Shown in pieces: positions 1-64,000 of a DNA stretch of 64,000 nucleotides. Under the pieces are notes generated by a model. That model ran no database searches. It was not told where the DNA came from and was given only the letters and a program-made list of their open reading frames with translations. Position 1 is the stretch's first letter, and each line of letters opens with the position of its first letter. Origin of the DNA: Tetracentron sinense. Lineage: Eukaryota; Streptophyta; Magnoliopsida; Trochodendrales; Trochodendraceae. The DNA lies in the NCBI GenBank assembly GCA_015143295.1, contig CM026574.1:10232938-10296937 (forward strand), given 5' to 3'. A program made the position numbers and the translations under genes.

Positions 1-1559
1 TTAAAAAAAAAAGGTCGAAAAATATATGATAAATATAAATAAGATTACTAATTATGTTAAATTATAAACGAATATATTTCAGATATTAGATATGTATTGA
101 GAAATATTTTAAAAAGACATGAATAATTTGTCTTTAATTTTCGAATTTGGAGAAGTCACAATATTTTTGAAAATACATGAATTAATCGTTTGACGAAAAG
201 GTCATGTATTATTCGTAATGGACGTTAATGAACACTCATGAGTTTTGCTTACTGGTGCAACTCGGGTGGGTCGGGTAATGTTAGGGGCCAACCCAAGCCC
301 AACCCATAAGAGCAAAACAGTTTGCTCGTGGACCAATCTAACCCTATCCTCAAATAATATGTGGTCTTAGAGCATAAGTATTAGAACTTGACAATTTTAA
401 TGCTTCTTCATTAATTAGTACTTATTAAAATTCACAGTCCTATGTAATAAAAATAAGAATGGTGTGATAAAGAGCGTTTAGAATTACATATATAATTAAT
501 ATATTTATATTTTTAAACTCTCTTTAATTACTTATGAATCTCATCTTGATTATGTATTAAAGAGAGTTTAATAGTAATTATTCTCTCTATAATTACATAT
601 TAAGAGTGGGTTTGATGATAAAAACTTTAATGATAATATTCATAATTACATATATATACACACATTATATATCGATATCAACTATTAGAATGAATTTTTC
701 AGATTGTCAATTGTAACTAAAAAACACTTTGGCGCTTGATAATGAAATTTTGCATAATAATGATAGAGATTTAAGAGTTTCCAAAAGTACGTATGTAAAA
801 AACCAAAAAGAAACCCTAAATAATCGGTTAACATTTTTGGCTTGTGTCGGGTCAAGTTGGGGCCTTAACCCAAGCCCAACCCTACATCAAGTCAGGCTGA
901 GATTTTCAAACTAAGCCCAAACCAAAATCTGAAATGCTCAACCCATGCCCGCCTATTGATTGGGTTGGTCGGGCCAACACAACCCAAGTTGCATCCTTAC
1001 TTCTACTCAGATAACTTGGTAGCATGATACTCACCAGGCAAACACATTGATCCAATTTATGGCACCATACGACCAAATTTCGAGTATCTCAAAGGGAATG
1101 AAGCACTCAAATCTCGATGTCAAATGTCCTCTGTGAACTGGAGTTTATTGTTTTATATATGGGGGACATCCCTTCCAGTCTAGATAAATCTAGGCCATTA
1201 ATTACGTCCGAGAGCAACCTATGATTAAGAAAAAGGAAAGAGAGAACACTAGGTAATAAAATGTTTGTGTTCCATTAAAAGGGTGCCCGTAGGGCTTACT
1301 TGGGTGCCTCATAAGAGGGCTTGTATGTTCCCGCTATTGAGGTGGTTACATATTTGAATGTTGGAATCCATTCTCTTTGAATTTTTAGGGGTCCAAAGTT
1401 ACATCCTCTGTCTTTGTTTATGTCCTCATTAGGGAAGACATATGACCAAAGAGAGTGCAAAGACTGGCCAAAAGTAAGATTAGTTTGTAGATCACCTTAA
1501 GACATGTCTAATTTGTAGATTAGTACGAAGGTTTGTCCAATTTGTAGATTGACTTGACA
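1..1559. other. AT-rich non-coding stretch with a possible MITE
   Basis: No convincing gene. Positions about 250-998 may be one foldback element. Its ends carry related text on opposite strands (GGTGCAACTCGGGT near 250; the complement of GGATGCAACTTGGGT near 998), followed by GGGTCGGG-type words, and its interior is AT-rich. Target duplications were not recognised, so the element call is weak. The short ORF at 729-914 lies inside it and shows no family resemblance. Confidence 0.35.
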
Positions 1560-2075
1560 ATTAGAGGGTCTGAGCGTGAAGTGCCTGAACCTGATTAAGA
1601 TACATGTGTGAAGCCCATTTCCATTGGAGGCTTGGCGCAAAGTTAGACCCATTTGGGTTCGACATGAGGCTCGAACCTGTAGAAGGACACATGGGTGAAG
1701 GCCATATCCATTGGAGGATTGGCATGCAGCTCGGACTTTTTGGGTTTGAGCATGAGGCCTGAACCTACAAAAGGAGACATGGGTGAAGCCCATATCCATT
1801 AGAGGCTCAATGCGAAGCCACCATTTGGGTTCGAGCACGAGGTCCAAACCTGTAGAAGGAGACGTGGGTGAAGCCCATCCATTGGAAGCCCAATGAAAAG
1901 CCATTTGGGTTTAAGCACGAGCCCAAACCTGCAAAAGGAGATGTGGGTGAAGCTCATATCAATTGGAGGCCCGACGCGAAGCTAGACCCATTTAGGTTCG
2001 AATACAAAGCCCGAACCTGTAGAAGGAGACATGAGTGAAGCCCATATCCATTGGAGGCCTGATGCAAATTCGGTC
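1560..2075. repeat. Tandem minisatellite, six units of 79-88 bp
   Basis: The phrase GACATGGGTGAAGCCCATAT recurs with the same downstream words (GGAGGC, CATTTGGGTTCGAG, GAACCTGTAGAAGG). Anchoring on the ATG of ACATGGG gives copies at 1604, 1691, 1779, 1864, 1943 and 2031, so periods of 87, 88, 85, 79 and 88 bp. Units differ at several sites and by small indels, so the array is old or under weak homogenisation. The minus-strand ORF at 1497-1904 is an artefact of the near-multiple-of-three period. A C-rich tract follows at about 2085-2100. Confidence 0.85.
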
Positions 2076-3239
2076 CCCTCGGTCCCCCCCCCCCCCTCCC
2101 CGCTTTGGGGGGAGCTGCAATGAAGGAGGTCCAACCACGAAACGTCATTCCTTTCCCCATCCCTTGTTGTCCCCTTTCACCCAATAGCTATAAAACCCTG
2201 AAAACAACAAACCTTTAAAAGCCTATATCTATATCTTGAGATTTTTTTTTGTCTTTTTATAACTGCTGGTTTGTGACCCTAAATTCCCCGATGCTTGAAA
2301 ACACCTCACTTGCACACTTAAAATCAAACCATTGTTGAGCCTAAAATAAATTCTTGAAATCCTCAATTGGATGAGAAATTCTACCTTGAATAGAAGTTAA
2401 TCCCTAAGCTTATGGAATTATAGAATTCCATTAACCCTTGCAAATATAACTGAGGGCCATTATTGTAGGTTTGTGACATGGCTTTGAATATTCCTAAAAT
2501 TACTTTACTTGGACTTTCTTGAATAATTATTTGTGATAAGATTACAATTTTATAATTTTCTCTATTATTGTTAATTTAATCTTGATCTTAGCACATTAGA
2601 TTTTAGGTCATTGCATAGTCCTACATCACTATAGAGGATGAGTGTCATAAATTGGATCCACATGTTTGCAAGGTGAGTACCATGTCACATGTAACGCTGT
2701 TATTTTATGGAAAGGAGTGAGTACTGAGCAAAATAAAATCACTGACCGATTAGCTTTTTAAGTGATCCACAAAGTCATAAATCCATCAACATTAACTCGT
2801 GGATTCTAGGAATCAGCCATTGCTGTGGCTAGAGCAGACAACACATGTTTATCGTGTTCCAATTGAAACTCTGGGCCCAAAAGTATAAACAATTGGCCAG
2901 TAATTGCTTGAATTACCCACTAGACACGGGGGTGGGGATTTTGGAATGAGTTCAATATCATCGTCATTACTTGGTCCGGATTGATTATATTTACCTGAAT
3001 CAATATGGACCGAGTTAAACATCGCCACGACCAAGGGGAAAAAAGAAGTCCTTATAATCAACTAAATCAAACGAAAGCACACCATGACAGTAAGAAAAAA
3101 TTTACAATATAAAATGAATAAGCTCTCAATAAACCAATCTAATAAACACATAAATAGCAGGTATCCCATTAAAGAAAAATGCATCAAAACTTGAATCAGT
3201 GAGCAAAATTTATTTGTAAAATAAAATAGGAACATAAAT
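2076..3239. other. Non-coding, nothing recognised
   Basis: Starts with a C-run, then AT-rich sequence. The short ORF at 2849-3061 (minus) shows no family resemblance. It lies beyond the point where the importin-like homology of the next feature ends. Confidence 0.5.
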
Positions 3240-4180
3240 CAATGCTTAGATAACCTTGGACATCCTTCAACAGTCCGGGCAAATGTGACAGTCAGGGCGA
3301 GTGTGATGAGTGCTGCATGGGGCTTTTGCCACTTTGGAGCAACCAAATATGCTTGCAATAGCTTTGAGACAGCTCGTGCTATAAAATCTCCACCCATTAA
3401 AAATGACAACCGGTCTAGGTACTCCAGCCCAACCATGTAATTGGCCGTCGTTCCATCATCCTTATCGTCATTATTTGGATTGTGCCTACGAGGATTATCC
3501 TCAATCTCTTGGATCATTTTCATTAATATCAGAAAAAGAATACTCATATACCCAAGTGTCGGCTGCATCATCTATGACATCATGTGAGGAGCCTCCGCTC
3601 TCCTTTCAGCAATTGTGATACCTAACTCAATCGCAAGGTGCCTTGTAACTTCCTGTTGCAAATCATCCCCACAATCTCCTACATAGAGTTAACCATGTCG
3701 ATAGAAAACTGTCCCAAGCAACTGAATTCTGAGCCTGCCAGCTCAATCAACCACTTAGAGCTTCTTGAGCATTTTCTTCTTGATCAGGGATCAACGCATC
3801 AAACAAGGTCTCCATTATCGGCTTCAAGAAGGATTGGAACCGGTGGGCTGAAAATCACTGAGAATAATGAATCACTGCTACAAGAGCAGCAATCTGAATA
3901 TCCAAATGAAAAGGAGATTTTAAAAACTGCATTAAGACCATGTAGATCTTGTTCAAGTAAAAATATAGGGCATCGCATTGCGACAACTGAGCCAACATCA
4001 ACAAAGTAGATTCTTGAATTCTTGGAGAATCAGATGAAACAATCTAGAAAATAAAAGGGAGAAACTTTGACCATCAATTATCGGGTAATATAATATCCCC
4101 AATACGAGCTCAAAGACTGTATCATAGATTTTCTTCCAAATCGTTTTCGCATCCTCTCGTTGAATGCGAGAGGATGTTGA
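3240..4180 (-). pseudogene. Importin-5 (karyopherin beta-3) gene fragment
   Basis: Reading the minus strand from about 4180 down gives a broken translation that follows plant importin-5 (Arabidopsis IMB3, human IPO5/KPNB3), a HEAT-repeat nuclear import receptor. In order: SSRIQREDAKTIWKKIYDTV, then LAQLSQ..IQIAALVAVI, then a stretch with TAQEAL- and LIELAG-like words, then LMKMIQEIEDNP, NYMVGLEYLDRL, LQAYLVAPEWQK-like text and HAALITLA..VEGC. This corresponds to roughly the second to fourth hundred residues of a protein of about 1,100 aa, in family order and with no intron-like interruption that I can see. The frame changes several times and there are in-frame stops, so it cannot encode an importin. 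Both ends stop inside the family sequence, so it is a fragment, either a truncated retrocopy or a segment captured by a transposon. Identification is by recognition of family sequence, not alignment. Confidence 0.85.
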
Positions 4181-4439
4181 ACGCTAAGGATTAGTACATT
4201 TGAACCACAGTTAAGGGGTATTAAAAGGGCCACATGTTGACCCGTGGGATGTAACCAAACTCAAAGAAGTCTGGTTATGACTGTAGATAATTTCAAATAT
4301 TTTTTATTATAAGATAGAAATAAATAATAATAATAATAACAGTTGGTGTGTTGTGGAAAAAAATAGATATAAAAAGGGATATAAGAGAAAGAGGTCACTT
4401 TAAAAAATTATAGGGCACCTACTTTGACTTGATATAGGG

Positions 4440-4720
4440 GTATTTTTGGTATAAGCTGATTAATTTTATCTAAAAACTAAGGTTAGATTATTTAACTTTA
4501 GGAATGAGTGAATCTTGACCACAATTAATGAATGTCAAAGAAAGCATGTGGCGACCTTCAGAGGTGTGCATGTACTCCCTAACGATACATGCGAATATAT
4601 GTTATAACGTCTTTAGTTAAATGTGTTCCCACGTGTCATGCAAAGAGAGCTGCCTGAAGTGTAATTTCGGGCAAATGTCAGGGATAATCCATTGTCGTGA
4701 CTTAAAAAAAGAAACAAAGA
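4440..4720 (+). repeat. Dispersed repeat W, copy 1 (core A plus tail)
   Basis: Contains TAAGGTTAGATTATTTAAC, a degenerate ACCACAATTAATGAATGTCA and GTGTGCATGTACTCCC, followed by ATTTCGGGCAAATGTCAGGG. The same order recurs at 5060-5560 and at 48985-49415, and inverted at 50100-50357. I call this family W. It carries the recurrent core A (a degenerate CACGTGT.. / ..TTAACTGTGGTTAAG block). Confidence 0.55.
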
Positions 4721-5059
4721 GGAGTGTATTGCATGTGGGCCCACCTCCTATACCATAAAAGTCGGAACCACCTAAGTTGCATGCCATGTGTGGAAGTAGG
4801 ACACTGTGAGGACTAAGGTGCATTGCCACATGGAAAAAAGAAATAAAGAGGGGTTGTATTGGCATTGCTGATCTTGTTGCTAATTATAAAATGAATCCCA
4901 CAAAGAAAAGTTAAAACAATGGAAGATGGGTCAGATGAGTTAAAGCTTTTGCTCTGCAAGCATGTAGATTACTCAAGGAGGCAAGTACCTAAACCGCATT
5001 GCCATAGAGACGTATAGAGTCAATAGAGAAAAGAGAAGTTTAAAAGGGAAACGGATCAT

Positions 5060-5560
5060 AAGCAAGGTTAATTTTTAAAAAATATTTGTTTTCGAAAAAC
5101 TAAGGTTAGATTTTTAACCCAAAGGATGAGTGAATCTTAAACACGGTTTATGGATTTCAAAGAGGACATGTGGTGATCTTGAGAGGTGTGCATGTACCAC
5201 CCAACGGAATGTGCAATGCACGCTATCACTCCCCTATCAAATGCCTTAGCATGCATCGTGTAAAGAGGGGATGGGATTTGATCTGGCTCTCACCAAACCA
5301 AAACCATCCGGCCTATGTTCATCGTTTGTCATGTGACGATAAAAAAGAAAAAGATATCAAATGGGGAGATGTCAAAAAATAAGTGAGAAAATGAAATGAC
5401 TTCTCCCCTTTTTATTGCCACATGGTGAAGGATGAACTTAGGCCGGAAGGTTTTGGTCTGGCAAGAGCCAGATCAAATCCCATCCCTGAAAAGAGGGGTG
5501 CCCGAGAGGAAATTTCGGGCATATGTTAGAGATAATCTCGTTGCCATTAAAAAGTATAAG
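5060..5560 (+). repeat. Dispersed repeat W, copy 2, interrupted by a MITE
   Basis: Same order as copy 1: TAAGGTTAGATTTTTAACCC, ACACGGTTTATGGATTTCA, GTGTGCATGTACCACCCAAC, GAATGTGCAATGCACGC. It is split at 5268-5486 by a foldback insertion. The W tail (AATTTCGGGCATATGTTAG) resumes after it. Confidence 0.6.
5268..5486. mobile_element. Mutator-type MITE (219 bp) with 9-bp target duplication
   Basis: Starts GGGATGGGATTTGATCTGGC and ends with its complement (GCCAGATCAAATCCCATCCC). The inverted ends extend about 45 bp inward (ACCAAACCAAAACC.. matched by ..GGTTTTGGTCTGG). The 9-bp flanks are TGTAAAGAG (5259-5267) and TGAAAAGAG (5487-5495), 8 of 9 matching, typical of Mutator-like insertions. The interior holds core B (GAGAAAATGAAATGACTTC), also found in elements near 26.6 and 55.7 kb that have different ends. 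No coding capacity. Confidence 0.8.
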
Positions 5561-6779
5561 GCCTACGAAAAGAGGGGTTCTTCAAAGTAATCTTATAATA
5601 TGGGGCCCACGTGAGAGTTTACGGCAACTTTTCATTTTTTGGTTTATTTACGGCATCTGTCTCCTTATGAAGCAAGCACGTGAACCTAAAAGGTCCTTCA
5701 TCAGCTTAACTAACTACCCACCCAAATAAAGGAATGGTTAAAATGTTGTTGAAAGACAATAAAGCCACTACTTTAAACGCCAAATCTCATTATTGCCCCT
5801 TTCCATGAAAAACACTTCTAATAAACAAATTAAAATTTATTTTTATTTTGACACTTTGTTTTATGCTAAAACCTAGTTGTACTCAATCTATATGCTGTAG
5901 GAACTACAAATCCAACAGTTGTCTTACAAAAATTCATTTAAAATAGTAAATGATACTTGTGAAAATTTTCAGAATTCATGTTCATTAACGTATAAATCTA
6001 AAATATGTGCATGCATGTTATAAATTTATTATTCAATAAGGAGAAAAGTAAATTTCTACCTGAATTTCCTTCGCACCAAAGCAAGACTGCAATTCCTCAC
6101 CTCAGCAAAACTAGTAACACAACAAAAAAAAGAGAAAAAAAAAAGTAGAATGGAGGGAGAAATGTGGGCTGGGAGTGAGGGGTTAGGACCTTTATATAGG
6201 CTTCAACTTGAGATTAAAAGTCCTTTATACCCTCCCTAAAGAATGGAAATTTCAAAATAAGCCCCTTCTAGAGTTTTTTTTTCTTTTTTTTTTTCTTTTT
6301 TTTATCATTTTTATTATTACCTTGTATTAAATATTTTCTAAAGCATCTGACCTTTTAACCCTTTTCTTTTTAGAAATACACCCAAATCCTCAAGTTTTCC
6401 ATTACTAAATTACTCTCATCCCTTCTAGATATTCTCATCTGCGTCCTATGACAATTAATTCTATTATTTCTAAAAAAGTTTCATTAAGGCTAAATCACAT
6501 GTTACAAGATATTTAAAATAATAATAGATTAGTAATAGTAATGCTAATAACAATCAGAATATTAAATAAAACATATTCTTTCACAAAATAGCTTAATTGA
6601 GTGTAATAAAATTTAATACCCCTACAAGTTGGATCTTCCAAAGAACGTCATCCGTGCGTTCATGATTTGATTTATAAAAAAGTGACTAATGTCAGCCTCA
6701 AAATCGATAACTCTATCAGAAAAGGTTCTCGATAGAACCTGAGAAGTCTCACAAAAAAAAAATCTATAGAAGATTAAAA
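5561..6779. other. AT-rich non-coding stretch
   Basis: Long T and A runs (for example near 6120-6150 and 6268-6305). No gene, domain or clear element was recognised. Confidence 0.5.
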
Positions 6780-7090
6780 ATGAAAAGATAAAATTTTGTC
6801 GATCTGTGAACATTGTTTGGGGTTTCTCTTCCAAATTTGTTAACGGTTTTTTTGTTGGGGTTCCTCTTCCAGTTCTTTTAAAATTTTTTAGAGGCTTCCT
6901 CTTCCAGATCTATGAACGTTTTTTTTTTTTTGTTACTTGTGAAAAAAATTTTGTTGGTTTTTCTTCCCGAGCTGTGATCTTTTTATTTAGGTTCCTCTTG
7001 CAAATTTGTTAATGAATTTGTTTTGGGTGGGGCCGGCTTCTCTTCCGGTTCTTTGAATTTTTCTTGGCTTTCCTCTTCCAAACGCCAACT
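6780..7090 (+). repeat. Degenerate tandem repeat, TTCCTCTTCCA motif
   Basis: The phrase TTCCTCTTCCAGATCTGTGA and variants (TTTCTCTTCCAAATTTGTTA, CTTCTCTTCCGGTTCTTTGA) recur about every 45-60 bp through the block, separated by T-runs. It is pyrimidine-rich and ends just before GGTAAGTATG, so a transcribed leader is possible. No recognisable exon follows. Confidence 0.45.
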
Positions 7091-8125
7091 TTGCAACAAT
7101 GGTAAGTATGTCTACATCAAATTTTTCTACCTAAGTCTGAAGGAGGGATAGCCTTGCATCGGATGGGGGACTTGAATTATAGTTCCCTTATGCGGCGGGT
7201 GTGGGAGATTGCCTCATTAGATAACAGCTTATGGATTGCGTAGCTGAATAAGTGATACCTTCGTCATGATTCCATTTGGACGATGTGAATGTCCAAATCT
7301 GTGTTGTGGAGCTTGCACAATATCCTAAAAGCTCGTCATCGGGCTGATGAATGAGTTACTCACTTGATTGGTAATGGGTTATCCACTCGCCTCTAGAACT
7401 ATATTTTTCTATAGAGTGCAAAAGTTTTACAAATATGAAACTTCAAGTCCACCAAAAATTGTAGATTTTTTAAGGTCCATACATGGGGAACTTCTAGTTA
7501 AATTGAACTCAATAAATATGAGATACCATTGTGTAACCCTTCTCCTCTCCGACTATTGCCTCTTGTTCCAAAATGTTAATGTTTCAGACTTTTAAAATTT
7601 CAATCAAAAGGACGGAGCCTTAGTATTTAACAGTTCAATTCGATATAAACCCATCATATTAAATAATGATATAAATGTGAGTTGTGATTAGTAGACCACA
7701 TGGGTCTGCTACTTAAGTCATCACCGTGTACTTGTGTCCCTTTTAACCCCCATTAACTTTGGTTAAGCTTACCTAAATTATAGTTTAAAAAATTTCTAAA
7801 AACTAAGGTTAAATTGCTGAACCCTAGGGGTAAGTGAATTGTAACCGCAATGAGTCTTACAATGTGAGGCGTCAACCAATGGACGGGGCCATTTTGTTAC
7901 ATAATGGCAACTGCCAGTAAGCTAAACATTTTCCTTTGAATTTAAATCATAACAAACTAGAAGTGTAGGGCAGACGAAATCCCAATCCGCTGTGGGATCA
8001 GATTTGGTCTGGCCCTCGGACAAAAAACGTGCTCCTTTAATTGCCCTTTTAACACTTGTTACAACATTTTAACTTTTATGGTTAAAATATTTATATTTAG
8101 GAGAACTCTTGCATTATAGTCCAAA
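7091..8125. other. Non-coding, with a core-A foldback near 7.7-7.9 kb
   Basis: At about 7720-7890 the block GTGTCCCTTTTAACCCCCAT plus TTAACTTTGGTTAAG and the partly mirrored GGTTAAATTGCTGAACCCTA mark another degenerate core-A element. The rest shows no gene. Confidence 0.45.
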
Positions 8126-8215
8126 CGAGGATACATCCCAGCTCCTATCTCCAATACCAAGCGGCATAATCTAACGAAGATACATCCCAGCTCCTATCTC
8201 CAGTACCATGTTGCA
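8126..8215. repeat. Two-unit direct repeat, about 48 bp period
   Basis: GATACATCCCAGCTCCTATC occurs twice, near 8129 and 8179, with the following word CCA(A/G)TACCA also shared. It abuts the gamma-tubulin-complex pseudogene. Confidence 0.7.
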
Positions 8216-8735
8216 TTTGATGATCGATTTGCACTCTCCAACACTTAATTGCGAGATAGTGCTACTTGAACTTATGCCAATTGAACATGATATCCATCAG
8301 ATACCTATTTATTCTCCTTGTTGCTTCAATGAACAGAGATTCAAGTGCATTAGTGTGACCATACCCAAGACCCCCTCTCCTAGTTGTTGTCCCAGTCCTT
8401 AAAATGAGCTGAGCAAGAGACTGCAAGATGAAGTAGGCGCCGAATGAACTCGTGCACCAACGGGTCCATAGAACTATCAACTAGAACAACCACCAAAGAT
8501 AATTAATCTCCTCAATGAGAGAGAATTCCCTGAACATGCCGTTTCTGAAATCAACGCAATGGGATTCATTGACTGCGCTTCAAGCAAGGCCAACAACTTG
8601 TAGTACTCTGAAAGCTCATCCTGTAAAGCAACACAAAAGTCATGCCCAAATGTTCCAACTTCTTAAGCAGGAAACTAATCCATGCCCTCAGATATATAGC
8701 CCTTGAACTTCCTAAACAACCACCTCAACTCGCAG
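8205..8735 (-). pseudogene. Gamma-tubulin complex component 3 (SPC98/GCP3) fragment
   Basis: The minus strand from about 8735 reads CELRWLFRKFKGYISEGMD, then EVGTFGHDFCVALQDELSEY, YKLLALLEAQSMNPIALISE and GNSLSLRRL. These follow plant GCP3 (CELGWLFRKVKGY.., VGTVGQAFCAALQDELSDYY, LEAQAMNPIPLVSE, NNYLSLRRLSVWF). GCP3 is a subunit of the gamma-tubulin ring complex that nucleates microtubules. About 100 residues of the family are then missing, and homology resumes with SLAQLILRTG and, after a second gap, GTTTRRGGLGYGHTNALESL and RINRYLMDIMFNWHKFK. Two internal deletions, frame changes and stops make it non-functional. It lies on the same strand as the importin-5 fragment 4 kb away. Both are intron-free fragments of unrelated housekeeping genes. 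Confidence 0.85.
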
Positions 8736-9350
8736 ACATGATTGAATGCACACAATAAAAGCAAACTAAGGCTAAAAAATACAATGATCATCAAGGATAG
8801 AAGAAACGTGTGTGAAACAAGGTCTGGAAAAGTTCTGAACATCAAATCCATCCACACCATGCATATAGGGCATTATAGACTACAACTTGCCATGGATACA
8901 GTCATGAATGTTTGTTATCCATATACCCTCAATGAAGAATAAAAGCATCTGACATTTAAATAAGTTGTTAGAAGACATTTTAAAGTAATTGAGCAAATTA
9001 GTAATAATGTAATGATGGTAATTGTCTTTGAAATGTTGTATTAACAAGTGACTATTTATTTTGATACACTACTTTATGTATATCACCACACCCAAAAAAG
9101 AGGTTTATAAAAGAGTGATCCACTACTTTATGTATGTCACTAGACTCACTACACCCCCAATAAAATAAGTTTATAAAAGAGCAGGCCCAACATAGGGTAA
9201 CGGACAACATAGATGCTTTCAAAAAGTGGTTGTTTGCTATTTGAATTCACTAAACTGTGCCATTGTTGCTGGTATTTACATATCCAAATCCTGCAATAGA
9301 TAAACATTGGTTAAATTGATTATAAGTATGTTTAGGCTAAATTATCTTTA
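8736..9350. other. Non-coding; short direct duplication at about 9062-9185
   Basis: CACTACTTTATGTATRTCAC and TTTATAAAAGAG(T/C) each occur twice about 60 bp apart, a small tandem duplication. No gene was recognised. Confidence 0.5.
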
Positions 9351-9621
9351 TCTTTACTATTATAATGGGAGAGGCATGCGTAGATGATTTTTTCAAAATT
9401 CCAAAACTACCCTTATATAAACACAAAAAGTTGATTTAATGTTTTACTTTAATTCCCAAACTAACCCTTGCTCATCTATCTATTTAAAATCACAGTCAAT
9501 CGCGATTGAACTCGGGGAGAGTTCAATCGCACCCGTGGGGTTAACATGTGTCTCTTTTAACTCCTATTAATTGTGGTTAACTTCTTCCGTTCTCAAGTGC
9601 ATCGCACGTGCCACCCGCTAA
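9351..9621 (+). mobile_element. Non-autonomous Helitron (271 bp)
   Basis: Starts TCTTTACTATTATAATGGG after an A and ends CCACCCGCTAA before a T. This is the 5-prime TC / 3-prime CTRR organisation with A-T insertion site known for Helitrons. A short GTGC-ATC-GCAC hairpin lies about 10 bp before the 3-prime end. There are no inverted ends and no target duplication. The interior includes the palindromic GATTGAACTCGGGGAGAG word and core A. A related degenerate copy lies inverted at 31574-31850. Confidence 0.75.
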
Positions 9622-10911
9622 TACTGAATATTGAAAATGAAAAATGTATTGGATAAACCTGAAATTTTTGTTGCAAGAGATAAACCATATTATAAGGCAA
9701 ACAACATTACAAAATAGGCAGCGATGTGGACGAATTGGGCGACGACGTGTGGCCATGATGTGGGCGGGAAACCAAAAATTGCAAGATCTCTGGTTAAGAA
9801 ATAGTCCCCGCCGTCGCCGGAAACCTCATTGCTACTTTCCGGCACTCAGATCCGTCGTTCAGCAGGAAATCGTCGTGCTCCTTAGCAGGATTCGTCGGCT
9901 ACTTTTGAATTGTTGCAGAGATCCGTTGCCGCCATAAGAAAAAAGGAATGATTTTTAGATCTAGATCTTCTATCAATTTTTTATTTATTAATTTTAGAGT
10001 TTCGGTTGAGTTCTTTTAATTTGAAGTTGAAAATCAATGTTTAAAACCCTAGGTTTTACTTTAAATGCTATGAATTTCAAACTGAACTTGAATCCTAGAG
10101 ATCGTTTTTTTCCCACTCTTGAAATTTATTGCATACCATCTCTTTCTCAAGCAATGTCCATTATATATCGTCTTTTGTTTTGCTGAAAAGGCGTTGCATT
10201 TCAATCTCTATGATTGATTCTCCTCTGAGTAGTGGTGTTGTATCCATCTATTGTTTGGAACATAGTGATATTGGTGTGATCCCTTGATTGATTCTTGGGT
10301 TCTTACCAGCCTTTTGGAAAGCGTTTTAGTTTGTAATTTTTTTTTAAATTTTCTTTCCTGGATTTTACCTGCATTGGAGTACATGTTTATTTATTTTGAG
10401 ATCCTGATGAGTGGGAATCACTTTATGTTGAAAGTAATTTTACCCACATGGCTCATCCTATATCTAAATTGATTTTTTCTTATCTCACCAATCAACTACA
10501 GGATTATTCATTGTGTTAGTTCCACTGGATTTGTTCTCTTTTAACTTTTTTCTAGGTTTTGCATAAGTTCTGGGTTAGTTCATAGATGTTTTCCCATATA
10601 GCAATGAAAAGAAAATTTGTGTCTTTGATATATTTACCCACTTCTATCACTTATAGTTAGTTTATTTGGAAGTTTTTTCCCTAAGATTATGTGATTCAAA
10701 TCATATTTTTTTTAAGGGTCTTGCTTGATAATTTGAATTGCCAATTGGTTATATTATTTCTTATTGGGAATTCTAGTTACATAATTAATTTTTTAATGTA
10801 TCTAGCTATGTCTAGTTCTGGCTTTGATATTATGACTTAGTGGTATTGCTTGCTTGCCTTGTTCATTTAGGGTGTAAAAAATCAAACCTCGTGGGGACTT
10901 CTAAAAAAATT
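9622..10911 (+). other. Probable former leader and intron of the FRS pseudogene
   Basis: A CG-richer patch at about 9720-9940 (GCCGTCGCCGGAAACC and similar), unlike its AT-rich surroundings, followed by about 900 bp of T-rich intron-like sequence up to the first FRS codons, suggests the 5-prime untranslated exon and intron of the former gene. This is inference only. Confidence 0.3.
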
Positions 10912-13500
10912 ATGGATAGTGAGATTCAGACAGCACGCAGGTTATCATTTGACATTAAAGAAAGTATAGAAATACCAAAATTAATTGGGGAGGAGGGGAA
11001 TGAGTGTCATATTGCCGTTGAAGATGAATCTAAAGAAGATACATCTGAAAATATTGGCACGCTAGATCCAACAGTTGGGATGGAGTTTGAAACAGATGAA
11101 AATGCTTTTGAATTTTACAACGTTTTGCGAGAAGGGCTGGTTTTATTGTTAGGAAGGAATTGATCAATAAGAACCGGTTTGATGTGGTGAATAGTAGAAA
11201 AGTTTGTTGTTCAAGGGAAGGAATTAGAAAATAAGATAAAAGGAAGGTGACACACCATCGTGATGCAATGAGGGTTGATTGTAAGGTACACATGGTAGTT
11301 ACATTGCAAAAGAATGATAAATATTCCATTACTAGATTAGTACAAGATCACAATCATCATTATACCCCGAAAAAAGCATACATGTTGAAGTCACATAGAA
11401 AAATAAGTGTTGCTCAAGCTTCTCAAGCAAACTTAGCAGACAATGTTGGCATTGCACCTAAGGCAACATATGACTTGATAAGTGCACAAGCCGAGAGGGG
11501 GGGGCAAGAGAATGTTGGTTATCTTCCTGTAGACTACAAAAATTACATCTGGTCAAAGTGAATGAGATCAATGGAGAAGGGAGATGCAGGTGACATAATC
11601 TAACATTTGTAGACAGGCAATACAAGATCCAGGTTTTATTATGGCATACAACTTGATTTTGAAGATCAAATAATCAATATTTTTTGGGCGGATTCAAAAA
11701 TGGTAACTGATTATCAGGTAATCAGTAATGTAGTTTGTTTTGACATGCTGTACAGGACAAATAATTATGATAAACCATTTGCACCCTTCATAGGAGTAAA
11801 CAATCACAAAAAAACTACTGTATTTGGTGTGACATTGATATATGTTAAAACTATTGCATCATTCGAGTCGGTATTTAAGACCTTTCTTGATGCAATGTCA
11901 GATAAAACACCGAAAACAATTCTTATTTTTCCAATATAAGGTAATGGCTAGTGCAATAAAGTCTGTTATACCTATTACATATCATCGTATCTATGTTTGG
12001 CACATGTATCAGAATGCTGCAAAACATCTCAATCATGTTTTTAGTCAGTCAACAACATTTAATGAAGATTTTAGTCGATGCATTTGTGATTATGACGATG
12101 AATCTGATTTCCTTTATGGATGACAACAAATGTTAGAGAGGTATGATCTTAAAAATAATGCATGGTTAAAACAGTTATTTAATGGGAGGGAGAAGTGGGC
12201 TTTGGTTTATGGAAGAACTACATTTTGCGTTGATATGAAGAGTACGCAAAGGAGTGAATGTATGAACAGTGTATTGCGGCACTATTTGCATTGTAGTCAT
12301 GATTTGTTGCAATTTTTTTCGTATTTTCATAGATTAATATTTGATAGACGTAAGGCAAAAGTAGCGGCTGACTTGAAAATGACAGACTTTACTAGATTTG
12401 ATTATTGATGTTATTATGTTGAGTGCAGCAAGGAAAGTTTACACACCGGTGATCTTTAAATTATTTCAAAAAGAATTTTGCAAGGAAATGAGTTGTACAC
12501 CCAAATTATTTAGTGAGCTTGGAACTCCGGTCACATACAAAGTCTTGTGGAGGAAGGAAAATCACGAATACATTGTTACATTCAACTCAAAAGAGGATAT
12601 GGTGTCGTGTAGTTGTAAGAAGTTTGAATTCATAGGAATTTTATGTGGACATGCATTGAGGGTAATTGATAATAGGGGTTTACCAGAGGTCCCAGATAGA
12701 TATATTTTAAAGAAATGGTGAAAGGATGCTACAGTTATTCAAACCCCAATCAGGCTTCCTACAACCATTGAATCCGAAGAATTAGCCGCATTAACAAGTT
12801 GTTACAAACAATTGATGCATGTGACTATGAAATTGAATATCAAGGTTGCAGAAAATGAACATGCATTTGGGATTGTTATGAAATTGTTAGACTTTGCATA
12901 GAAAAAAGTGGAAGAATCCTTCAAAAACATATCCATGGAAGGACCCCAAACAATTGCATCATAAGAGATGGGTGCTAACATTGATGATGATGAATCAGGA
13001 AGTATTCACCCTTGTGTCGAAGTTGATGATGTTCATAGGCCAACTCAGGTTAAGGGAGTTAAAAAAAATGCACGAGGTTGTGTAAGGGGAGGCCAAGAAT
13101 GAAGAATTGTTTAGAGAAAAGTGGAACCAAAAGGCATTCTACTAAAGCACCTTTGGAGAAAAGTGAAATCAAAAGGACTGTACCTAATGCATCTGGTTCC
13201 CTAGAGCCCCCAATCCATGTCCCTCCACCTAATCAATTTGTACATGTAAGTCTTCAGTGTTTGAGTCCATTTAGTTGAAAATCGTAATTACTTTTACTAT
13301 TTTTAATGATGTTGCATATGCTTTGATTGTGTTGAGTAGGGATTCACATACCAACCATCTTAGGAGTATCAAATGAATCTATATTTATGTCAACCACAAG
13401 GTTATCAGATGCTTCAACTCATGCACCAACTAAATCCAGGCATGTACCAACAATCTCAGGGATTTATTTTCAACAGATCTCAATTGAGTCAGGTAAACCC
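10912..13500 (+). pseudogene. FAR1-related sequence (FRS) protein, MULE-derived, broken
   Basis: FRS proteins are transcription factors domesticated from Mutator-like transposases. Seen in order: an acidic N-terminus from the ATG at 10912; the FAR1 DNA-binding region (VGMEFETDENAFEFYN, then AGFIVRKELINKNRFD, DAMRVDCKVHMVV, LVQDHNHHYTPKKAYML; about 11070-11400); the MULE transposase region (DFEDQIINIFWADSKMVTDY, CFDMLYRTNNYDKPFAPFIG, RIYVWHMYQNAAKHLNHVFS, QRSECMNSVLRHY; about 11640-12400); a SWIM zinc finger (SCSCKKFEFIGILCGHALRV; C-x-C-x(n)-C-x-H; about 12600-12670); and a basic KGRPRMKN tail (about 13080). A GTAAGT donor at about 13248 and further exon-like sequence to 13500 suggest introns. 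A frame change near 11130, TAA at 11232-11234, more stops at about 11560-11610, and frame changes near 11940 and 12400 break it. It looks like a decayed host gene rather than a mobile MULE, as no terminal repeats were seen. Confidence 0.85.
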
Positions 13501-14899
13501 GTTGCTTATTAAGCTTTTGCTCATATGAATAATTATTTTTCTTACTTAATAATGCATTTCATGAAGGTTGATGTCACTCAACAACATTCTATTATCAGGA
13601 GTTGCTCACGGGAGAAGCCTGTCAAGATTGTGGGTGAATAATTTCTTGGGTTCTTCTAAATTGTCCAAGTAGGCGCTTGATTCCAATAGACTTTAGTTAT
13701 GTTTATAATGCTTTGTTTGCTATTTTGCTTATGAAAGTTTCAGAAATGGCAGACGAGTTTGTGGAGATGCTGGAAAAGAATGTCAAAGATCATAATTTGA
13801 AGCTCCAGTCGCAGCATATATGATTTCATATGGTTTGGAGGGCTGGTATATTAAGCTTTGTAGGTTCTGCTCTTTGTTTGTTTCTCTTGCTTGTAAATAG
13901 ATACCTTTTTTGATATACACAATTCCTAAGGACTTCTAGTTCAGCTATAAAGGTGTAGATTTATGGTTTATGTGGTTATGTTGGATTTCTAGTTCAGCTA
14001 TAAAGGTGCAGATTAAGAATTTCTTGTTTCTGGTTATACAGGATTGGAATTTAAGGGAAAATTCTGGGATTTCAATGGTGTAATCCTTATTTTAAGTAAG
14101 CAATAAGTAATTTTGTACTTTTGTTTGAATTCTCCACTTTAGTTTATGATTTCAGATTTTGTCAAATATTTCAAGTTCTACTCGCCAGTTACTAAAACCC
14201 TATTCAAATACTAATGGTGGATTGAATTAATAACCAATAGGCCTTCTTTTTGCAGATTTGTGCCAATATGTTCCCTGAAACAAACCACAATGGTCGATCA
14301 ACATTGTTCAAGGCAAGGGAGGAATTTTGTGGCTTGCACTTTCAGGAGGTGCTCAAACAGTAGAAGCAGTTACAATAGTAACTAGAGAAGGAACCTTGTT
14401 TTTATATATATTGTCTTAGCTTATATATAGTTTCTTGCGAATGTACTTGATTGTGAATGGCTGTAAATAGACTGGAAGATAGTGGAGCAAGTGGGAGTGA
14501 TATGTTTTTCTTTTTATTTTAAATGTTGGTAGAGTTCTTAATGTGTATCTGCAAGAAATATGAATGAAAGGAATGAGACCACATATTACGTATCACATTT
14601 CTCTAAGGGCGTAGAGTTGCAGTTATAGACTGTTGTAAACATCATAGGCTTCACGTCCCCCTAATAAACAGCATGGAGGGTATAGTCAACAACAGTGTTG
14701 GCCACTAAATTATAGGCACAAACGAATGAGGCCATGATTTCTTTTAGAGCTTCTGGGACACTGTTGTCATTTTTTGGACCATTTGAAATGTCCTGTGCCA
14801 ATCCAAAACCCAAGTATGGCCTGTACTGTACACCACTCTTGCACCTCATTTGGTGCATATCCATTGGCGAATTTCCACTCATGTAATCATTGTTTCACA
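13501..14899. other. Former 3-prime part of the FRS locus, then unknown
   Basis: Two copies of CTAGTTCAGCTATAAAGGTG lie about 60 bp apart near 13940-14010. The region to about 14580 reads like intron and 3-prime untranslated sequence of the FRS pseudogene. The minus-strand ORF at 14661-14882 (73 codons) shows no family I recognise. Confidence 0.35.
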
Positions 14900-15040
14900 T
14901 TTCAAGAAGAATCCTGATGGGTTGAATTGGTTCTTTAGGTATGAATATGATTGAACCGGGAAAAGATAGGGTCGAACCCATAACCTATATTGATTGCGAT
15001 CCAGAATTTCAACCATTTGAGCTACAGAAAAGTTACCCAC
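14900..15040 (-). repeat. tRNA-like / SINE-like segment
   Basis: On the minus strand CTGTAGCTCAAATGGTT (complement of 15011-15027) resembles a tRNA D-arm/A box. About 35 bp downstream GGGTTCGACCC (complement of 14969-14979) is a perfect B-box/T-arm word. No complete acceptor stem could be paired, so a tRNA-derived SINE or tRNA relic is more likely than a working tRNA. Confidence 0.45.
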
Positions 15041-15886
15041 CATTGCTGTTGTGCAATAATTTGGAGACAGGTTTCGATAAATGAAGTTATCAAAATCTAA
15101 GGATACCTGCAAAGACATCATGGACTGTACAAAATGGTCCCCTAGTAATCATACATTTTCAATGAAAATAAAATATTCATTACCAACATTAGTTTTCTAG
15201 CCTATTCTTTGGAATTAGCCACTAATGGCACACTAATAGGATTGATTTATGACTTTAAAAGGCTTTAAAAAAGCACAAACAGAAAAGTATACAAAGAACT
15301 TGTTCACAAAATATATAATTGGAACTAGGCACTAATGGCCATCTACAATGGGATGAGATCTTTGACTCTTAGAATTACAAACAAAATGCACTAAAGATGC
15401 CAAACAAAAGCCATGATTAACACCTTTAGATGGCAAAGAATCTTGTACAAAGTCAAAACACCTGATATATATGTTCCTTAATCTTTTGCTTGAAAGCACA
15501 TATCTTCATACCATGCAAGCAGAGAACTGAAACAATGGTTGAGCACGAAACAGTGCCAACAGGAGCTTCCAACTAAAGGGAAAAACATCCATCTGACCAC
15601 ACAATTGACCCTACTCAAACTAATTCGTACAAAAGTTAAAGGGTTCGAGCCCATATAGGTCAAATTTAAATTCGTACAAATATAATACTAAGTAGAACCA
15701 AAAAACCATCTATGGTAGGGGTCTGCCTAATCCCAACTTACCTTCCAAGAAATAAAAAAACCGAATAGAACCAAAATACCAACAATACATAAGAACTCTT
15801 TTTTTTTCCCTAGAATTAATTTTAGATTCAATTTTTAAAACCCAATCATGTAAGCACAACTTCTCCTGCAGTAAGCGCAAATTCTC
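15041..15886. other. Non-coding, nothing firm recognised
   Basis: AT-rich. A lone B-box-like word (GGGTTCGAGCCC near 15639) hints at another tRNA-derived relic. No gene model is supported. Confidence 0.4.
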
Positions 15887-16233
15887 CTATAGATTTCCTT
15901 CATCTCGGACTTCATTGACGATATAGCTTGATCTCATGAGACCGCGATGTTGTCCCACGGCTTCTGCATACTCATCACACAACTTTATGAAACTCGGACA
16001 TTTTTCACCAAGCTACATCATATTAACATATTATCAATTTTTCATAATTAAACACCTTAATTAGGGTTATTAGTACAATAACAACTTACCTCATTTTTCG
16101 GACAAGAGTAGTATTCTCTATTTGGATTCTTAGAAGAATTAGACATCTTCATAAAACAAGGTACTTCCTCACAAAGACATGTGGCCATCGGCCATTTGTG
16201 AGAACTAACTCTTGTTGATGAAGAAGATGCCAT
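15887..16233 (-). CDS. Small GRF-type zinc-finger protein, two exons (89 aa)
   Basis: Model: complement(15887..16012, 16090..16233). Exon 1 is exactly 48 codons from ATG at 16233 and ends at a GTAAGT donor; exon 2 follows a TAG acceptor in phase. Exon 1 has CLCEEVPCFMKM and NPNREYYSCPKNE; exon 2 starts LGEKCPSFIKLCDEY. Together these give the GRF zinc-finger pattern (C-x-C, NPxRxYYxCP, then a final C with a following FIKLCDE replacing the usual FFxWxDE). GRF fingers bind nucleic acid. Short plant GRF proteins of unknown role are numerous and often lie in repeat-rich DNA. The stop at 15887-15889 is followed by an open coiled-coil-like stretch (ENLRLLQEKLCLHDW), so the original protein may have been longer. 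It could be a live small gene or a relic. Confidence 0.55.
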
Positions 16234-16662
16234 TTACCTACAAGATAAAACAATAAGAAGAATTTAATCATTCATGTTTAACCCAAAAAAAAAAAATCTT
16301 TGTAATATATGAAGATATGGGAAACCATGCTGCATTATAGATCACAGATATGGGAAACCATGCTGCGTTACTGATAATTCCAAAGGAAGTGAGAACAGCT
16401 AGAAAGAAATAGGTAATACCGACCCCACAAAGAAAACCCACCACACATATTTGGCAAGGAAATGATCTACCCATCTGCAGAGCTTTTTGGGAAACAAATC
16501 TCTCAATAGTCTTTTGAGATGTTGGTTCCATTCTATGATCAAAGACCACCTTTCAATCCTTGTAAGCTCTTTAATTAATCACAAGTTTAAGGGAGCATTC
16601 ATAAAATCGTATGTGTTCTGAGATGTTGGTTCCATTCTATGATCAAAGACCACCTCTCAATA
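16234..16662. other. Spacer with a 43-bp direct duplication
   Basis: GAGATGTTGGTTCCATTCTA and the following words occur at about 16517 and 16620. It lies directly beyond the primer-binding site of the LTR fossil and should be what remains of that element's interior. No gag or pol sequence was recognised in it. Confidence 0.5.
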
Positions 16663-19056
16663 GGCTCTGATACTACGTCTGTCGCGACCCAAAATAGCAC
16701 CTACGAGTTAGGTATACTTTGACTCGTGATGTGTCATATTCGATACTAAACCATCCCGTACAAATACCCAAGACATAACATAGCGGAAACATAGAATAGT
16801 GCGGAAGGTTGAACTTAAAATTTTCTTTTATACAAATGACTGCATTCCAAGTTTGTACAATAATAAAACCAAAACAAGAGTGAACATGCCCACTCATCAA
16901 AATACAATGTCATCTCCTCCTTACTCACTTTCAGTAATATCCAGGATAAGGTCACCTGTCAAAGTTCCTATCTTCCTATGGTTGAGCCTCTGCCAGCTCC
17001 TCCTCACTGTAGTTCTCATCGACCCACGTATTGGGATCACATATGTCGAATTGACCTACCAACATAAAATGTACGGCTGAGTATGGAATACTCAACGAGC
17101 ACATACCACTAGCTAACAATGCTATAATGACAATAATATCACATGCAAATACTTAAAGGAATACCATTCATAAAATTTGTGCTTAAAACCCATAATAAAA
17201 AACCTTTCGGCAAATCTTATATTTTGTGGGAAACAAAACACCTTGTATATGCCTTATGAGTTCTTGTGAGTTCCTTGTGAGCTTATGAGTTTTGCGAGCC
17301 TTATGATCTTTGGAAATTTGTGAATCAATCTTAGACTTATGCATTTCTTATGAGTTCTTAGAAGTCTTGCAAGACTTATGATCTTTGGAGCTTATGCAAG
17401 ATCTTAGGCATGATCCTTGTGAGCATGAGGTAACTGATCTTAGAAATACCAACCCAAAGTTTAGCTTTGTCAATGCTTATGAACTTATGCTTCTTATAAA
17501 TTTTCCTTTGAAAAACATTTCTTATAATTCTTGAAATATCATGCTTATAAGAAAACCTTGGTCATGTAAAACATAGAGTGTGCGGAGTGCTTGTAAGCAT
17601 CACAATATACTTAGGAAACTTTAAACATTCCATACATGTTCATACAAGGCATATTATCATCATAGTATACTTGGAAAAATCCTAAAAACATGGAACATCT
17701 TCATTCATGGAATTATATCACAATAATCTTAGTCATTAAGCCTATTTCATCAACACCATACCCACATCATATTTTCTTTAAAGATAATAACCCAAAAATA
17801 AATTCCTTATTGACCTTGAGAAAATTCTTTAATTTAAAACCCTTATTTCTAGGTTGAATCATAGCATGATTAGAGAATATGTGTATTTACTTATGAGATT
17901 GCAACAAGCTAGTTAGTAGAGTGTAGTTACCTTCTAAGACAAAAACCCACTTTAGTTAGAACTTGAGAATTGCCCTGGATGCACGATCCAAGATTGAGAA
18001 GGCTTGAGGAAGAAGATCCAAATCTTGAGGAAGTTTGAGGGTGTTTGTAGAAGCTAACTCCAAGCTTCAATGATGCAATAGAAGGAAAATCCGAGCTTGG
18101 AGATGAAGATCCAAGCTTCTAGGGCAATAGATCAAGCTCCTCATTGATCTCAAATGAAAACCCCTTCTGAAAAACCTAGCTCTCTCCATTTTTCCTCTAA
18201 AAATATGTTTCTTAAAGTTTTAAAACCCTTAATCCCACGAAAATTGGGTATTTATAGGGTTAAAGTTGTCAAAATCACGCTTGTACCCTTTAAAATCTCA
18301 TTTTTCGTGACCTTGCATGTAGATGTCGATGTTTGGGTTCCAGATGTCGATGTCTGAGACTTTTGAACATTCTGTTTGTCCCCAAACGTCGACGTCTCCA
18401 TGGCCCTCTAGTGCACATGTCAACGTCTGGGTGCTTTGACTGAGTTGAGTTTTTTCCGCTTTTGTATTTCGACCATAACTTTTGACTCATTTATCGGATT
18501 GTGACGATTCAACTTGCGTTAGACTCGTCATTCAAATGAAAAAAAAATTGTTGATAATGGAAAAATCTTAATTATGAGTTCTTAATGGTCTAAATGGGCT
18601 CTTAAGATGACTAGTCTGGGATGAATTACAGTAGACCAGAATTTCAGTAAACTAGTCTTCGGAAATCAAACATTTAACCTAATTTTGACTAAAAATCTAG
18701 AAAATTGATAAACATGAACATCGAAGAAAGTTTCAATATCTTTTTAATGGCACAAGAATTATTCAATTCCGATCATCACTGACAAAACTAGAGTTCCCTA
18801 AAGTTGAGGGTATGTTAAGACATTTTCCTTTTTGACACTCAGAGTATTTTATATTTTTGCTCCTTCATCCCAAACACCCATAAACTTAAGAAAACATTAT
18901 TAAGGCTTTAATAACACATCATCTACCTGAAATATAACAAAATAAGGTTCTCATTATCATTGATAACCATTCAAGGCATTATAATAGGCTTTAAGCCTTA
19001 CACACTAGTCACAGCATTATTCACCATACCATGACATCAAGATCCGGGGTTCTACA
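16663..19056 (-). mobile_element. LTR retrotransposon fossil: long LTR plus primer-binding site
   Basis: On the minus strand an LTR-like block begins TGTAGAACCCCGGATC at 19056 and ends GGGTCGCGACA at 16680 (about 2.38 kb). Four bases later TAGTATCAGAGCC (16675-16663) is close to the initiator-tRNA-Met complement that plant LTR elements use to prime. LTR length and ends suggest a Ty3/gypsy chromovirus (Tekay/Del-like), but this is by resemblance only. Hardly any interior and no second LTR are seen here, so it is a truncated, broken fossil. Age cannot be estimated without the partner LTR. Confidence 0.6.
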
Positions 19057-19404
19057 GAAAATAATAGTAAATATTAGTGGATTTTATGGATGAAAATTAG
19101 GTGGATACAAAATATTCTTAATCTAGGGGGATGGGGGGTTCAAGGGGCGTAGGCCCCGAATATATATATTTTTTTTGACGATTAAGTTCTTCGCAATTTC
19201 ATCCATACATTTTGTACATATCTTATTAGTATTATTTCTTATTGTTTACGAGATAGTTGTCCCCTTGCCTCATGGCTAAGCTCAGTTAAATAATTAAATG
19301 AAATGACATAAAAAAAGAAAATATTTTGTTTTCAAATCTATAGGAGGATACCTCCTTGCCCCACGAGTATGCCATATTAAATAATGAGAAATGTTCAACT
19401 TACC
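19057..19404. repeat. Left piece of AAP-upstream copy A
   Basis: TAGTAAATATTAGTGGATTT and GATTAGGTGGATACRAAATA-like words match 24285-24350. They show that the duplicated block seen again from 20880 once began here and was split by later insertions. Confidence 0.5.
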
Positions 19405-19950
19405 GCCGCATTTGACAATGTAGTCAAATGTGCGGTCCTCATTGGTCCATGCCTTCCTTGTTAACACTTATCAACTGTGGTTAAGATTCAATCACTCGTA
19501 GAGTTAAGCAATTTAACCTTAATTATTAACCATAATTTTTTAAAACTTAACCATAGTTAAAGGGGTGTTAAAATGGACACGTTGACATGTCATTTGACTA
19601 CATAGTGAAATGTGTGGTGAGACTATAAATTTTCAGAAGACAACTGTCCCTTGTCCATAAATATGCCCAATTAACAACTTAACATAAAAAATATGAATCC
19701 GGTACTATCCAATTCCAATTGAACTCAAACAGTTCTATCACACTCACATTGCCCCCTTTTAACTCTAGTTAAGAACTTTTAACCATTAAGGTTATTTTTT
19801 TTCTTGAAAATAAATGTTAGATTGTTGAACTAAGGGTTAGTGAATCTTAATCATAGTTAATGGAGATTAAAATGGACATGTGTTTACTTGTGGGTACAAT
19901 TAAACTCGGGGAGAGTTCAATCACGATTGAATATGATCCTAACTCAAAAA
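19405..19950. repeat. Two core-A foldback elements
   Basis: About 19405-19630: CCGCATTTGACAATGTAGTC on the left and TTTGACTACATAGTGAAATG on the right form imperfect inverted ends around ATCAACTGTGGTTAAG and its mirror. About 19725-19950: a second block with CTCTAGTTAAG, ATCATAGTTAATGGAG and the Helitron-like CTCGGGGAGAGTTCAATC. Neither has coding capacity. Confidence 0.55.
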
Positions 19951-20130
19951 ACTTCATAATTTATGGGGGCACCTGCCCATTGCCATAGTTATTCCCTTTA
20001 AAAAGAAACAGCCCCCACCTGGCTCCGGGTTCCACTCCCGAGAGGGTATGAGCGTTGTCATCTCCACCCGCCCATGACTTAGAACAGATATACTAACTTA
20101 CTAACTAGGGTTGTAACCTAACTGCGTATC

Positions 20131-20828
20131 TCTCACCAATACATATATATATATATATATATATATAAAATGAGAAAGCCCCCCTTAATACTAAAAATTC
20201 CCAAACTACCCCCCACAAACCGTAGCCTGTTTTTTGGGCAATTCTCAAACTACCCTTATATATAGACCTTACAAATTCTTTATTTAATGTTTTACTTAAT
20301 TCTCAAACCCCTTTCTCATCTACAATCTACCAAACTACCCATTTCTCAAACCGTAGCCTATTTTTGATAAATTCCCAAACTACCCCTTTTTCATCTACAA
20401 TCTATTTGAAGTTATAAATTCCCAAACTACCCTTAAGACAAACTTGATTTAATATTTTACTTAATTCCCAAACTACCCCTTTCTCATCTACACTTTTTGG
20501 CACTCCTTAACTGTGGTTAAAATTCATCCATCTCAAACTACCCCTTTCTCATCAATTGTTGATTTAATGTTTTATTTAATTCCCAAACTACCCCTTTCTC
20601 ATCTATACCTTTTCACACTCCTTAACTGTGGTTAAAATTCACCAACCTCAAACTACCCCTTTCTCATCAATTGCATCCACAAGTTAACACGTGTCCCTTT
20701 TGACACTCCTTAACTGTGGTTAAAATTCACTCACCTCTAGGGTTCACCCCAATCACTCTCCCTCACCTCTCTCTCTCTCATGTGCATCAGACTGTACACA
20801 CACGTGCAATGTGCGTGCCTTCCGCTAG
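20131..20828 (+). mobile_element. Helitron-like element, about 0.7 kb
   Basis: The 3-prime end has a CACGTGCAATGTGCGTG hairpin followed by CCTTCCGCTAG and then T, the Helitron CTRR-T signature at 20825-20828. The 5-prime boundary is blurred by an AT microsatellite (20142-20167). The interior repeats CCCAAACTACCCCTTTCTC and CTCCTTAACTGTGGTTAAAA several times, so it grew by internal duplication. Only the 3-prime end is firm. Confidence 0.6.
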
Positions 20829-21018
20829 TATATATATAAATGATTAACTTTTAAGTTTGACTTTCATAATATTTTACAGAATTCATGAATTTTAATAGAG
20901 TAGAAGGGTAAAATAGGATACGTGACTCCAAATGATTCAAATAAAGGATTGATGATGATGATTAATGAATTTAGGTTCAAGTATTATTGCTATTAGGAAA
21001 ATAGTTAATGGACCCATG

Positions 21019-21080
21019 AATCCCATTTGATAACCTAAGGCATCCACCTTGGTGGATGCCTTAGGTTATCAAATGGGATC
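21019..21080. repeat. Perfect hairpin, about 29-bp arms, 2-nt loop, plus a third copy
   Basis: ATCCCATTTGATAACCTAAG continuing to CATCCACC (left arm) is followed after TT by its exact complement. A third, direct copy of the right arm ends near 21120. The block is absent from the sister copy at 24.4 kb, so it arose after that duplication. Confidence 0.8.
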
Positions 21081-21146
21081 CATGATTCGGTGGATGCCTT
21101 AGGTTATCAAATGGGATCCATGGTTCCGCCTATCACTACTTTTAAA

Positions 21147-21425
21147 TAACAAGTCCCTCTATGGGTACTCCCAAATATACTCCCTAATCTTAATCGTTTA
21201 TCTCAATTATTAAACGGTTAGGATTAGAGTTGATGTGAAATTAGTAAAGTCAAAATAAAGCAACTCAAATAAGGGAGTATATTTGAGAGTACACTTTGGG
21301 AGTATCCTTAGACTATTTCTTAAATAACATCATTGAATTTACCAATCAATTATCCTTTTAATAATTGAGATAAACGATTAAGATTAGGGAGTATATTTTG
21401 GAGTACCCATAGAGGGACTCGTTAT
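21147..21425. mobile_element. MITE-like foldback with long inverted ends
   Basis: TCCCTCTATGGGTACTCCCA leading to TAATCTTAATCGTTTATCTC on the left is mirrored by GATAAACGATTAAGATTAGG leading to GGAGTACCCATAGAGGGA on the right (about 60-bp arms). A shorter relative sits at about 24512-24655. Confidence 0.7.
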
Positions 21426-22745
21426 CTAATTGTTTAAACGCCTGTAGGGGATGAATTAGGGTTGAGGCTTGCCTTTTTTAACCCATTTATAAACCAGATG
21501 AGGGTATTCTAAATGGGTTGACACTCTAACCCGACCAGACCAACCCAATCACATCCTTATACTCAGTTTACTAACCCAAACAATTTTGACTCAGACGATA
21601 ATCCCACTTCCTGAAATAGTCCTAACCGTTGGATTAGTGGACTTCTAGGGAACCATACCGGTTTACAGACTTGGGTTGAAATTCGAAGTTTGGTGCATTG
21701 AATCAAAAGTGACAATGTGAGATTGTGGGTCCAGACTCCAGATATCAGGTGAGCCCATGTGCATTGATGGTAGTTACATGCATGGAACTTTTTAAAACAT
21801 TGTATATAATTCAATGAAAGCCTAAAAACAATGTGCATGAGGGATATGTCTTGAGAGGCAGTTATGGACTTAAAAGCCCCATTTCATATATTTTTCTTCT
21901 TATCACTGGTGTGGGATGAATCATAGCTCCTTTTAGTGGCTTCAAAAAGGGTGAGAGATAGTCATCCCACATGGCAGAGAGAGAGGAAGGAGTGATAACT
22001 GATAAGGGTCATCCATATATCTACCCTTATGGCACCTTAGTAAATCGGACTGTGTTTGTTTAGGTGTTACTTTACATCTACCCTCTAAAAAGATTAAATA
22101 TTCAAACATTTCAACTCTACCAAGAATAACTTTTGACTGTTGTCGGGTCTTTTGATATTCTTCCATAAACTCATCTCCTCACAACTATCCTAAGAGACTA
22201 ATGTTTTGTTACCATTACTTGTTATAACTCCCTAAAATGGAAATTTCACTCTTTAAATTTTGACTCCGTTGTAGGTTCATTTTTATTTCGTAAAATCTTT
22301 GATAATATATTATTTATTATTTAATAGGACATAATCATGAGATAACCTTCAGTAATAATACCCATATGATATATATGAAACATATGAACAAGATAACCAA
22401 TAAACTTGGTCCTAAAAAAAATCAAAATTAAACCAACAAAAAGGAGCTAAGCACGAACCTCAAGAAGGGTTGGAACCCACTGCATCCCCATAAACCAAAT
22501 ATTTCATTCCCACTCAGTCATTTTTCACAAACCTATCACTAATTATTAACCTTATCAATCAACCATAACTTGCATTCCTCACAAGAAAATTCTGACTATG
22601 CCCCTATGGGGGAAACCGACAGGTTCCATCACTTGCCACCCTACAAGAAAGTCCTGGCTCTGCCCCTGTGGGGAAACAAATATGTTCCATCTCTCATTTA
22701 ACACTAATTAATTTAATTTAAATGACTAATAATTGTTATTCAATT

Positions 22746-24270
22746 TGTTGTAATTTTATCTGTCTTTTATGATATCACAAATATGATTAGGTCACAACCT
22801 CGGTTAGCAATGTTAGTGTATAGTCAATGGTTAGTGAGTTAAAGAGCCTAATATTGAAAGATGAACCAAAACAAAACAGTGGGCATATCAATCGCCACAA
22901 CTGATGAGAATGGATCATAAACCATCTATATGGGATACACACTAGCAGATCAGGCTGGTGTTTATAAATTTTCTTATTTCATGGGTACAAATATCTAAAT
23001 TGACTTTAATGTTTATGTTTATTAATTCGCTTGGGGGTATTTCTCCATTTAAATTGTTCATATTAGAATGGCTTTTCAAAAACATTAGTTGCCTTGAATA
23101 TTGCAAATTGAAAATTTTATATTACTTTTGCCACAAATTTTTTTTTAACTACGCAGGTAAACTCTGACTAAATTGTCATCTATTTCATTCAAATCTATGT
23201 TTGGGTCTCTAAAAAGTCTTAGAATTTGTATCATTGTATGGACAGCTAGGAGAAATATTGGTGATTTATTATATAGAACTAGATTGCAATAAATGGAACT
23301 AATGTCACATAATCTTTGTCTTTTTCGAAAAGAAAAATAATTTCACATAGTTTCATGTTAACAAAGTTTATGATGATGTAAGCAATGCAGTTTTTGATTG
23401 CATAGTCAACATGGTTATAGATATAAGTTGCAAAGATCCAAATTTATGGAGCCCACAAGCTACCTTCCCTGACTTCATTCTTCCAAATCTTAGTCGCGCT
23501 ATAATGGAGTACATTAAGCTCCTATTCAAGTGTATAATAACAGACATTTTTTAGAGTAGTTTAATTCAAATAATAGTCTCCAACACACTATAGTCGTTTG
23601 ATCCGAAATCGGATGGCTGTATAAACGTCTATTGCCAATGTCTAAGTATCCGAGTCCAAATTTATGTCGACAATAATTAGGGAAAACTAAACTCTATTTT
23701 AGTGATGAACTGATGTCTCTCTAATCCAACATTAATGTGCTGTCTATTCAGTTTGGAACCTTAAAATTGAAATATTTATTCTAAGAAATGTAGGTTGTTC
23801 CTTTCACCCTTCTAGTGTACAAGTAGAAGTGAAATATTTAATGGAGAGGTTCAATTTTAGTCATCTCTAATGCTATTTTAGGGTTTTAAAGTCAAATGTA
23901 CAAGCAATCTGTCTCAATAACAATTACAGATTGACAATACATTTAAAACATATAACCAAATCGTGTATATATAAACGATCAATTCTAACCCCTCGAGTAG
24001 TTGCTTGGACTTACTCTTATGGCACGTTAGCAGCTACCTTAGGTTTGATTGTGTGCATGAGTTTAAAGTGTGTTACATGAAAACATTTCCATCAAAAACA
24101 AAAGACAAAAAAAATGAGGGGTTGGCAATCTGTCTGTCCCGTCAAACCCACCCATGCACAATTTTAAAGGGAAAAGCATAGCTTGACCCGTCAGTAGTGT
24201 GTGCTAGTCACCACTCCATTGATCCGGCTGGGGCAAAGCTAGGATTTTCTTGTAGTGGGGGCACTAATGA
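22746..24270. other. Non-coding spacer between AAP-upstream copies A and B
   Basis: AT-rich. No gene or clear element was recognised. Short ORFs (for example 22958-23167) show no family resemblance. Confidence 0.5.
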
Positions 24271-26260
24271 TTGATTGAAAATAGTAGTAAATATTAATAG
24301 ATTTTATGGATGAAGATTAGGTGGATACGAAATATTCTTAGTCTAGTAGTAAATATTCATCACAAAATAGAGTAGAAGGTTAAAATAGGGTACGTGACTC
24401 CAAATGGTTAGAATAAAGGATTGATGATGATGATTAATAAATTTAAGTTCAAGTATTATTACTATTAAAAGGATAATTGATTGATATATTCAATGTTATT
24501 TAAGAAATAATCTAGGGATACTCCCAAATATACTCCCTTATTTGAGTTGGCTTATTTTGACTTTACTATTATCCCATCTGCTCTAATCTTAACCGTTTAA
24601 TAATTAAGATAAACGGTTAAGATTAGAGAGTATATTTGGGAGTATCCATAGACGGACTCAATATTTAATTGTTTAAACTGCCGGCAAGGGACGAATTAGG
24701 GTGAGGCTTGCCTTTTTTAACCCATTTATAAACCGGATGAGGGTATTCTAAATGGGTTGACACTCTAACCCGACCAGGCCAACCCAATCACATCCGTATA
24801 CTCAGTTTACTAACCCAAACAATTTTGACTCAGACGATAATCCCACTTCCTGAATTAGTCCTAACCTTTGGATTAGTGGACTTCTAGGGGACCATACCGG
24901 TTTACAGACTCGGGTTGAAATTCGAAGTTTGGTGCATTGAATCAAAAGTGACAATCTGAGATTGTGGGTCCAGATATCAGGTGAGCCCATGTGCATTGAA
25001 GGTACTTACATCCATGTAACTCATTGAAAGACTAAAAACAATGTGCATGAGGGATATGTCTTGAGAGGCAGTTATGGACTTAAAAGCCCCATTTCATATA
25101 TTTTTCTTCTTATCACTGGTGTGGGATGAATCATAGCTCCTTTTAGTGGCTTCAAAAAGGGTGAGAGATAGTCATCCCACATGGCAGAGAGAGAGGATGG
25201 AATGATAAATGATAAGGGTCATCCATATATCTACCCTTATGGCACCTTAGTAAATTGGACTGTGTTTGTTTAGGTGTTACTTTACATCCTTAACCCCAAA
25301 AAAAAATCTACCCTCTAAAAAGATTAAATATTCAAACATTTCAGCTACCAAGAATAACTTTTGAGTGTTGTCGGGTCTTTTGATATTCTTCCATAAACTC
25401 ATCTCCTGACAACTAACCTAAGAGACTAATGTTTTGTTACCATTACTTGTTACAACTCCCTCAAATGGAAATTTCACTCTTTAAATTTTGACTCCGTAGT
25501 AGTTTCATTTTTATTTCGTAAAATCTTTGATAATATATTATTTATTATTTAATAGGACATAATCATGAGGTAACCCTAAATAAAGAGAAACAATACCCAT
25601 ATGATATATATGAAACGTATGGACAAGATAACCAATAAACTTGGTCTTAAAAGAAATAAGTTAAACCAACAAACAGGAGCTATGCGCGAACCTCAAGAAG
25701 GGTTGGAACCCACTGCATCCCCATAAACCAAATATTTCATACCCACTCGGTCATTTTTCACAAACCTATCACTAATTATCAACATTATCAATCAACCATA
25801 ACTTGCATTCCTTACAAGAAAATTCTAACTATACCCCTATGGGGAAACTGACAGGTTCCATCACTTGCCACCCTACAAGAAAGTCCTGGCTCTGCCCTTG
25901 TGGGGAAACAAATATGTTCCATCTCTCATTTAACACTAATTAATTTAATTTAAATGACTAATAATTGTTATTCAAGATACCCCCTCCTACTAAGAGTAAG
26001 ATCCCTTATTTTTCTCAATAATCTTTCTTTCTTCAGTCATTGGGAAATGAGAGAATTAGATACTATCTGTGCTTGTCCACCTGATTTGAGTATTTAGATT
26101 GAATGGTTAGGCTCCATGTCTGGATTTTTTTTATATAAATAGAGTATCATAATAATAATGGTAATTAAGGGAAGGAGGAAGGAACCTCATTCTTTATCAG
26201 TATGGATGGAGGGGAGGCAACACACGTGAGATGGCGATACCAAAGTGATCTTCATAAAGA
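24271..26260 (+). repeat. AAP-upstream copy B (attached to the intact gene)
   Basis: Sister of copy A up to about 25975, continuing into the AAP upstream region shared with copy C (36240-36640): CTCAATAATCTTT, GAGAGAATTAGATACT and TAGATTGAATGGT. It thus links the three units. A foldback element with GGGAGTATATTTGGGAGTA ends sits at about 24512-24655. Confidence 0.85.
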
Positions 26261-26559
26261 TAAGTTAAGATATGATATAGTTGCTTGTATACTGTCTATA
26301 TAAGGTTGAGAGATTGATCAAGGAGAGACACAGCTCCCCGTCTTTATCTCTGTTGTTCTGTTCTAATTGAACTCCTTTCGATGTCATCATTTAAGGAAGA
26401 GAGGTGGTCAATAAAGGTAAGGGGCTGAGACTGGGAAGTTTACTACTTTTCTTACTCTTTTGTTTTGGGTTTCTTTATTTATGTGTTGATTCGTCTTTCG
26501 ATCATAAATGCAAGTACATTGTTTTTCATAAGGAGGGGAGTGAGAGAGGAAAAAGATTA

Positions 26560-26827
26560 CCTTTGCGGCTGCCTGAGCTAGGCGCTCGGGCGTCCACAAA
26601 AACATTGGGCACCTCACGGTAATTTAGGGGAGAAGTCATTTCATTTTCTCCCCATGAGCTCGTCATCCACAAAACATTGGGCACTGGCGATAATTTAGGC
26701 GAGAAGTCATTTCATTTTCTCCCCATGATTTTGACTTATCCTCATTTGATATCTTTTCCCTTTAAAACGCCACATGCCTACTGGTTTGTGGATGACCGAG
26801 CGCCCTACTCGGGCAGCTGCCAGAGAT
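26560..26827. mobile_element. Core-B MITE in the AAP upstream region
   Basis: The left end GCGGCTGCCTGAGCTAGGCG and GCTCGG(G) are mirrored by CCGAGCGCCCTACTCGGGCA plus GCTGCC on the right. The interior holds two tandem units (about 78 bp) with the complement of GAGAAAATGAAATGACTTC (core B). It is absent at the matching place in the second AAP unit (about 36900-36960), so it inserted after that duplication or was lost there. It lies about 0.6 kb upstream of the AAP start codon. Confidence 0.7.
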
Positions 26828-27034
26828 GTGAGAGTGGGTGGTGAGGTTGGGAGATAGTGAGATTTTGGAGAGAGAGATAGAGAGAGTTAGTTACATGTAA
26901 CTTTTGAACAGGAGTGGTGAGTTGGTGAGAATGAGAGTGGGGAGGGGGGAGAGAGGGAGAGAGAGTTGATTTTGGACCAGGTGGGTCTTATAGAGAGATG
27001 ATTTTGGACCAGGTTGGTCTCTAGCTTTTTCTCT

Positions 27035-27044
27035 CTATATATAC
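27035..27044 (+). promoter_or_regulatory. Candidate TATA box of the AAP gene
   Basis: CTATATATAC lies about 410 bp before the ATG and is followed by a CT-rich leader (CTTTCTCTCTCTTGTCTCTA) typical of plant 5-prime untranslated regions. An alternative TATA (CTATATAAGG, 26296-26305) precedes a possible GGTAAGG splice donor near 26414, so an upstream non-coding first exon is also possible. Confidence 0.4.
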
Positions 27045-27452
27045 TCTAGGCTCTCCTCCAATGTTCACAAGAGAAGCTTTCTCTCTCTTGTCTCTACATA
27101 AGCCTTTCTTCCTTATCCTCTCCCTGTAATTTCTCTCTCTATCTCAGCTTTTGGTTGATCTGGGCATCTGGGGTAGGTGGTGGATGTAATTGGAGGCATA
27201 GCCACCTATCAAAAATTTCTTGGTTGTTTTTGGGTTTTTGTGACTCTTGGGTGGTGTGTCAGTATCAGTTGTCAGTGGCAGAGGAAGTAGAAATACTCAG
27301 AGCAGTTAGAGATTCATTCATTAAACATGAATATATATCATCCTCTCCAATATTTATTTACAGTGCACAATCTTCAACATCATTTGACAAGCCATTAGAC
27401 CTCTGTTTCTTCTCACAAAAGCTCCTCTTTGTTGGTCTCTTTCAAACAAAAG

Positions 27453-30400
27453 ATGGGTGAGAACACACTCACCAAGAACCACCACCACCATCATCACCTT
27501 GATCTCTCCATAGATGAGCTTCCACAAAGTAGCTCCAAATGCTTTGATGATGATGGTCGTCTCAAAAGAACAGGTATTTTGGTTTGTAATTGTTCTCTTT
27601 TGGATTTTGATTCTCTGATAGTGTTTCTTCAGTTTGATTAATCTTAAAAAAAAAAAAAAAAATTCAGGGAATGTTTGGACTGCAAGTGCCCACATAATAA
27701 CAGCTGTGATTGGATCTGGGGTACTGTCCTTGGCATGGGCTATAGCTCAACTGGGCTGGATTGCTGGTCCAACCGTGATGTTCTTGTTCTCCTTTGTGAT
27801 TTACTATACTTCGGCTCTCCTTGCTGACTGTTACCGGTCCGGCGACCCTGTCTCCGGCAAGAGAAACTATACTTACATGGACGCTGTTCGATCCAACCTT
27901 GGTAAATCTCACAGTTCTAAGTTTTACAATCAAAATTAACAAATGGGTTCTTTTCAAAAGTTCTAAAAGTTTAATCTTTCTTAGGTGGGGATAAGGTCAA
28001 GGTATGTGGGATTATTCAGTACTTGAACCTCTTTGGAGTCGCTATCGGATACACAATTGCAGCATCTATAAGCATGATGTGAGTTGAAAATTTGAACCCA
28101 AATAATGATTTTTGATCCTTGATTTCTTGTTTCAATTTAGTTTTTCTGATTCTGGATTAATGGGTATGAATCAATAGGGCGATCGAGAGGTCTAACTGTT
28201 TCCATGAGAGCGACGAGAAGAATCCGTGTCACGTATCGAGCAATCCATACATGATCATGTTTGGTGTAGCTGAAATTGTGTTTTCTCAAATCCCGGACTT
28301 CGATCAGATATGGTGGCTCTCCATTGTTGCAGCAGTGATGTCCTTTACTTACTCTACAATTGGTCTGAGTCTTGGAATAGCGAAAGTTGCAGGTCTGAAT
28401 TGCTTTCGTCATTGGCTTTGTTTTTGTATTTTTGAACTAGGGGATTGAATTCTGTTGAATCTGACTAAAGCCTCATGTTTCTGGATGATCAGAGACAGGG
28501 AATTTCATGGGTAGCTTTACTGGAATAAGCATAGGCACTGTCACTCAGACTCAAAAGATATGGAGGAGTTTTCAAGCACTAGGCGACATCGCATTTGCCT
28601 ACTCTTACTCAATCATCCTCATTGAAATTCAGGTGCATTTCTTGCTTGCTAAACCCATTAACAAAAGTTTATAAAATGAATAGTAATTTATAAAGAAAAT
28701 GATTCTGAGACCGCCCGGTCATAGGGCAACCCAAGGGGCCGAGACCAGACACGGGGATGCGGGATTCTAGGGCATCAAATTCTTTGAGGAGCCCTTCCTG
28801 CTGCTTGTTGATCCCATAAAACCCGATTCTGGTTATTTTTTAACTGAATTAAGCACAAATCCTCTAATCGGTATGTAATACTAAAATTGGTATTAGGCCC
28901 CACACGCCCAATTCTATTTTAACACCTCAACACATGCACACAGACCATAGTTTTCCCAAAAGTCCGATAACGCATCTCCGGGTTTTTTTTTTAGAACTTT
29001 TTTTTTTTTTTTTAAGAAGAGTGATATTTTAATTATGACATTCTCTATGATAACCAAACCCCACGAGCCCCGTTACGCCCTTAAGGTTGCCACTCCTTTA
29101 ATTCACCTCTTATCCTTTAAAAAAAAATTAATCTTAAGAGTTAGTGAATTTTAATTAGGGCTAAAATTCACTAACTCTTAGGATAAACAAAAATTTAATA
29201 TTTTTTCGCTAAATATTAAGAGTAAGAGTTGAATGCTAAGAGTTAGTGAATGTTAACCATGGTTAATAGGGGTTAAAAGGAACACATGTTGACCTATTGG
29301 TGCAATTGAACTCTCATTGGGTTCAATCGCGATTGGCTGTGATTCGATGTCAAAGAAAAATATTAAAGTAATGATATACCCTTGTTTGAATTGGGAATAA
29401 AAATGTAAAAGAAGTTTGGACATTAAATGCAATATTTGAGGTCTCAAAATAGAATTGGGCATGTGGGACCCTAATACCAATTCTGGTATCAGGGGCCGAC
29501 TACAGGAATTGTGTTCCTGCTACTTGTTGATCCTGTAAAACTTGATTGAGGTTATTTTAACTGAATTAATTAAATTAGTTAAAAATAACTTGAATTACAT
29601 TATTTTGCTTGAATCAAGTTACTTGCGTGTGTAAACAACATAAATTAATTGATTCAAGTTAAATAACCTGAATCATGTTATTTTAATAAATTAAAATAAT
29701 ATGATTCAAGTTATTTTAACTAATTTAATTTATTTTAATAAATTAAATAACCCAAATTGCCTTATTTTACCCGAAGACGAAAAAACCCACTGAATGAATA
29801 AGTAGATGAGAGTCAAATTTTTACCCAAAAGTACCGTCAAAACATGAACGGTCTCAGGTTGCCGTATTCTAATTAAAATGAAAACGATTGAAAAAGATAG
29901 ATATGAGTTAATATATGATCTAAGGTTGAAAATATCATTAAAATTTTCTTCAAAAGGAAGGTCTCTGGATCACATAATAAAAATAAGAAGTTGAATTCAT
30001 TACAGGACTTAATATATCTTTTTTACCGACATGTTCTAGCTTCCAAAGTGTTGCGCGTCTACCGATTTTCACCATGGTGGGTTGCTCTACATCATAATAG
30101 CTCATCCATATCCAATTGTTAAAATTAAAGGAGTCGATTCAATTGAATATTTTTTTAGGAACCATTGGAATCAGTAAATAAAAACTTATTCAAATTACTA
30201 TTTGAACAATTGGCTTAATCAATATTATGCTTCACAGGATACAATTAAATCACCACCATCCGAAGGGAAGACAATGAAGAAGGCTACCTTAGTGAGTGTT
30301 GCAGTGACAACGGCTTTCTATATGCTCTGCGGCTGCATGGGCTACGCCGCCTTTGGCGATCTAGCACCCGGAAACCTCCTAACTGGTTTCGGCTTCTATA

Positions 30401-30891
30401 AACCATTTTGGCTGCTGGATATCGCTAATGCTGCCATAGTAATCCACCTAGTCGGAGCTTACCAAGTCTACTGCCAACCCCTGTTCGCCTTCATGGAGAA
30501 ATGGGCATTGCAAAGATGGCCAAAGAGCCAATTTATCCACAAAGAAATCAAAGTACCAATCCCGGGTTTCCATCCCTTCAATCTCAACCTCTTTCGCTTG
30601 GTATGGCGATCGGCATTCGTGGTCTTGACAACCATCATATCTATGCTCCTCCCATTCTTCAACGACGTAGTTGGGCTGCTCGGTGCATTCGGGTTTTGGC
30701 CACTCACTGTATATTTCCCGGTTGAGATGTACATTGCCCAAAAGAAGATACCCAAGTGGAGCACAAGATGGGTTTGCCTCCAAATCCTCAGTGTAGGTTG
30801 TCTCATCATCTCACTAGCTGCTGCAACTGGATCAGTTGCGGGTATCGTCCTCGATCTGAAGGCTTACAAGCCCTTCAAGACCACCTACTAA
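27453..30891 (+). CDS. Amino acid permease, AAP family (six exons, 485 aa)
   Basis: Model: join(27453..27573, 27668..27901, 27985..28078, 28178..28392, 28493..28632, 30238..30891). All junctions are GT-AG, phases agree, and the total is 1,458 nt. AAPs are plasma-membrane proton/amino-acid symporters of the AAAP superfamily with 10-11 membrane spans and about 480 aa, used in phloem loading, root uptake and seed supply. The protein shows family hallmarks in order: DDDGRLKRTGNVWTASAHII (start of span 1), VIGSGVLSLAWAIAQLGW, SGKRNYTYMDAVRSNLGG, IGYTIAASISMMAI, IPDFDQIWWLSIVAAVMSF, YSYSIILIEIQDTIKSPPSE, YMLCGCMGYAAFGD, GAYQVYCQPLFAFMEKW, PFFNDVVGLLGAFGFWPLTV, YFPVEMYIAQKKIP and a C-terminal LKAYKPFKTTY. 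It is closest in feel to the AAP2/3/4/6 group. The N-terminus has six histidines (residues 10-15). Intron 5 (1.6 kb) carries a foldback insertion. All exons look intact, so this is the cluster's only functional AAP. Confidence 0.95.
28884..29482. mobile_element. Foldback element in AAP intron 5
   Basis: AAATTGGTATTAGGCCCCAC and CCCAATTCTATTTTA on the left are mirrored by TAGAATTGGGCATGTGGGA and CCTAATACCAATT on the right (about 37-bp ends). The interior contains core A (GTTAACCATGGTTAATAGGG) and a second small palindrome (AACTCTTAG.. twice). The corresponding intron of the broken AAP copy lacks it. Confidence 0.7.
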
Positions 30892-31573
30892 TTCATTAGT
30901 ATCTCTTCATTATTGCCATTAATGAAGAGTTCTAAGAGAAGGCAAGAACATAAGAGTTCAATTCCTGTCCATACCCATGTTCAAATTCATAAAGCTTTAA
31001 GGAAGGGTTCTCTTGCTGTTGCTTGTAGTTCATGTTGGTTTTACAGTTCTTGTTCAAATCCTAAATTGAGTCATGCAAGGGGGACCCATCTAATGTATGT
31101 GGATTTCAAATATGAGTCTCATCCCACCTACCTCCCTCTCTCTCTCTCTTTCTCAATCAAAATAATAAAAATCTAAACAAAAGCCTTTGAAAACTTTTTA
31201 CTTGTCAAGACCTGTTACGACTTGTTTTTTATTCAATAAATGGCTCAATGCATCTTTGATCTTAAAGATGAAAACCATCATAAGATTCATAGAAAAAATA
31301 ATGCAATAAAAGAAAATCATTTTGTTTTTCAGTGAAATGTTATCATGTAAACTCTAAACTCAAACACACATCGAGACAGACACTCCAAAAGGGTTGCTTG
31401 GACTAGTTTCTTATAAAAGAAAATCAATACACATTAAATTTATTTATGTACTTTGATAAGATGCCTACTTTACTCACTATTTCTTGTAATAAAAAAGGTG
31501 GGGTTACAATTTTCTATCACTTTTATGTTTTCTCTCAACCACAAACCAGTTGCTAAAATACAATTATATATCA

Positions 31574-31850
31574 CAAGCGGGTGGCACGTGTGATGCACGT
31601 GAGAGCGAAGGGAAGGAGTTAACCATAGATAATAGGAATTAAAAGGAACACGTGTTAACCCGCGGGTGTGATTGAACTCTCCCCGAGTTCAATCGCGATT
31701 GACTGTGATTCTATTCTTTAAATAAATAGATAAAAGTGGTTTGGGAATTAAAGTAAAACATTAAATTAAAGTTTTGTTTTATATAAAGATAATTTAGGGA
31801 TTTCAGAAAATTCAGGCTACGCCTGCCTCTCTCAATATAATAGTAAAGTA
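31574..31850 (-). mobile_element. Degenerate Helitron copy
   Basis: Complement of the 9351-9621 element: GAGAGAGGC at the 5-prime side, CTCCCCGAGTTCAATCGCGA inside, core A, and a CACGTGCATCACACGTGCCA hairpin before a diverged 3-prime terminus (CTTG then T). It lies about 680 bp beyond the AAP stop codon. Confidence 0.65.
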
Positions 31851-34800
31851 TAAAAATACGGAGCTGAGTCTAGTGTATAGTCTAAGCTGACCATCAACCA
31901 GAATACAAGGAATAAACATAACACGATCTGGTTATTTGTGGAGAGTACGGTCGATTCGATCGCAACCGTTCAAAACGACAGATTCTAATTGAATGAATAA
32001 AAAAAATCAGTCAGATATAGTGCCTTCATTACCACCACCCAAAGTTCTTTCAACTTATCACCACTAGCAAAAGAAAGTATCGAACAAACGGGAAAATCCC
32101 GACCATTCGATTGACAACGTATGAAAGATCGGATCATGGGGGAGAATTATCGGCCTAAGGCTGATCCATTGATCAGATAATTAGGGGGTAGGTTAGGACT
32201 ACACCATACAAAAGAGGTGAGTTTTGGGAGAATCTACGACATGGGCCATTGTTAGAAGGCATGAAAGGACTGGTTTTGGCATCTATTGACCATTCATCAA
32301 ATCAATGGCCCACTAATTAGACTTGGGCGGTGGAGAAGCACATAGAATGATTTGAGTTGATTTTGTTTGATTTGATTTTTTTTTTACACATACAATGATA
32401 CAAGGAAGCGGAGGTGATGAGTTCGATTCCCTTCCCCCCTGTTGGCCACCCCTAGGGATTTATCCCTGATTATCTGGTGCGTGTGATTGGAGGGTTTGGG
32501 GGATTAGTTAGGTGCTCTAAGAGGCCCGGACACCCTCGTCACCAAAACATATATATATATATATATTACAAACTTGAAAATTTGAACCTAACCAAAAATG
32601 TGGGTGGTGGATAGATGATGGATTTTGGCTGGATTTCAATATTCTTGGAGGTATATGTACTGTGGTGATGGTATATGGAGCATGGGATGTCCGAATCCAA
32701 AGTGGTGGTGGTGGTGGGGTGTTAGAGCTTTTTAGGTCTCTGAGGGATTGGTGGGGGAGCAGTCGCTGTCCATGGTGAGCGGCGCGCAGGCGATTAGTCA
32801 CCATCCTGGGATGCCACGAAACGTTCCAAGTTTTTTTTTGTCTTGACTTAGTCCGTGACCATGAATGGCTAGGTGACTTGGTCGTGAACCACCTCCTCCC
32901 CCTCGACTGTCCCACCCCAAACATGGCCTATGAGAAAAATAGATGCTAGAGGAACCTGGGACACATATGCGGTCCCAGTTTTACAATCATAATGATGTGT
33001 AGTGCCATGACCGTGATGATGGGCGCAGTAGCCCGGACATGAATGTCCATGTTGTGCTTAGGTGATGCGCGATGCACTTTGCAAGCGTTGGTGTAGAATT
33101 GTGCAAGGTTGGTGTCTTAGTATTGGGTCACTTGCTTAATATTTGAATGCTACGTGGAGTTTGAAGAGATACGGAGATGTCTTGATGTTAAGTATAACGT
33201 ACCATGATTTGGGCGAGGTGCCATGATGATTGGTGGGGTGCAAGTCAGACCATGCATTTGTGGCGAGACCGATACCTTTATTTCAAAAAGAAAGTCGGTA
33301 TGAGTTGAGTAGTGCAGACGATTCACAGAGATTCAATGTGAGCAAGTGTGTATGGACATAGATGATTTTTCTTTTTGAAAAGGGGAAAAAGACTTAGCAT
33401 CCACCTTGATGAGAATGGTTATACTCTACCTCCCCTTATGGCACATGTTAGGCTACTTAGTGAGCAGCCCTAAATGAGTTAAAGGCGGACTTTAGGATCT
33501 TGAAAGGGGTCTTAAGGTCACCCTTAAGCATGTGTAAGCGTCATGGTCAATTAATTAGGAGGGATGAGTTACCTTGAGATACTCGGACAGGGACTGAGGA
33601 TCACATTAATGTATGCTAGGTGGATGAGGCATTGATGCTCCTAAGCCACTTGTGATGCATCAGAAAAATTACCGATGGTTGTGCTCGAAAGTATTGGACT
33701 GTCTTAGATGTTTGGCTTGATCGGAGAAGTACCTTAGTAGCATGCAAGATGTGTGGAATGGAACCTTAGTGATGTGGGAATCCTACGAGTTTGAAAAGTA
33801 CTGGGCACGTCGAGGAAAAAAAGTTGTTCCACATTAAAGAAAATTTGACTGTGATAGTTGAGATCAAATAAAGCAGGAATGCTCGTGAGAGCCTGAAGCT
33901 ACAACTTTCGATAAGTAATTAGATCAAATGCACAAGGTGCTTCTACTATGGTTTCAAGTAGTGACAGTGCTACTGGCTACAATTGTTTTTTGCTTTTATT
34001 GAGTAGGTTTGTTATTGTCCAAAATCGAGACAAAGTTCACAACATTTGTATGTCTCTAATGCAATTGTGCGTTGAAGCAAAGCTACTAGTGGAATAGGAG
34101 CCAATGGAAAAAACAGATTCAATACGCTTTCAGTAAAAGTCTTGGTAGCTCATGGTTAAAGCACAATAGAGCATGTCAGTAAGTGATGCTGAGTGGTGAA
34201 ATATGCCACTTTAGTTATAAGGGCTACCATGTTCTCTCTTGGGTGGGAAGTCGAGACAACAATCCAAACATAAATTAGGCATACACATGGCACAAAGGGA
34301 AGACCTTCAATGTTTAAGGCACAATAATAAAATTCAAGATCAAATGTGTAGACTTAGGGTGAAGACAAATTTTAGACTTAAGGTGCACAGTAAAGTCATA
34401 GCACAATGGTGTTAGTTCAAGATAAAGACTCTAAGGTATCAAGGGTGCACTGTGGAGTCATAGTAAAATGGTGCAAAGATGAGATGAAGTCTTCACTAAT
34501 TGAAGACACCGGACGTTGAATTTCAAGAGTACTAATACAAACGACATTGGCAAGGTGTCAAAGACTTTAGTAATTAGATACTCGAGTTAAGTGATCATGA
34601 AGCTCAATTGCAAGATGATGCAATGGAGTGGATGATAGACTGAAACACCTCATTTTTGCACCCCCTACTTCTCTCCTATTTTCTTCAAAGCACTAGGGAA
34701 CCTTAGACTAATCCAATCCAAGCCTCAAAACTCAAGTAAAATAGCCCAATTCAGTCAAAGATCAACCATCTCGCTCGAGTCAACCTATTCTCGCTCGAGC

Positions 34801-34922
34801 CAGATCAGTTTCGCTCAAGCGAATGTGCTCGTCACCTCAGTCATGGTTAGTTTAGATATGTCAGTTATTCCTTAGGCAAACCAGGCCCCATTTTGGAACC
34901 AGCATCTTGCAATCTTGATTTT
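31851..34922. other. 3-kb non-coding stretch, probably old retroelement sequence
   Basis: No gene was recognised. The minus-strand ORF at 32517-32924 is low complexity (proline and histidine runs) with no family. About 32930-34640 has few stops in places but no domain. TGAAACACCTCATTTTTGCA at 34640, and repeated CGCTCGAG words at about 34775-34820, resemble LTR sequence, so an old LTR-element remnant is possible. A B-box-like GAGTTCGATTCCC lies near 32420. Confidence 0.3.
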
Positions 34923-35790
34923 TTTTTGTAGTGTAGAAGGCATCATTTATCTACACTTAGTAATTGACTTGGACTTCTGCTTGCCATGTGAGGGTATTTA
35001 TCCTCTCCAAGACTTGATTAGAGACCACTCTCGTCAGAGGGGCACACCTTTACACTGATCTCCACGCAGATATTGCTTTTTGTAAGAGAATAACAAGCAC
35101 CCTATACTATAATAAGTTTTACAGAATAAGAAATGGGAACAATTCGATGGTTAGGATCATCCGATCAAGCTATAATTTCGGATGATGGGCTATCAATCAT
35201 AAGCGTGGAGGCATTGTATGTTAGTCCCACCACCTAGTGAGATAATTAAAGCTCAAAGCTCACTTGTTAATGGTAGTTTCTTCAGTTAATTTCTATACTG
35301 AGGGCTAGAAAATGTTCCTTCCAGCTAGCACTCAAGATTACCTTAAAATCATCTCCTTAACCTCTACAGCTTTTTTGGACTAAAAAACGCAATCTCATAA
35401 ACTGGATTCACTTTTGATAAAAGATGGTCGAACACTAGAGAGCCTTTTTTTTTTTTATTATTGTAACACAGTTAGGCCGCAACCACAGTTTTTACTATTA
35501 GTATTTGTACATTTGTTAGAAGTTAGAAGCCTACAATTGAAGCTGGGCCAAAGGGTGGGTTCTTCAAACGCCACAAGTTAGGGAATCGCTCACAAACCAC
35601 CCAAACCGGGGATACGCATACTGCCAGTCTGCCACCAATACCAATGGGCTACCAATCTTGTAAAATGATCGACGTTGCTGGTTCAACCACGTATATCATC
35701 CATGCAACCAACGGGCTAACGGCAGAGCCAAGAGGCCGGGTCAAGGGGGCCGTAGCTCCAATCCCCAAGCTAACCATTGACTACTAACCG
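34923..35790. repeat. Duplicated segment E, copy 1, carrying a minus-strand SINE
   Basis: Matches 43989-44510 in order: a T-run, ATTTATCTACACTT, GGGGCACACCTT, TTTGTAAGAGAATAACAAGC, GGTTAGGATCATCCGATCAA, and CCACGTATATCATCCATGCA. The first 160 bp reads on the minus strand as a tRNA-derived SINE (see copy 2). Confidence 0.75.
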
Positions 35791-35824
35791 TGGGTAAATG
35801 ATATCCAAAAAAAAAAACTATTGA

Positions 35825-37027
35825 AAAACAAATCTTTATACTATGTTATTTAATTTAATTATTTAATAAGTCATAACAATGGGGAAAAGGAGCAGCTGTC
35901 CCATCTCAATAAGAAGAAACAATACCGGTAGTGTATGTGTAAAACGTAAGGAACAAGATGACCCACAAACTTGGTCCTCCAAAAAAAAAAAATCAGAAGT
36001 ATGCCTCTGAGCACCATGGAGGGTTGAAACCCTCCACAATCCACTCCCACCCCTAATTAAACCCAATATTTTATATTCACCTAATTATTCTCCATAAATC
36101 TATCAATATTATTAACATTATCAATCAACCATCGCTTCCCTTTACAAGCTGGCTCTGCCCGTGCAAGGGCAACCAACACGTTCCATCTCCCATTTAAAAC
36201 TAATTAATTTAATTTAAATCACTAATAATTGTAATTCAAAATTCAAAGATTTTTTTTGTATGGCATTCAAACTTGAAAGATACCCATCCTACTAAGTGTA
36301 AAAGCCCTTATTTTCTCAATAATCTTTAATTTCTTTCCTCAATCATTGAGAAATGAGAGAATTAGATACTGTTTGTGCTTCTCCACCTGATTCGAGTTTT
36401 TAGATTGAATGGTCAGCTCCATGTCTGGATTTTTTTTTATATAATCAAAGCATCATAATCCTAATGGTAATTAAGGGAAGGATAAGGGAACATCATTCTC
36501 TATCAATAATTCTCTATCAATAATGATGGAGGAGGGGTGGGGATGGGGAAGGACAAAGGGGAGGCAATACACGTGAGATGGTGATAGAAAAGTGATCCTC
36601 ATTCTCTTTCAATAGAAAAGTGTGACATATGATATAGTTGCTTGTACTGTCTATATAAGTTTGAGAGATGAATCAAAGAGAGACACGGCTACAACTCACT
36701 CTGCTCGTCTTTATCTGTTGTTCTGTTCTAATAAAACCCCTTCGGATGTCATCATTTAAGGAAGAGAGGTGGTCAATGAAGGTAAGGGACTGAGACTGAG
36801 AAGCTTTGTTACTTTTTCTTAATCTTTTTGTTTTGGGTTTCTTTGTTTATGTGTTTTGATTTGTCTTTCTGTCATAAATGCAACTACATGGGTTTTCATA
36901 AGGAATGGAGTATCTCTTCAAAAACAAAAAGAAAAAAAAGGAGGGAGTGAGAGAGGTCGGGGAGAGTGAGATTTTTTTTAGAGAGAGAGAAAGATGTAAC
37001 TTTTGTAAAGGAGGGGCGGGGAAGGAG
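35825..37027 (+). repeat. AAP-upstream copy C
   Basis: Continues the copy B sequence: ACTTGGTCCT, ACTAATTAATTTAATTTAAA, CTCAATAATCTTT, CTGTCTATATAAG, GATGTCATCATTTAAGGAAG. It leads into the broken AAP copy. Confidence 0.8.
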
Positions 37028-37302
37028 CAGTGTTGTCAGAACCGGACCGTAGTACCGCCGGTCGAAACGGTAGAACAGGGAACCCCCTTGCCGATTCCCA
37101 AAACCCTCAAAATTGGGATATATTAAAAACCAGCTAGAACCGATCAAAACCGGTAGAACTGGTTCCGGTTGGGAACCGACCAGAACTGGAAAATTTTAGG
37201 GAAAAAAATGAAAAAAAAATATTTTTTTGATAAAAAGTATACGGTCGAACCGAAACCGGCCACTCTACCGGTTCGATGTCCGGTCCGGTTCTCACAACAC
37301 TG
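37028..37302. mobile_element. hAT-type MITE (275 bp)
   Basis: Starts CAGTGTTGTCAGAACCGGAC and ends with the mirror GTCCGGTCCGGTTCTCACAA plus CACTG. These CAGTG..CACTG ends are typical of hAT elements. The flanking 8 bp (GGAAGGAG / GGAGGAGA) match only imperfectly. It is absent from the intact AAP unit. Confidence 0.7.
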
Positions 37303-37351
37303 GGAGGAGAGAGAGACTGAGTTGATTTTGGACCGGAGCCAAATCATCCAG

Positions 37352-37710
37352 GGTGATAACTGGATTTGGCAAATCTGGTTATCACCCCTAGAGGTCGTCA
37401 CATCTCTCCTTTGACACCCCTTAACCTTGGGTAAGGTTCACCCACCCCTAGGGTTCACTCACCCATCTTTGGTTTGTTTTTGTAAATATTATTTTTTTAA
37501 ATAAATTAAAAAGCTGTTTATAGAGTTTTTTTAATATTAAAATCAGGATTTTAAATTTTTATTAAAAAAATTACTATTTAAAAAAAAAAACAAGGATGGG
37601 TGGGTGAACCCTAAGAGTGGGTGAACCTTACCCACGGTTAAGGGGTGTCAAAACAAACACGTGGCGACCTCTAGGGGTGATAATCGAATTTGCCAAATCC
37701 GGTTATCACC
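37352..37710. mobile_element. Core-A foldback MITE, GGTGATAAC ends
   Basis: GGTGATAACTGGATTTGGCA and TTATCACCCCTAGAGGTCG are mirrored on the right by CGACCTCTAGGGGTGATAA and AAATCCGGTTATCACC. The middle is AT-rich between mirrored CACCCACCCCTAGGGTTCA and GGGTGAACCTTACCCACGG words. Same family as 49415-50108. It lies about 350 bp upstream of the broken AAP start codon. Confidence 0.8.
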
Positions 37711-38057
37711 GTAGAAAATTTGACTCCGGACCGACCAGGTGGGTCTATAGCTTTTTCTTCATCAAAGTGCTAAATATAACCGGTACCTCCTTCAAGGGAC
37801 TCCATTCCACCCTCTAGCCTCTCCTCTAAAACTCACAAGAGAAGCTTTCTCTCTCTTGTCTCTACATAAGCCTTTCTTCCTTAACATCTTCCTCTAGCTT
37901 CTCTCTCTCTATCTCAACTTTTGCTTGATTTGGGTATCTGGGTTAGGTAGTGGATGTAATGGAGGCATAGCCACCACCTATCCAAAATTTCTTGGATGTT
38001 TTTGGGTTTTTCTTCTTACTAAATCTCCTCTCTGTCGGTCTCTTTCAAAAAAAAAAG

Positions 38058-41000
38058 ATGGGTGAGAACACACTCACCAAGAACCACCACCACCACCATC
38101 ACCATCACCTTGATCTCTCCATAGATGAGTTTCCACAAGGTGGCTCCAAATGCTTCAATGATGATGGTCGTCTCAAAAGAACAGGTATTTTGGTTTTAAT
38201 GGTTCTCTTTTGGATATTGATTCTCTTTTTGTGTTTGTTCAGTTTGATTAATTAATCTTCTTCTTTTTGTTTTTTAAATCAGGGAATGTTTGGACTGCAT
38301 GTGCCCACATAATAACAGCTGTGATTAGATCTGGGGTACTGTCCTTGGCATGGACTATAGCTCAACTGGGCTGGATTGCTGGTCCAGCTGTGATGTTCTT
38401 GTTCTCCTTACATGGACGCTGTTCGATCCAACCTTGGTAAATCTCACAGTTCTAAGTTTTTAAATCAAATTAACAAATGGGTTCTTTTTAAAAGTCCTAA
38501 AAATTTTATCTTTTCCAGGTGGGGCTAAGGTTAAGGTATGTGGGATTATTCAGTATTTGAACCTCTTCGGAGTCGCTATTGGATACACAATTGCAGCATC
38601 TATAAGCATGAAGTCAGTTGAATTTGAACCAAAACAGTGATTTTTGATCCTTGATTTCTTGTTTTAATTTAGTTTTCCAGTCTCTGGATTAATGGGTATT
38701 AATCGACAGGGCGATCAAGAGGTCTAACTGTTTCCATGAGAGCGGCGAGAAGAGTCTGTGTCACGTATCGAGCAGTCCATAAATGATCATGTTCGGTGTA
38801 GCTGAAATTGTGATCTCTCAAATCCCGGACTTTTATCAGATATGGTGGCTCTCCATTGTTGCAGCAGTTATGTCCTTAACTTACTCTACAATTGCTTTTT
38901 TAGTATTTTGAACTAGGAGATTGAATTCTGTTGAATCTGACTAAAGCCTCATCTTTCTGGATGATCAGAGACGGGGAATTTGATGGGTAGCTTCACTGGA
39001 ATAAGCGTAGGCACTGTCACTCAGACTCAAAAGATATGGAGGAGTTTTCAAGCACTAGGCGACATCGCCTGTGCCTACTCTTATTCAACCATCCTCATTA
39101 TTGAAATTCAGGTACCTTTCTTGCTTGCTAAACCCATTAACAAAAGGTTATCAAATGAATCGTAATCCTGCCCGGTCATAGGGCAACCCAAGATCGGAGA
39201 CGGGGATGCAGGATCTAGGGCGCATCAAATTCTTTGAGACACCATGATGCCTTGCTACTTGTTGATCCCGTAAAACCTGATTCAGTTCAGTTAATCATGA
39301 AAAACCTCATTCAATTTAGTTAAAAATAACCTGTGAATCACGTTATTTTGCTTGAATCAAGTTACCTGCATGAACCATAGAAATTAATTGATCACTCAAG
39401 TAAATTAACCTGAATCATGTTATTTAATAAGTTAAAAGAATATGATACGGGTTATTTAATACGAATCATGTTATTTTACCTAAATATATAGGAAAAAGCT
39501 TTCACATGATGACTAGTAGTTGGGAGTCAAATTTTTGGACGCCCGAAAATACCCTGAAGACATGAACGGTCTCAGGTTGCCGCTTTCTTATTAGAATGAA
39601 AACAATCGATCAAAAGAGATGTGAGTTAATATATGCTCTAAAGTCAAAATTTTCTTTAAAAATCCTTAAAAAGAAAGGTCCATCAATTAAGAAATAAAAA
39701 TAAGGAACTGAATTCTTTATAGGACTTGGTATCTCTTTTAGAATATGCCACCACTCAAACTCGAACCAAGATGTTCTAGCATTGCTTCCTAAGAACAACG
39801 TGTCTACTGATTTCACCATGGTTGCCTGTTCGAAATCATAATGGCCCATCCATATATATATATATATATTGTGGATATATATCATGAAAGCTCAGACTAG
39901 TCACATGGGATAACATAGGGAATATCCCCACCCCATGCAACCATTGTTGAGGGGAGCCAGTGACTCGAACTTGATGGGTTGGCAATTGATGAGATTGAAG
40001 GAGTCAATTCAATGCAATATTTTTTAGAAACCATTTGAATCACACTGTAATGGGGAAAATTGGTCATTGACAAGTTATCTATGGACGAACTCAAGCAGAA
40101 GTCTGGATAAACTCGAGCAGAAGTCTGGACGTGAACCTTAAGAAATCGTCCATTGACGCAGTATTAATGATACCCTCATGAGTTAGATATTATCTTTGAC
40201 CTAACATTAAATGTTAATCATCTCAGATCACTTCAACGATCAGAACCGACCTGTATAGAAGGGATGGGCATTAATGAAGAGATATTTGTCTGACACAAAG
40301 GTGATAATTAGTTTAGATGTATGGTCATCTACTAACATGGATGACCATAGTAGTTTTTTGCCAATAAAAATACCCGAAAACCCAATGGTAATGGGCTGAC
40401 AATTGATGATAAGACTATATCCTTCTCCATTCTCCTAGAGCAAAGGCCCTACCACCAAGAACTCCAGACTTTCTCTTCTCTCATTTATATATCCTTACTT
40501 CCTTTTGTATCCGGTACTGATTTAAGCTTCGAAATGTCTTCCACAGGGTGGAAGGCCTCTCCTCAGCAACTCAGTTATTCAAACGTCATCCTCCATCCTT
40601 CTACTAGTAAACTGGTGTCATCTGGAGTACACTGGAAGATACTTTACACACACTAAATAAAAACTTATTTAAATTACTATCTGGATGATGATTGAACAAT
40701 TGGATTAATCGAAATTGTGCTTCACAGGATACAATTAAATCCCCACCATCAGAACTGAAGACGATGAAGAAGGCCACCTTACTAAGTGTTGCAGTGACAA
40801 TGGCTTTCTATATGCTCTGCGGCTGCATGGGCTCTGCCACCTTTGGCGATCGAGCACCGGGAAACCTCTTGATTGGTTTTGGCTTCTATAAACCATTCTG
40901 GGTCTTGGATATCACTAATGCAGCCATAGTAATCAACCTAGTGAGCTTACCAAGTTTACTGCCAACCCCTCTTCGCCTTCATCGAGAAATGGGCATTGCA

Positions 41001-41379
41001 AAGATGGCCAAAGAGCCAATTTATCCACAAAGAAATCAAAGTACCGATCCCGGGTTTCCGTCCCTACAACCTCAACGTCTTCCGCTTGGTATGGTGATCG
41101 GCATTCGTGGTCTTGACGACCATCATATCTATGCTCCTCCCATTCTTCAACGACGTAGTTGGGCTGCTCGGTGCATTCGGGTTTTGGCCATTCACTATAT
41201 ATTTTCTAGTTAAGATGCTTATTGCCCAAAAGAAGATACCCAAGTAGAGCACAAGATGGCTTTACCTCCAAATCCTGAATTTCGGTTGCCTCATCATCTC
41301 AGTCGTCGCTGCAACTGGATCAGTTGCTGGTATCGTCCTCGATCTGAAGGCCTACAAACCCTTCAAGACCACCTACAAA
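38058..41379 (+). pseudogene. Second AAP gene, full-length but broken
   Basis: All six exon positions of the intact AAP can be followed. Lesions seen by comparison: an 80-bp deletion in exon 2 (equivalent to 27795-27874 of the intact gene) that shifts the frame; a TAA in exon 4 (AGTCCATAA, where the intact gene has TAC); loss of the end of exon 4 with its splice donor; a 3-bp insertion in exon 5; a 2-bp deletion in exon 6 (CTAGTGAGCTT against CTAGTCGGAGCTT); TGA for CGA near 41096; TAG in CCCAAGTAGAGC; and the normal stop changed to AAA. Gly of VIGSG is Arg. The N-terminal histidine run is eight long against six. Intron 5 carries a solo LTR. It is clearly non-coding, but it may still be transcribed, as the promoter region is duplicated with it. 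Confidence 0.95.
40046..40648. mobile_element. Solo LTR (603 bp) in intron 5 of the broken AAP copy
   Basis: TGTAATGGGG at the left and ACTTTACA at the right (TG..CA termini) are flanked by the same five bases, CACAC (40041-40045 and 40649-40653). The intact AAP intron and the inverted third copy show the empty site (GAAT..CACTAAATAAAA). It is an LTR-retrotransposon remnant of unclassified family, and it entered this copy after the copies separated. Confidence 0.85.
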
Positions 41380-41404
41380 TTCATTTGTTTAGGTTTTTTA
41401 TTAT

Positions 41405-42365
41405 TTAGAGAGAGAGAGAGAGAGTTAGGATGGGACTCATATTTGAAATCCACATACATTAGATGGGTCCTCCTACCTCAGTTTAGGAATTGAACAAGAA
41501 CTGTAAAACCAACATGAACCACAAGCAACAGTAAGATACTACTGAATCAGTAGGTGGTCTTGAAGGGCTTGTAGGCCTTCAGATCGAGGACGATACCAGC
41601 AACTGATCCAGTTGCAGCAACAACTGAGATGATGAGGCTACCAACACTCAGGATTTGGAGGCAAACCCATCTTGTGCTCCACTTGGGTATCTTCTTTTGG
41701 GCAATATACATCTCAACCGGGAAATATACAGTGAGTGGCCAAAACCCGAATGCATCGAGCAGCCCAACTACAACGTTGAAGAATAGGAGGAGCATAGATA
41801 TGATGGTTGTAAAGACCACGAATGTCGATCGCCATACCAAGCGAAAAAGGTTCAGATTGAAGGGACGGAAACCCGGGGGATCGATACTTTGATTTCTTTG
41901 TGGATAAATTGGCTCTGTGGCCATCTTTGCAATGCCCATTTCTCCATGAAGGCGAAGAGGGTTTGGCAGTAAACTTGGTAAGCTCTGACTAGGTGGATTA
42001 CTATGGCAGCATTAGCGATATCCAAGAGCTAGAATGGTTTATAGAAGCCAAAACTAGTCAGGAGGTTTCCCGGTGCTAGATCACCAAAGGCGGCATAGTC
42101 CATGCGGCTAGCCGTTGTCACTGCAACACTTAGTAAGGTGGCCTTCTTCATTGTCTTCCCTTCCGATGGTGGGGATTTAATTGCATCCTGTGAAGCACAA
42201 TCTCGATTAATTCAATTGTTCAATCATTGTCTAGATAGTAATGTGAATAAGTTTTTATTTAGTGCAATTCAAATGGTTTCTAAAAAAATATTGCATTGAA
42301 TTGACTCCTTCAATCTCAATGCTTGAATATGGATGCACTATTATGATTTCGAGCAAGCAACCATG
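41405..42365 (-). pseudogene. Third AAP copy: last exon only, inverted
   Basis: Complement of 41547-42187 is AAP exon 6 from GATGCAATTAAATCCCC to a TGA stop. It is preceded (42188-42365) by the end of intron 5 and followed (41405-41546) by AAP 3-prime untranslated sequence. Compared with the intact gene, about 12 codons around TTAFYMLCGCMG are reduced, a TAG replaces the tryptophan codon of PFWLLD, and there is a small frame-changing insertion before the PGFRPFNLNLF segment. Downstream of that, 41547-41939 stays open and reads correctly to the C-terminus. It lies tail-to-tail with the second copy; exons 1-5 are absent, so no permease is made. Confidence 0.9.
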
Positions 42366-42490
42366 GTGAGAGATGGTCATCCCACATAGCAAAGAGAGAG
42401 ATAAGGGTTATCCTTCTACCTTCCAAGAAGATTAAACATTCAAACATTTCAGCTATACCAAGAATAACTTTTTGACTGTTGTTGCTTATC
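42366..42490 (+). repeat. Fragment of the AAP-upstream repeat
   Basis: GTGAGAGATGGTCATCCCAC, AGATTAAACATTCAAACATT and ACCAAGAATAACTTTT match 21950-22140 and 25160-25370. It is in direct orientation, although the adjoining AAP exon is inverted, which marks a rearrangement junction near 42365. Confidence 0.8.
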
Positions 42491-42721
42491 AAAAACAAAC
42501 AAACAAGTGATTTATACTTACCCTTTGGATTGTTGGGTTGTAACCAATATAATCTCACATCGACTGGTGATGTAGACTTCCGTAATTCATTTGGTTCCTT
42601 CCTCTTTATCAAATATATAGGCCTTTTTGTCGAGATGTGTTAGGTTCAGCCTCCTAAGTCCGTGTGAGTTTACCTCTTTACCAAAATAAAGAAAAAACTA
42701 TTACTTTACCAAAATAAAGTA

Positions 42722-43025
42722 GAGATTAGTTTTCATGCAGAGTTCTGCATCATGCGGAGAGCGGAGCGCCCCGCTTGATATTTAAACTGAACAAAGTAAT
42801 AATATTAACATTTTTAAATAATAAAAGAGATTAATTTTCATGCAGAGCTCCGCACATGCGGAGCTCCCTTTTTACACTGTCTAGGGGTAAATGTGTAATT
42901 ATTGATAATTACACATTTACCCCTGGACAGTGTAAAAAGGGAGCTCCGAACATGCAGAGCTCCGCATGATATTTAAACTGATAATGATAATAAAAAGTGT
43001 GTAACATTTTTATTTAAAAAATTTA
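42722..43025. repeat. Two-unit repeat with near-perfect 62-bp-arm hairpin
   Basis: AGAGATTARTTTTCATGCAG starts units at about 42722 and 42828, and TGATATTTAAACTGA closes each. Unit 2 contains the hairpin 42841-42966: TTACACTGTCTAGGGGTAAA and TGTGTAATTAT, a TG loop, then the complement, with few mismatches. TGCGGAGCTCC words flank the arms. It is MITE-like; no target duplication was resolved. Confidence 0.75.
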
Positions 43026-43988
43026 AGTACATATCTTACACTTTATGTGTCAGCATCGATCCCGTTGGTTTATTGTTGTCATGCCCTAAAAGACCATTGT
43101 TGCATTGTTTCATTCCAGAGGGTGATGTTGTTAGAAGGTCTACTAAACCCACTTTAACAACAACTAATGGTGGATACATGATATATAAAAATAATATGCA
43201 TATAAAAATCAAATAAAAAAGTGAAAAATCAATATGACACTAGTGAGAAAATTTCAGTTGGTGTAAGTTAATGACCAAGCGAAAAGAAAAGCCTGAAAAG
43301 AGATGAATGAAGTTAGTGAAAAACTTATAATAACACCTACATTCATTAATCAAAATACAGATATTCATTAGGTACAATAGGTAAACAAGATTTGTGTAGC
43401 CAACCCCAAATAGCTGAGATAAGGTATTGGCCACAAAGAAGAGCAAGGTTAATCATCTTTTGCCCATCGAATCGGATATGACATACAGAACCTCATGGGT
43501 CAAACAAATTATCATCTGAGCCTTCAATTTGTTGACCATATATCTTAGATCCAAGGTAAAAGTTTGATCATAGGGAATTTCTAAGCGCCTAATTATATGA
43601 ACATAATCGCCTAATTATATGAACATAATCACCGTCTTAGCTCCAGATTGAGAGTTTAAGATCCAACATTTAATATTTTGCTAGGCACAATTATAAGGCT
43701 TGCCTAACAACCGAGCTCTCTTGTTGGTCCTCGTCTGACCTTATTGACATTAGTTTCCTTTTATAATCATAAGATAATGCTTCCTTGAGATAACTAACCT
43801 TGAATTGCTAATTTGCTATCATGATTATTCCTTTTTTTTTCTCATAAATGCTAGCCCCAGCCGCAATCTTCTAAAGACGCAAGGTGGTGGCAACAAGTGT
43901 CAAACCATCTCTTTGTTATAGGGTAGCTAGTAACACCACCTTGCATCAACTCAGCATCTTTAAAAAATAATTGACTCAGTGCATCTGG
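43026..43988. other. Non-coding; possible LINE-tail-like word
   Basis: The complement of 43380-43440 reads AGCTATTTGGGGTTGGCTAC, resembling a sequence widespread at plant LINE-like 3-prime tails; low confidence. CGCCTAATTATATGAACATA occurs twice in tandem near 43587-43630. No gene was seen. Confidence 0.3.
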
Positions 43989-44510
43989 CTAGTTTTTTTT
44001 TTTTTCAAGAATGCATTATTTATCTACACTTTAGTTGGATTTATAATAGTGAATAGAGTTGTGTTTGTCATGTGAGGGAAATTTATCCTCTCAGACCACC
44101 CTCATGAGAGGGGCACACCTTACCAACTGAGCTCCAGGTAGATACTGCTATTTGTAAGAGAATAACAAGCACCCACAATACTATATATAATAAGTTTTAT
44201 AGTATAAGAAATGGGTCCTTGTACAAAAAAGCGACTACCAAATCGATGGTTAGGTTCATCCGATCAAAGCTATAATTTCAGGTGATGGGCTACCAATCAT
44301 AAGCGACTACCTTTTTTTTTTTTCATTTTTCGTAACATGATTAGGCCACAACCTTAGTATTTGTTCATTGGTTAGAAGTTAATCGCTCACAAACCACCCA
44401 AACTGGGGATTCGCATACTGCCACCAGTACCAATGGGCTACCAATCATGTATAATGATCGACGGTGCAGGTTCAACCACGTATATCATCCATGCAACCAA
44501 GGGCGGAGCC
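43989..44510. repeat. Duplicated segment E, copy 2, carrying a minus-strand SINE
   Basis: The complement of about 43989-44150 has GGAGCTCAGTTGGTAAGGTG (A-box like, tRNA-derived), GGTGGTCTGAGAGGAT (degenerate B box), and ends in a poly-A (T-run at 43990-44005). The flanking sequence also matches copy 1, so the whole segment was duplicated, not just the SINE. Confidence 0.7.
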
Positions 44511-46724
44511 AATAAACACGGAAACAAATCGCCTGTGTACTTCCATGGGTTCTTCCCTGTGATTATGAGTGGTGTAAGGCTAGGATTCATCTGTGCATAT
44601 GGATTTAACAGTTGTAACCACCTGTTGGATAGATCTTGACCTTCAAATCCTCTGGCCACATGGAAGAATATAAGGAAGAACACAGACGATTTGTTTCCAA
44701 TAAACACTGGGGGTGTGTTTAGATCTGTGGAATTGTAGGGTGGAATTGTTAATTCCATCCTACAATTCTAATTCCACTTTTTGGGGGTGCATTTAAAAGG
44801 TGTGGAATTAGAATTCTCCAAATCCACCATACACATGGTTACCCAAAAAATAATAATAATAATAAATTCCACCATACACATACAAAATTGAATCGTACGT
44901 TGATTTCTCCTTTATGGGATGGTCTTAATTGACAAATCCATTGTATGTGGAATTGAAAAAAAAAAACCGATCAAAACTCGTATGGTTCTTTTAATGCGGC
45001 AGAGAGAGACGAATAGACACCATCTCTCCCTCATGTTCCTCTCCTCCCATCCATTTTGTCTCCCTGATCCCTGTTCCCTGTTCCCTGTTCCCTGTTCCCT
45101 GTCATGGGCACCCTCCCGTTCCTCTCCTCCCAACACCTATCTTCTTATTTGTACAGATCCAGAGGATGCAACTCAAGCTATCTTTGTTTTTGTTTTCAGA
45201 ATGAATTCTGGAATTCGAGCAAACTATCTCATTAAATTTGTGTAATGTTATTTTCATTTTGTGCTTGATCATTTTGAAATACTGGCATCTAGTGGTGGTT
45301 TTACTGCTTCACCAAGCTCAAAGAATTTAGGAAATGGTTTTGTTTTTGTTATGTTCTGTTCCTGACAATCTCGTGGGATGTATTTGGTTAAAATCCTTTG
45401 ATTCTTTACCCTTTGACTCTTTACCCCTTAATCATAGATACTCTTCATGTGTTTGATGAGAGAGAGAGAGAGATCATGACTGAAAATTCAGATACATATA
45501 TCTCTTTTTTGAGTTTTTAAGTACATTTTTGGTGTGAATTATGAGAGAAGAATGGAAGAGGAAGTGGAAGTCGGCAATGAAAGCTAAAATGAGCATTAAG
45601 ATTGAAAGGTGTTGGTGGCCTTGTCTTCCACTGCTCACTGGATTGTCATTAAATTCTACTATAATTCTTTCTTTGAATGAGCAAAGAAAGTTTCAAAACA
45701 GACAAAATATGGCCGACATTAATGCCACTAGTGAAACATGAAGGAGAATTTGTGCTGAATGGATTTTCCAGTGAGCAGTGGAAGGCAATTTACTTGCAGA
45801 AGAGGTGCTGGATGTACAAAAAAGGTTAGTTGAATCTTTATTTAATCATTAAGTTCAAAGTCATTTCACGTAATAATTTTTATTTTTCCAGATAGTAGAA
45901 TTTAAAATTTTATAATTCAATTTCATGAATTTAGTAGTGCATCCAAGGCATCGATGGGAACTGGGGCATCTGCCATAGATAATCCGTTGCCATGACTAAT
46001 TAGCTGCCTTATTATTCCATGTCGAAGGAGCAAAATAATCAGATTCATGCACCATTTTTCGATAACAACAGCGACCGCTGGGCATAATGCCCAAAAGTTT
46101 GGTCGTATAGTTGGGAACTTGGGATAATTACATGGGCAAGGCTAGCCTCTCCCCTAATTTGAGCAAAAGAAGATAAGATTATGTCAGTTTTTTGTGGGGT
46201 TCATAATTTTTATTTTGCCTTTGAGTTCAAATGAACGGAGAGTGAGGTTACCGGAAAGTAGGATAGCATTATCCTAATTACATACGAAAGAGACTTCCCA
46301 TCAAAGATCTCCCATAACGTGTGTTAATTACATGTTATCATTTCAACCAAAACAAAAGACTAAAGACGGTATGTTTGATTATTGGCAACGGATTACCTCT
46401 AGGCTAGTTTCGGTTGGACCTAGGGTTAGACTAGGGTTTAACCTAGGGTTTGATTTAGGGATAGGGCTAGGTTAGTGCTAGCTACGGTTTAGGGCTGTAG
46501 GGTTAGGCCCAAGTTGAGGCAAGGATCGGTTCTAGGGTAAGCGTAGGATAGGCTGATCATGATTAGTAATGGGTGTAAAAATTGAGTGTTTACAATTGAT
46601 TATTTGTAACTTTTTCAGATTCATTCCTTTAACATTAATCTTAAAGTCTAATGCGTGTGCTAATGGAAGATCCTCCCTCACATCCTGTTTTATTTATCAT
46701 AACTTAAAGAAAGTTACACAAAGC
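44511..46724. other. Non-coding; several small repeats
   Basis: No gene was recognised. Contents: a foldback of GTGGAATTGTAGGGTGGAAT-type words near 44725-44780; a CCCTGTT heptamer array (about five units) at 45065-45100; a fragment of the 49.2-kb inverted repeat at about 45960-46065 (GATAATCCGTTGCCATGACT, GGAGCAAAATAATCAGATTC); and a degenerate telomere-like block (CTAGGGTTTAACCTAGGGTT) at 46395-46550. The ORF at 45541-45741 is of unknown origin. Confidence 0.5.
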
Positions 46725-48218
46725 TCAAACGCGACGAGGCTTGATACATGCCACTAAAGGTGTTTTCATAGTTAGCACAAAGGTGAGGTCCTCGGTTAGA
46801 TCAGGGAGTTGACCTTCAACTGCACTTGACCAATGAAAATCGTTGATCAAGTGGGCTATTGTGAGACCAACCTGAAGCTTTGCCAACTCCATTCCCGCAC
46901 AAACTCGCCTGCCTGCACCAAATGGAATGAAAGACCGCTCAATTGCTTCCACAAGACTACCGTCATTGTCATTCTTCAAAGAAGTTAGAAACCTCTCAGG
47001 CATGAAGCGATGCGGCTCGGCCCAGACAGTTGGATCATGAAGCAAAGCATAAAGGTTCACCACCACAGTAGAACCCTCCACCACCTTAGTCCTCATTATG
47101 TTGCTATCTCTCGCTGCCTTGTGAGGCACTCCTAGCGGCGCTATAGGTTTCATCCTCATGGTTTCCATCACTACCGCATTTAGATATTGTAACTTACTCA
47201 CCTCTTCGATACTAATCGTCCCGCTTCTGCTCCTACCAACTTCCTCGTAGAGTTTATGCTGGATTTGTGGATTGTGTATCAAGAATGCGAGAGCCCATGC
47301 GATTGTGGTGGAGGTACTGTCGACTCCGAGCAAGAATAGGTCGAAGAGACTGGAGATGACTACATCTTCTTGGAAATCCTGAGAGAGAAGGAAGTGCAAG
47401 TAGCAATTATTAGGAGATGATGATCTGTGAGAAGAAATGTAAGGACCTATCAAGTCCTCAATCATGTGCTTTACTCTGCATGATTCTAGGAATGGACGCC
47501 TAAGGATGGGGATGTGACGAGCGAATTCAAATACATCGACAAGATGGGAATGACTGGTGATCCTTATGAGTTCCTCTACTACATTGTCCATGTCTTGTAC
47601 AAAGCTTTCGTCCTCGAAGTCGAGTCCAAAGCAAAATCGAGCGATTACTCGCACTGTGGCTCGTCGAAGATGGAGCAATGGCTTGACGACTCCATGGTTA
47701 GAAGAAGCTTCTTCTTGGAGGCTACCCGTCATGCTGATAAGATCATGCTCTTGTAGCCGGGCTTGTGCAGCGATAGTTTGAGGATTGAAGGTGGTGTTAT
47801 GGAGGCCTTTACGAAGGGTGTGCCAGTGGGGACCAAAGTTAGAGGTAGAAAGGGTATGCCAATCTGCACTGGTGAGCTTGGACCTGTATGGGAATGTCCG
47901 GGATGAGAAGTCGGAGGCCTTAGTTACAAGCACCTCCCAAGCTAGATCGGGATCGCTCACCACGATCGTTGGCTTCCAGCTTCCAAACCAAACAGTCATC
48001 ATTCCTCCATGCACTTTGGCCAGTTTAGCCAAGGTCAAATGGATCAACTCCCCTGTCTTTTTGATTTGGTGCAGGTTTCCGATGATCGGAAACTTTGGTG
48101 GCCCCGGTGGCCATTGCGAGGCATTCGATTTCACAGACCTCTTACAAAAGGTTTCTACCATTAACATGATCACTCCGCCCACCACTATGGCAACTAGAAT
48201 CCATGAACTCCCTTCCAT
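46725..48218 (-). CDS. Cytochrome P450, CYP719 family (497 aa, intronless)
   Basis: A complete single-exon P450. Seen: N-terminal membrane anchor (residues 6-24), hinge WPPGPPKFPIIGNLHQI (36-52), LAKLAKVHGG and FGSWKPTIVVSDPDLAWEVL (B region), I-helix LLGVDSTSTT (296-305), K-helix ETMR (352-355), MKPIAPLGVPHKAA, PERF (407-410), and heme loop FGAGRRVCAG with Cys440. The spaced words KVHG..MT.W.GSW, LLGVDSTS, METMRMKPIAPL.(I/V)PHK and the C-terminal FVLTMKTPL.A.I are the signature of CYP719. CYP719 enzymes known elsewhere form methylenedioxy bridges (canadine, stylopine, cheilanthifoline and pluviatolide synthases) or couple phenols (salutaridine synthase, CYP719B1), acting on the ER surface with P450 reductase. 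Substrate cannot be told here. In the I-helix the usual acid-Thr pair is Asp-Ser. No other alkaloid or lignan gene lies in the window. The upstream region is altered by repeats and a MITE. Confidence 0.9.
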   Translation of the reverse strand: MEGSSWILVAIVVGGVIMLMVETFCKRSVKSNASQWPPGPPKFPIIGNLHQIKKTGELIHLTLAKLAKVHGGMMTVWFGSWKPTIVVSDPDLAWEVLVTKASDFSSRTFPYRSKLTSADWHTLSTSNFGPHWHTLRKGLHNTTFNPQTIAAQARLQEHDLISMTGSLQEEASSNHGVVKPLLHLRRATVRVIARFCFGLDFEDESFVQDMDNVVEELIRITSHSHLVDVFEFARHIPILRRPFLESCRVKHMIEDLIGPYISSHRSSSPNNCYLHFLLSQDFQEDVVISSLFDLFLLGVDSTSTTIAWALAFLIHNPQIQHKLYEEVGRSRSGTISIEEVSKLQYLNAVVMETMRMKPIAPLGVPHKAARDSNIMRTKVVEGSTVVVNLYALLHDPTVWAEPHRFMPERFLTSLKNDNDGSLVEAIERSFIPFGAGRRVCAGMELAKLQVGLTIAHLINDFHWSSAVEGQLPDLTEDLTFVLTMKTPLVACIKPRRV

Positions 48219-48257
48219 TTCTTTGCCTTCTCACTTTGTTAATTCGTGGGTATCTTC

Positions 48258-48349
48258 TTCTTTCTTTTAAAGGGCCTCAGTTCGATCCATGGAATTAATC
48301 ACCCCCTCCCCCATCCCCATTTTCTCCTTCTTTAATTTGATATAATTAT
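48258..48349. promoter_or_regulatory. CYP719 proximal upstream region
   Basis: On the minus strand CTTTTAAAAGAAAG-like sequence about 40-50 bp before the ATG is the nearest TATA-like word, which would give a very short leader. The block AAAGGGCCT..TCCATGGAA..CACCCCC..CCATTTTCTCCTTCTTTA (spaced words) recurs at 48518-48580, so the proximal upstream region is partly duplicated. Confidence 0.35.
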
Positions 48350-48495
48350 TGAGAAATGCTAGTAAGACCGCAAAGGGCCGAGACCACACCGAGACCATCC
48401 ATGCCATGCACGGGACACAAACTTTTATTAACTCTGTTTTTATTTTTTTGAGTCTTCCATGATGCATGGGCAGTCTGTCTCACTAGCATCTCTCA
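48350..48495. mobile_element. Small MITE (146 bp) upstream of CYP719
   Basis: TGAGAAATGCTAGTAAGAC at the left is mirrored by GTCTCACTAGCATCTCTCA at the right. The flanks are AT-rich (TAATTAT / TAATTAA), suggesting a short target duplication. It sits between two copies of the CYP719-proximal block. Confidence 0.7.
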
Positions 48496-48517
48496 TAATT
48501 AATCTTTTTTATTTTTG

Positions 48518-48672
48518 AAAGGGCCTACGTCCAGTCCATGGAAGTAACCACCCCCATTTTCTCCTTCTTTAACTATAAATAATGTCAGTGGAAGTAACCA
48601 TCCCCCATTTCTTTAACTATAATTAATGTCCATGGAAGTAACCACCCCCATTTCCTCTGCTTTTACTATAAT
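48518..48672. repeat. Three-unit tandem repeat upstream of CYP719
   Basis: GGAAGTAACCA followed by (T/C)CCCCCATTT and ACTATAATTAAT-like words recurs at 48540, 48590 and 48634 (periods about 50 and 44 bp). Confidence 0.75.
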
Positions 48673-49164
48673 TAATCTCTTTTTCTTTTAAATGGCCACT
48701 CAGGAGTTTGGATGGACAACAGCACACGTTTGTTGTTATGCTATTATTGCCGCTTTGTGTCTTACAAAGGAGGACATCTCGTTCAATAAGGGTAAATTAG
48801 GAATTAAAAACATGGCCCCATTTTTGTAAGACACAAAGGGGCAGTGTGCGCTGTTGCCCATCCTAACTCCACTCTGAGTGCAATTTTGGACAATGGTCCA
48901 TACTCGTCCATCTATCGTGCACCAGTCTTTGCATGATGCCTCGTTACACCATTTCATTGGGTGGTACACGCATACTTTTCAATCTCGTCACATGTCTTCT
49001 TTGATATTTATTAATCGTGGTTAAGATTTATTCATATTTAGAGTTAAATATCTAACCTTAAATTTTAGAAAAAAATATTTCAAAAAAATTTAACCCCATG
49101 AGTAAGTAAATCATAGGCAAGGTTCATGGATGTTAAAGAAGACGTGTGATGAGCTTGGGGGGTA
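48673..49164. other. Non-coding; start of repeat W, copy 3
   Basis: From about 48985 the order of repeat W is seen again (ATTAATCGTGGTTAAGATT, AGAGTTAAATATCTAACC, GGCAAGGTTCATGGATG). It runs into the large inverted repeat. TTTTTGTAAGACACAAAG near 48812 is partly mirrored by CTTTGTGTCTTACAAAG near 48755. Confidence 0.5.
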
Positions 49165-50357
49165 TGTGTACCACCCAACAGAATGTCCAATACATGCAAT
49201 CACTCCCCCATTTAAATACCTTACCACACGTCTTGCAAAGAATAGATGGGAACTAGGGCATCTACCACACATCATGCAAAGAGTAGATCGGAACTGGGGT
49301 ATCTGCCATAGATAATCCGTTGCCATGACTAATTAGCTGCCTTATTATTCCATGTCAAAGGAGCAAAATATTCAGATTCATGCACCATTTTTCGTTCAGA
49401 TTCAAATCCTCTACGGTGATAATTAACCGGATTTGGCAAATCCAGTTATCACCCCTAGAGGTCGCCATGTGTCTCCTTTGACACTCCTTAACCGTGGGTA
49501 GGGTTCAACCACCCCTAGGGCTCACCCATCCATTTTTGGTTTTTTTTTTTTTTCAAATATTAATTCTTTTTTTCAAAATTAAAAAACTGTTTTTAGAGTT
49601 TTTTTAATATTAAAAACAGTTTTTTAATTTTTAAAAAAGAATTAATATTTTTTTAAAAAAATGGTTAGGTGAACCCTAGGGGTGGGTGAACCTTACCCAC
49701 GGTTAAGGGGTGTCAAAGGAGACACGTGGTGACCTCTAGGGGTGATAACCGGAGTCCCGTTATCACCGGAGATGATTATCACCCCTAGAGGTCACCACGT
49801 GTCTCCTTTGACACCCCTTAACTGTGGGTACAGTTCACCCACCCCTAGGGTTCACCCACCTATTTTTGTTTTTTTTTTTTAAATATTAATTCTTTTTTTA
49901 AAATTAAAAAACTGTTTTAGATTTTTTTTTATATTAGAAACAGTTTTTTAATTTTAAAAAAAGAATTAATATTTTTTACAAAAAAACAAAAATAGGTGGG
50001 TGAACCCGGGGTGGTTGAACCTTACCCATGGTTAAGGGGTGTCAAAGGAGACACGTGGTGACCTCTAGGGGTGATAACCGGATTTGCCTAATCGGGTTAA
50101 TTATCACCGTAGAGGATTTGAATCTCAACGAAAAATGGTGCATGAATCTGAATATTTTGCTCCTTTGACATGGAATAATAAGGCAGTTAATTAGTCATGG
50201 CAACGGATTATCTATGGCAGATACCCCAGTTCCGATCTACTCTTTGCATGATGTGCGGTAGATGCCCTAGTTCCCATCTATTCTTTGCACGACGTGTGGT
50301 AAGGCATTTAAATGGGGGAGTGATTGCATGTATTGGACATTCTGTTGGGTGGTACAT
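49165..50357. repeat. 1.2-kb inverted duplication made of repeat W and foldback MITEs
   Basis: The left arm (49165 to about 49750) reads W tail (TGTACCACCCAACAGAATGT, ACATGCAATCACTCCCCCAT, two tandem units with GGAACTRGGGYATCTRCCA, GATAATCCGTTGCCATGACT, ATTCAGATTCATGCACCATT), then a core-A MITE. The right arm (about 49770-50357) is its complement in reverse order, ending ATTGGACATTCTGTTGGGTG. The centre (about 49751-49769) is short and unmatched. Two similar MITEs (49415-49760 and 49770-50108), each itself palindromic, form the inner parts. Confidence 0.85.
49415..50108. mobile_element. Pair of core-A foldback MITEs, head to head
   Basis: Each has GGTGATAA..AACCGG ends, mirrored ATCACCCCTAGAGGTC / GACCTCTAGGGGTGAT, then ACACGTG with GTGTCAAAGGAGACACG, CTTAACCGTGGGTA(G), CACCCCTAGGG and an AT-rich middle. 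Both belong to the family seen at 37352-37710. Confidence 0.8.
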
Positions 50358-50360
50358 AGG

Positions 50361-50790
50361 GTTGTAACCGGTTTTGCCCAAAACCGGTTACAACTGGAGA
50401 AGATCACCAGTCAATTGGAAACTCAACTAGCTAGCGGACTTGAAAACACATGGTTTTGCCAAAACCGGTTACACTCCTGAGGTGGCCACATGTCCCTTTT
50501 GAGACCTTTTAACTATGGTTAAGATTCACTCACCCCCTAAGGTTCACCCACCTCTCCTTGGTTTTTTTAAAAAAATATTAAAAAAATTTGTTAACCGTGG
50601 TTAAAATTTACCAACTCCTAGGGTTAATTTATTTTAAATATTTTTTCTAAAAACCAAATATAGGTGAGTGAACCCTAGGGGTAGGTGAATCTTAACCCCA
50701 GTTAAGAGATGCAAAAAGGGTGATTTGGTGACCACAGGAGAGTAACCGGTTTTGTCAAAAACCGGTTACAACTGGAGAAGATCACCGGTC
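50361..50790. mobile_element. Core-A foldback MITE with AACCGGTT ends, upstream of the first RLK
   Basis: GTTTTGCCAAAACCGGTTAC (about 50452) is mirrored near 50742 by AGTAACCGGTTTTGTCAAAA. The interior has GTCCCTTTTGAGACC, AACTATGGTTAAGATTCACT and the mirrored GTGAATCTTAACCCCAGTTA. A direct repeat of about 50 bp (CCGGTTACAACTGGAGAAGA plus TCACC) occurs at 50361-50412 and 50742-50790, flanking the element. It ends about 230 bp before the RLK start codon. Confidence 0.75.
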
Positions 50791-51020
50791 TTTGCTATAA
50801 ACTAGTTTAGTTTTGACTTTGACCACCCACCATAATGAAAGTTCCAACTTTGTTTTAAAGGTTAGGATACAGCTTTTAGACTCAGTAATCCAAACGTGCA
50901 TTTTGACTACCGCCAGCCATTGTTGATGTTTGAAAGCTGCTATATCAAACGTATAAGGGCACTCCAAACATGTCCTCACATCACAACATTGTTCTTGACA
51001 GAGACTGTGAGGAAGAGAAG

Positions 51021-52877
51021 ATGAACAAGCCCCCACTACTTTCCTGTTATCTTCTCTTCCTCATCTCCTTCATTTCGTCCTCCATTGATGCTGCTTCTTC
51101 TGCGTGTCCTATCGATCTCAGCTACGTCGAGTCCTTTCCATGGGACACTTCTTCATGCCGAGACAACACCGAACACTGTTGCCAAACCTTACTCAGTCTC
51201 TTCGGTATGGGACTCGCCAAGCATCTCAAGGACACTTCCTTGTTCCAACTACCCAATGTGGTTTCTTCCTCAGCCTGCCTCTCTGATCTCCAAACTAGGC
51301 TCGCCGCCATGTCGCTGCAGCCGTCTTTGGTTCCGCTTTGCTTCGCCAACTCTACCCAATTCGTTATTAACCCTTTAAGCTGTGCTGGGATTGTGACCAC
51401 CCAAGACTGGCTAGAAAAAGTGGGTACAACTTCTCCATTAGACCCTTCTTGCAAGGGAGACCTATCAGGACTTACCCCATGCAGTTCTTGCCTCGCCGCC
51501 GGTATGAAGGTTACGTCGCAATTGGTGGCGTTAGATGTTAATGCTACAAAATGCTTCTACTTCACTGTTTTATATGCTGCTGGTATTGTTAATGGATTGG
51601 GTCCCGATGATATCCAAACGGCTGCTTGCATACTAGGCCTGCCGCTGGCTAGCTCGGCGACTAACAAGTCCTCGAAGAGGATGGACCGAGGCGCATTATT
51701 CAAATTGGTATTTGGATTCCTAGGTGCTCTTGTTGGAATCTTGGCTGTGTTGGGATTAGTCATGCTCTACCGCCTTTGGGATAAGCAGAAGAAGCGCAAT
51801 GCGGCGCATTCCGAATTCATTAGCAGCATTAAGGGCAGGATAAAACCCAATACAGGTGCAATATGGTTCCGAGTAGGGGACCTCGAACGTGCCACAGATG
51901 GGTTCTCGCAGAAGAATTTGATCGGTCAAGGTGGATATGGGGTTGTCTATAAGGGGGCCCTTTCAGATGGGTCTCAAGTCGCTGTAAAGAAAATTCTTGA
52001 TTTGGATTCAAAAGGAGATGATGAATTCTCCAATGAAGTTGAGATTATCAGCAACATTAGGCACAGAAATCTTCTCCCTCTTAGAGGCTGCTGTGCCACT
52101 AGCGATGATTCGAAAGGTAAGCAGAGGTATCTTGTCTACGATTACATGCGAAATGGTAGCCTAGATGACCATCTTTTCTTTTTCGCCGAATCTAATAACC
52201 ATAGCAAGAAAAAACTGAATTGGCCGGAGCGAAAGAGCATAATTCTCGACGTGGCGAAGGGGCTAGCTTATTTGCATTATGGGATCAAACCAGCCATCTA
52301 CCATAGAGATATCAAGGCCACCAACATACTCTTGGACTCAGAAATGAAGGCGAGAGTCGCAGATTTCGGACTAGCCAAGCAAAGTAGGGAAGGCCAGTCT
52401 CATCTCACCACTAGAGTTGCCGGTACACATGGCTATCTAGCACCTGAATATGCCCTCTATGGGCAATTGACAGAGAAGAGTGATGTTTATAGCTTCGGTA
52501 TAGTAATTCTTGAGGTAATGAGTGGGAGGAAGGTGCTGGATACATCCTCCCCCGGTGCGCTTCTGATCACCGATTGGGCGTGGATGCTCGTCAAATCGGG
52601 ATGTATAGAAGAGGTGTTTGAGAAATCGATAAGGGACGGAGGAGCAAGAGGTGTCATGGAGAGGTTTGTGCGCGTAGGAATTCTTTGTGCTCATGTGATG
52701 GTTGCTTTCAGACCTACCATTGAAGAAGCTCTCAAGATGTTGGAGGGTGATATTGAAATCCCCAGATTACCAGACAGGCCATTGCCTCTCAGCCATGAAT
52801 CTTTTCAATCTTCTCTTAGTTCTACCATATCAGCAAGCACTAGATCGGGATCAAGCACAAGCAGAATCTCAATATAG
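51021..52877 (+). CDS. Receptor-like kinase, At1g11050 type (618 aa)
   Basis: Single exon. I choose ATG 51021 rather than 50970 because MNKPPLLSCYLLFLISFISS is a good signal peptide, while the upstream 17 residues are charged. The ectodomain (about 25-225) is cysteine-rich and begins ACPIDLSYVESFPWD..CC, followed by LLSLFGMGLAKHLKDTSLFQ and CxxC pairs, as in plant At1g11050-like kinases. I take it to be the SPARK-type ectodomain also found in the arbuscule-associated ARK1/KIN3 kinases (family knowledge, moderate certainty). Transmembrane helix 228-250. Kinase: GQGGYG loop 302-307, VAVK Lys323, Glu339 (helix C), HRDIKATN at 428, DFG Asp448, APE 474-476. All catalytic residues are present, so it should be active at the plasma membrane. 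The serine-rich C-terminal tail may be a phosphorylation target. It is a tandem paralogue of the gene at 56149. Confidence 0.93.
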   Translation: MNKPPLLSCYLLFLISFISSSIDAASSACPIDLSYVESFPWDTSSCRDNTEHCCQTLLSLFGMGLAKHLKDTSLFQLPNVVSSSACLSDLQTRLAAMSLQPSLVPLCFANSTQFVINPLSCAGIVTTQDWLEKVGTTSPLDPSCKGDLSGLTPCSSCLAAGMKVTSQLVALDVNATKCFYFTVLYAAGIVNGLGPDDIQTAACILGLPLASSATNKSSKRMDRGALFKLVFGFLGALVGILAVLGLVMLYRLWDKQKKRNAAHSEFISSIKGRIKPNTGAIWFRVGDLERATDGFSQKNLIGQGGYGVVYKGALSDGSQVAVKKILDLDSKGDDEFSNEVEIISNIRHRNLLPLRGCCATSDDSKGKQRYLVYDYMRNGSLDDHLFFFAESNNHSKKKLNWPERKSIILDVAKGLAYLHYGIKPAIYHRDIKATNILLDSEMKARVADFGLAKQSREGQSHLTTRVAGTHGYLAPEYALYGQLTEKSDVYSFGIVILEVMSGRKVLDTSSPGALLITDWAWMLVKSGCIEEVFEKSIRDGGARGVMERFVRVGILCAHVMVAFRPTIEEALKMLEGDIEIPRLPDRPLPLSHESFQSSLSSTISASTRSGSSTSRISI

Positions 52878-54109
52878 ATTGGATCCATGGAAAGCTTGGA
52901 TAGCTATTTCCAAGTGAGAATTTTTTTTATATTTCCAGCTGGGTAACAAGCTTTGAATATATCAACAGAAATTGGTCTAAGAACTGCCCCAAGAGGCCTT
53001 TAGAGGTGGCTTTTGTGCTCTGTGTAACATTTTCTTCTCTTTTATTATTTAATATACTTCAACTCTGTGAAAATGTAAATCCACCAAGAGTTATATATAT
53101 ATATATATATATATAGATTGGAATGTTGAAAAGAACATAGAAAAAAAAAATTAAAGATGTTTTGAGGATTCAAGTGTTTGAGCATACCATATGGCAGGTT
53201 TAAATGTATGAATCCCCTCAGCATTCTAGGTGTTACGCCACTCTTTGGTTGGACCATGGCATAAAAGTGCAAATGATCGAACGAATCTTAACCATTCAAA
53301 ACTGGGATTTTTTTTTCGTAACCATTCTTCTGGTTTACTGATCTTATCTCTTAATCAGATGATTATGATTATGGAAAGAATGCCGATTTTTTTGCCGCGA
53401 CAAGTTCATGGGGTGGCCTATTATTTGTCTGGTCCAGATTAATGAATCTCTAATTACATGTTTAGATCACCCAATAAGGCTATTTCTCCCTGTTTCATAA
53501 GAAAAAGTAGCGATGTTTCGCGAACTATATATATAAATCATGGTTTAGAGAGTAAATAAGTACTCATTTCCCTTAATCATTTAGGATAGGGAGACAGTTG
53601 CTGGGATTCCCTTAAATTAACCTGAAGGCATTGATGGTCAGCCATAATTCCTCTTCTATTAAATAATGCACAACTTGACTTAGTACTTATATATGGTTAA
53701 TTATTCTCCGTAGATTCCTTACTATTTTTGATAGCTCACATGCCACCACAATAAAGCTAATGCGCAAGCTTAACTCATGGATAACTTGTGATATCTAGCT
53801 CAACCAGATTCAAATGCTATTGATTGCAAGATCCATGGTAGGAGAGAATTCTACCAAAAAATGGTGTTTTGAGAAGAAAGGGAAAGGTAAAGTAATAGAC
53901 TTGCTCAAACACTAGAAGAATATGACTCTTTCAGATCCTTCTGATTGACATTGAGAACAGGAGATCGAGTACGGCCTAAGGCTGTCAAGGGATTTAATCC
54001 AAAATCCAATCCCATTAGATCCTATTAAAGACCCATTGGATATAAATCTGAAATCTCAAATTCGGCTGATTCAATTACATTATTTATATATATATATATA
54101 TATTTTTTG
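52878..54109. other. RLK1 3-prime region and non-coding spacer
   Basis: An AT microsatellite at about 53094-53114 and generally AT-rich sequence. No gene was recognised. Confidence 0.5.
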
Positions 54110-55062
54110 GGAGAGGTACTAATGAGTCATGCTCAATGAAACTTGTAATGAGCGGTTCCTTGTGAAAGATTTAGAAAGATGACATGTGGCATATTTTTAT
54201 GAATATGACCATTAGATGTTAAGTTGGTCCATTTGAGACCTGGTCAAAAAAATCAATCCAATCGGACATGTTTAGACCATCCGATTAGACCTTAGTTTAC
54301 AAGATTAACCCTTAGGGTTCACTAGACCCTAGGATATAGAAATTGTTGTTCCCTTCTTCAATCGGACGGTCTATAAATTTCCAATCAAGTTAATTTTTTG
54401 TCACGTGTCTCTCGAGCAATCATTCTTAACATCCAACTGTCAGATTCTAAAACAACTTGCTATGTGTCACATTATTAGGGACCACCTAGGAAGCACGGAT
54501 ACGGGTACGATACAGATACAGCAAAACCTAAAAAAAAGGATATGGGTACGGCTAGGATACGTCTATAATTTAAAAAAAATAATAATAATAATACTATATT
54601 TTGTATTATAATTAAAAAATAACCATTGGTTCAGTTCTATTTATGTATAAAAAAAATACTATGTCCATGCAAAAGCAAAAGAAATAGGGTCATCTCATCA
54701 TCCACTAAGCAAAAAAGAAAGTCATCATTTCATCCACCAAGCAAAATATAAAGAAGACTATGTCCATGCAAAAACAAAAGAGATAGGGTCACACTCCCGA
54801 GTCTCCAAAAAAAAATAATTAAAAATAATAATATTCATGGCCGTATCCTGGGGTATCCATGCCGTATCGGAGCTGTATCCGAATTAAAAAAACATGTTTT
54901 TAATTAACAGGATATGTCTCAACCATATCCCACCGTATCAGAGGCTTATCCGTATCCGATACTTATTGGATATGGGTACGAAGCCCAATTTGAAGTATCC
55001 GTGCTTCCTAGGGGACCGCTCATTACATGCTTCAATAAGCATGACTCATTAGAATATATATA
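54110..55062. mobile_element. Nested foldback elements
   Basis: Outer pair: TAATGAGTCATGCTCAATGA and TGTAATGAGCGGTTCC (54119-54160) are mirrored by GGGACCGCTCATTACATGCT and AATAAGCATGACTCATTA (55011-55050). Inner element: AGGAAGCACGGATACGGGTA (54488) is mirrored by TATCCGTGCTTCCTAGG (about 55013), with many GTATCC/GGATAC words between. Both appear non-coding. AT microsatellites flank the outer ends. Confidence 0.7.
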
Positions 55063-55671
55063 TATATATATATATATGAAAAGTAACGAAAAAGCGAATG
55101 AATTTTTACGTCATTTTTTGAACTTGTTCTTTTAAGACGGAGGCTAATAATCATAAAATGCACCTTGTTATTTTCTTTCTATTCCCGCCCTCCCCATTAG
55201 TCGAATAGGAAGGCTCATAATCTTAATAATCCTTAAGCTATCTATTGAATAAGGATAAGGACATTAGGCGGTTATTCCCACACCCAATAAATATATTACA
55301 TTAGTAACCCACAAAATATTTTACTATTTAATTAATATATTAAATTTATAGATATTAATATTAATATCATTAGATTCGAATTAGACGATTCAAAATCAAT
55401 CTCAAATTGAATTCAGAAATAGTCAGTTCGATCCGAACCCGTTTGGTTTATAGCCCTAGTATGGCCCCACCATTGGCTGCACTTAAAGATCTCTTGTTCC
55501 AAAATCAACCAAATTCAGATCACAGCACAGTAACATCCAATCTACAAACCTTTTGTGGGAGCCAGATGACTGGTAGGTCCATTTAGTAGATATGGGATTT
55601 GATTACACCACAACCCCAAAAAGAGAGAGAACCAGCAAGGAGATAGATGAAAGGAAAGGGCCTTGGATCAT
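55063..55671. other. Non-coding spacer
   Basis: AT-rich. Nothing was recognised. Confidence 0.5.
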
Positions 55672-55840
55672 CTCTGGCAGACGCCTGAGGTGGGCGCTCA
55701 AGCATTCACACATCATCGGACATGTGGCAATAAAAAGGGAGTGATATTGAGTGGGAAGAAGTCAAAATCAGGGAGAAAATGAAATGACTTCTCCCCTTTT
55801 ATCGTAACATCTCCGATAATGTGTGGATGCCTGGAAAGAA
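55672..55840. mobile_element. Core-B MITE upstream of the second RLK
   Basis: CTCTGGCAGACGCCTGAGG on the left resembles the end of the 26560-26827 element. AGCATTCACACATCATCGGA is mirrored by TCCGATAATGTGTGGATGCC. The interior has GTGGCAATAAAAAGGGAG, AAGTCAAAATCAGGGAG and GAAAATGAAATGACTTCTCC (core B). The right end is shorter than the left. Confidence 0.65.
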
Positions 55841-55977
55841 GGGTATTTTGTTTTTCCTGTCAGGGTCATTGAGCAATTGTTAATTGCCCACATGTTTCTA
55901 CCACCAATAGGAGAAAACAAAGTCCTAAAAAGGATCAATTTCTAATGCAACAACACAAGAATCTAGATGATACCCTT

Positions 55978-56090
55978 TATTCTCTCCTTTCAACCATACA
56001 AACCAGATAGATAGAGAGAGATGGGGTTTGGTTGGGGATCTTGTTAGTAGTTTTTCTCTGGTCTGTAGGTCTGAGATCAGTGTAATCTTT
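55978..56090 (+). promoter_or_regulatory. Duplicated RLK2 start region creating an upstream ORF
   Basis: The stretch with CAACCATACAAACCAGATAG, then ATGGGGTTTGGTTGGGGATC and TTGTTAGTAGTTTTTCTCTG, is a diverged tandem copy (offset 128 bp) of the leader and first codons of the RLK at 56149. Its ATG at 56021 gives MGFGWGSC and then TAG. If transcription starts upstream, ribosomes meet a decoy start in the same sequence context as the true one. Confidence 0.75.
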
Positions 56091-56148
56091 CCAAGAGTCA
56101 AGATTCTCTCCCTTCAACCATCCTAAACCAGATAGATATTAGAGAGAG

Positions 56149-58098
56149 ATGGGGTTTGGTTTTGGGATCTTGTTAGTACTTCTTCTCTGGTCTGTAGCTC
56201 TGAGTTCAGTCTCATCTTCCACCAACATCTCATGTCCCATGGATCTGGGCTATGTCCAAAGAATCCCATGGGACTCCTCAGGATGCCAAAAATACCAGAA
56301 GAACACCACTGATGATGCAACAAAAAACCACTGCTGCCAGACCATTCTCAGTCTCTTTGGAATCGGCCTCGCCCAACACCTCAAAGCCACCTCCCTCTTC
56401 CAACTCTCAGATCTTCCCACCTCATATTCTTGCCTAGTTGATTTCCAATCCAAACTCAATTCCCTCTCTCTCCCTTCTGATCTAGCCTCCCTCTGCTTCG
56501 GCAGTCCCGAAAGATTTGTAATCACTCCCCAGGTTTGTGCTGGTATCCAGTCCAAGCAAGACTGGCTTGACAAGCTTGGACCCTCCACTTTGCTCGATTC
56601 TGCCTGTCGCCCCGACTTAACTGATCTCACTTCCTGTGATGCCTGTGTTGCTGCTGGCTTCAAGGTTCAGTCCCAATTGATCTCTATCGATCGAAACACC
56701 TCCCACTCCACCGACTGCTTTTACTTCGCAATTCTCTATGCCGCTGGCATTGTGAATGACTTCGGCCCCGAGAGCACTGGTGCTACATCTTGTATATTTG
56801 GGCTCTCAATTGTCTCGCCTGCATCCAAGAGCAAGAGCAAGAGCAGGTCTGGTCTAGTATTTGCTTTAACAGGAGCTGGAGTGGCATTTGTGTTCATGTC
56901 TTGTTTGTTGGGTTTGTATATCTGGTGGGATCGGCGCAGGAAGAAGAACAAGGCAGCAGAAAATTTGTGTCTAGAATTTCAATTGGAGGAGCAGAATTCT
57001 ACGCCTCGGTTAAGACCCAATACTGGCTCAATCTGGTTCAAATTAGAGGAGCTTAAGAGGGCGACTGATAATTTCTCGCAGAAGAATTTAATTGGACGCG
57101 GGGGGTTTGGAATTGTGTACAAAGGGACTCTATCTGACGGAACTTCCGTCGCTGTGAAGAGGATCATAGAATCAGATTTTCAAGGTGACAAAGAGTTTTG
57201 CAATGAAGTGGAGATCATCAGCAATTTGAAGCATAGGAATCTTCTCCCGCTTCGAGGCTGCTGTGTCACCGATAAAGAAGATGAAGAGGGGGAAAATCAG
57301 AGGTTCTTTGTATATGATTACATGCCTAATGGGAACCTTGATGACCATCTCTTCCCGCCGCCACGGGGAAGTAGCAGTGGAATGATTAGGCAACTACTGA
57401 GTTGGCCTCAAAGAAAGAGCATAATCTTGGATGTGGCTAAGGGACTTGTTTATCTCCATTATGGAGTGAAACCTGCAATATATCACAGAGACATCAAAGC
57501 CACCAACATACTACTGGATGCAGATATGAAGGCAAGAGTGGCAGATTTTGGGCTAGCCAGGCAAAGCAGAGAAGGACAGTCCCATCTCACCACCAGAGTT
57601 GCCGGAACGCACGGCTACCTGGCACCGGAGTATGCCCTTTATGGACAGTTGACTGAAAAGAGTGATGTTTATAGCTTTGGGGTGGTGGTTCTGGAGATAA
57701 TGTGCAGGAGGAAAGCCCTAGATTTCTCCTCCTCAAGTTCGCCTCAAGCAGTACTAATTACAGACTGGGCTTGGACACTGGTGAAATCAGGAAGAATTGA
57801 AGAAGTTTTGGATGAATCATTGCTGAGAGAAGAGAATTCAAACAGTTCTAATCCTAGGGGGATCATGGAGAGATTTTTACTAGTAGGGATCTTGTGTGCT
57901 CATGTAATGGTGGCTTTAAGGCCTACCATCTTGAATGCACTGAAGATGTTGGAGGGAGACATCGAGGTTCCTCCGATTCGGGATCGGCCATTGCCGCTCG
58001 GCCACCCATCTCTTTACAGCTGTGAGGGAAACACCTTCACCATATCACCTGCTTTGAGCGGCCACCCCCAGTTGAACACAAAAGACATGCTCAGGTAA
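56149..58098 (+). CDS. Receptor-like kinase, At1g11050 type, second tandem copy (649 aa)
   Basis: Single exon. Signal peptide [20 protein letters not shown]. Ectodomain from [19 protein letters not shown] with the [20 protein letters not shown] block and the same cysteine pattern as the first copy. Transmembrane helix 235-259. Kinase: GRGGFG loop 316-321, VAVK Lys337, HRDIKATN at 446, DFG Asp466, APE 492-494, then a C-terminal [19 protein letters not shown] shared with copy 1. All catalytic residues are present. It differs from copy 1 mainly in the ectodomain, the juxtamembrane segment (a longer, acidic EFQLEEQ stretch) and the tail, which suggests the two paralogues perceive or signal differently. 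Expression may be affected by the upstream decoy ATG. Confidence 0.93.
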
Positions 58099-58945
58099 TT
58101 AAGAAATTCTGTAAGATTCACAATTTTCATTGCCAAGGGGATGAAAGGAGGTAGCAGCTAAGTTCATGGCCATCCCTTCTTTTAAGTCCAATTGCTCATC
58201 AACATACCGGCGTATATTGAGATATAAATGGTGTCATTTTTTTCTCAAACCTTCCTTCCGAATCTGGATGAGAAATTGTTATAGAGGAAGACTCAGAAAC
58301 GTGATTAATTAGATGGTGGGTTCATATATAGTGTCGACAATGGAAGACGCTACTGAAGAATTGAAAGATGTGTTTTTAGAAATTGTTACAGTTACAAGTT
58401 TATATTCTGTCCTTGTTAAGGGTATCGCCCTGGGTTTGGACTTCTCTTGTATATTAATATTGTCTTAAACAAAGTTCAGGTAGCCATTACAGGTTAATTT
58501 TCTGGATGAACCAAGTCCTTGACAACTATGATAACTGCACACAAACTAAGTTCTTCTGAAGCACTATTCAAGCACTTTCTTTGGGGTATCTTGAAGAAGC
58601 TATTAGTCCTTGCATAGAATTCACAATATCTCTATCATCAAATGAAATAAGGGAAGGATTAAATAGAGACAGAGAGAGAGAGAGAATAGAAGGATTGTAA
58701 CTCCAACTTCTTCATCATTATTACAGCACAAGAGCAACTACATTTCCAAAACGGTATCATGGATTTACAATGACACAAAATGGGAATATCAAACAAATAG
58801 GTAGTGTTATTGGTTGGTCCACAGTGAAGAGAAATGTTGGGAGATCACACATGTTAACAGACGGCTCTGTACGTTTCAGGGAAGTCCAGGGATTTAGATC
58901 CATATCCGTTTAACATCATTCTAGGGGACGCTTAGATCACTTCCG
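58099..58945. other. Non-coding spacer between convergent genes
   Basis: A short GA microsatellite at about 58668-58684. It probably holds the 3-prime untranslated regions of the RLK (plus) and of the minus-strand gene that ends at 58946. Confidence 0.45.
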
Positions 58946-59430
58946 TCACCTTTGACTGGAACTGTTTGTCCTCGGACCTGCACAGACATAATTCAGTGTT
59001 CCTTATCCCACTTTTTAAAAAAGATTTACTGACCAATGATCACTACACCAATACCATGCTGCAACATTGTCCATTAAAATGCTACTACAAGTATTGAAGG
59101 CCATAGTCAAAGAAGATACAGCGGGACATAAAAAAATGAAGTTCCCCTCTTCTGAATCCCCAACATCAAAAGCTTACTTACAGTTTCATTGGGAACAATT
59201 GCGTATCTCTCCGATGGTGAAACCCACATCTTCCCTGTCACACAACCATGAGAGTAACTCTAACAATGTTAAAGCACGTGTGAGGAACCAATTCGTACAT
59301 TCCTACTAAAAACAAATAGACAAGGAATGAGAACTAAATGATACCTGCCAAAGACTTGACTTTCGAGGATTCTATCTGTTGGCAACTAGATCCATCCACA
59401 CTCAAAGCCTCTATAATCTTTGGAATATTT
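58946..59430 (-). CDS. Putative last two coding exons of an unrecognised gene
   Basis: The complement has an exon 59430..59345 (86 bp) between an AG acceptor and a GT donor, and a second exon starting at 58977 after GTGCAG. Joined in phase they read NIPKIIEALSVDGSSCQQIE, SSKVKSLAG and then PRTNSSSQR before TGA at 58948-58946. The open frame over both exons and the paired splice signals support an exon model. I recognise no family. The rest of the gene would lie to the right, perhaps beyond the window, with the LTR fossils inside its introns. Confidence 0.35.
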
Positions 59431-60747
59431 CTGTTGCTCCCAAAAATAATTATTGTTAGTTTCAAACTTTTATGAAAGACATAAATATCATCAGTGCCTT
59501 ATTCCAGCTACCTGGGGTCCACCAAATAAAATGCATATCGACTAAAAAAGTTTATCAGTACTATTTGCTAATATTTGGTTCTTGGTTGCATGAAACATAA
59601 CACGAGAAAGAGTACAACTAAGAATAAAATTTGTATTATATTCAAGCAATGTTTATACTTTATAATGTCCGCTTCATATCAGTCCAACTGTGATGACTGC
59701 ATGATTTGAGTATTTTTAACACTCCAAGCAAAATAATTCACTTTTCCTTTCATGTACACATGCAATGACCAACAGGAACACCAAGCATAATACTTAGTCT
59801 GGCACCAAGATTGGCTATTCACATAGAGTGGAGGCTGTAGTCAATCTATATTTAAATTTTGCTTAATCATTAAATGAAGAGAATCTCCCACAAACTAATC
59901 AGAAATGGATTGGACGGAATCACATAATATTCTCAGAGTTGATGTCTGCAATGAACAAACATCAAACGAAGGGTCTTATTCACCTAATGAATCTATAAGG
60001 AGATGCATGCCATCGCATTCCGTAACCTACTATTTTAGACGTTTGAGGGTAAGGTCTCCAAAAACCCCATGAGAAGTAAAATACAAATGGAAGGCTGATG
60101 AGAAGCTCTTCTACTTGATTATGCCAAAACAGACATTTAATTAGTTGATGAAAACATCCATGAACCCAATTTCTAAAATAAGTTTCCTAGTAGCAAGTGA
60201 GTAGTTATCAATTAGAGTCACAAAGAATTGCAAGAATAAGAAGAAACAGGCTACATATCAGATTAAATGAGATGAAAAGATGTGTTGCAGCCACTCTTAT
60301 GAGGATTTTTAACATGTCTGGGTGGCTATAACACGAACTATCATTATTGACATCGAGGACAGGAAACAATACCATAGGAATAAAAACCACAATCTCGGAT
60401 GGCTCACATTATATCAAACTAGAAACTGATCATTTGATGAGAATATTTGAAGAGTTTCAGCACAAACTTTTATAAAATAACATCCCATGTAGGGATTGAG
60501 TAGATATGTCCCAAATTTAGAAACAGTTCGCATACCAGCTTGATTAAGATAAAAAGGTGGAATGCAGTGAATTCAAATAGTGATAAAAGAGTTTGACATG
60601 CACAGACACTTAATATGTAAGACATTCCCTCAACTCTCATTACCGTCACAAAGGGGAGGATATAAGACCAGATAATTACACATAAACAGCACTCTGATGG
60701 TTCACATGAGCAAGGGGTTTCTGTCGTCGTGTTGTGTATATAGATAA
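59431..60747. other. Non-coding, perhaps intronic
   Basis: No exon was recognised on either strand. The sequence composition is even and AT-rich. Confidence 0.4.
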
Positions 60748-61715
60748 CTGTTGGTGGCCAAAAGTGGAGTAACTGGCGTGGAGTGCCAACAAGGAACAGA
60801 GTAAATGAGAGGGGTGATCCAGTCTTAATCCAGCCTAAACCAGATGTCATGGCGAACTGATAATAAATGGTGAAATCGGAGTATAGAGGAAGGATAACAG
60901 AGATTGGTTGGGAGGGGAACGAGGAGCACACTATAGGGGTCCTTGAAGATGGTGAGTAGGAGACTAGGGGTCCAATAGAGCAATGAGGCTTCTCTTAGGA
61001 ATATCCATCCTTAAAAGGGAGTATAACCTTATTTATAACACTAAAAGAGGGGGAAGGGGGGGGGGGGGGACTCAAAGAGGTCCGTTGCTAATTCCCATGT
61101 ACCCTCTGTAACAAAAAACTCCGTTTTTTTCAAAAATTCTCAAGTATTCGCGCATTTTTGCTTTGCTGAATTATTCTCCAAATTATTCGTGAATTATTTG
61201 CGAATTTTCTGGATTATTCCCGATTTATTTTCTCAAACTTGGCAAAAACCTACTTATTTTGTATATTTTTTAATCAAATTGTTCGGTATATTTTTATATT
61301 TATTTTTCATTTGTTCCAAACTTGACCTCTGTCGAATTATTCCCGAACCTTGACTGTATCACTACGCATGTACCTACTACCAACTACCGTCAACTACTAT
61401 TACGGAAGTGATGGGTAGGTGGGAAACAACCCCCCTTTGACATATAACAACCCTTCTCGCCCCGTCTACTCGTTGTAATACCATCATTTAATGTTTCTGA
61501 CATTAGTGACCTCATCTTCACACAAAGGACTTATAATGAGTTAGCTATTGCACTGTCACTCGAGTACTTGATTTGGCGCCTTGGGAATGTGTCACAAGGC
61601 ACCTTGGGAATGCGTCACAAAGCACCTTTAAATGAGACATGGCTGTGTAATAGCTAACAAACTGCCAAACCAGAGACCCCTATCATTGCCTTTATGCAAG
61701 GGATATAGCATGGCA
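60748..61715 (-). mobile_element. LTR fossil, inverted copy
   Basis: The complement matches the solo LTR at 62701-63400 in order: GGTCTCTGGTTTGG, AAATCAAGTACTCGAGTG, GATGAGGTCACTAATGTC, CATTAAATGATGG, ACCATCTTCAAGGACCCC, TTGGCACTCCA and GGCCACCAACA. It is interrupted by about 230 bp of unrelated sequence (about 61115-61345, rich in GAATTATTC words). LTR-retrotransposon remnant, family not determined, old. The 153-codon ORF inside it is not a gene. Confidence 0.65.
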
Positions 61716-61839
61716 GACCATGCACCCTATCTATCATCTCCTTTAGTTGTCTTATCTTAGTGCAAGTAGAGCCCGGGGGTTAGTCAAGATATAGTAAAAG
61801 CCATGCGCCCGGAAAGCCCTTGGAGATATGGAAAAAGCC

Positions 61840-62420
61840 ATTGAGTAGTAGGGCAGTAGTTAACTCACTATAGGTCATTGACCTAAAGATGAGGTCACTT
61901 ATGTCAAGAACATTAAATGATGGCATGACCACGAGTGGACGGGGCGAGAAGGGTTGTTTCCCACCTACCCATCACTTACATCATAGCAGTTAACAGCAGT
62001 TGGTAGCAGGTACACGGGAATCAGCAACGGACCTCTTTGACCCCAACCCCCCCGGCCCCCGTTCTCCCCTTTGAGGAGGAAAGATTCCCAAGAGGCCTCA
62101 TTTCTCTACTAGACCCAAGGTCTACCACTCACCATCTTCAAAGCCCCCTATATTGTGCTCCACTTTTCCTTCCCACCCAATCTTTGTTATCCTTCATCTT
62201 TACTTATCAGTTTAGTATGGCTAGGGCATCTGATTTAGGCAGATTTGAGATTGGAAGCTCTCTCATTTGCTCAACTCTATTGGCCGGATATTTCGTGGAT
62301 CCCTATTGGCACTCCACGTCAGCTCCTCTACTTTTGGCCAACATTTTGGCGACCCTGTAGGGGATCCACTCATTTCATACTCGAAAATGGGGAATCGAAA
62401 AGGTGATACTTCAGCGTGAC
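61840..62420 (+). mobile_element. LTR fossil, direct copy with primer-site-like sequence
   Basis: GATGAGGTCACTTATGTCAA, ATTAAATGATGGCATGACCA, CATCACTTACATCATAGCAG and CCCTATTGGCACTCCACGTC follow the same LTR. It ends GGCCAACATTTTGGCGACCC, where TTTGGCGACC resembles the start of a retroelement primer-binding region. A broken fragment of the same family as its neighbours. Confidence 0.6.
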
Positions 62421-62534
62421 AGCCCCCAATACCAGAGGAACCTAGGCATGATAAAGCTCTACCAAAATTTGGATGTTGATGGCGCCAATTAAAAGGCTTA
62501 TGCAGCCAATAACATGAACAAAGTAAAGACATCG

Positions 62535-62640
62535 GGCACATGGCTTTTGCTATGTCTCTAAGGGACTCTGAGCACATGGCTTTCGCCATATCTCCAAGGG
62601 CCTCCAAGCACATAGCTTTCACCATATCTCCACTAGCCCC
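62535..62640. repeat. Three tandem units of about 36-38 bp
   Basis: GCACATGGCTTTYGCYATRT plus CTCYAAGGG recurs three times. On the minus strand the period keeps frame, giving a MAKAMCSESLRD-type 12-residue repeat inside an otherwise meaningless ORF. A mirrored relative lies at about 61730-61840. Confidence 0.7.
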
Positions 62641-62700
62641 TAGACTCTACTTGCACCATGATAAGACAACTAAATGGTATGGTAAGGCGCATGTTTCCCA

Positions 62701-63400
62701 TGTTATACCCCCTTAGGTAGAGAAATGATATGGGTCTCTAGTTTGGTGGTTGAGAAAATAGTAGCTATTGCATAGCCATGTCTCCTCTAAAGGCAACTTG
62801 TGACAATCCCAAGGCACCAAATCAAGTACTCGAGTGGCAGTATAGTACCTAACCCATTATAGGCCCTTAGCCTAAAGATGAGGTCACTAATGTCAAGAAC
62901 ATTAAATGATGGCATGACCACGAGTGGACAGGGCAAAGAGGGTTGTTATATATGTCAAAGGGGTTGTTGCCCATTTACCCATCACTTACATCATAGCAAT
63001 TGACGGCAGTTGGAAACATGTACATGGGAATCAACAATGAACCTCTTTGACCCCTACTCTTAGTTCTATAACTACAAGTATTCTCCCCTTTGAGAAAGAG
63101 TGCGAATAGTCCAAAGAAAAGCCTTGTTGCTCTATTGGACCCTAGTCTCCCATTCACCATCTTCAAGGACCCCATAGTGTGCTCCTCTTTCTCCTCTCAA
63201 CCTTTGTTATCATTACTCTATACTCTGATTTCACCATTTATTATCAATTCAGTATGCCAGGGCATATGGTTTAGGCTGGTCTGAGATTTGATCACCCCTC
63301 TCTCTCACTCATTTACTCAGCCCTGTAGGCCAAATTTCACAGATGGATCCCTATTGGCACTCCATGTCAGTTCCTCCCCTTTCGGCCACCAACAGTAACA
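62701..63400 (+). mobile_element. Solo LTR fossil (700 bp)
   Basis: TGTTATACCCCC at the left and CCAACAGTAACA at the right (TG..CA), with near-identical 5-bp flanks TCCCA (62696-62700) and TTCCA (63401-63405). The internal order is the same as in the two neighbouring copies. Family unclassified. Confidence 0.65.
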
Positions 63401-64000
63401 TTCCAACTTATCATGCTGCCTCATCTTACCATTATGTTGTATTTAACTACTTTACAGTTTGAGGTCTAAAAAAGCATTTTATGAATTTCTCATATTGACA
63501 GACACTTGCATCAACCATTCTGATACTGTCTCTTATAACGAAGTTCCAAGAGAGCCATTGTCCCCCATTTAAAATTAATAATACAGATAAGAAAGGAAAA
63601 CATCAAAAAAAACTTAGAATACAATAAATCCTTATGTATTGCATAAATGATGTAGCTAGGAAGCAATGGTCTTGAGTATCAAGATGATCCACCTTATACC
63701 AAAAATTCCCAAATTCTTAAGTTTTGGCATAGGGTATTTATAAAAAATTCCCACGAAAATCAAATTTTGATCATATGGTTATGATCTATAGCCCAATCAC
63801 TGATATGGTCCAAATCTCAAGTTAATCCAGCAAGTCTAATTCACTCATTAAATTCCCAAAGGACTGAGAATGAATCTGGAATTAACAGATTTGTTGGGAA
63901 ATTGGAATTTCAGCTTAGGGTTTTAGGTATAGATGAATTGACAATGAAAACCAGTGTAGGAATGAACAATTATCAAAACCTACAAAGAATTTTGAATCAA
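63401..64000. other. Non-coding to the window edge
   Basis: AT-rich. No exon or element was recognised. Confidence 0.5.

Follow-up and report, generated by a model that had tools for sequence, protein, structure and literature searches.

The AAP locus and its inverted tail

The window, that is, the whole stretch of 64,000 nucleotides that we analysed, lies on a 33-Mb contig (C24) of a 1.16-Gb plant genome and contains no N. In it, an intact AAP gene has a broken tandem copy some 10.5 kb downstream (Table 1), the two being collinear from 25521-31189 to 35830-41388, and the broken copy has lost part of exon 2, the end of exon 4, and 2 bp in exon 6. The intact gene is still strongly constrained, as judged from an exon 6 omega of 0.07-0.10 against its paralogues. 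An earlier note on this DNA took it for the only working AAP, which holds within the window and fails genome-wide, given that in a genome search its exon 6 matches three other contigs at 85, 83 and 82% in DNA, with the exon-6-encoded part of the protein 87-90% identical to the AAP paralogues found there. Upstream of the intact gene there is also a 1.4-kb direct duplication (21350-22743 and 24589-25975, 91%), a piece of which recurs upstream of the AAP paralogues on contigs C5 and C6 and to the right of the inverted arm, and we therefore regard this duplication as old AAP-flanking sequence. On the other side, a cytochrome P450 frame on the minus strand (46725-48230, 501 aa stop to stop, Pfam p450 E 4e-85) has its 3' end facing the AAP foldback.

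Table 1. Positions, in window coordinates, of the AAP copies, the inverted repeat and the associated elements
Feature	Position	Strand	Basis or remark
Intact AAP gene, six exons, 485 aa	27453-30891	+	GT-AG exon joining, open frame, Pfam Aa_trans E 6e-125
Exon 6 of intact AAP	30238-30891	+	Exon joining
Foldback (MITE-like) element in promoter of broken copy	37330-37732		80.6% self-complementary; not in the aligned intact promoter
Altered, expanded TATA region in promoter of broken copy	37755-37805	+	Two insertions relative to the intact promoter
Broken tandem AAP copy	37812-41388	+	Parts of exons 2 and 4 lost; exon 6 with frameshift and stops
Target-site duplication CACAC, left	40041-40045	+	Flanks solo LTR
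Solo LTR, 603 bp, TG...CA	40046-40648	+	Sense, towards hairpin (probable orientation); decayed TATA at about 40360, AATAAA at 40363, TATATA at about 40484
Target-site duplication CACAC, right	40649-40653	+	Flanks solo LTR
Direct arm: end of intron 5 and exon 6 (40728-41379)	40651-41388	+	BLASTN, fold
Left junction, direct arm to inverted 3'UTR	41376-41388		About 2 bp common to both sides
Inverted 3'UTR, the hairpin loop	41376-41536	-	Matches intact 31011-31189
Poly(A) signal of inverted 3'UTR	TTTATT at 41397	-	Motif scan
Inverted exon 6	41546-42187	-	15-bp loss, 2-bp gain, one stop
Inverted part of intron 5	42188-42369	-	Matches intact 30069-30237
Fragment of AAP upstream region, right of inverted arm	42366-42482	+	GGTGA common to both sides of the join
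First plus-strand AATAAA past the arms	42685-42690	+	Motif scan

The tail-to-tail AAP inverted repeat at the end of the broken copy is real. BLASTN aligns its arms, 40651-41383 with 42264-41543, at 88.5% over 737 columns and 950 bits, whereas 50 first-order Markov shuffles of 37000-45000 gave no score above 41 bits. The anatomy given in the earlier note was largely right: the intact exon 6 coordinates are exact, and the inverted exon 6, placed at complement 41547-42187, is only one base longer. The direct exon 6 is present with the end that had been assigned to it, the start having been put 10 bp late, at 40738. The gap of about 167 bp between the two exon 6 copies is also as described, and it consists of the inverted copy's own 3'UTR; the pairing reaches into intron 5 as described and goes beyond the extent claimed, since beyond the 603-bp insertion 39990-40046 pairs with 42261-42318. 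According to the genome search, exon 6 occurs at three places only on this contig.

The window holds further foldbacks, of which the one at 49167-50356 is longer than that of AAP. This palindrome of 1.19 kb is 89% self-complementary, encloses smaller foldback units and is in part related to the element at 37330-37732; it looks like a set of nested MITE-type elements. A short palindrome, with two 75-bp arms only 2 bp apart and 88% alike, lies to the right of the inverted arm at 42828-42979.

Origin and decay of the inverted tail

The order of pieces behind the direct exon 6, namely a reversed 3'UTR and exon 6 with some of intron 5, and then AAP upstream sequence again on the plus strand, shows that the tandem AAP array underwent a second rearrangement, located at the tail of the second copy. 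A genome search with the last of these pieces (42366-42482) gave six matches including itself. Two of the others are in the window, upstream of the intact AAP; two precede the paralogues on C5 and C6, by about 4.2 kb and 3.8 kb respectively and on the strand of these genes; and the sixth is at another place on C5. Template switching at microhomologies during replication would explain the inverted tail, given the short microhomology at the joins (about 2 bp at the left and 5 bp at the right) and the forward, short backward, and then forward order resuming further upstream.

Most likely, the inverted piece was copied from the lineage of the broken copy and not from the intact gene. The synonymous distances in exon 6 point that way (dS of 0.128 between direct and inverted, 0.191 between intact and inverted, and 0.243 between intact and direct), and so do the variable sites of intron 5, ten of which set the intact gene apart against one for the direct and two for the inverted copy, and an 11-bp stretch common to both arms and missing from the intact gene. 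The raw exon 6 identity of the inverted arm is higher to the intact gene (92.8%) than to the direct arm (90.7%), which we discount because the intact branch is slow. In the exon, three sites unite intact and inverted copies against the direct copy and the paralogues, and four unite direct and inverted copies against the intact gene and the paralogues; the exon 6 tree leaves the source of the inverted arm unsettled, with 60% support, and the AU test rejects none of the three topologies. We thus reject with some doubt the view that the inverted arm is a copy of the intact gene, given that the synonymous sites and intron 5 favour the direct copy.

The exon 6 changes that distinguish the intact gene from the two arms, a class covering the stem common to the arms as well as the intact branch, are 18 silent and 4 replacement, so that both the intact branch and this stem look constrained. 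With stops counted as replacements, the private changes are 10 silent and 26 replacement in the direct arm, and 5 silent and 15 replacement in the inverted arm, counts which show that both arms have drifted without coding constraint since the inverted duplication. From the contrast between the 18:4 and the private 10:26 and 5:15, we infer that the coding constraint on the broken copy was lost at or near the time of the inverted duplication. The insertion of a solo LTR into intron 5 of the direct arm came afterwards, and a single window thus displays the order of events: a tandem copy, then an inverted tail with loss of constraint, and then an LTR insertion.

A solo LTR probably pointing into the foldback

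The 603-bp insertion has TG...CA ends, a 5-bp target duplication, and no internal part, as a solo LTR should; its insertion site is empty in the inverted arm, and it ends about 80 bp before the direct exon 6. Its relatives are diverged, with at least 42 matches including itself when 40 of the 213 candidates were scored, and among those scored the best long match besides itself is 78%. Most likely, the plus strand is the sense strand of the solo LTR, which would then point into the hairpin, since the relative L021 carries a primer-binding-like site, TTGGCGCC, after its LTR end in the same orientation, and a comparison by eye finds similar sequence at the same place in L014. The tRNA-Met primer-binding pattern was found in none of the 12 other LTR loci. 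The 9.9-kb locus L019 on contig C23 has another, nested element inside and does not settle the orientation of the LTR, and an open reading frame of L020 considered as an integrase was rejected for want of a credible Pfam match. The TATA box of the family, TATAAATA, is exact in 11 of 13 aligned relatives and reads AATAAAAATA in the solo LTR, whose TATATA stretch near 40484 occurs in none of these 13. L021 and another LTR of the same family, L022, lie on one strand of contig C14 about 13.5 kb apart and share only 82% identity over 684 bp, a likeness so low that they would be an old insertion if paired.

Possible transcription across the arms

The earlier note had the duplicated AAP promoter driving transcription through the spacer, and this part of the proposal is not supported. 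As read from its alignment with the intact promoter, that promoter is damaged, both by the foldback element and by the altered TATA region, and the solo LTR intervenes before the hairpin with an AATAAA, itself part of its changed TATA box, that might terminate transcription begun at the AAP promoter. As a candidate promoter, the solo LTR, probably in sense orientation, is better placed, although it is decayed as well. As for read-through across the arms, a motif scan found no AATAAA on the plus strand from 40657 to 42684, and none of six AATAAA variants in 41380-41545. Plant poly(A) signals are loose, so these scans speak of the canonical stop. Transcription on the plus strand would be the likelier way to join the arms, given that the inverted copy has its own poly(A) signal on the minus strand.

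A long hairpin is indeed within the capacity of such a transcript, as had been proposed. The predicted fold of the plus strand from 40651 to 42264 (1614 nt) has a minimum free energy of -1218 kcal/mol, 670 of its 714 pairs being between the arms, with 12 uninterrupted helices of at least 21 pairs. Of the 634 21-mers of the intact exon 6, 219 occur exactly in an arm, 433 lie within one mismatch, and 607 within three, compared with 27, 15, and 24 exact of 634 for the three paralogues. Small-RNA targeting of the intact AAP exon 6 would therefore be possible in principle, and the idea of silencing RNA against the intact AAP keeps its anatomy, its predicted duplex, and its exact 21-mers, and lacks support for its driver. 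As for selection on the pairing, the G:U test found none, with 21 pair-keeping against 24 pair-breaking transitions (p = 0.77), and the arm differences also include 23 transversions.

Comparison with known silencing loci

From its structure, the foldback is a candidate member of the known tail-to-tail silencing loci, such as Lgc1, soybean I, SULF, and YUP. As in Lgc1 and soybean I, inverted copies of one gene face each other, and the arms are alike enough for those 670 pairs and match an intact relative. The rice Lgc1 locus shares the tail-to-tail copies of one gene, and RNA interference, following the loss of 3.5 kb between GluB4 and GluB5, has been held responsible for its dominant low-glutelin trait (PMC10647759). 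There silencing was observed, in contrast to the AAP locus, a truncated broken copy facing a tail fragment, which is known from sequence alone. In soybean I, inverted gene copies silence relatives elsewhere; a wild accession with a pigmented coat has the same CHS inverted repeat, so that the repeat alone does not explain the trait, which is explained by an inversion bringing a subtilisin promoter next to it (PMC6418295). By this parallel, the solo LTR is the natural candidate for a captured promoter at the AAP locus. Unlike the AAP foldback, soybean I is a 27-kb cluster for which primary and secondary siRNAs were shown (PMC3804491), and for SULF of Antirrhinum and YUP of Mimulus, the source gene of the latter being unrelated to pigment, targets and effects are reported.

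Closer in structure are the two rice pairs of Guo et al. 2009, adjacent inverted pseudogenes of one parent with arms 83 and 96% alike, which share with the AAP foldback a stem of more than 100 bp and a loop of less than 2 kb (PMC2708354). These pairs were selected by small-RNA density, whereas the AAP foldback comes to us purely as a DNA structure. Young MIRNA genes also originate from inverted duplications, including those of pseudogenes (PMC3237417); unlike theirs, the AAP duplex is long and imperfect, not short and defined. It falls in no described MIRNA family, with no Rfam match at gathering score in 35000-46000. Among the matches listed in a literature search, judged by title or the start of the abstract, there was no case of an AAP inverted repeat, and likewise none, by title or abstract start, of an inverted repeat with a pseudogene into which an LTR reads.

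Proposed reading: a decaying foldback that would act mainly on itself

The reading that we prefer, to which we give a little less than an even chance, is that the foldback is decaying and acts, if at all, mainly on itself. A plus-strand RNA, whether initiated in the LTR, at the damaged AAP promoter, or by leaky transcription, would cross both exon 6 copies and form a hairpin of about 640 bp, which Dicer-like enzymes would cut. Since the locus is old, imperfect, adjacent to a transposable element, and lacking a sound promoter, a low small-RNA output should be expected, mainly in cis, leading to methylation of the foldback itself and affecting the intact AAP weakly or not at all. The rice pseudogene pair whose arms are 83% alike is counted in its favour, because small RNAs map to that pair and none were detected from the parent gene (PMC2708354). 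Counted against it are artificial mismatched hairpins, efficient in trans despite their mismatches: with one substitution in four, 33 of 33 lines were silenced, 10 of them strongly, and with two in ten, 28 of 41 lines were strongly silenced; traditional hairpin transgenes are methylated and tend to self-silence, while mismatched ones still silence in transgenic plants (PMC9263138). In those constructs, the antisense arm matches the target exactly, unlike that of the AAP foldback.

A second point counted for this reading in cis is the excess of C>T/G>A changes in the arms, the kind of change that methylated DNA would give. With unanimous paralogues as the reference, and sites with disagreeing paralogues dropped (11 in exons 1-5), these changes outnumber the reverse by 23 to 5 in the exon 6 arms, whereas the first five exons of the broken copy have 5 against 6 (Fisher p = 0.044, nominal, one of three comparisons tried). 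A wider count over intron and exon, with polarity by the majority of the three copies, gave 29 to 9, not significant against exons 1-5 (p = 0.07) or against the intact branch (p = 0.13). The skew hints at past methylation, and with numbers so small and post hoc it should be taken as a lead, not as evidence of silencing.

It is a serious though somewhat doubtful alternative that the foldback is inert debris, a decaying rearrangement among transposable elements that is never transcribed and gives no small RNAs. The neutral drift of both arms, pairing free of selection, the promoter damage, and the presence of further foldbacks in the window are what this reading would lead one to expect, and it is at odds with a sense-oriented LTR pointing into the foldback and with the hint of methylation in the C>T skew, significant in one comparison of the three. 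If no siRNAs are made, the locus would be a useful negative, a long gene-matching foldback kept to a dS of 0.13 between the arms without shutting its neighbour down, and would bear on how often inverted duplications become regulators.

We consider it unlikely that, as the earlier note proposed, siRNAs from read-through RNA down-regulate the intact AAP in one tissue or another, with its paralogues perhaps affected too. The many 21-mers of the intact exon 6 that an arm matches exactly or within three mismatches, the plus strand free of AATAAA between the arms, the demonstrated silencing by imperfect hairpins (PMC9263138), and the precedents of Lgc1, soybean I, SULF, and YUP all argue for it. Against it stand the damaged AAP promoter and the decayed TATA box of the LTR, arm differences without bias towards pair-keeping changes, and the soybean repeat, insufficient without its captured promoter (PMC6418295). 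The low omega of the intact gene excludes silencing that is severe everywhere. If siRNAs are made, this would be a natural silencing locus aimed at the amino acid transporter next door.

Much less probable still is the more specific version in which the solo LTR in intron 5 starts a sense-loop-antisense transcript and silences the neighbouring AAP, and weakly the paralogues, where and when the LTR is active; if true, a retrotransposon LTR would have made a natural RNAi gene out of a pseudogene foldback, one working only in LTR-active cells or stresses.

Assemblies are known to go wrong at inverted repeats, and yet an inverted copy produced by misjoining is scarcely credible and we reject it, because the arms differ at more than 11% of columns and hence are not one sequence read twice, the LTR with its clean target duplication sits in one arm only, and neither the three exon 6 places on the contig nor the N-free window suggests such an error.
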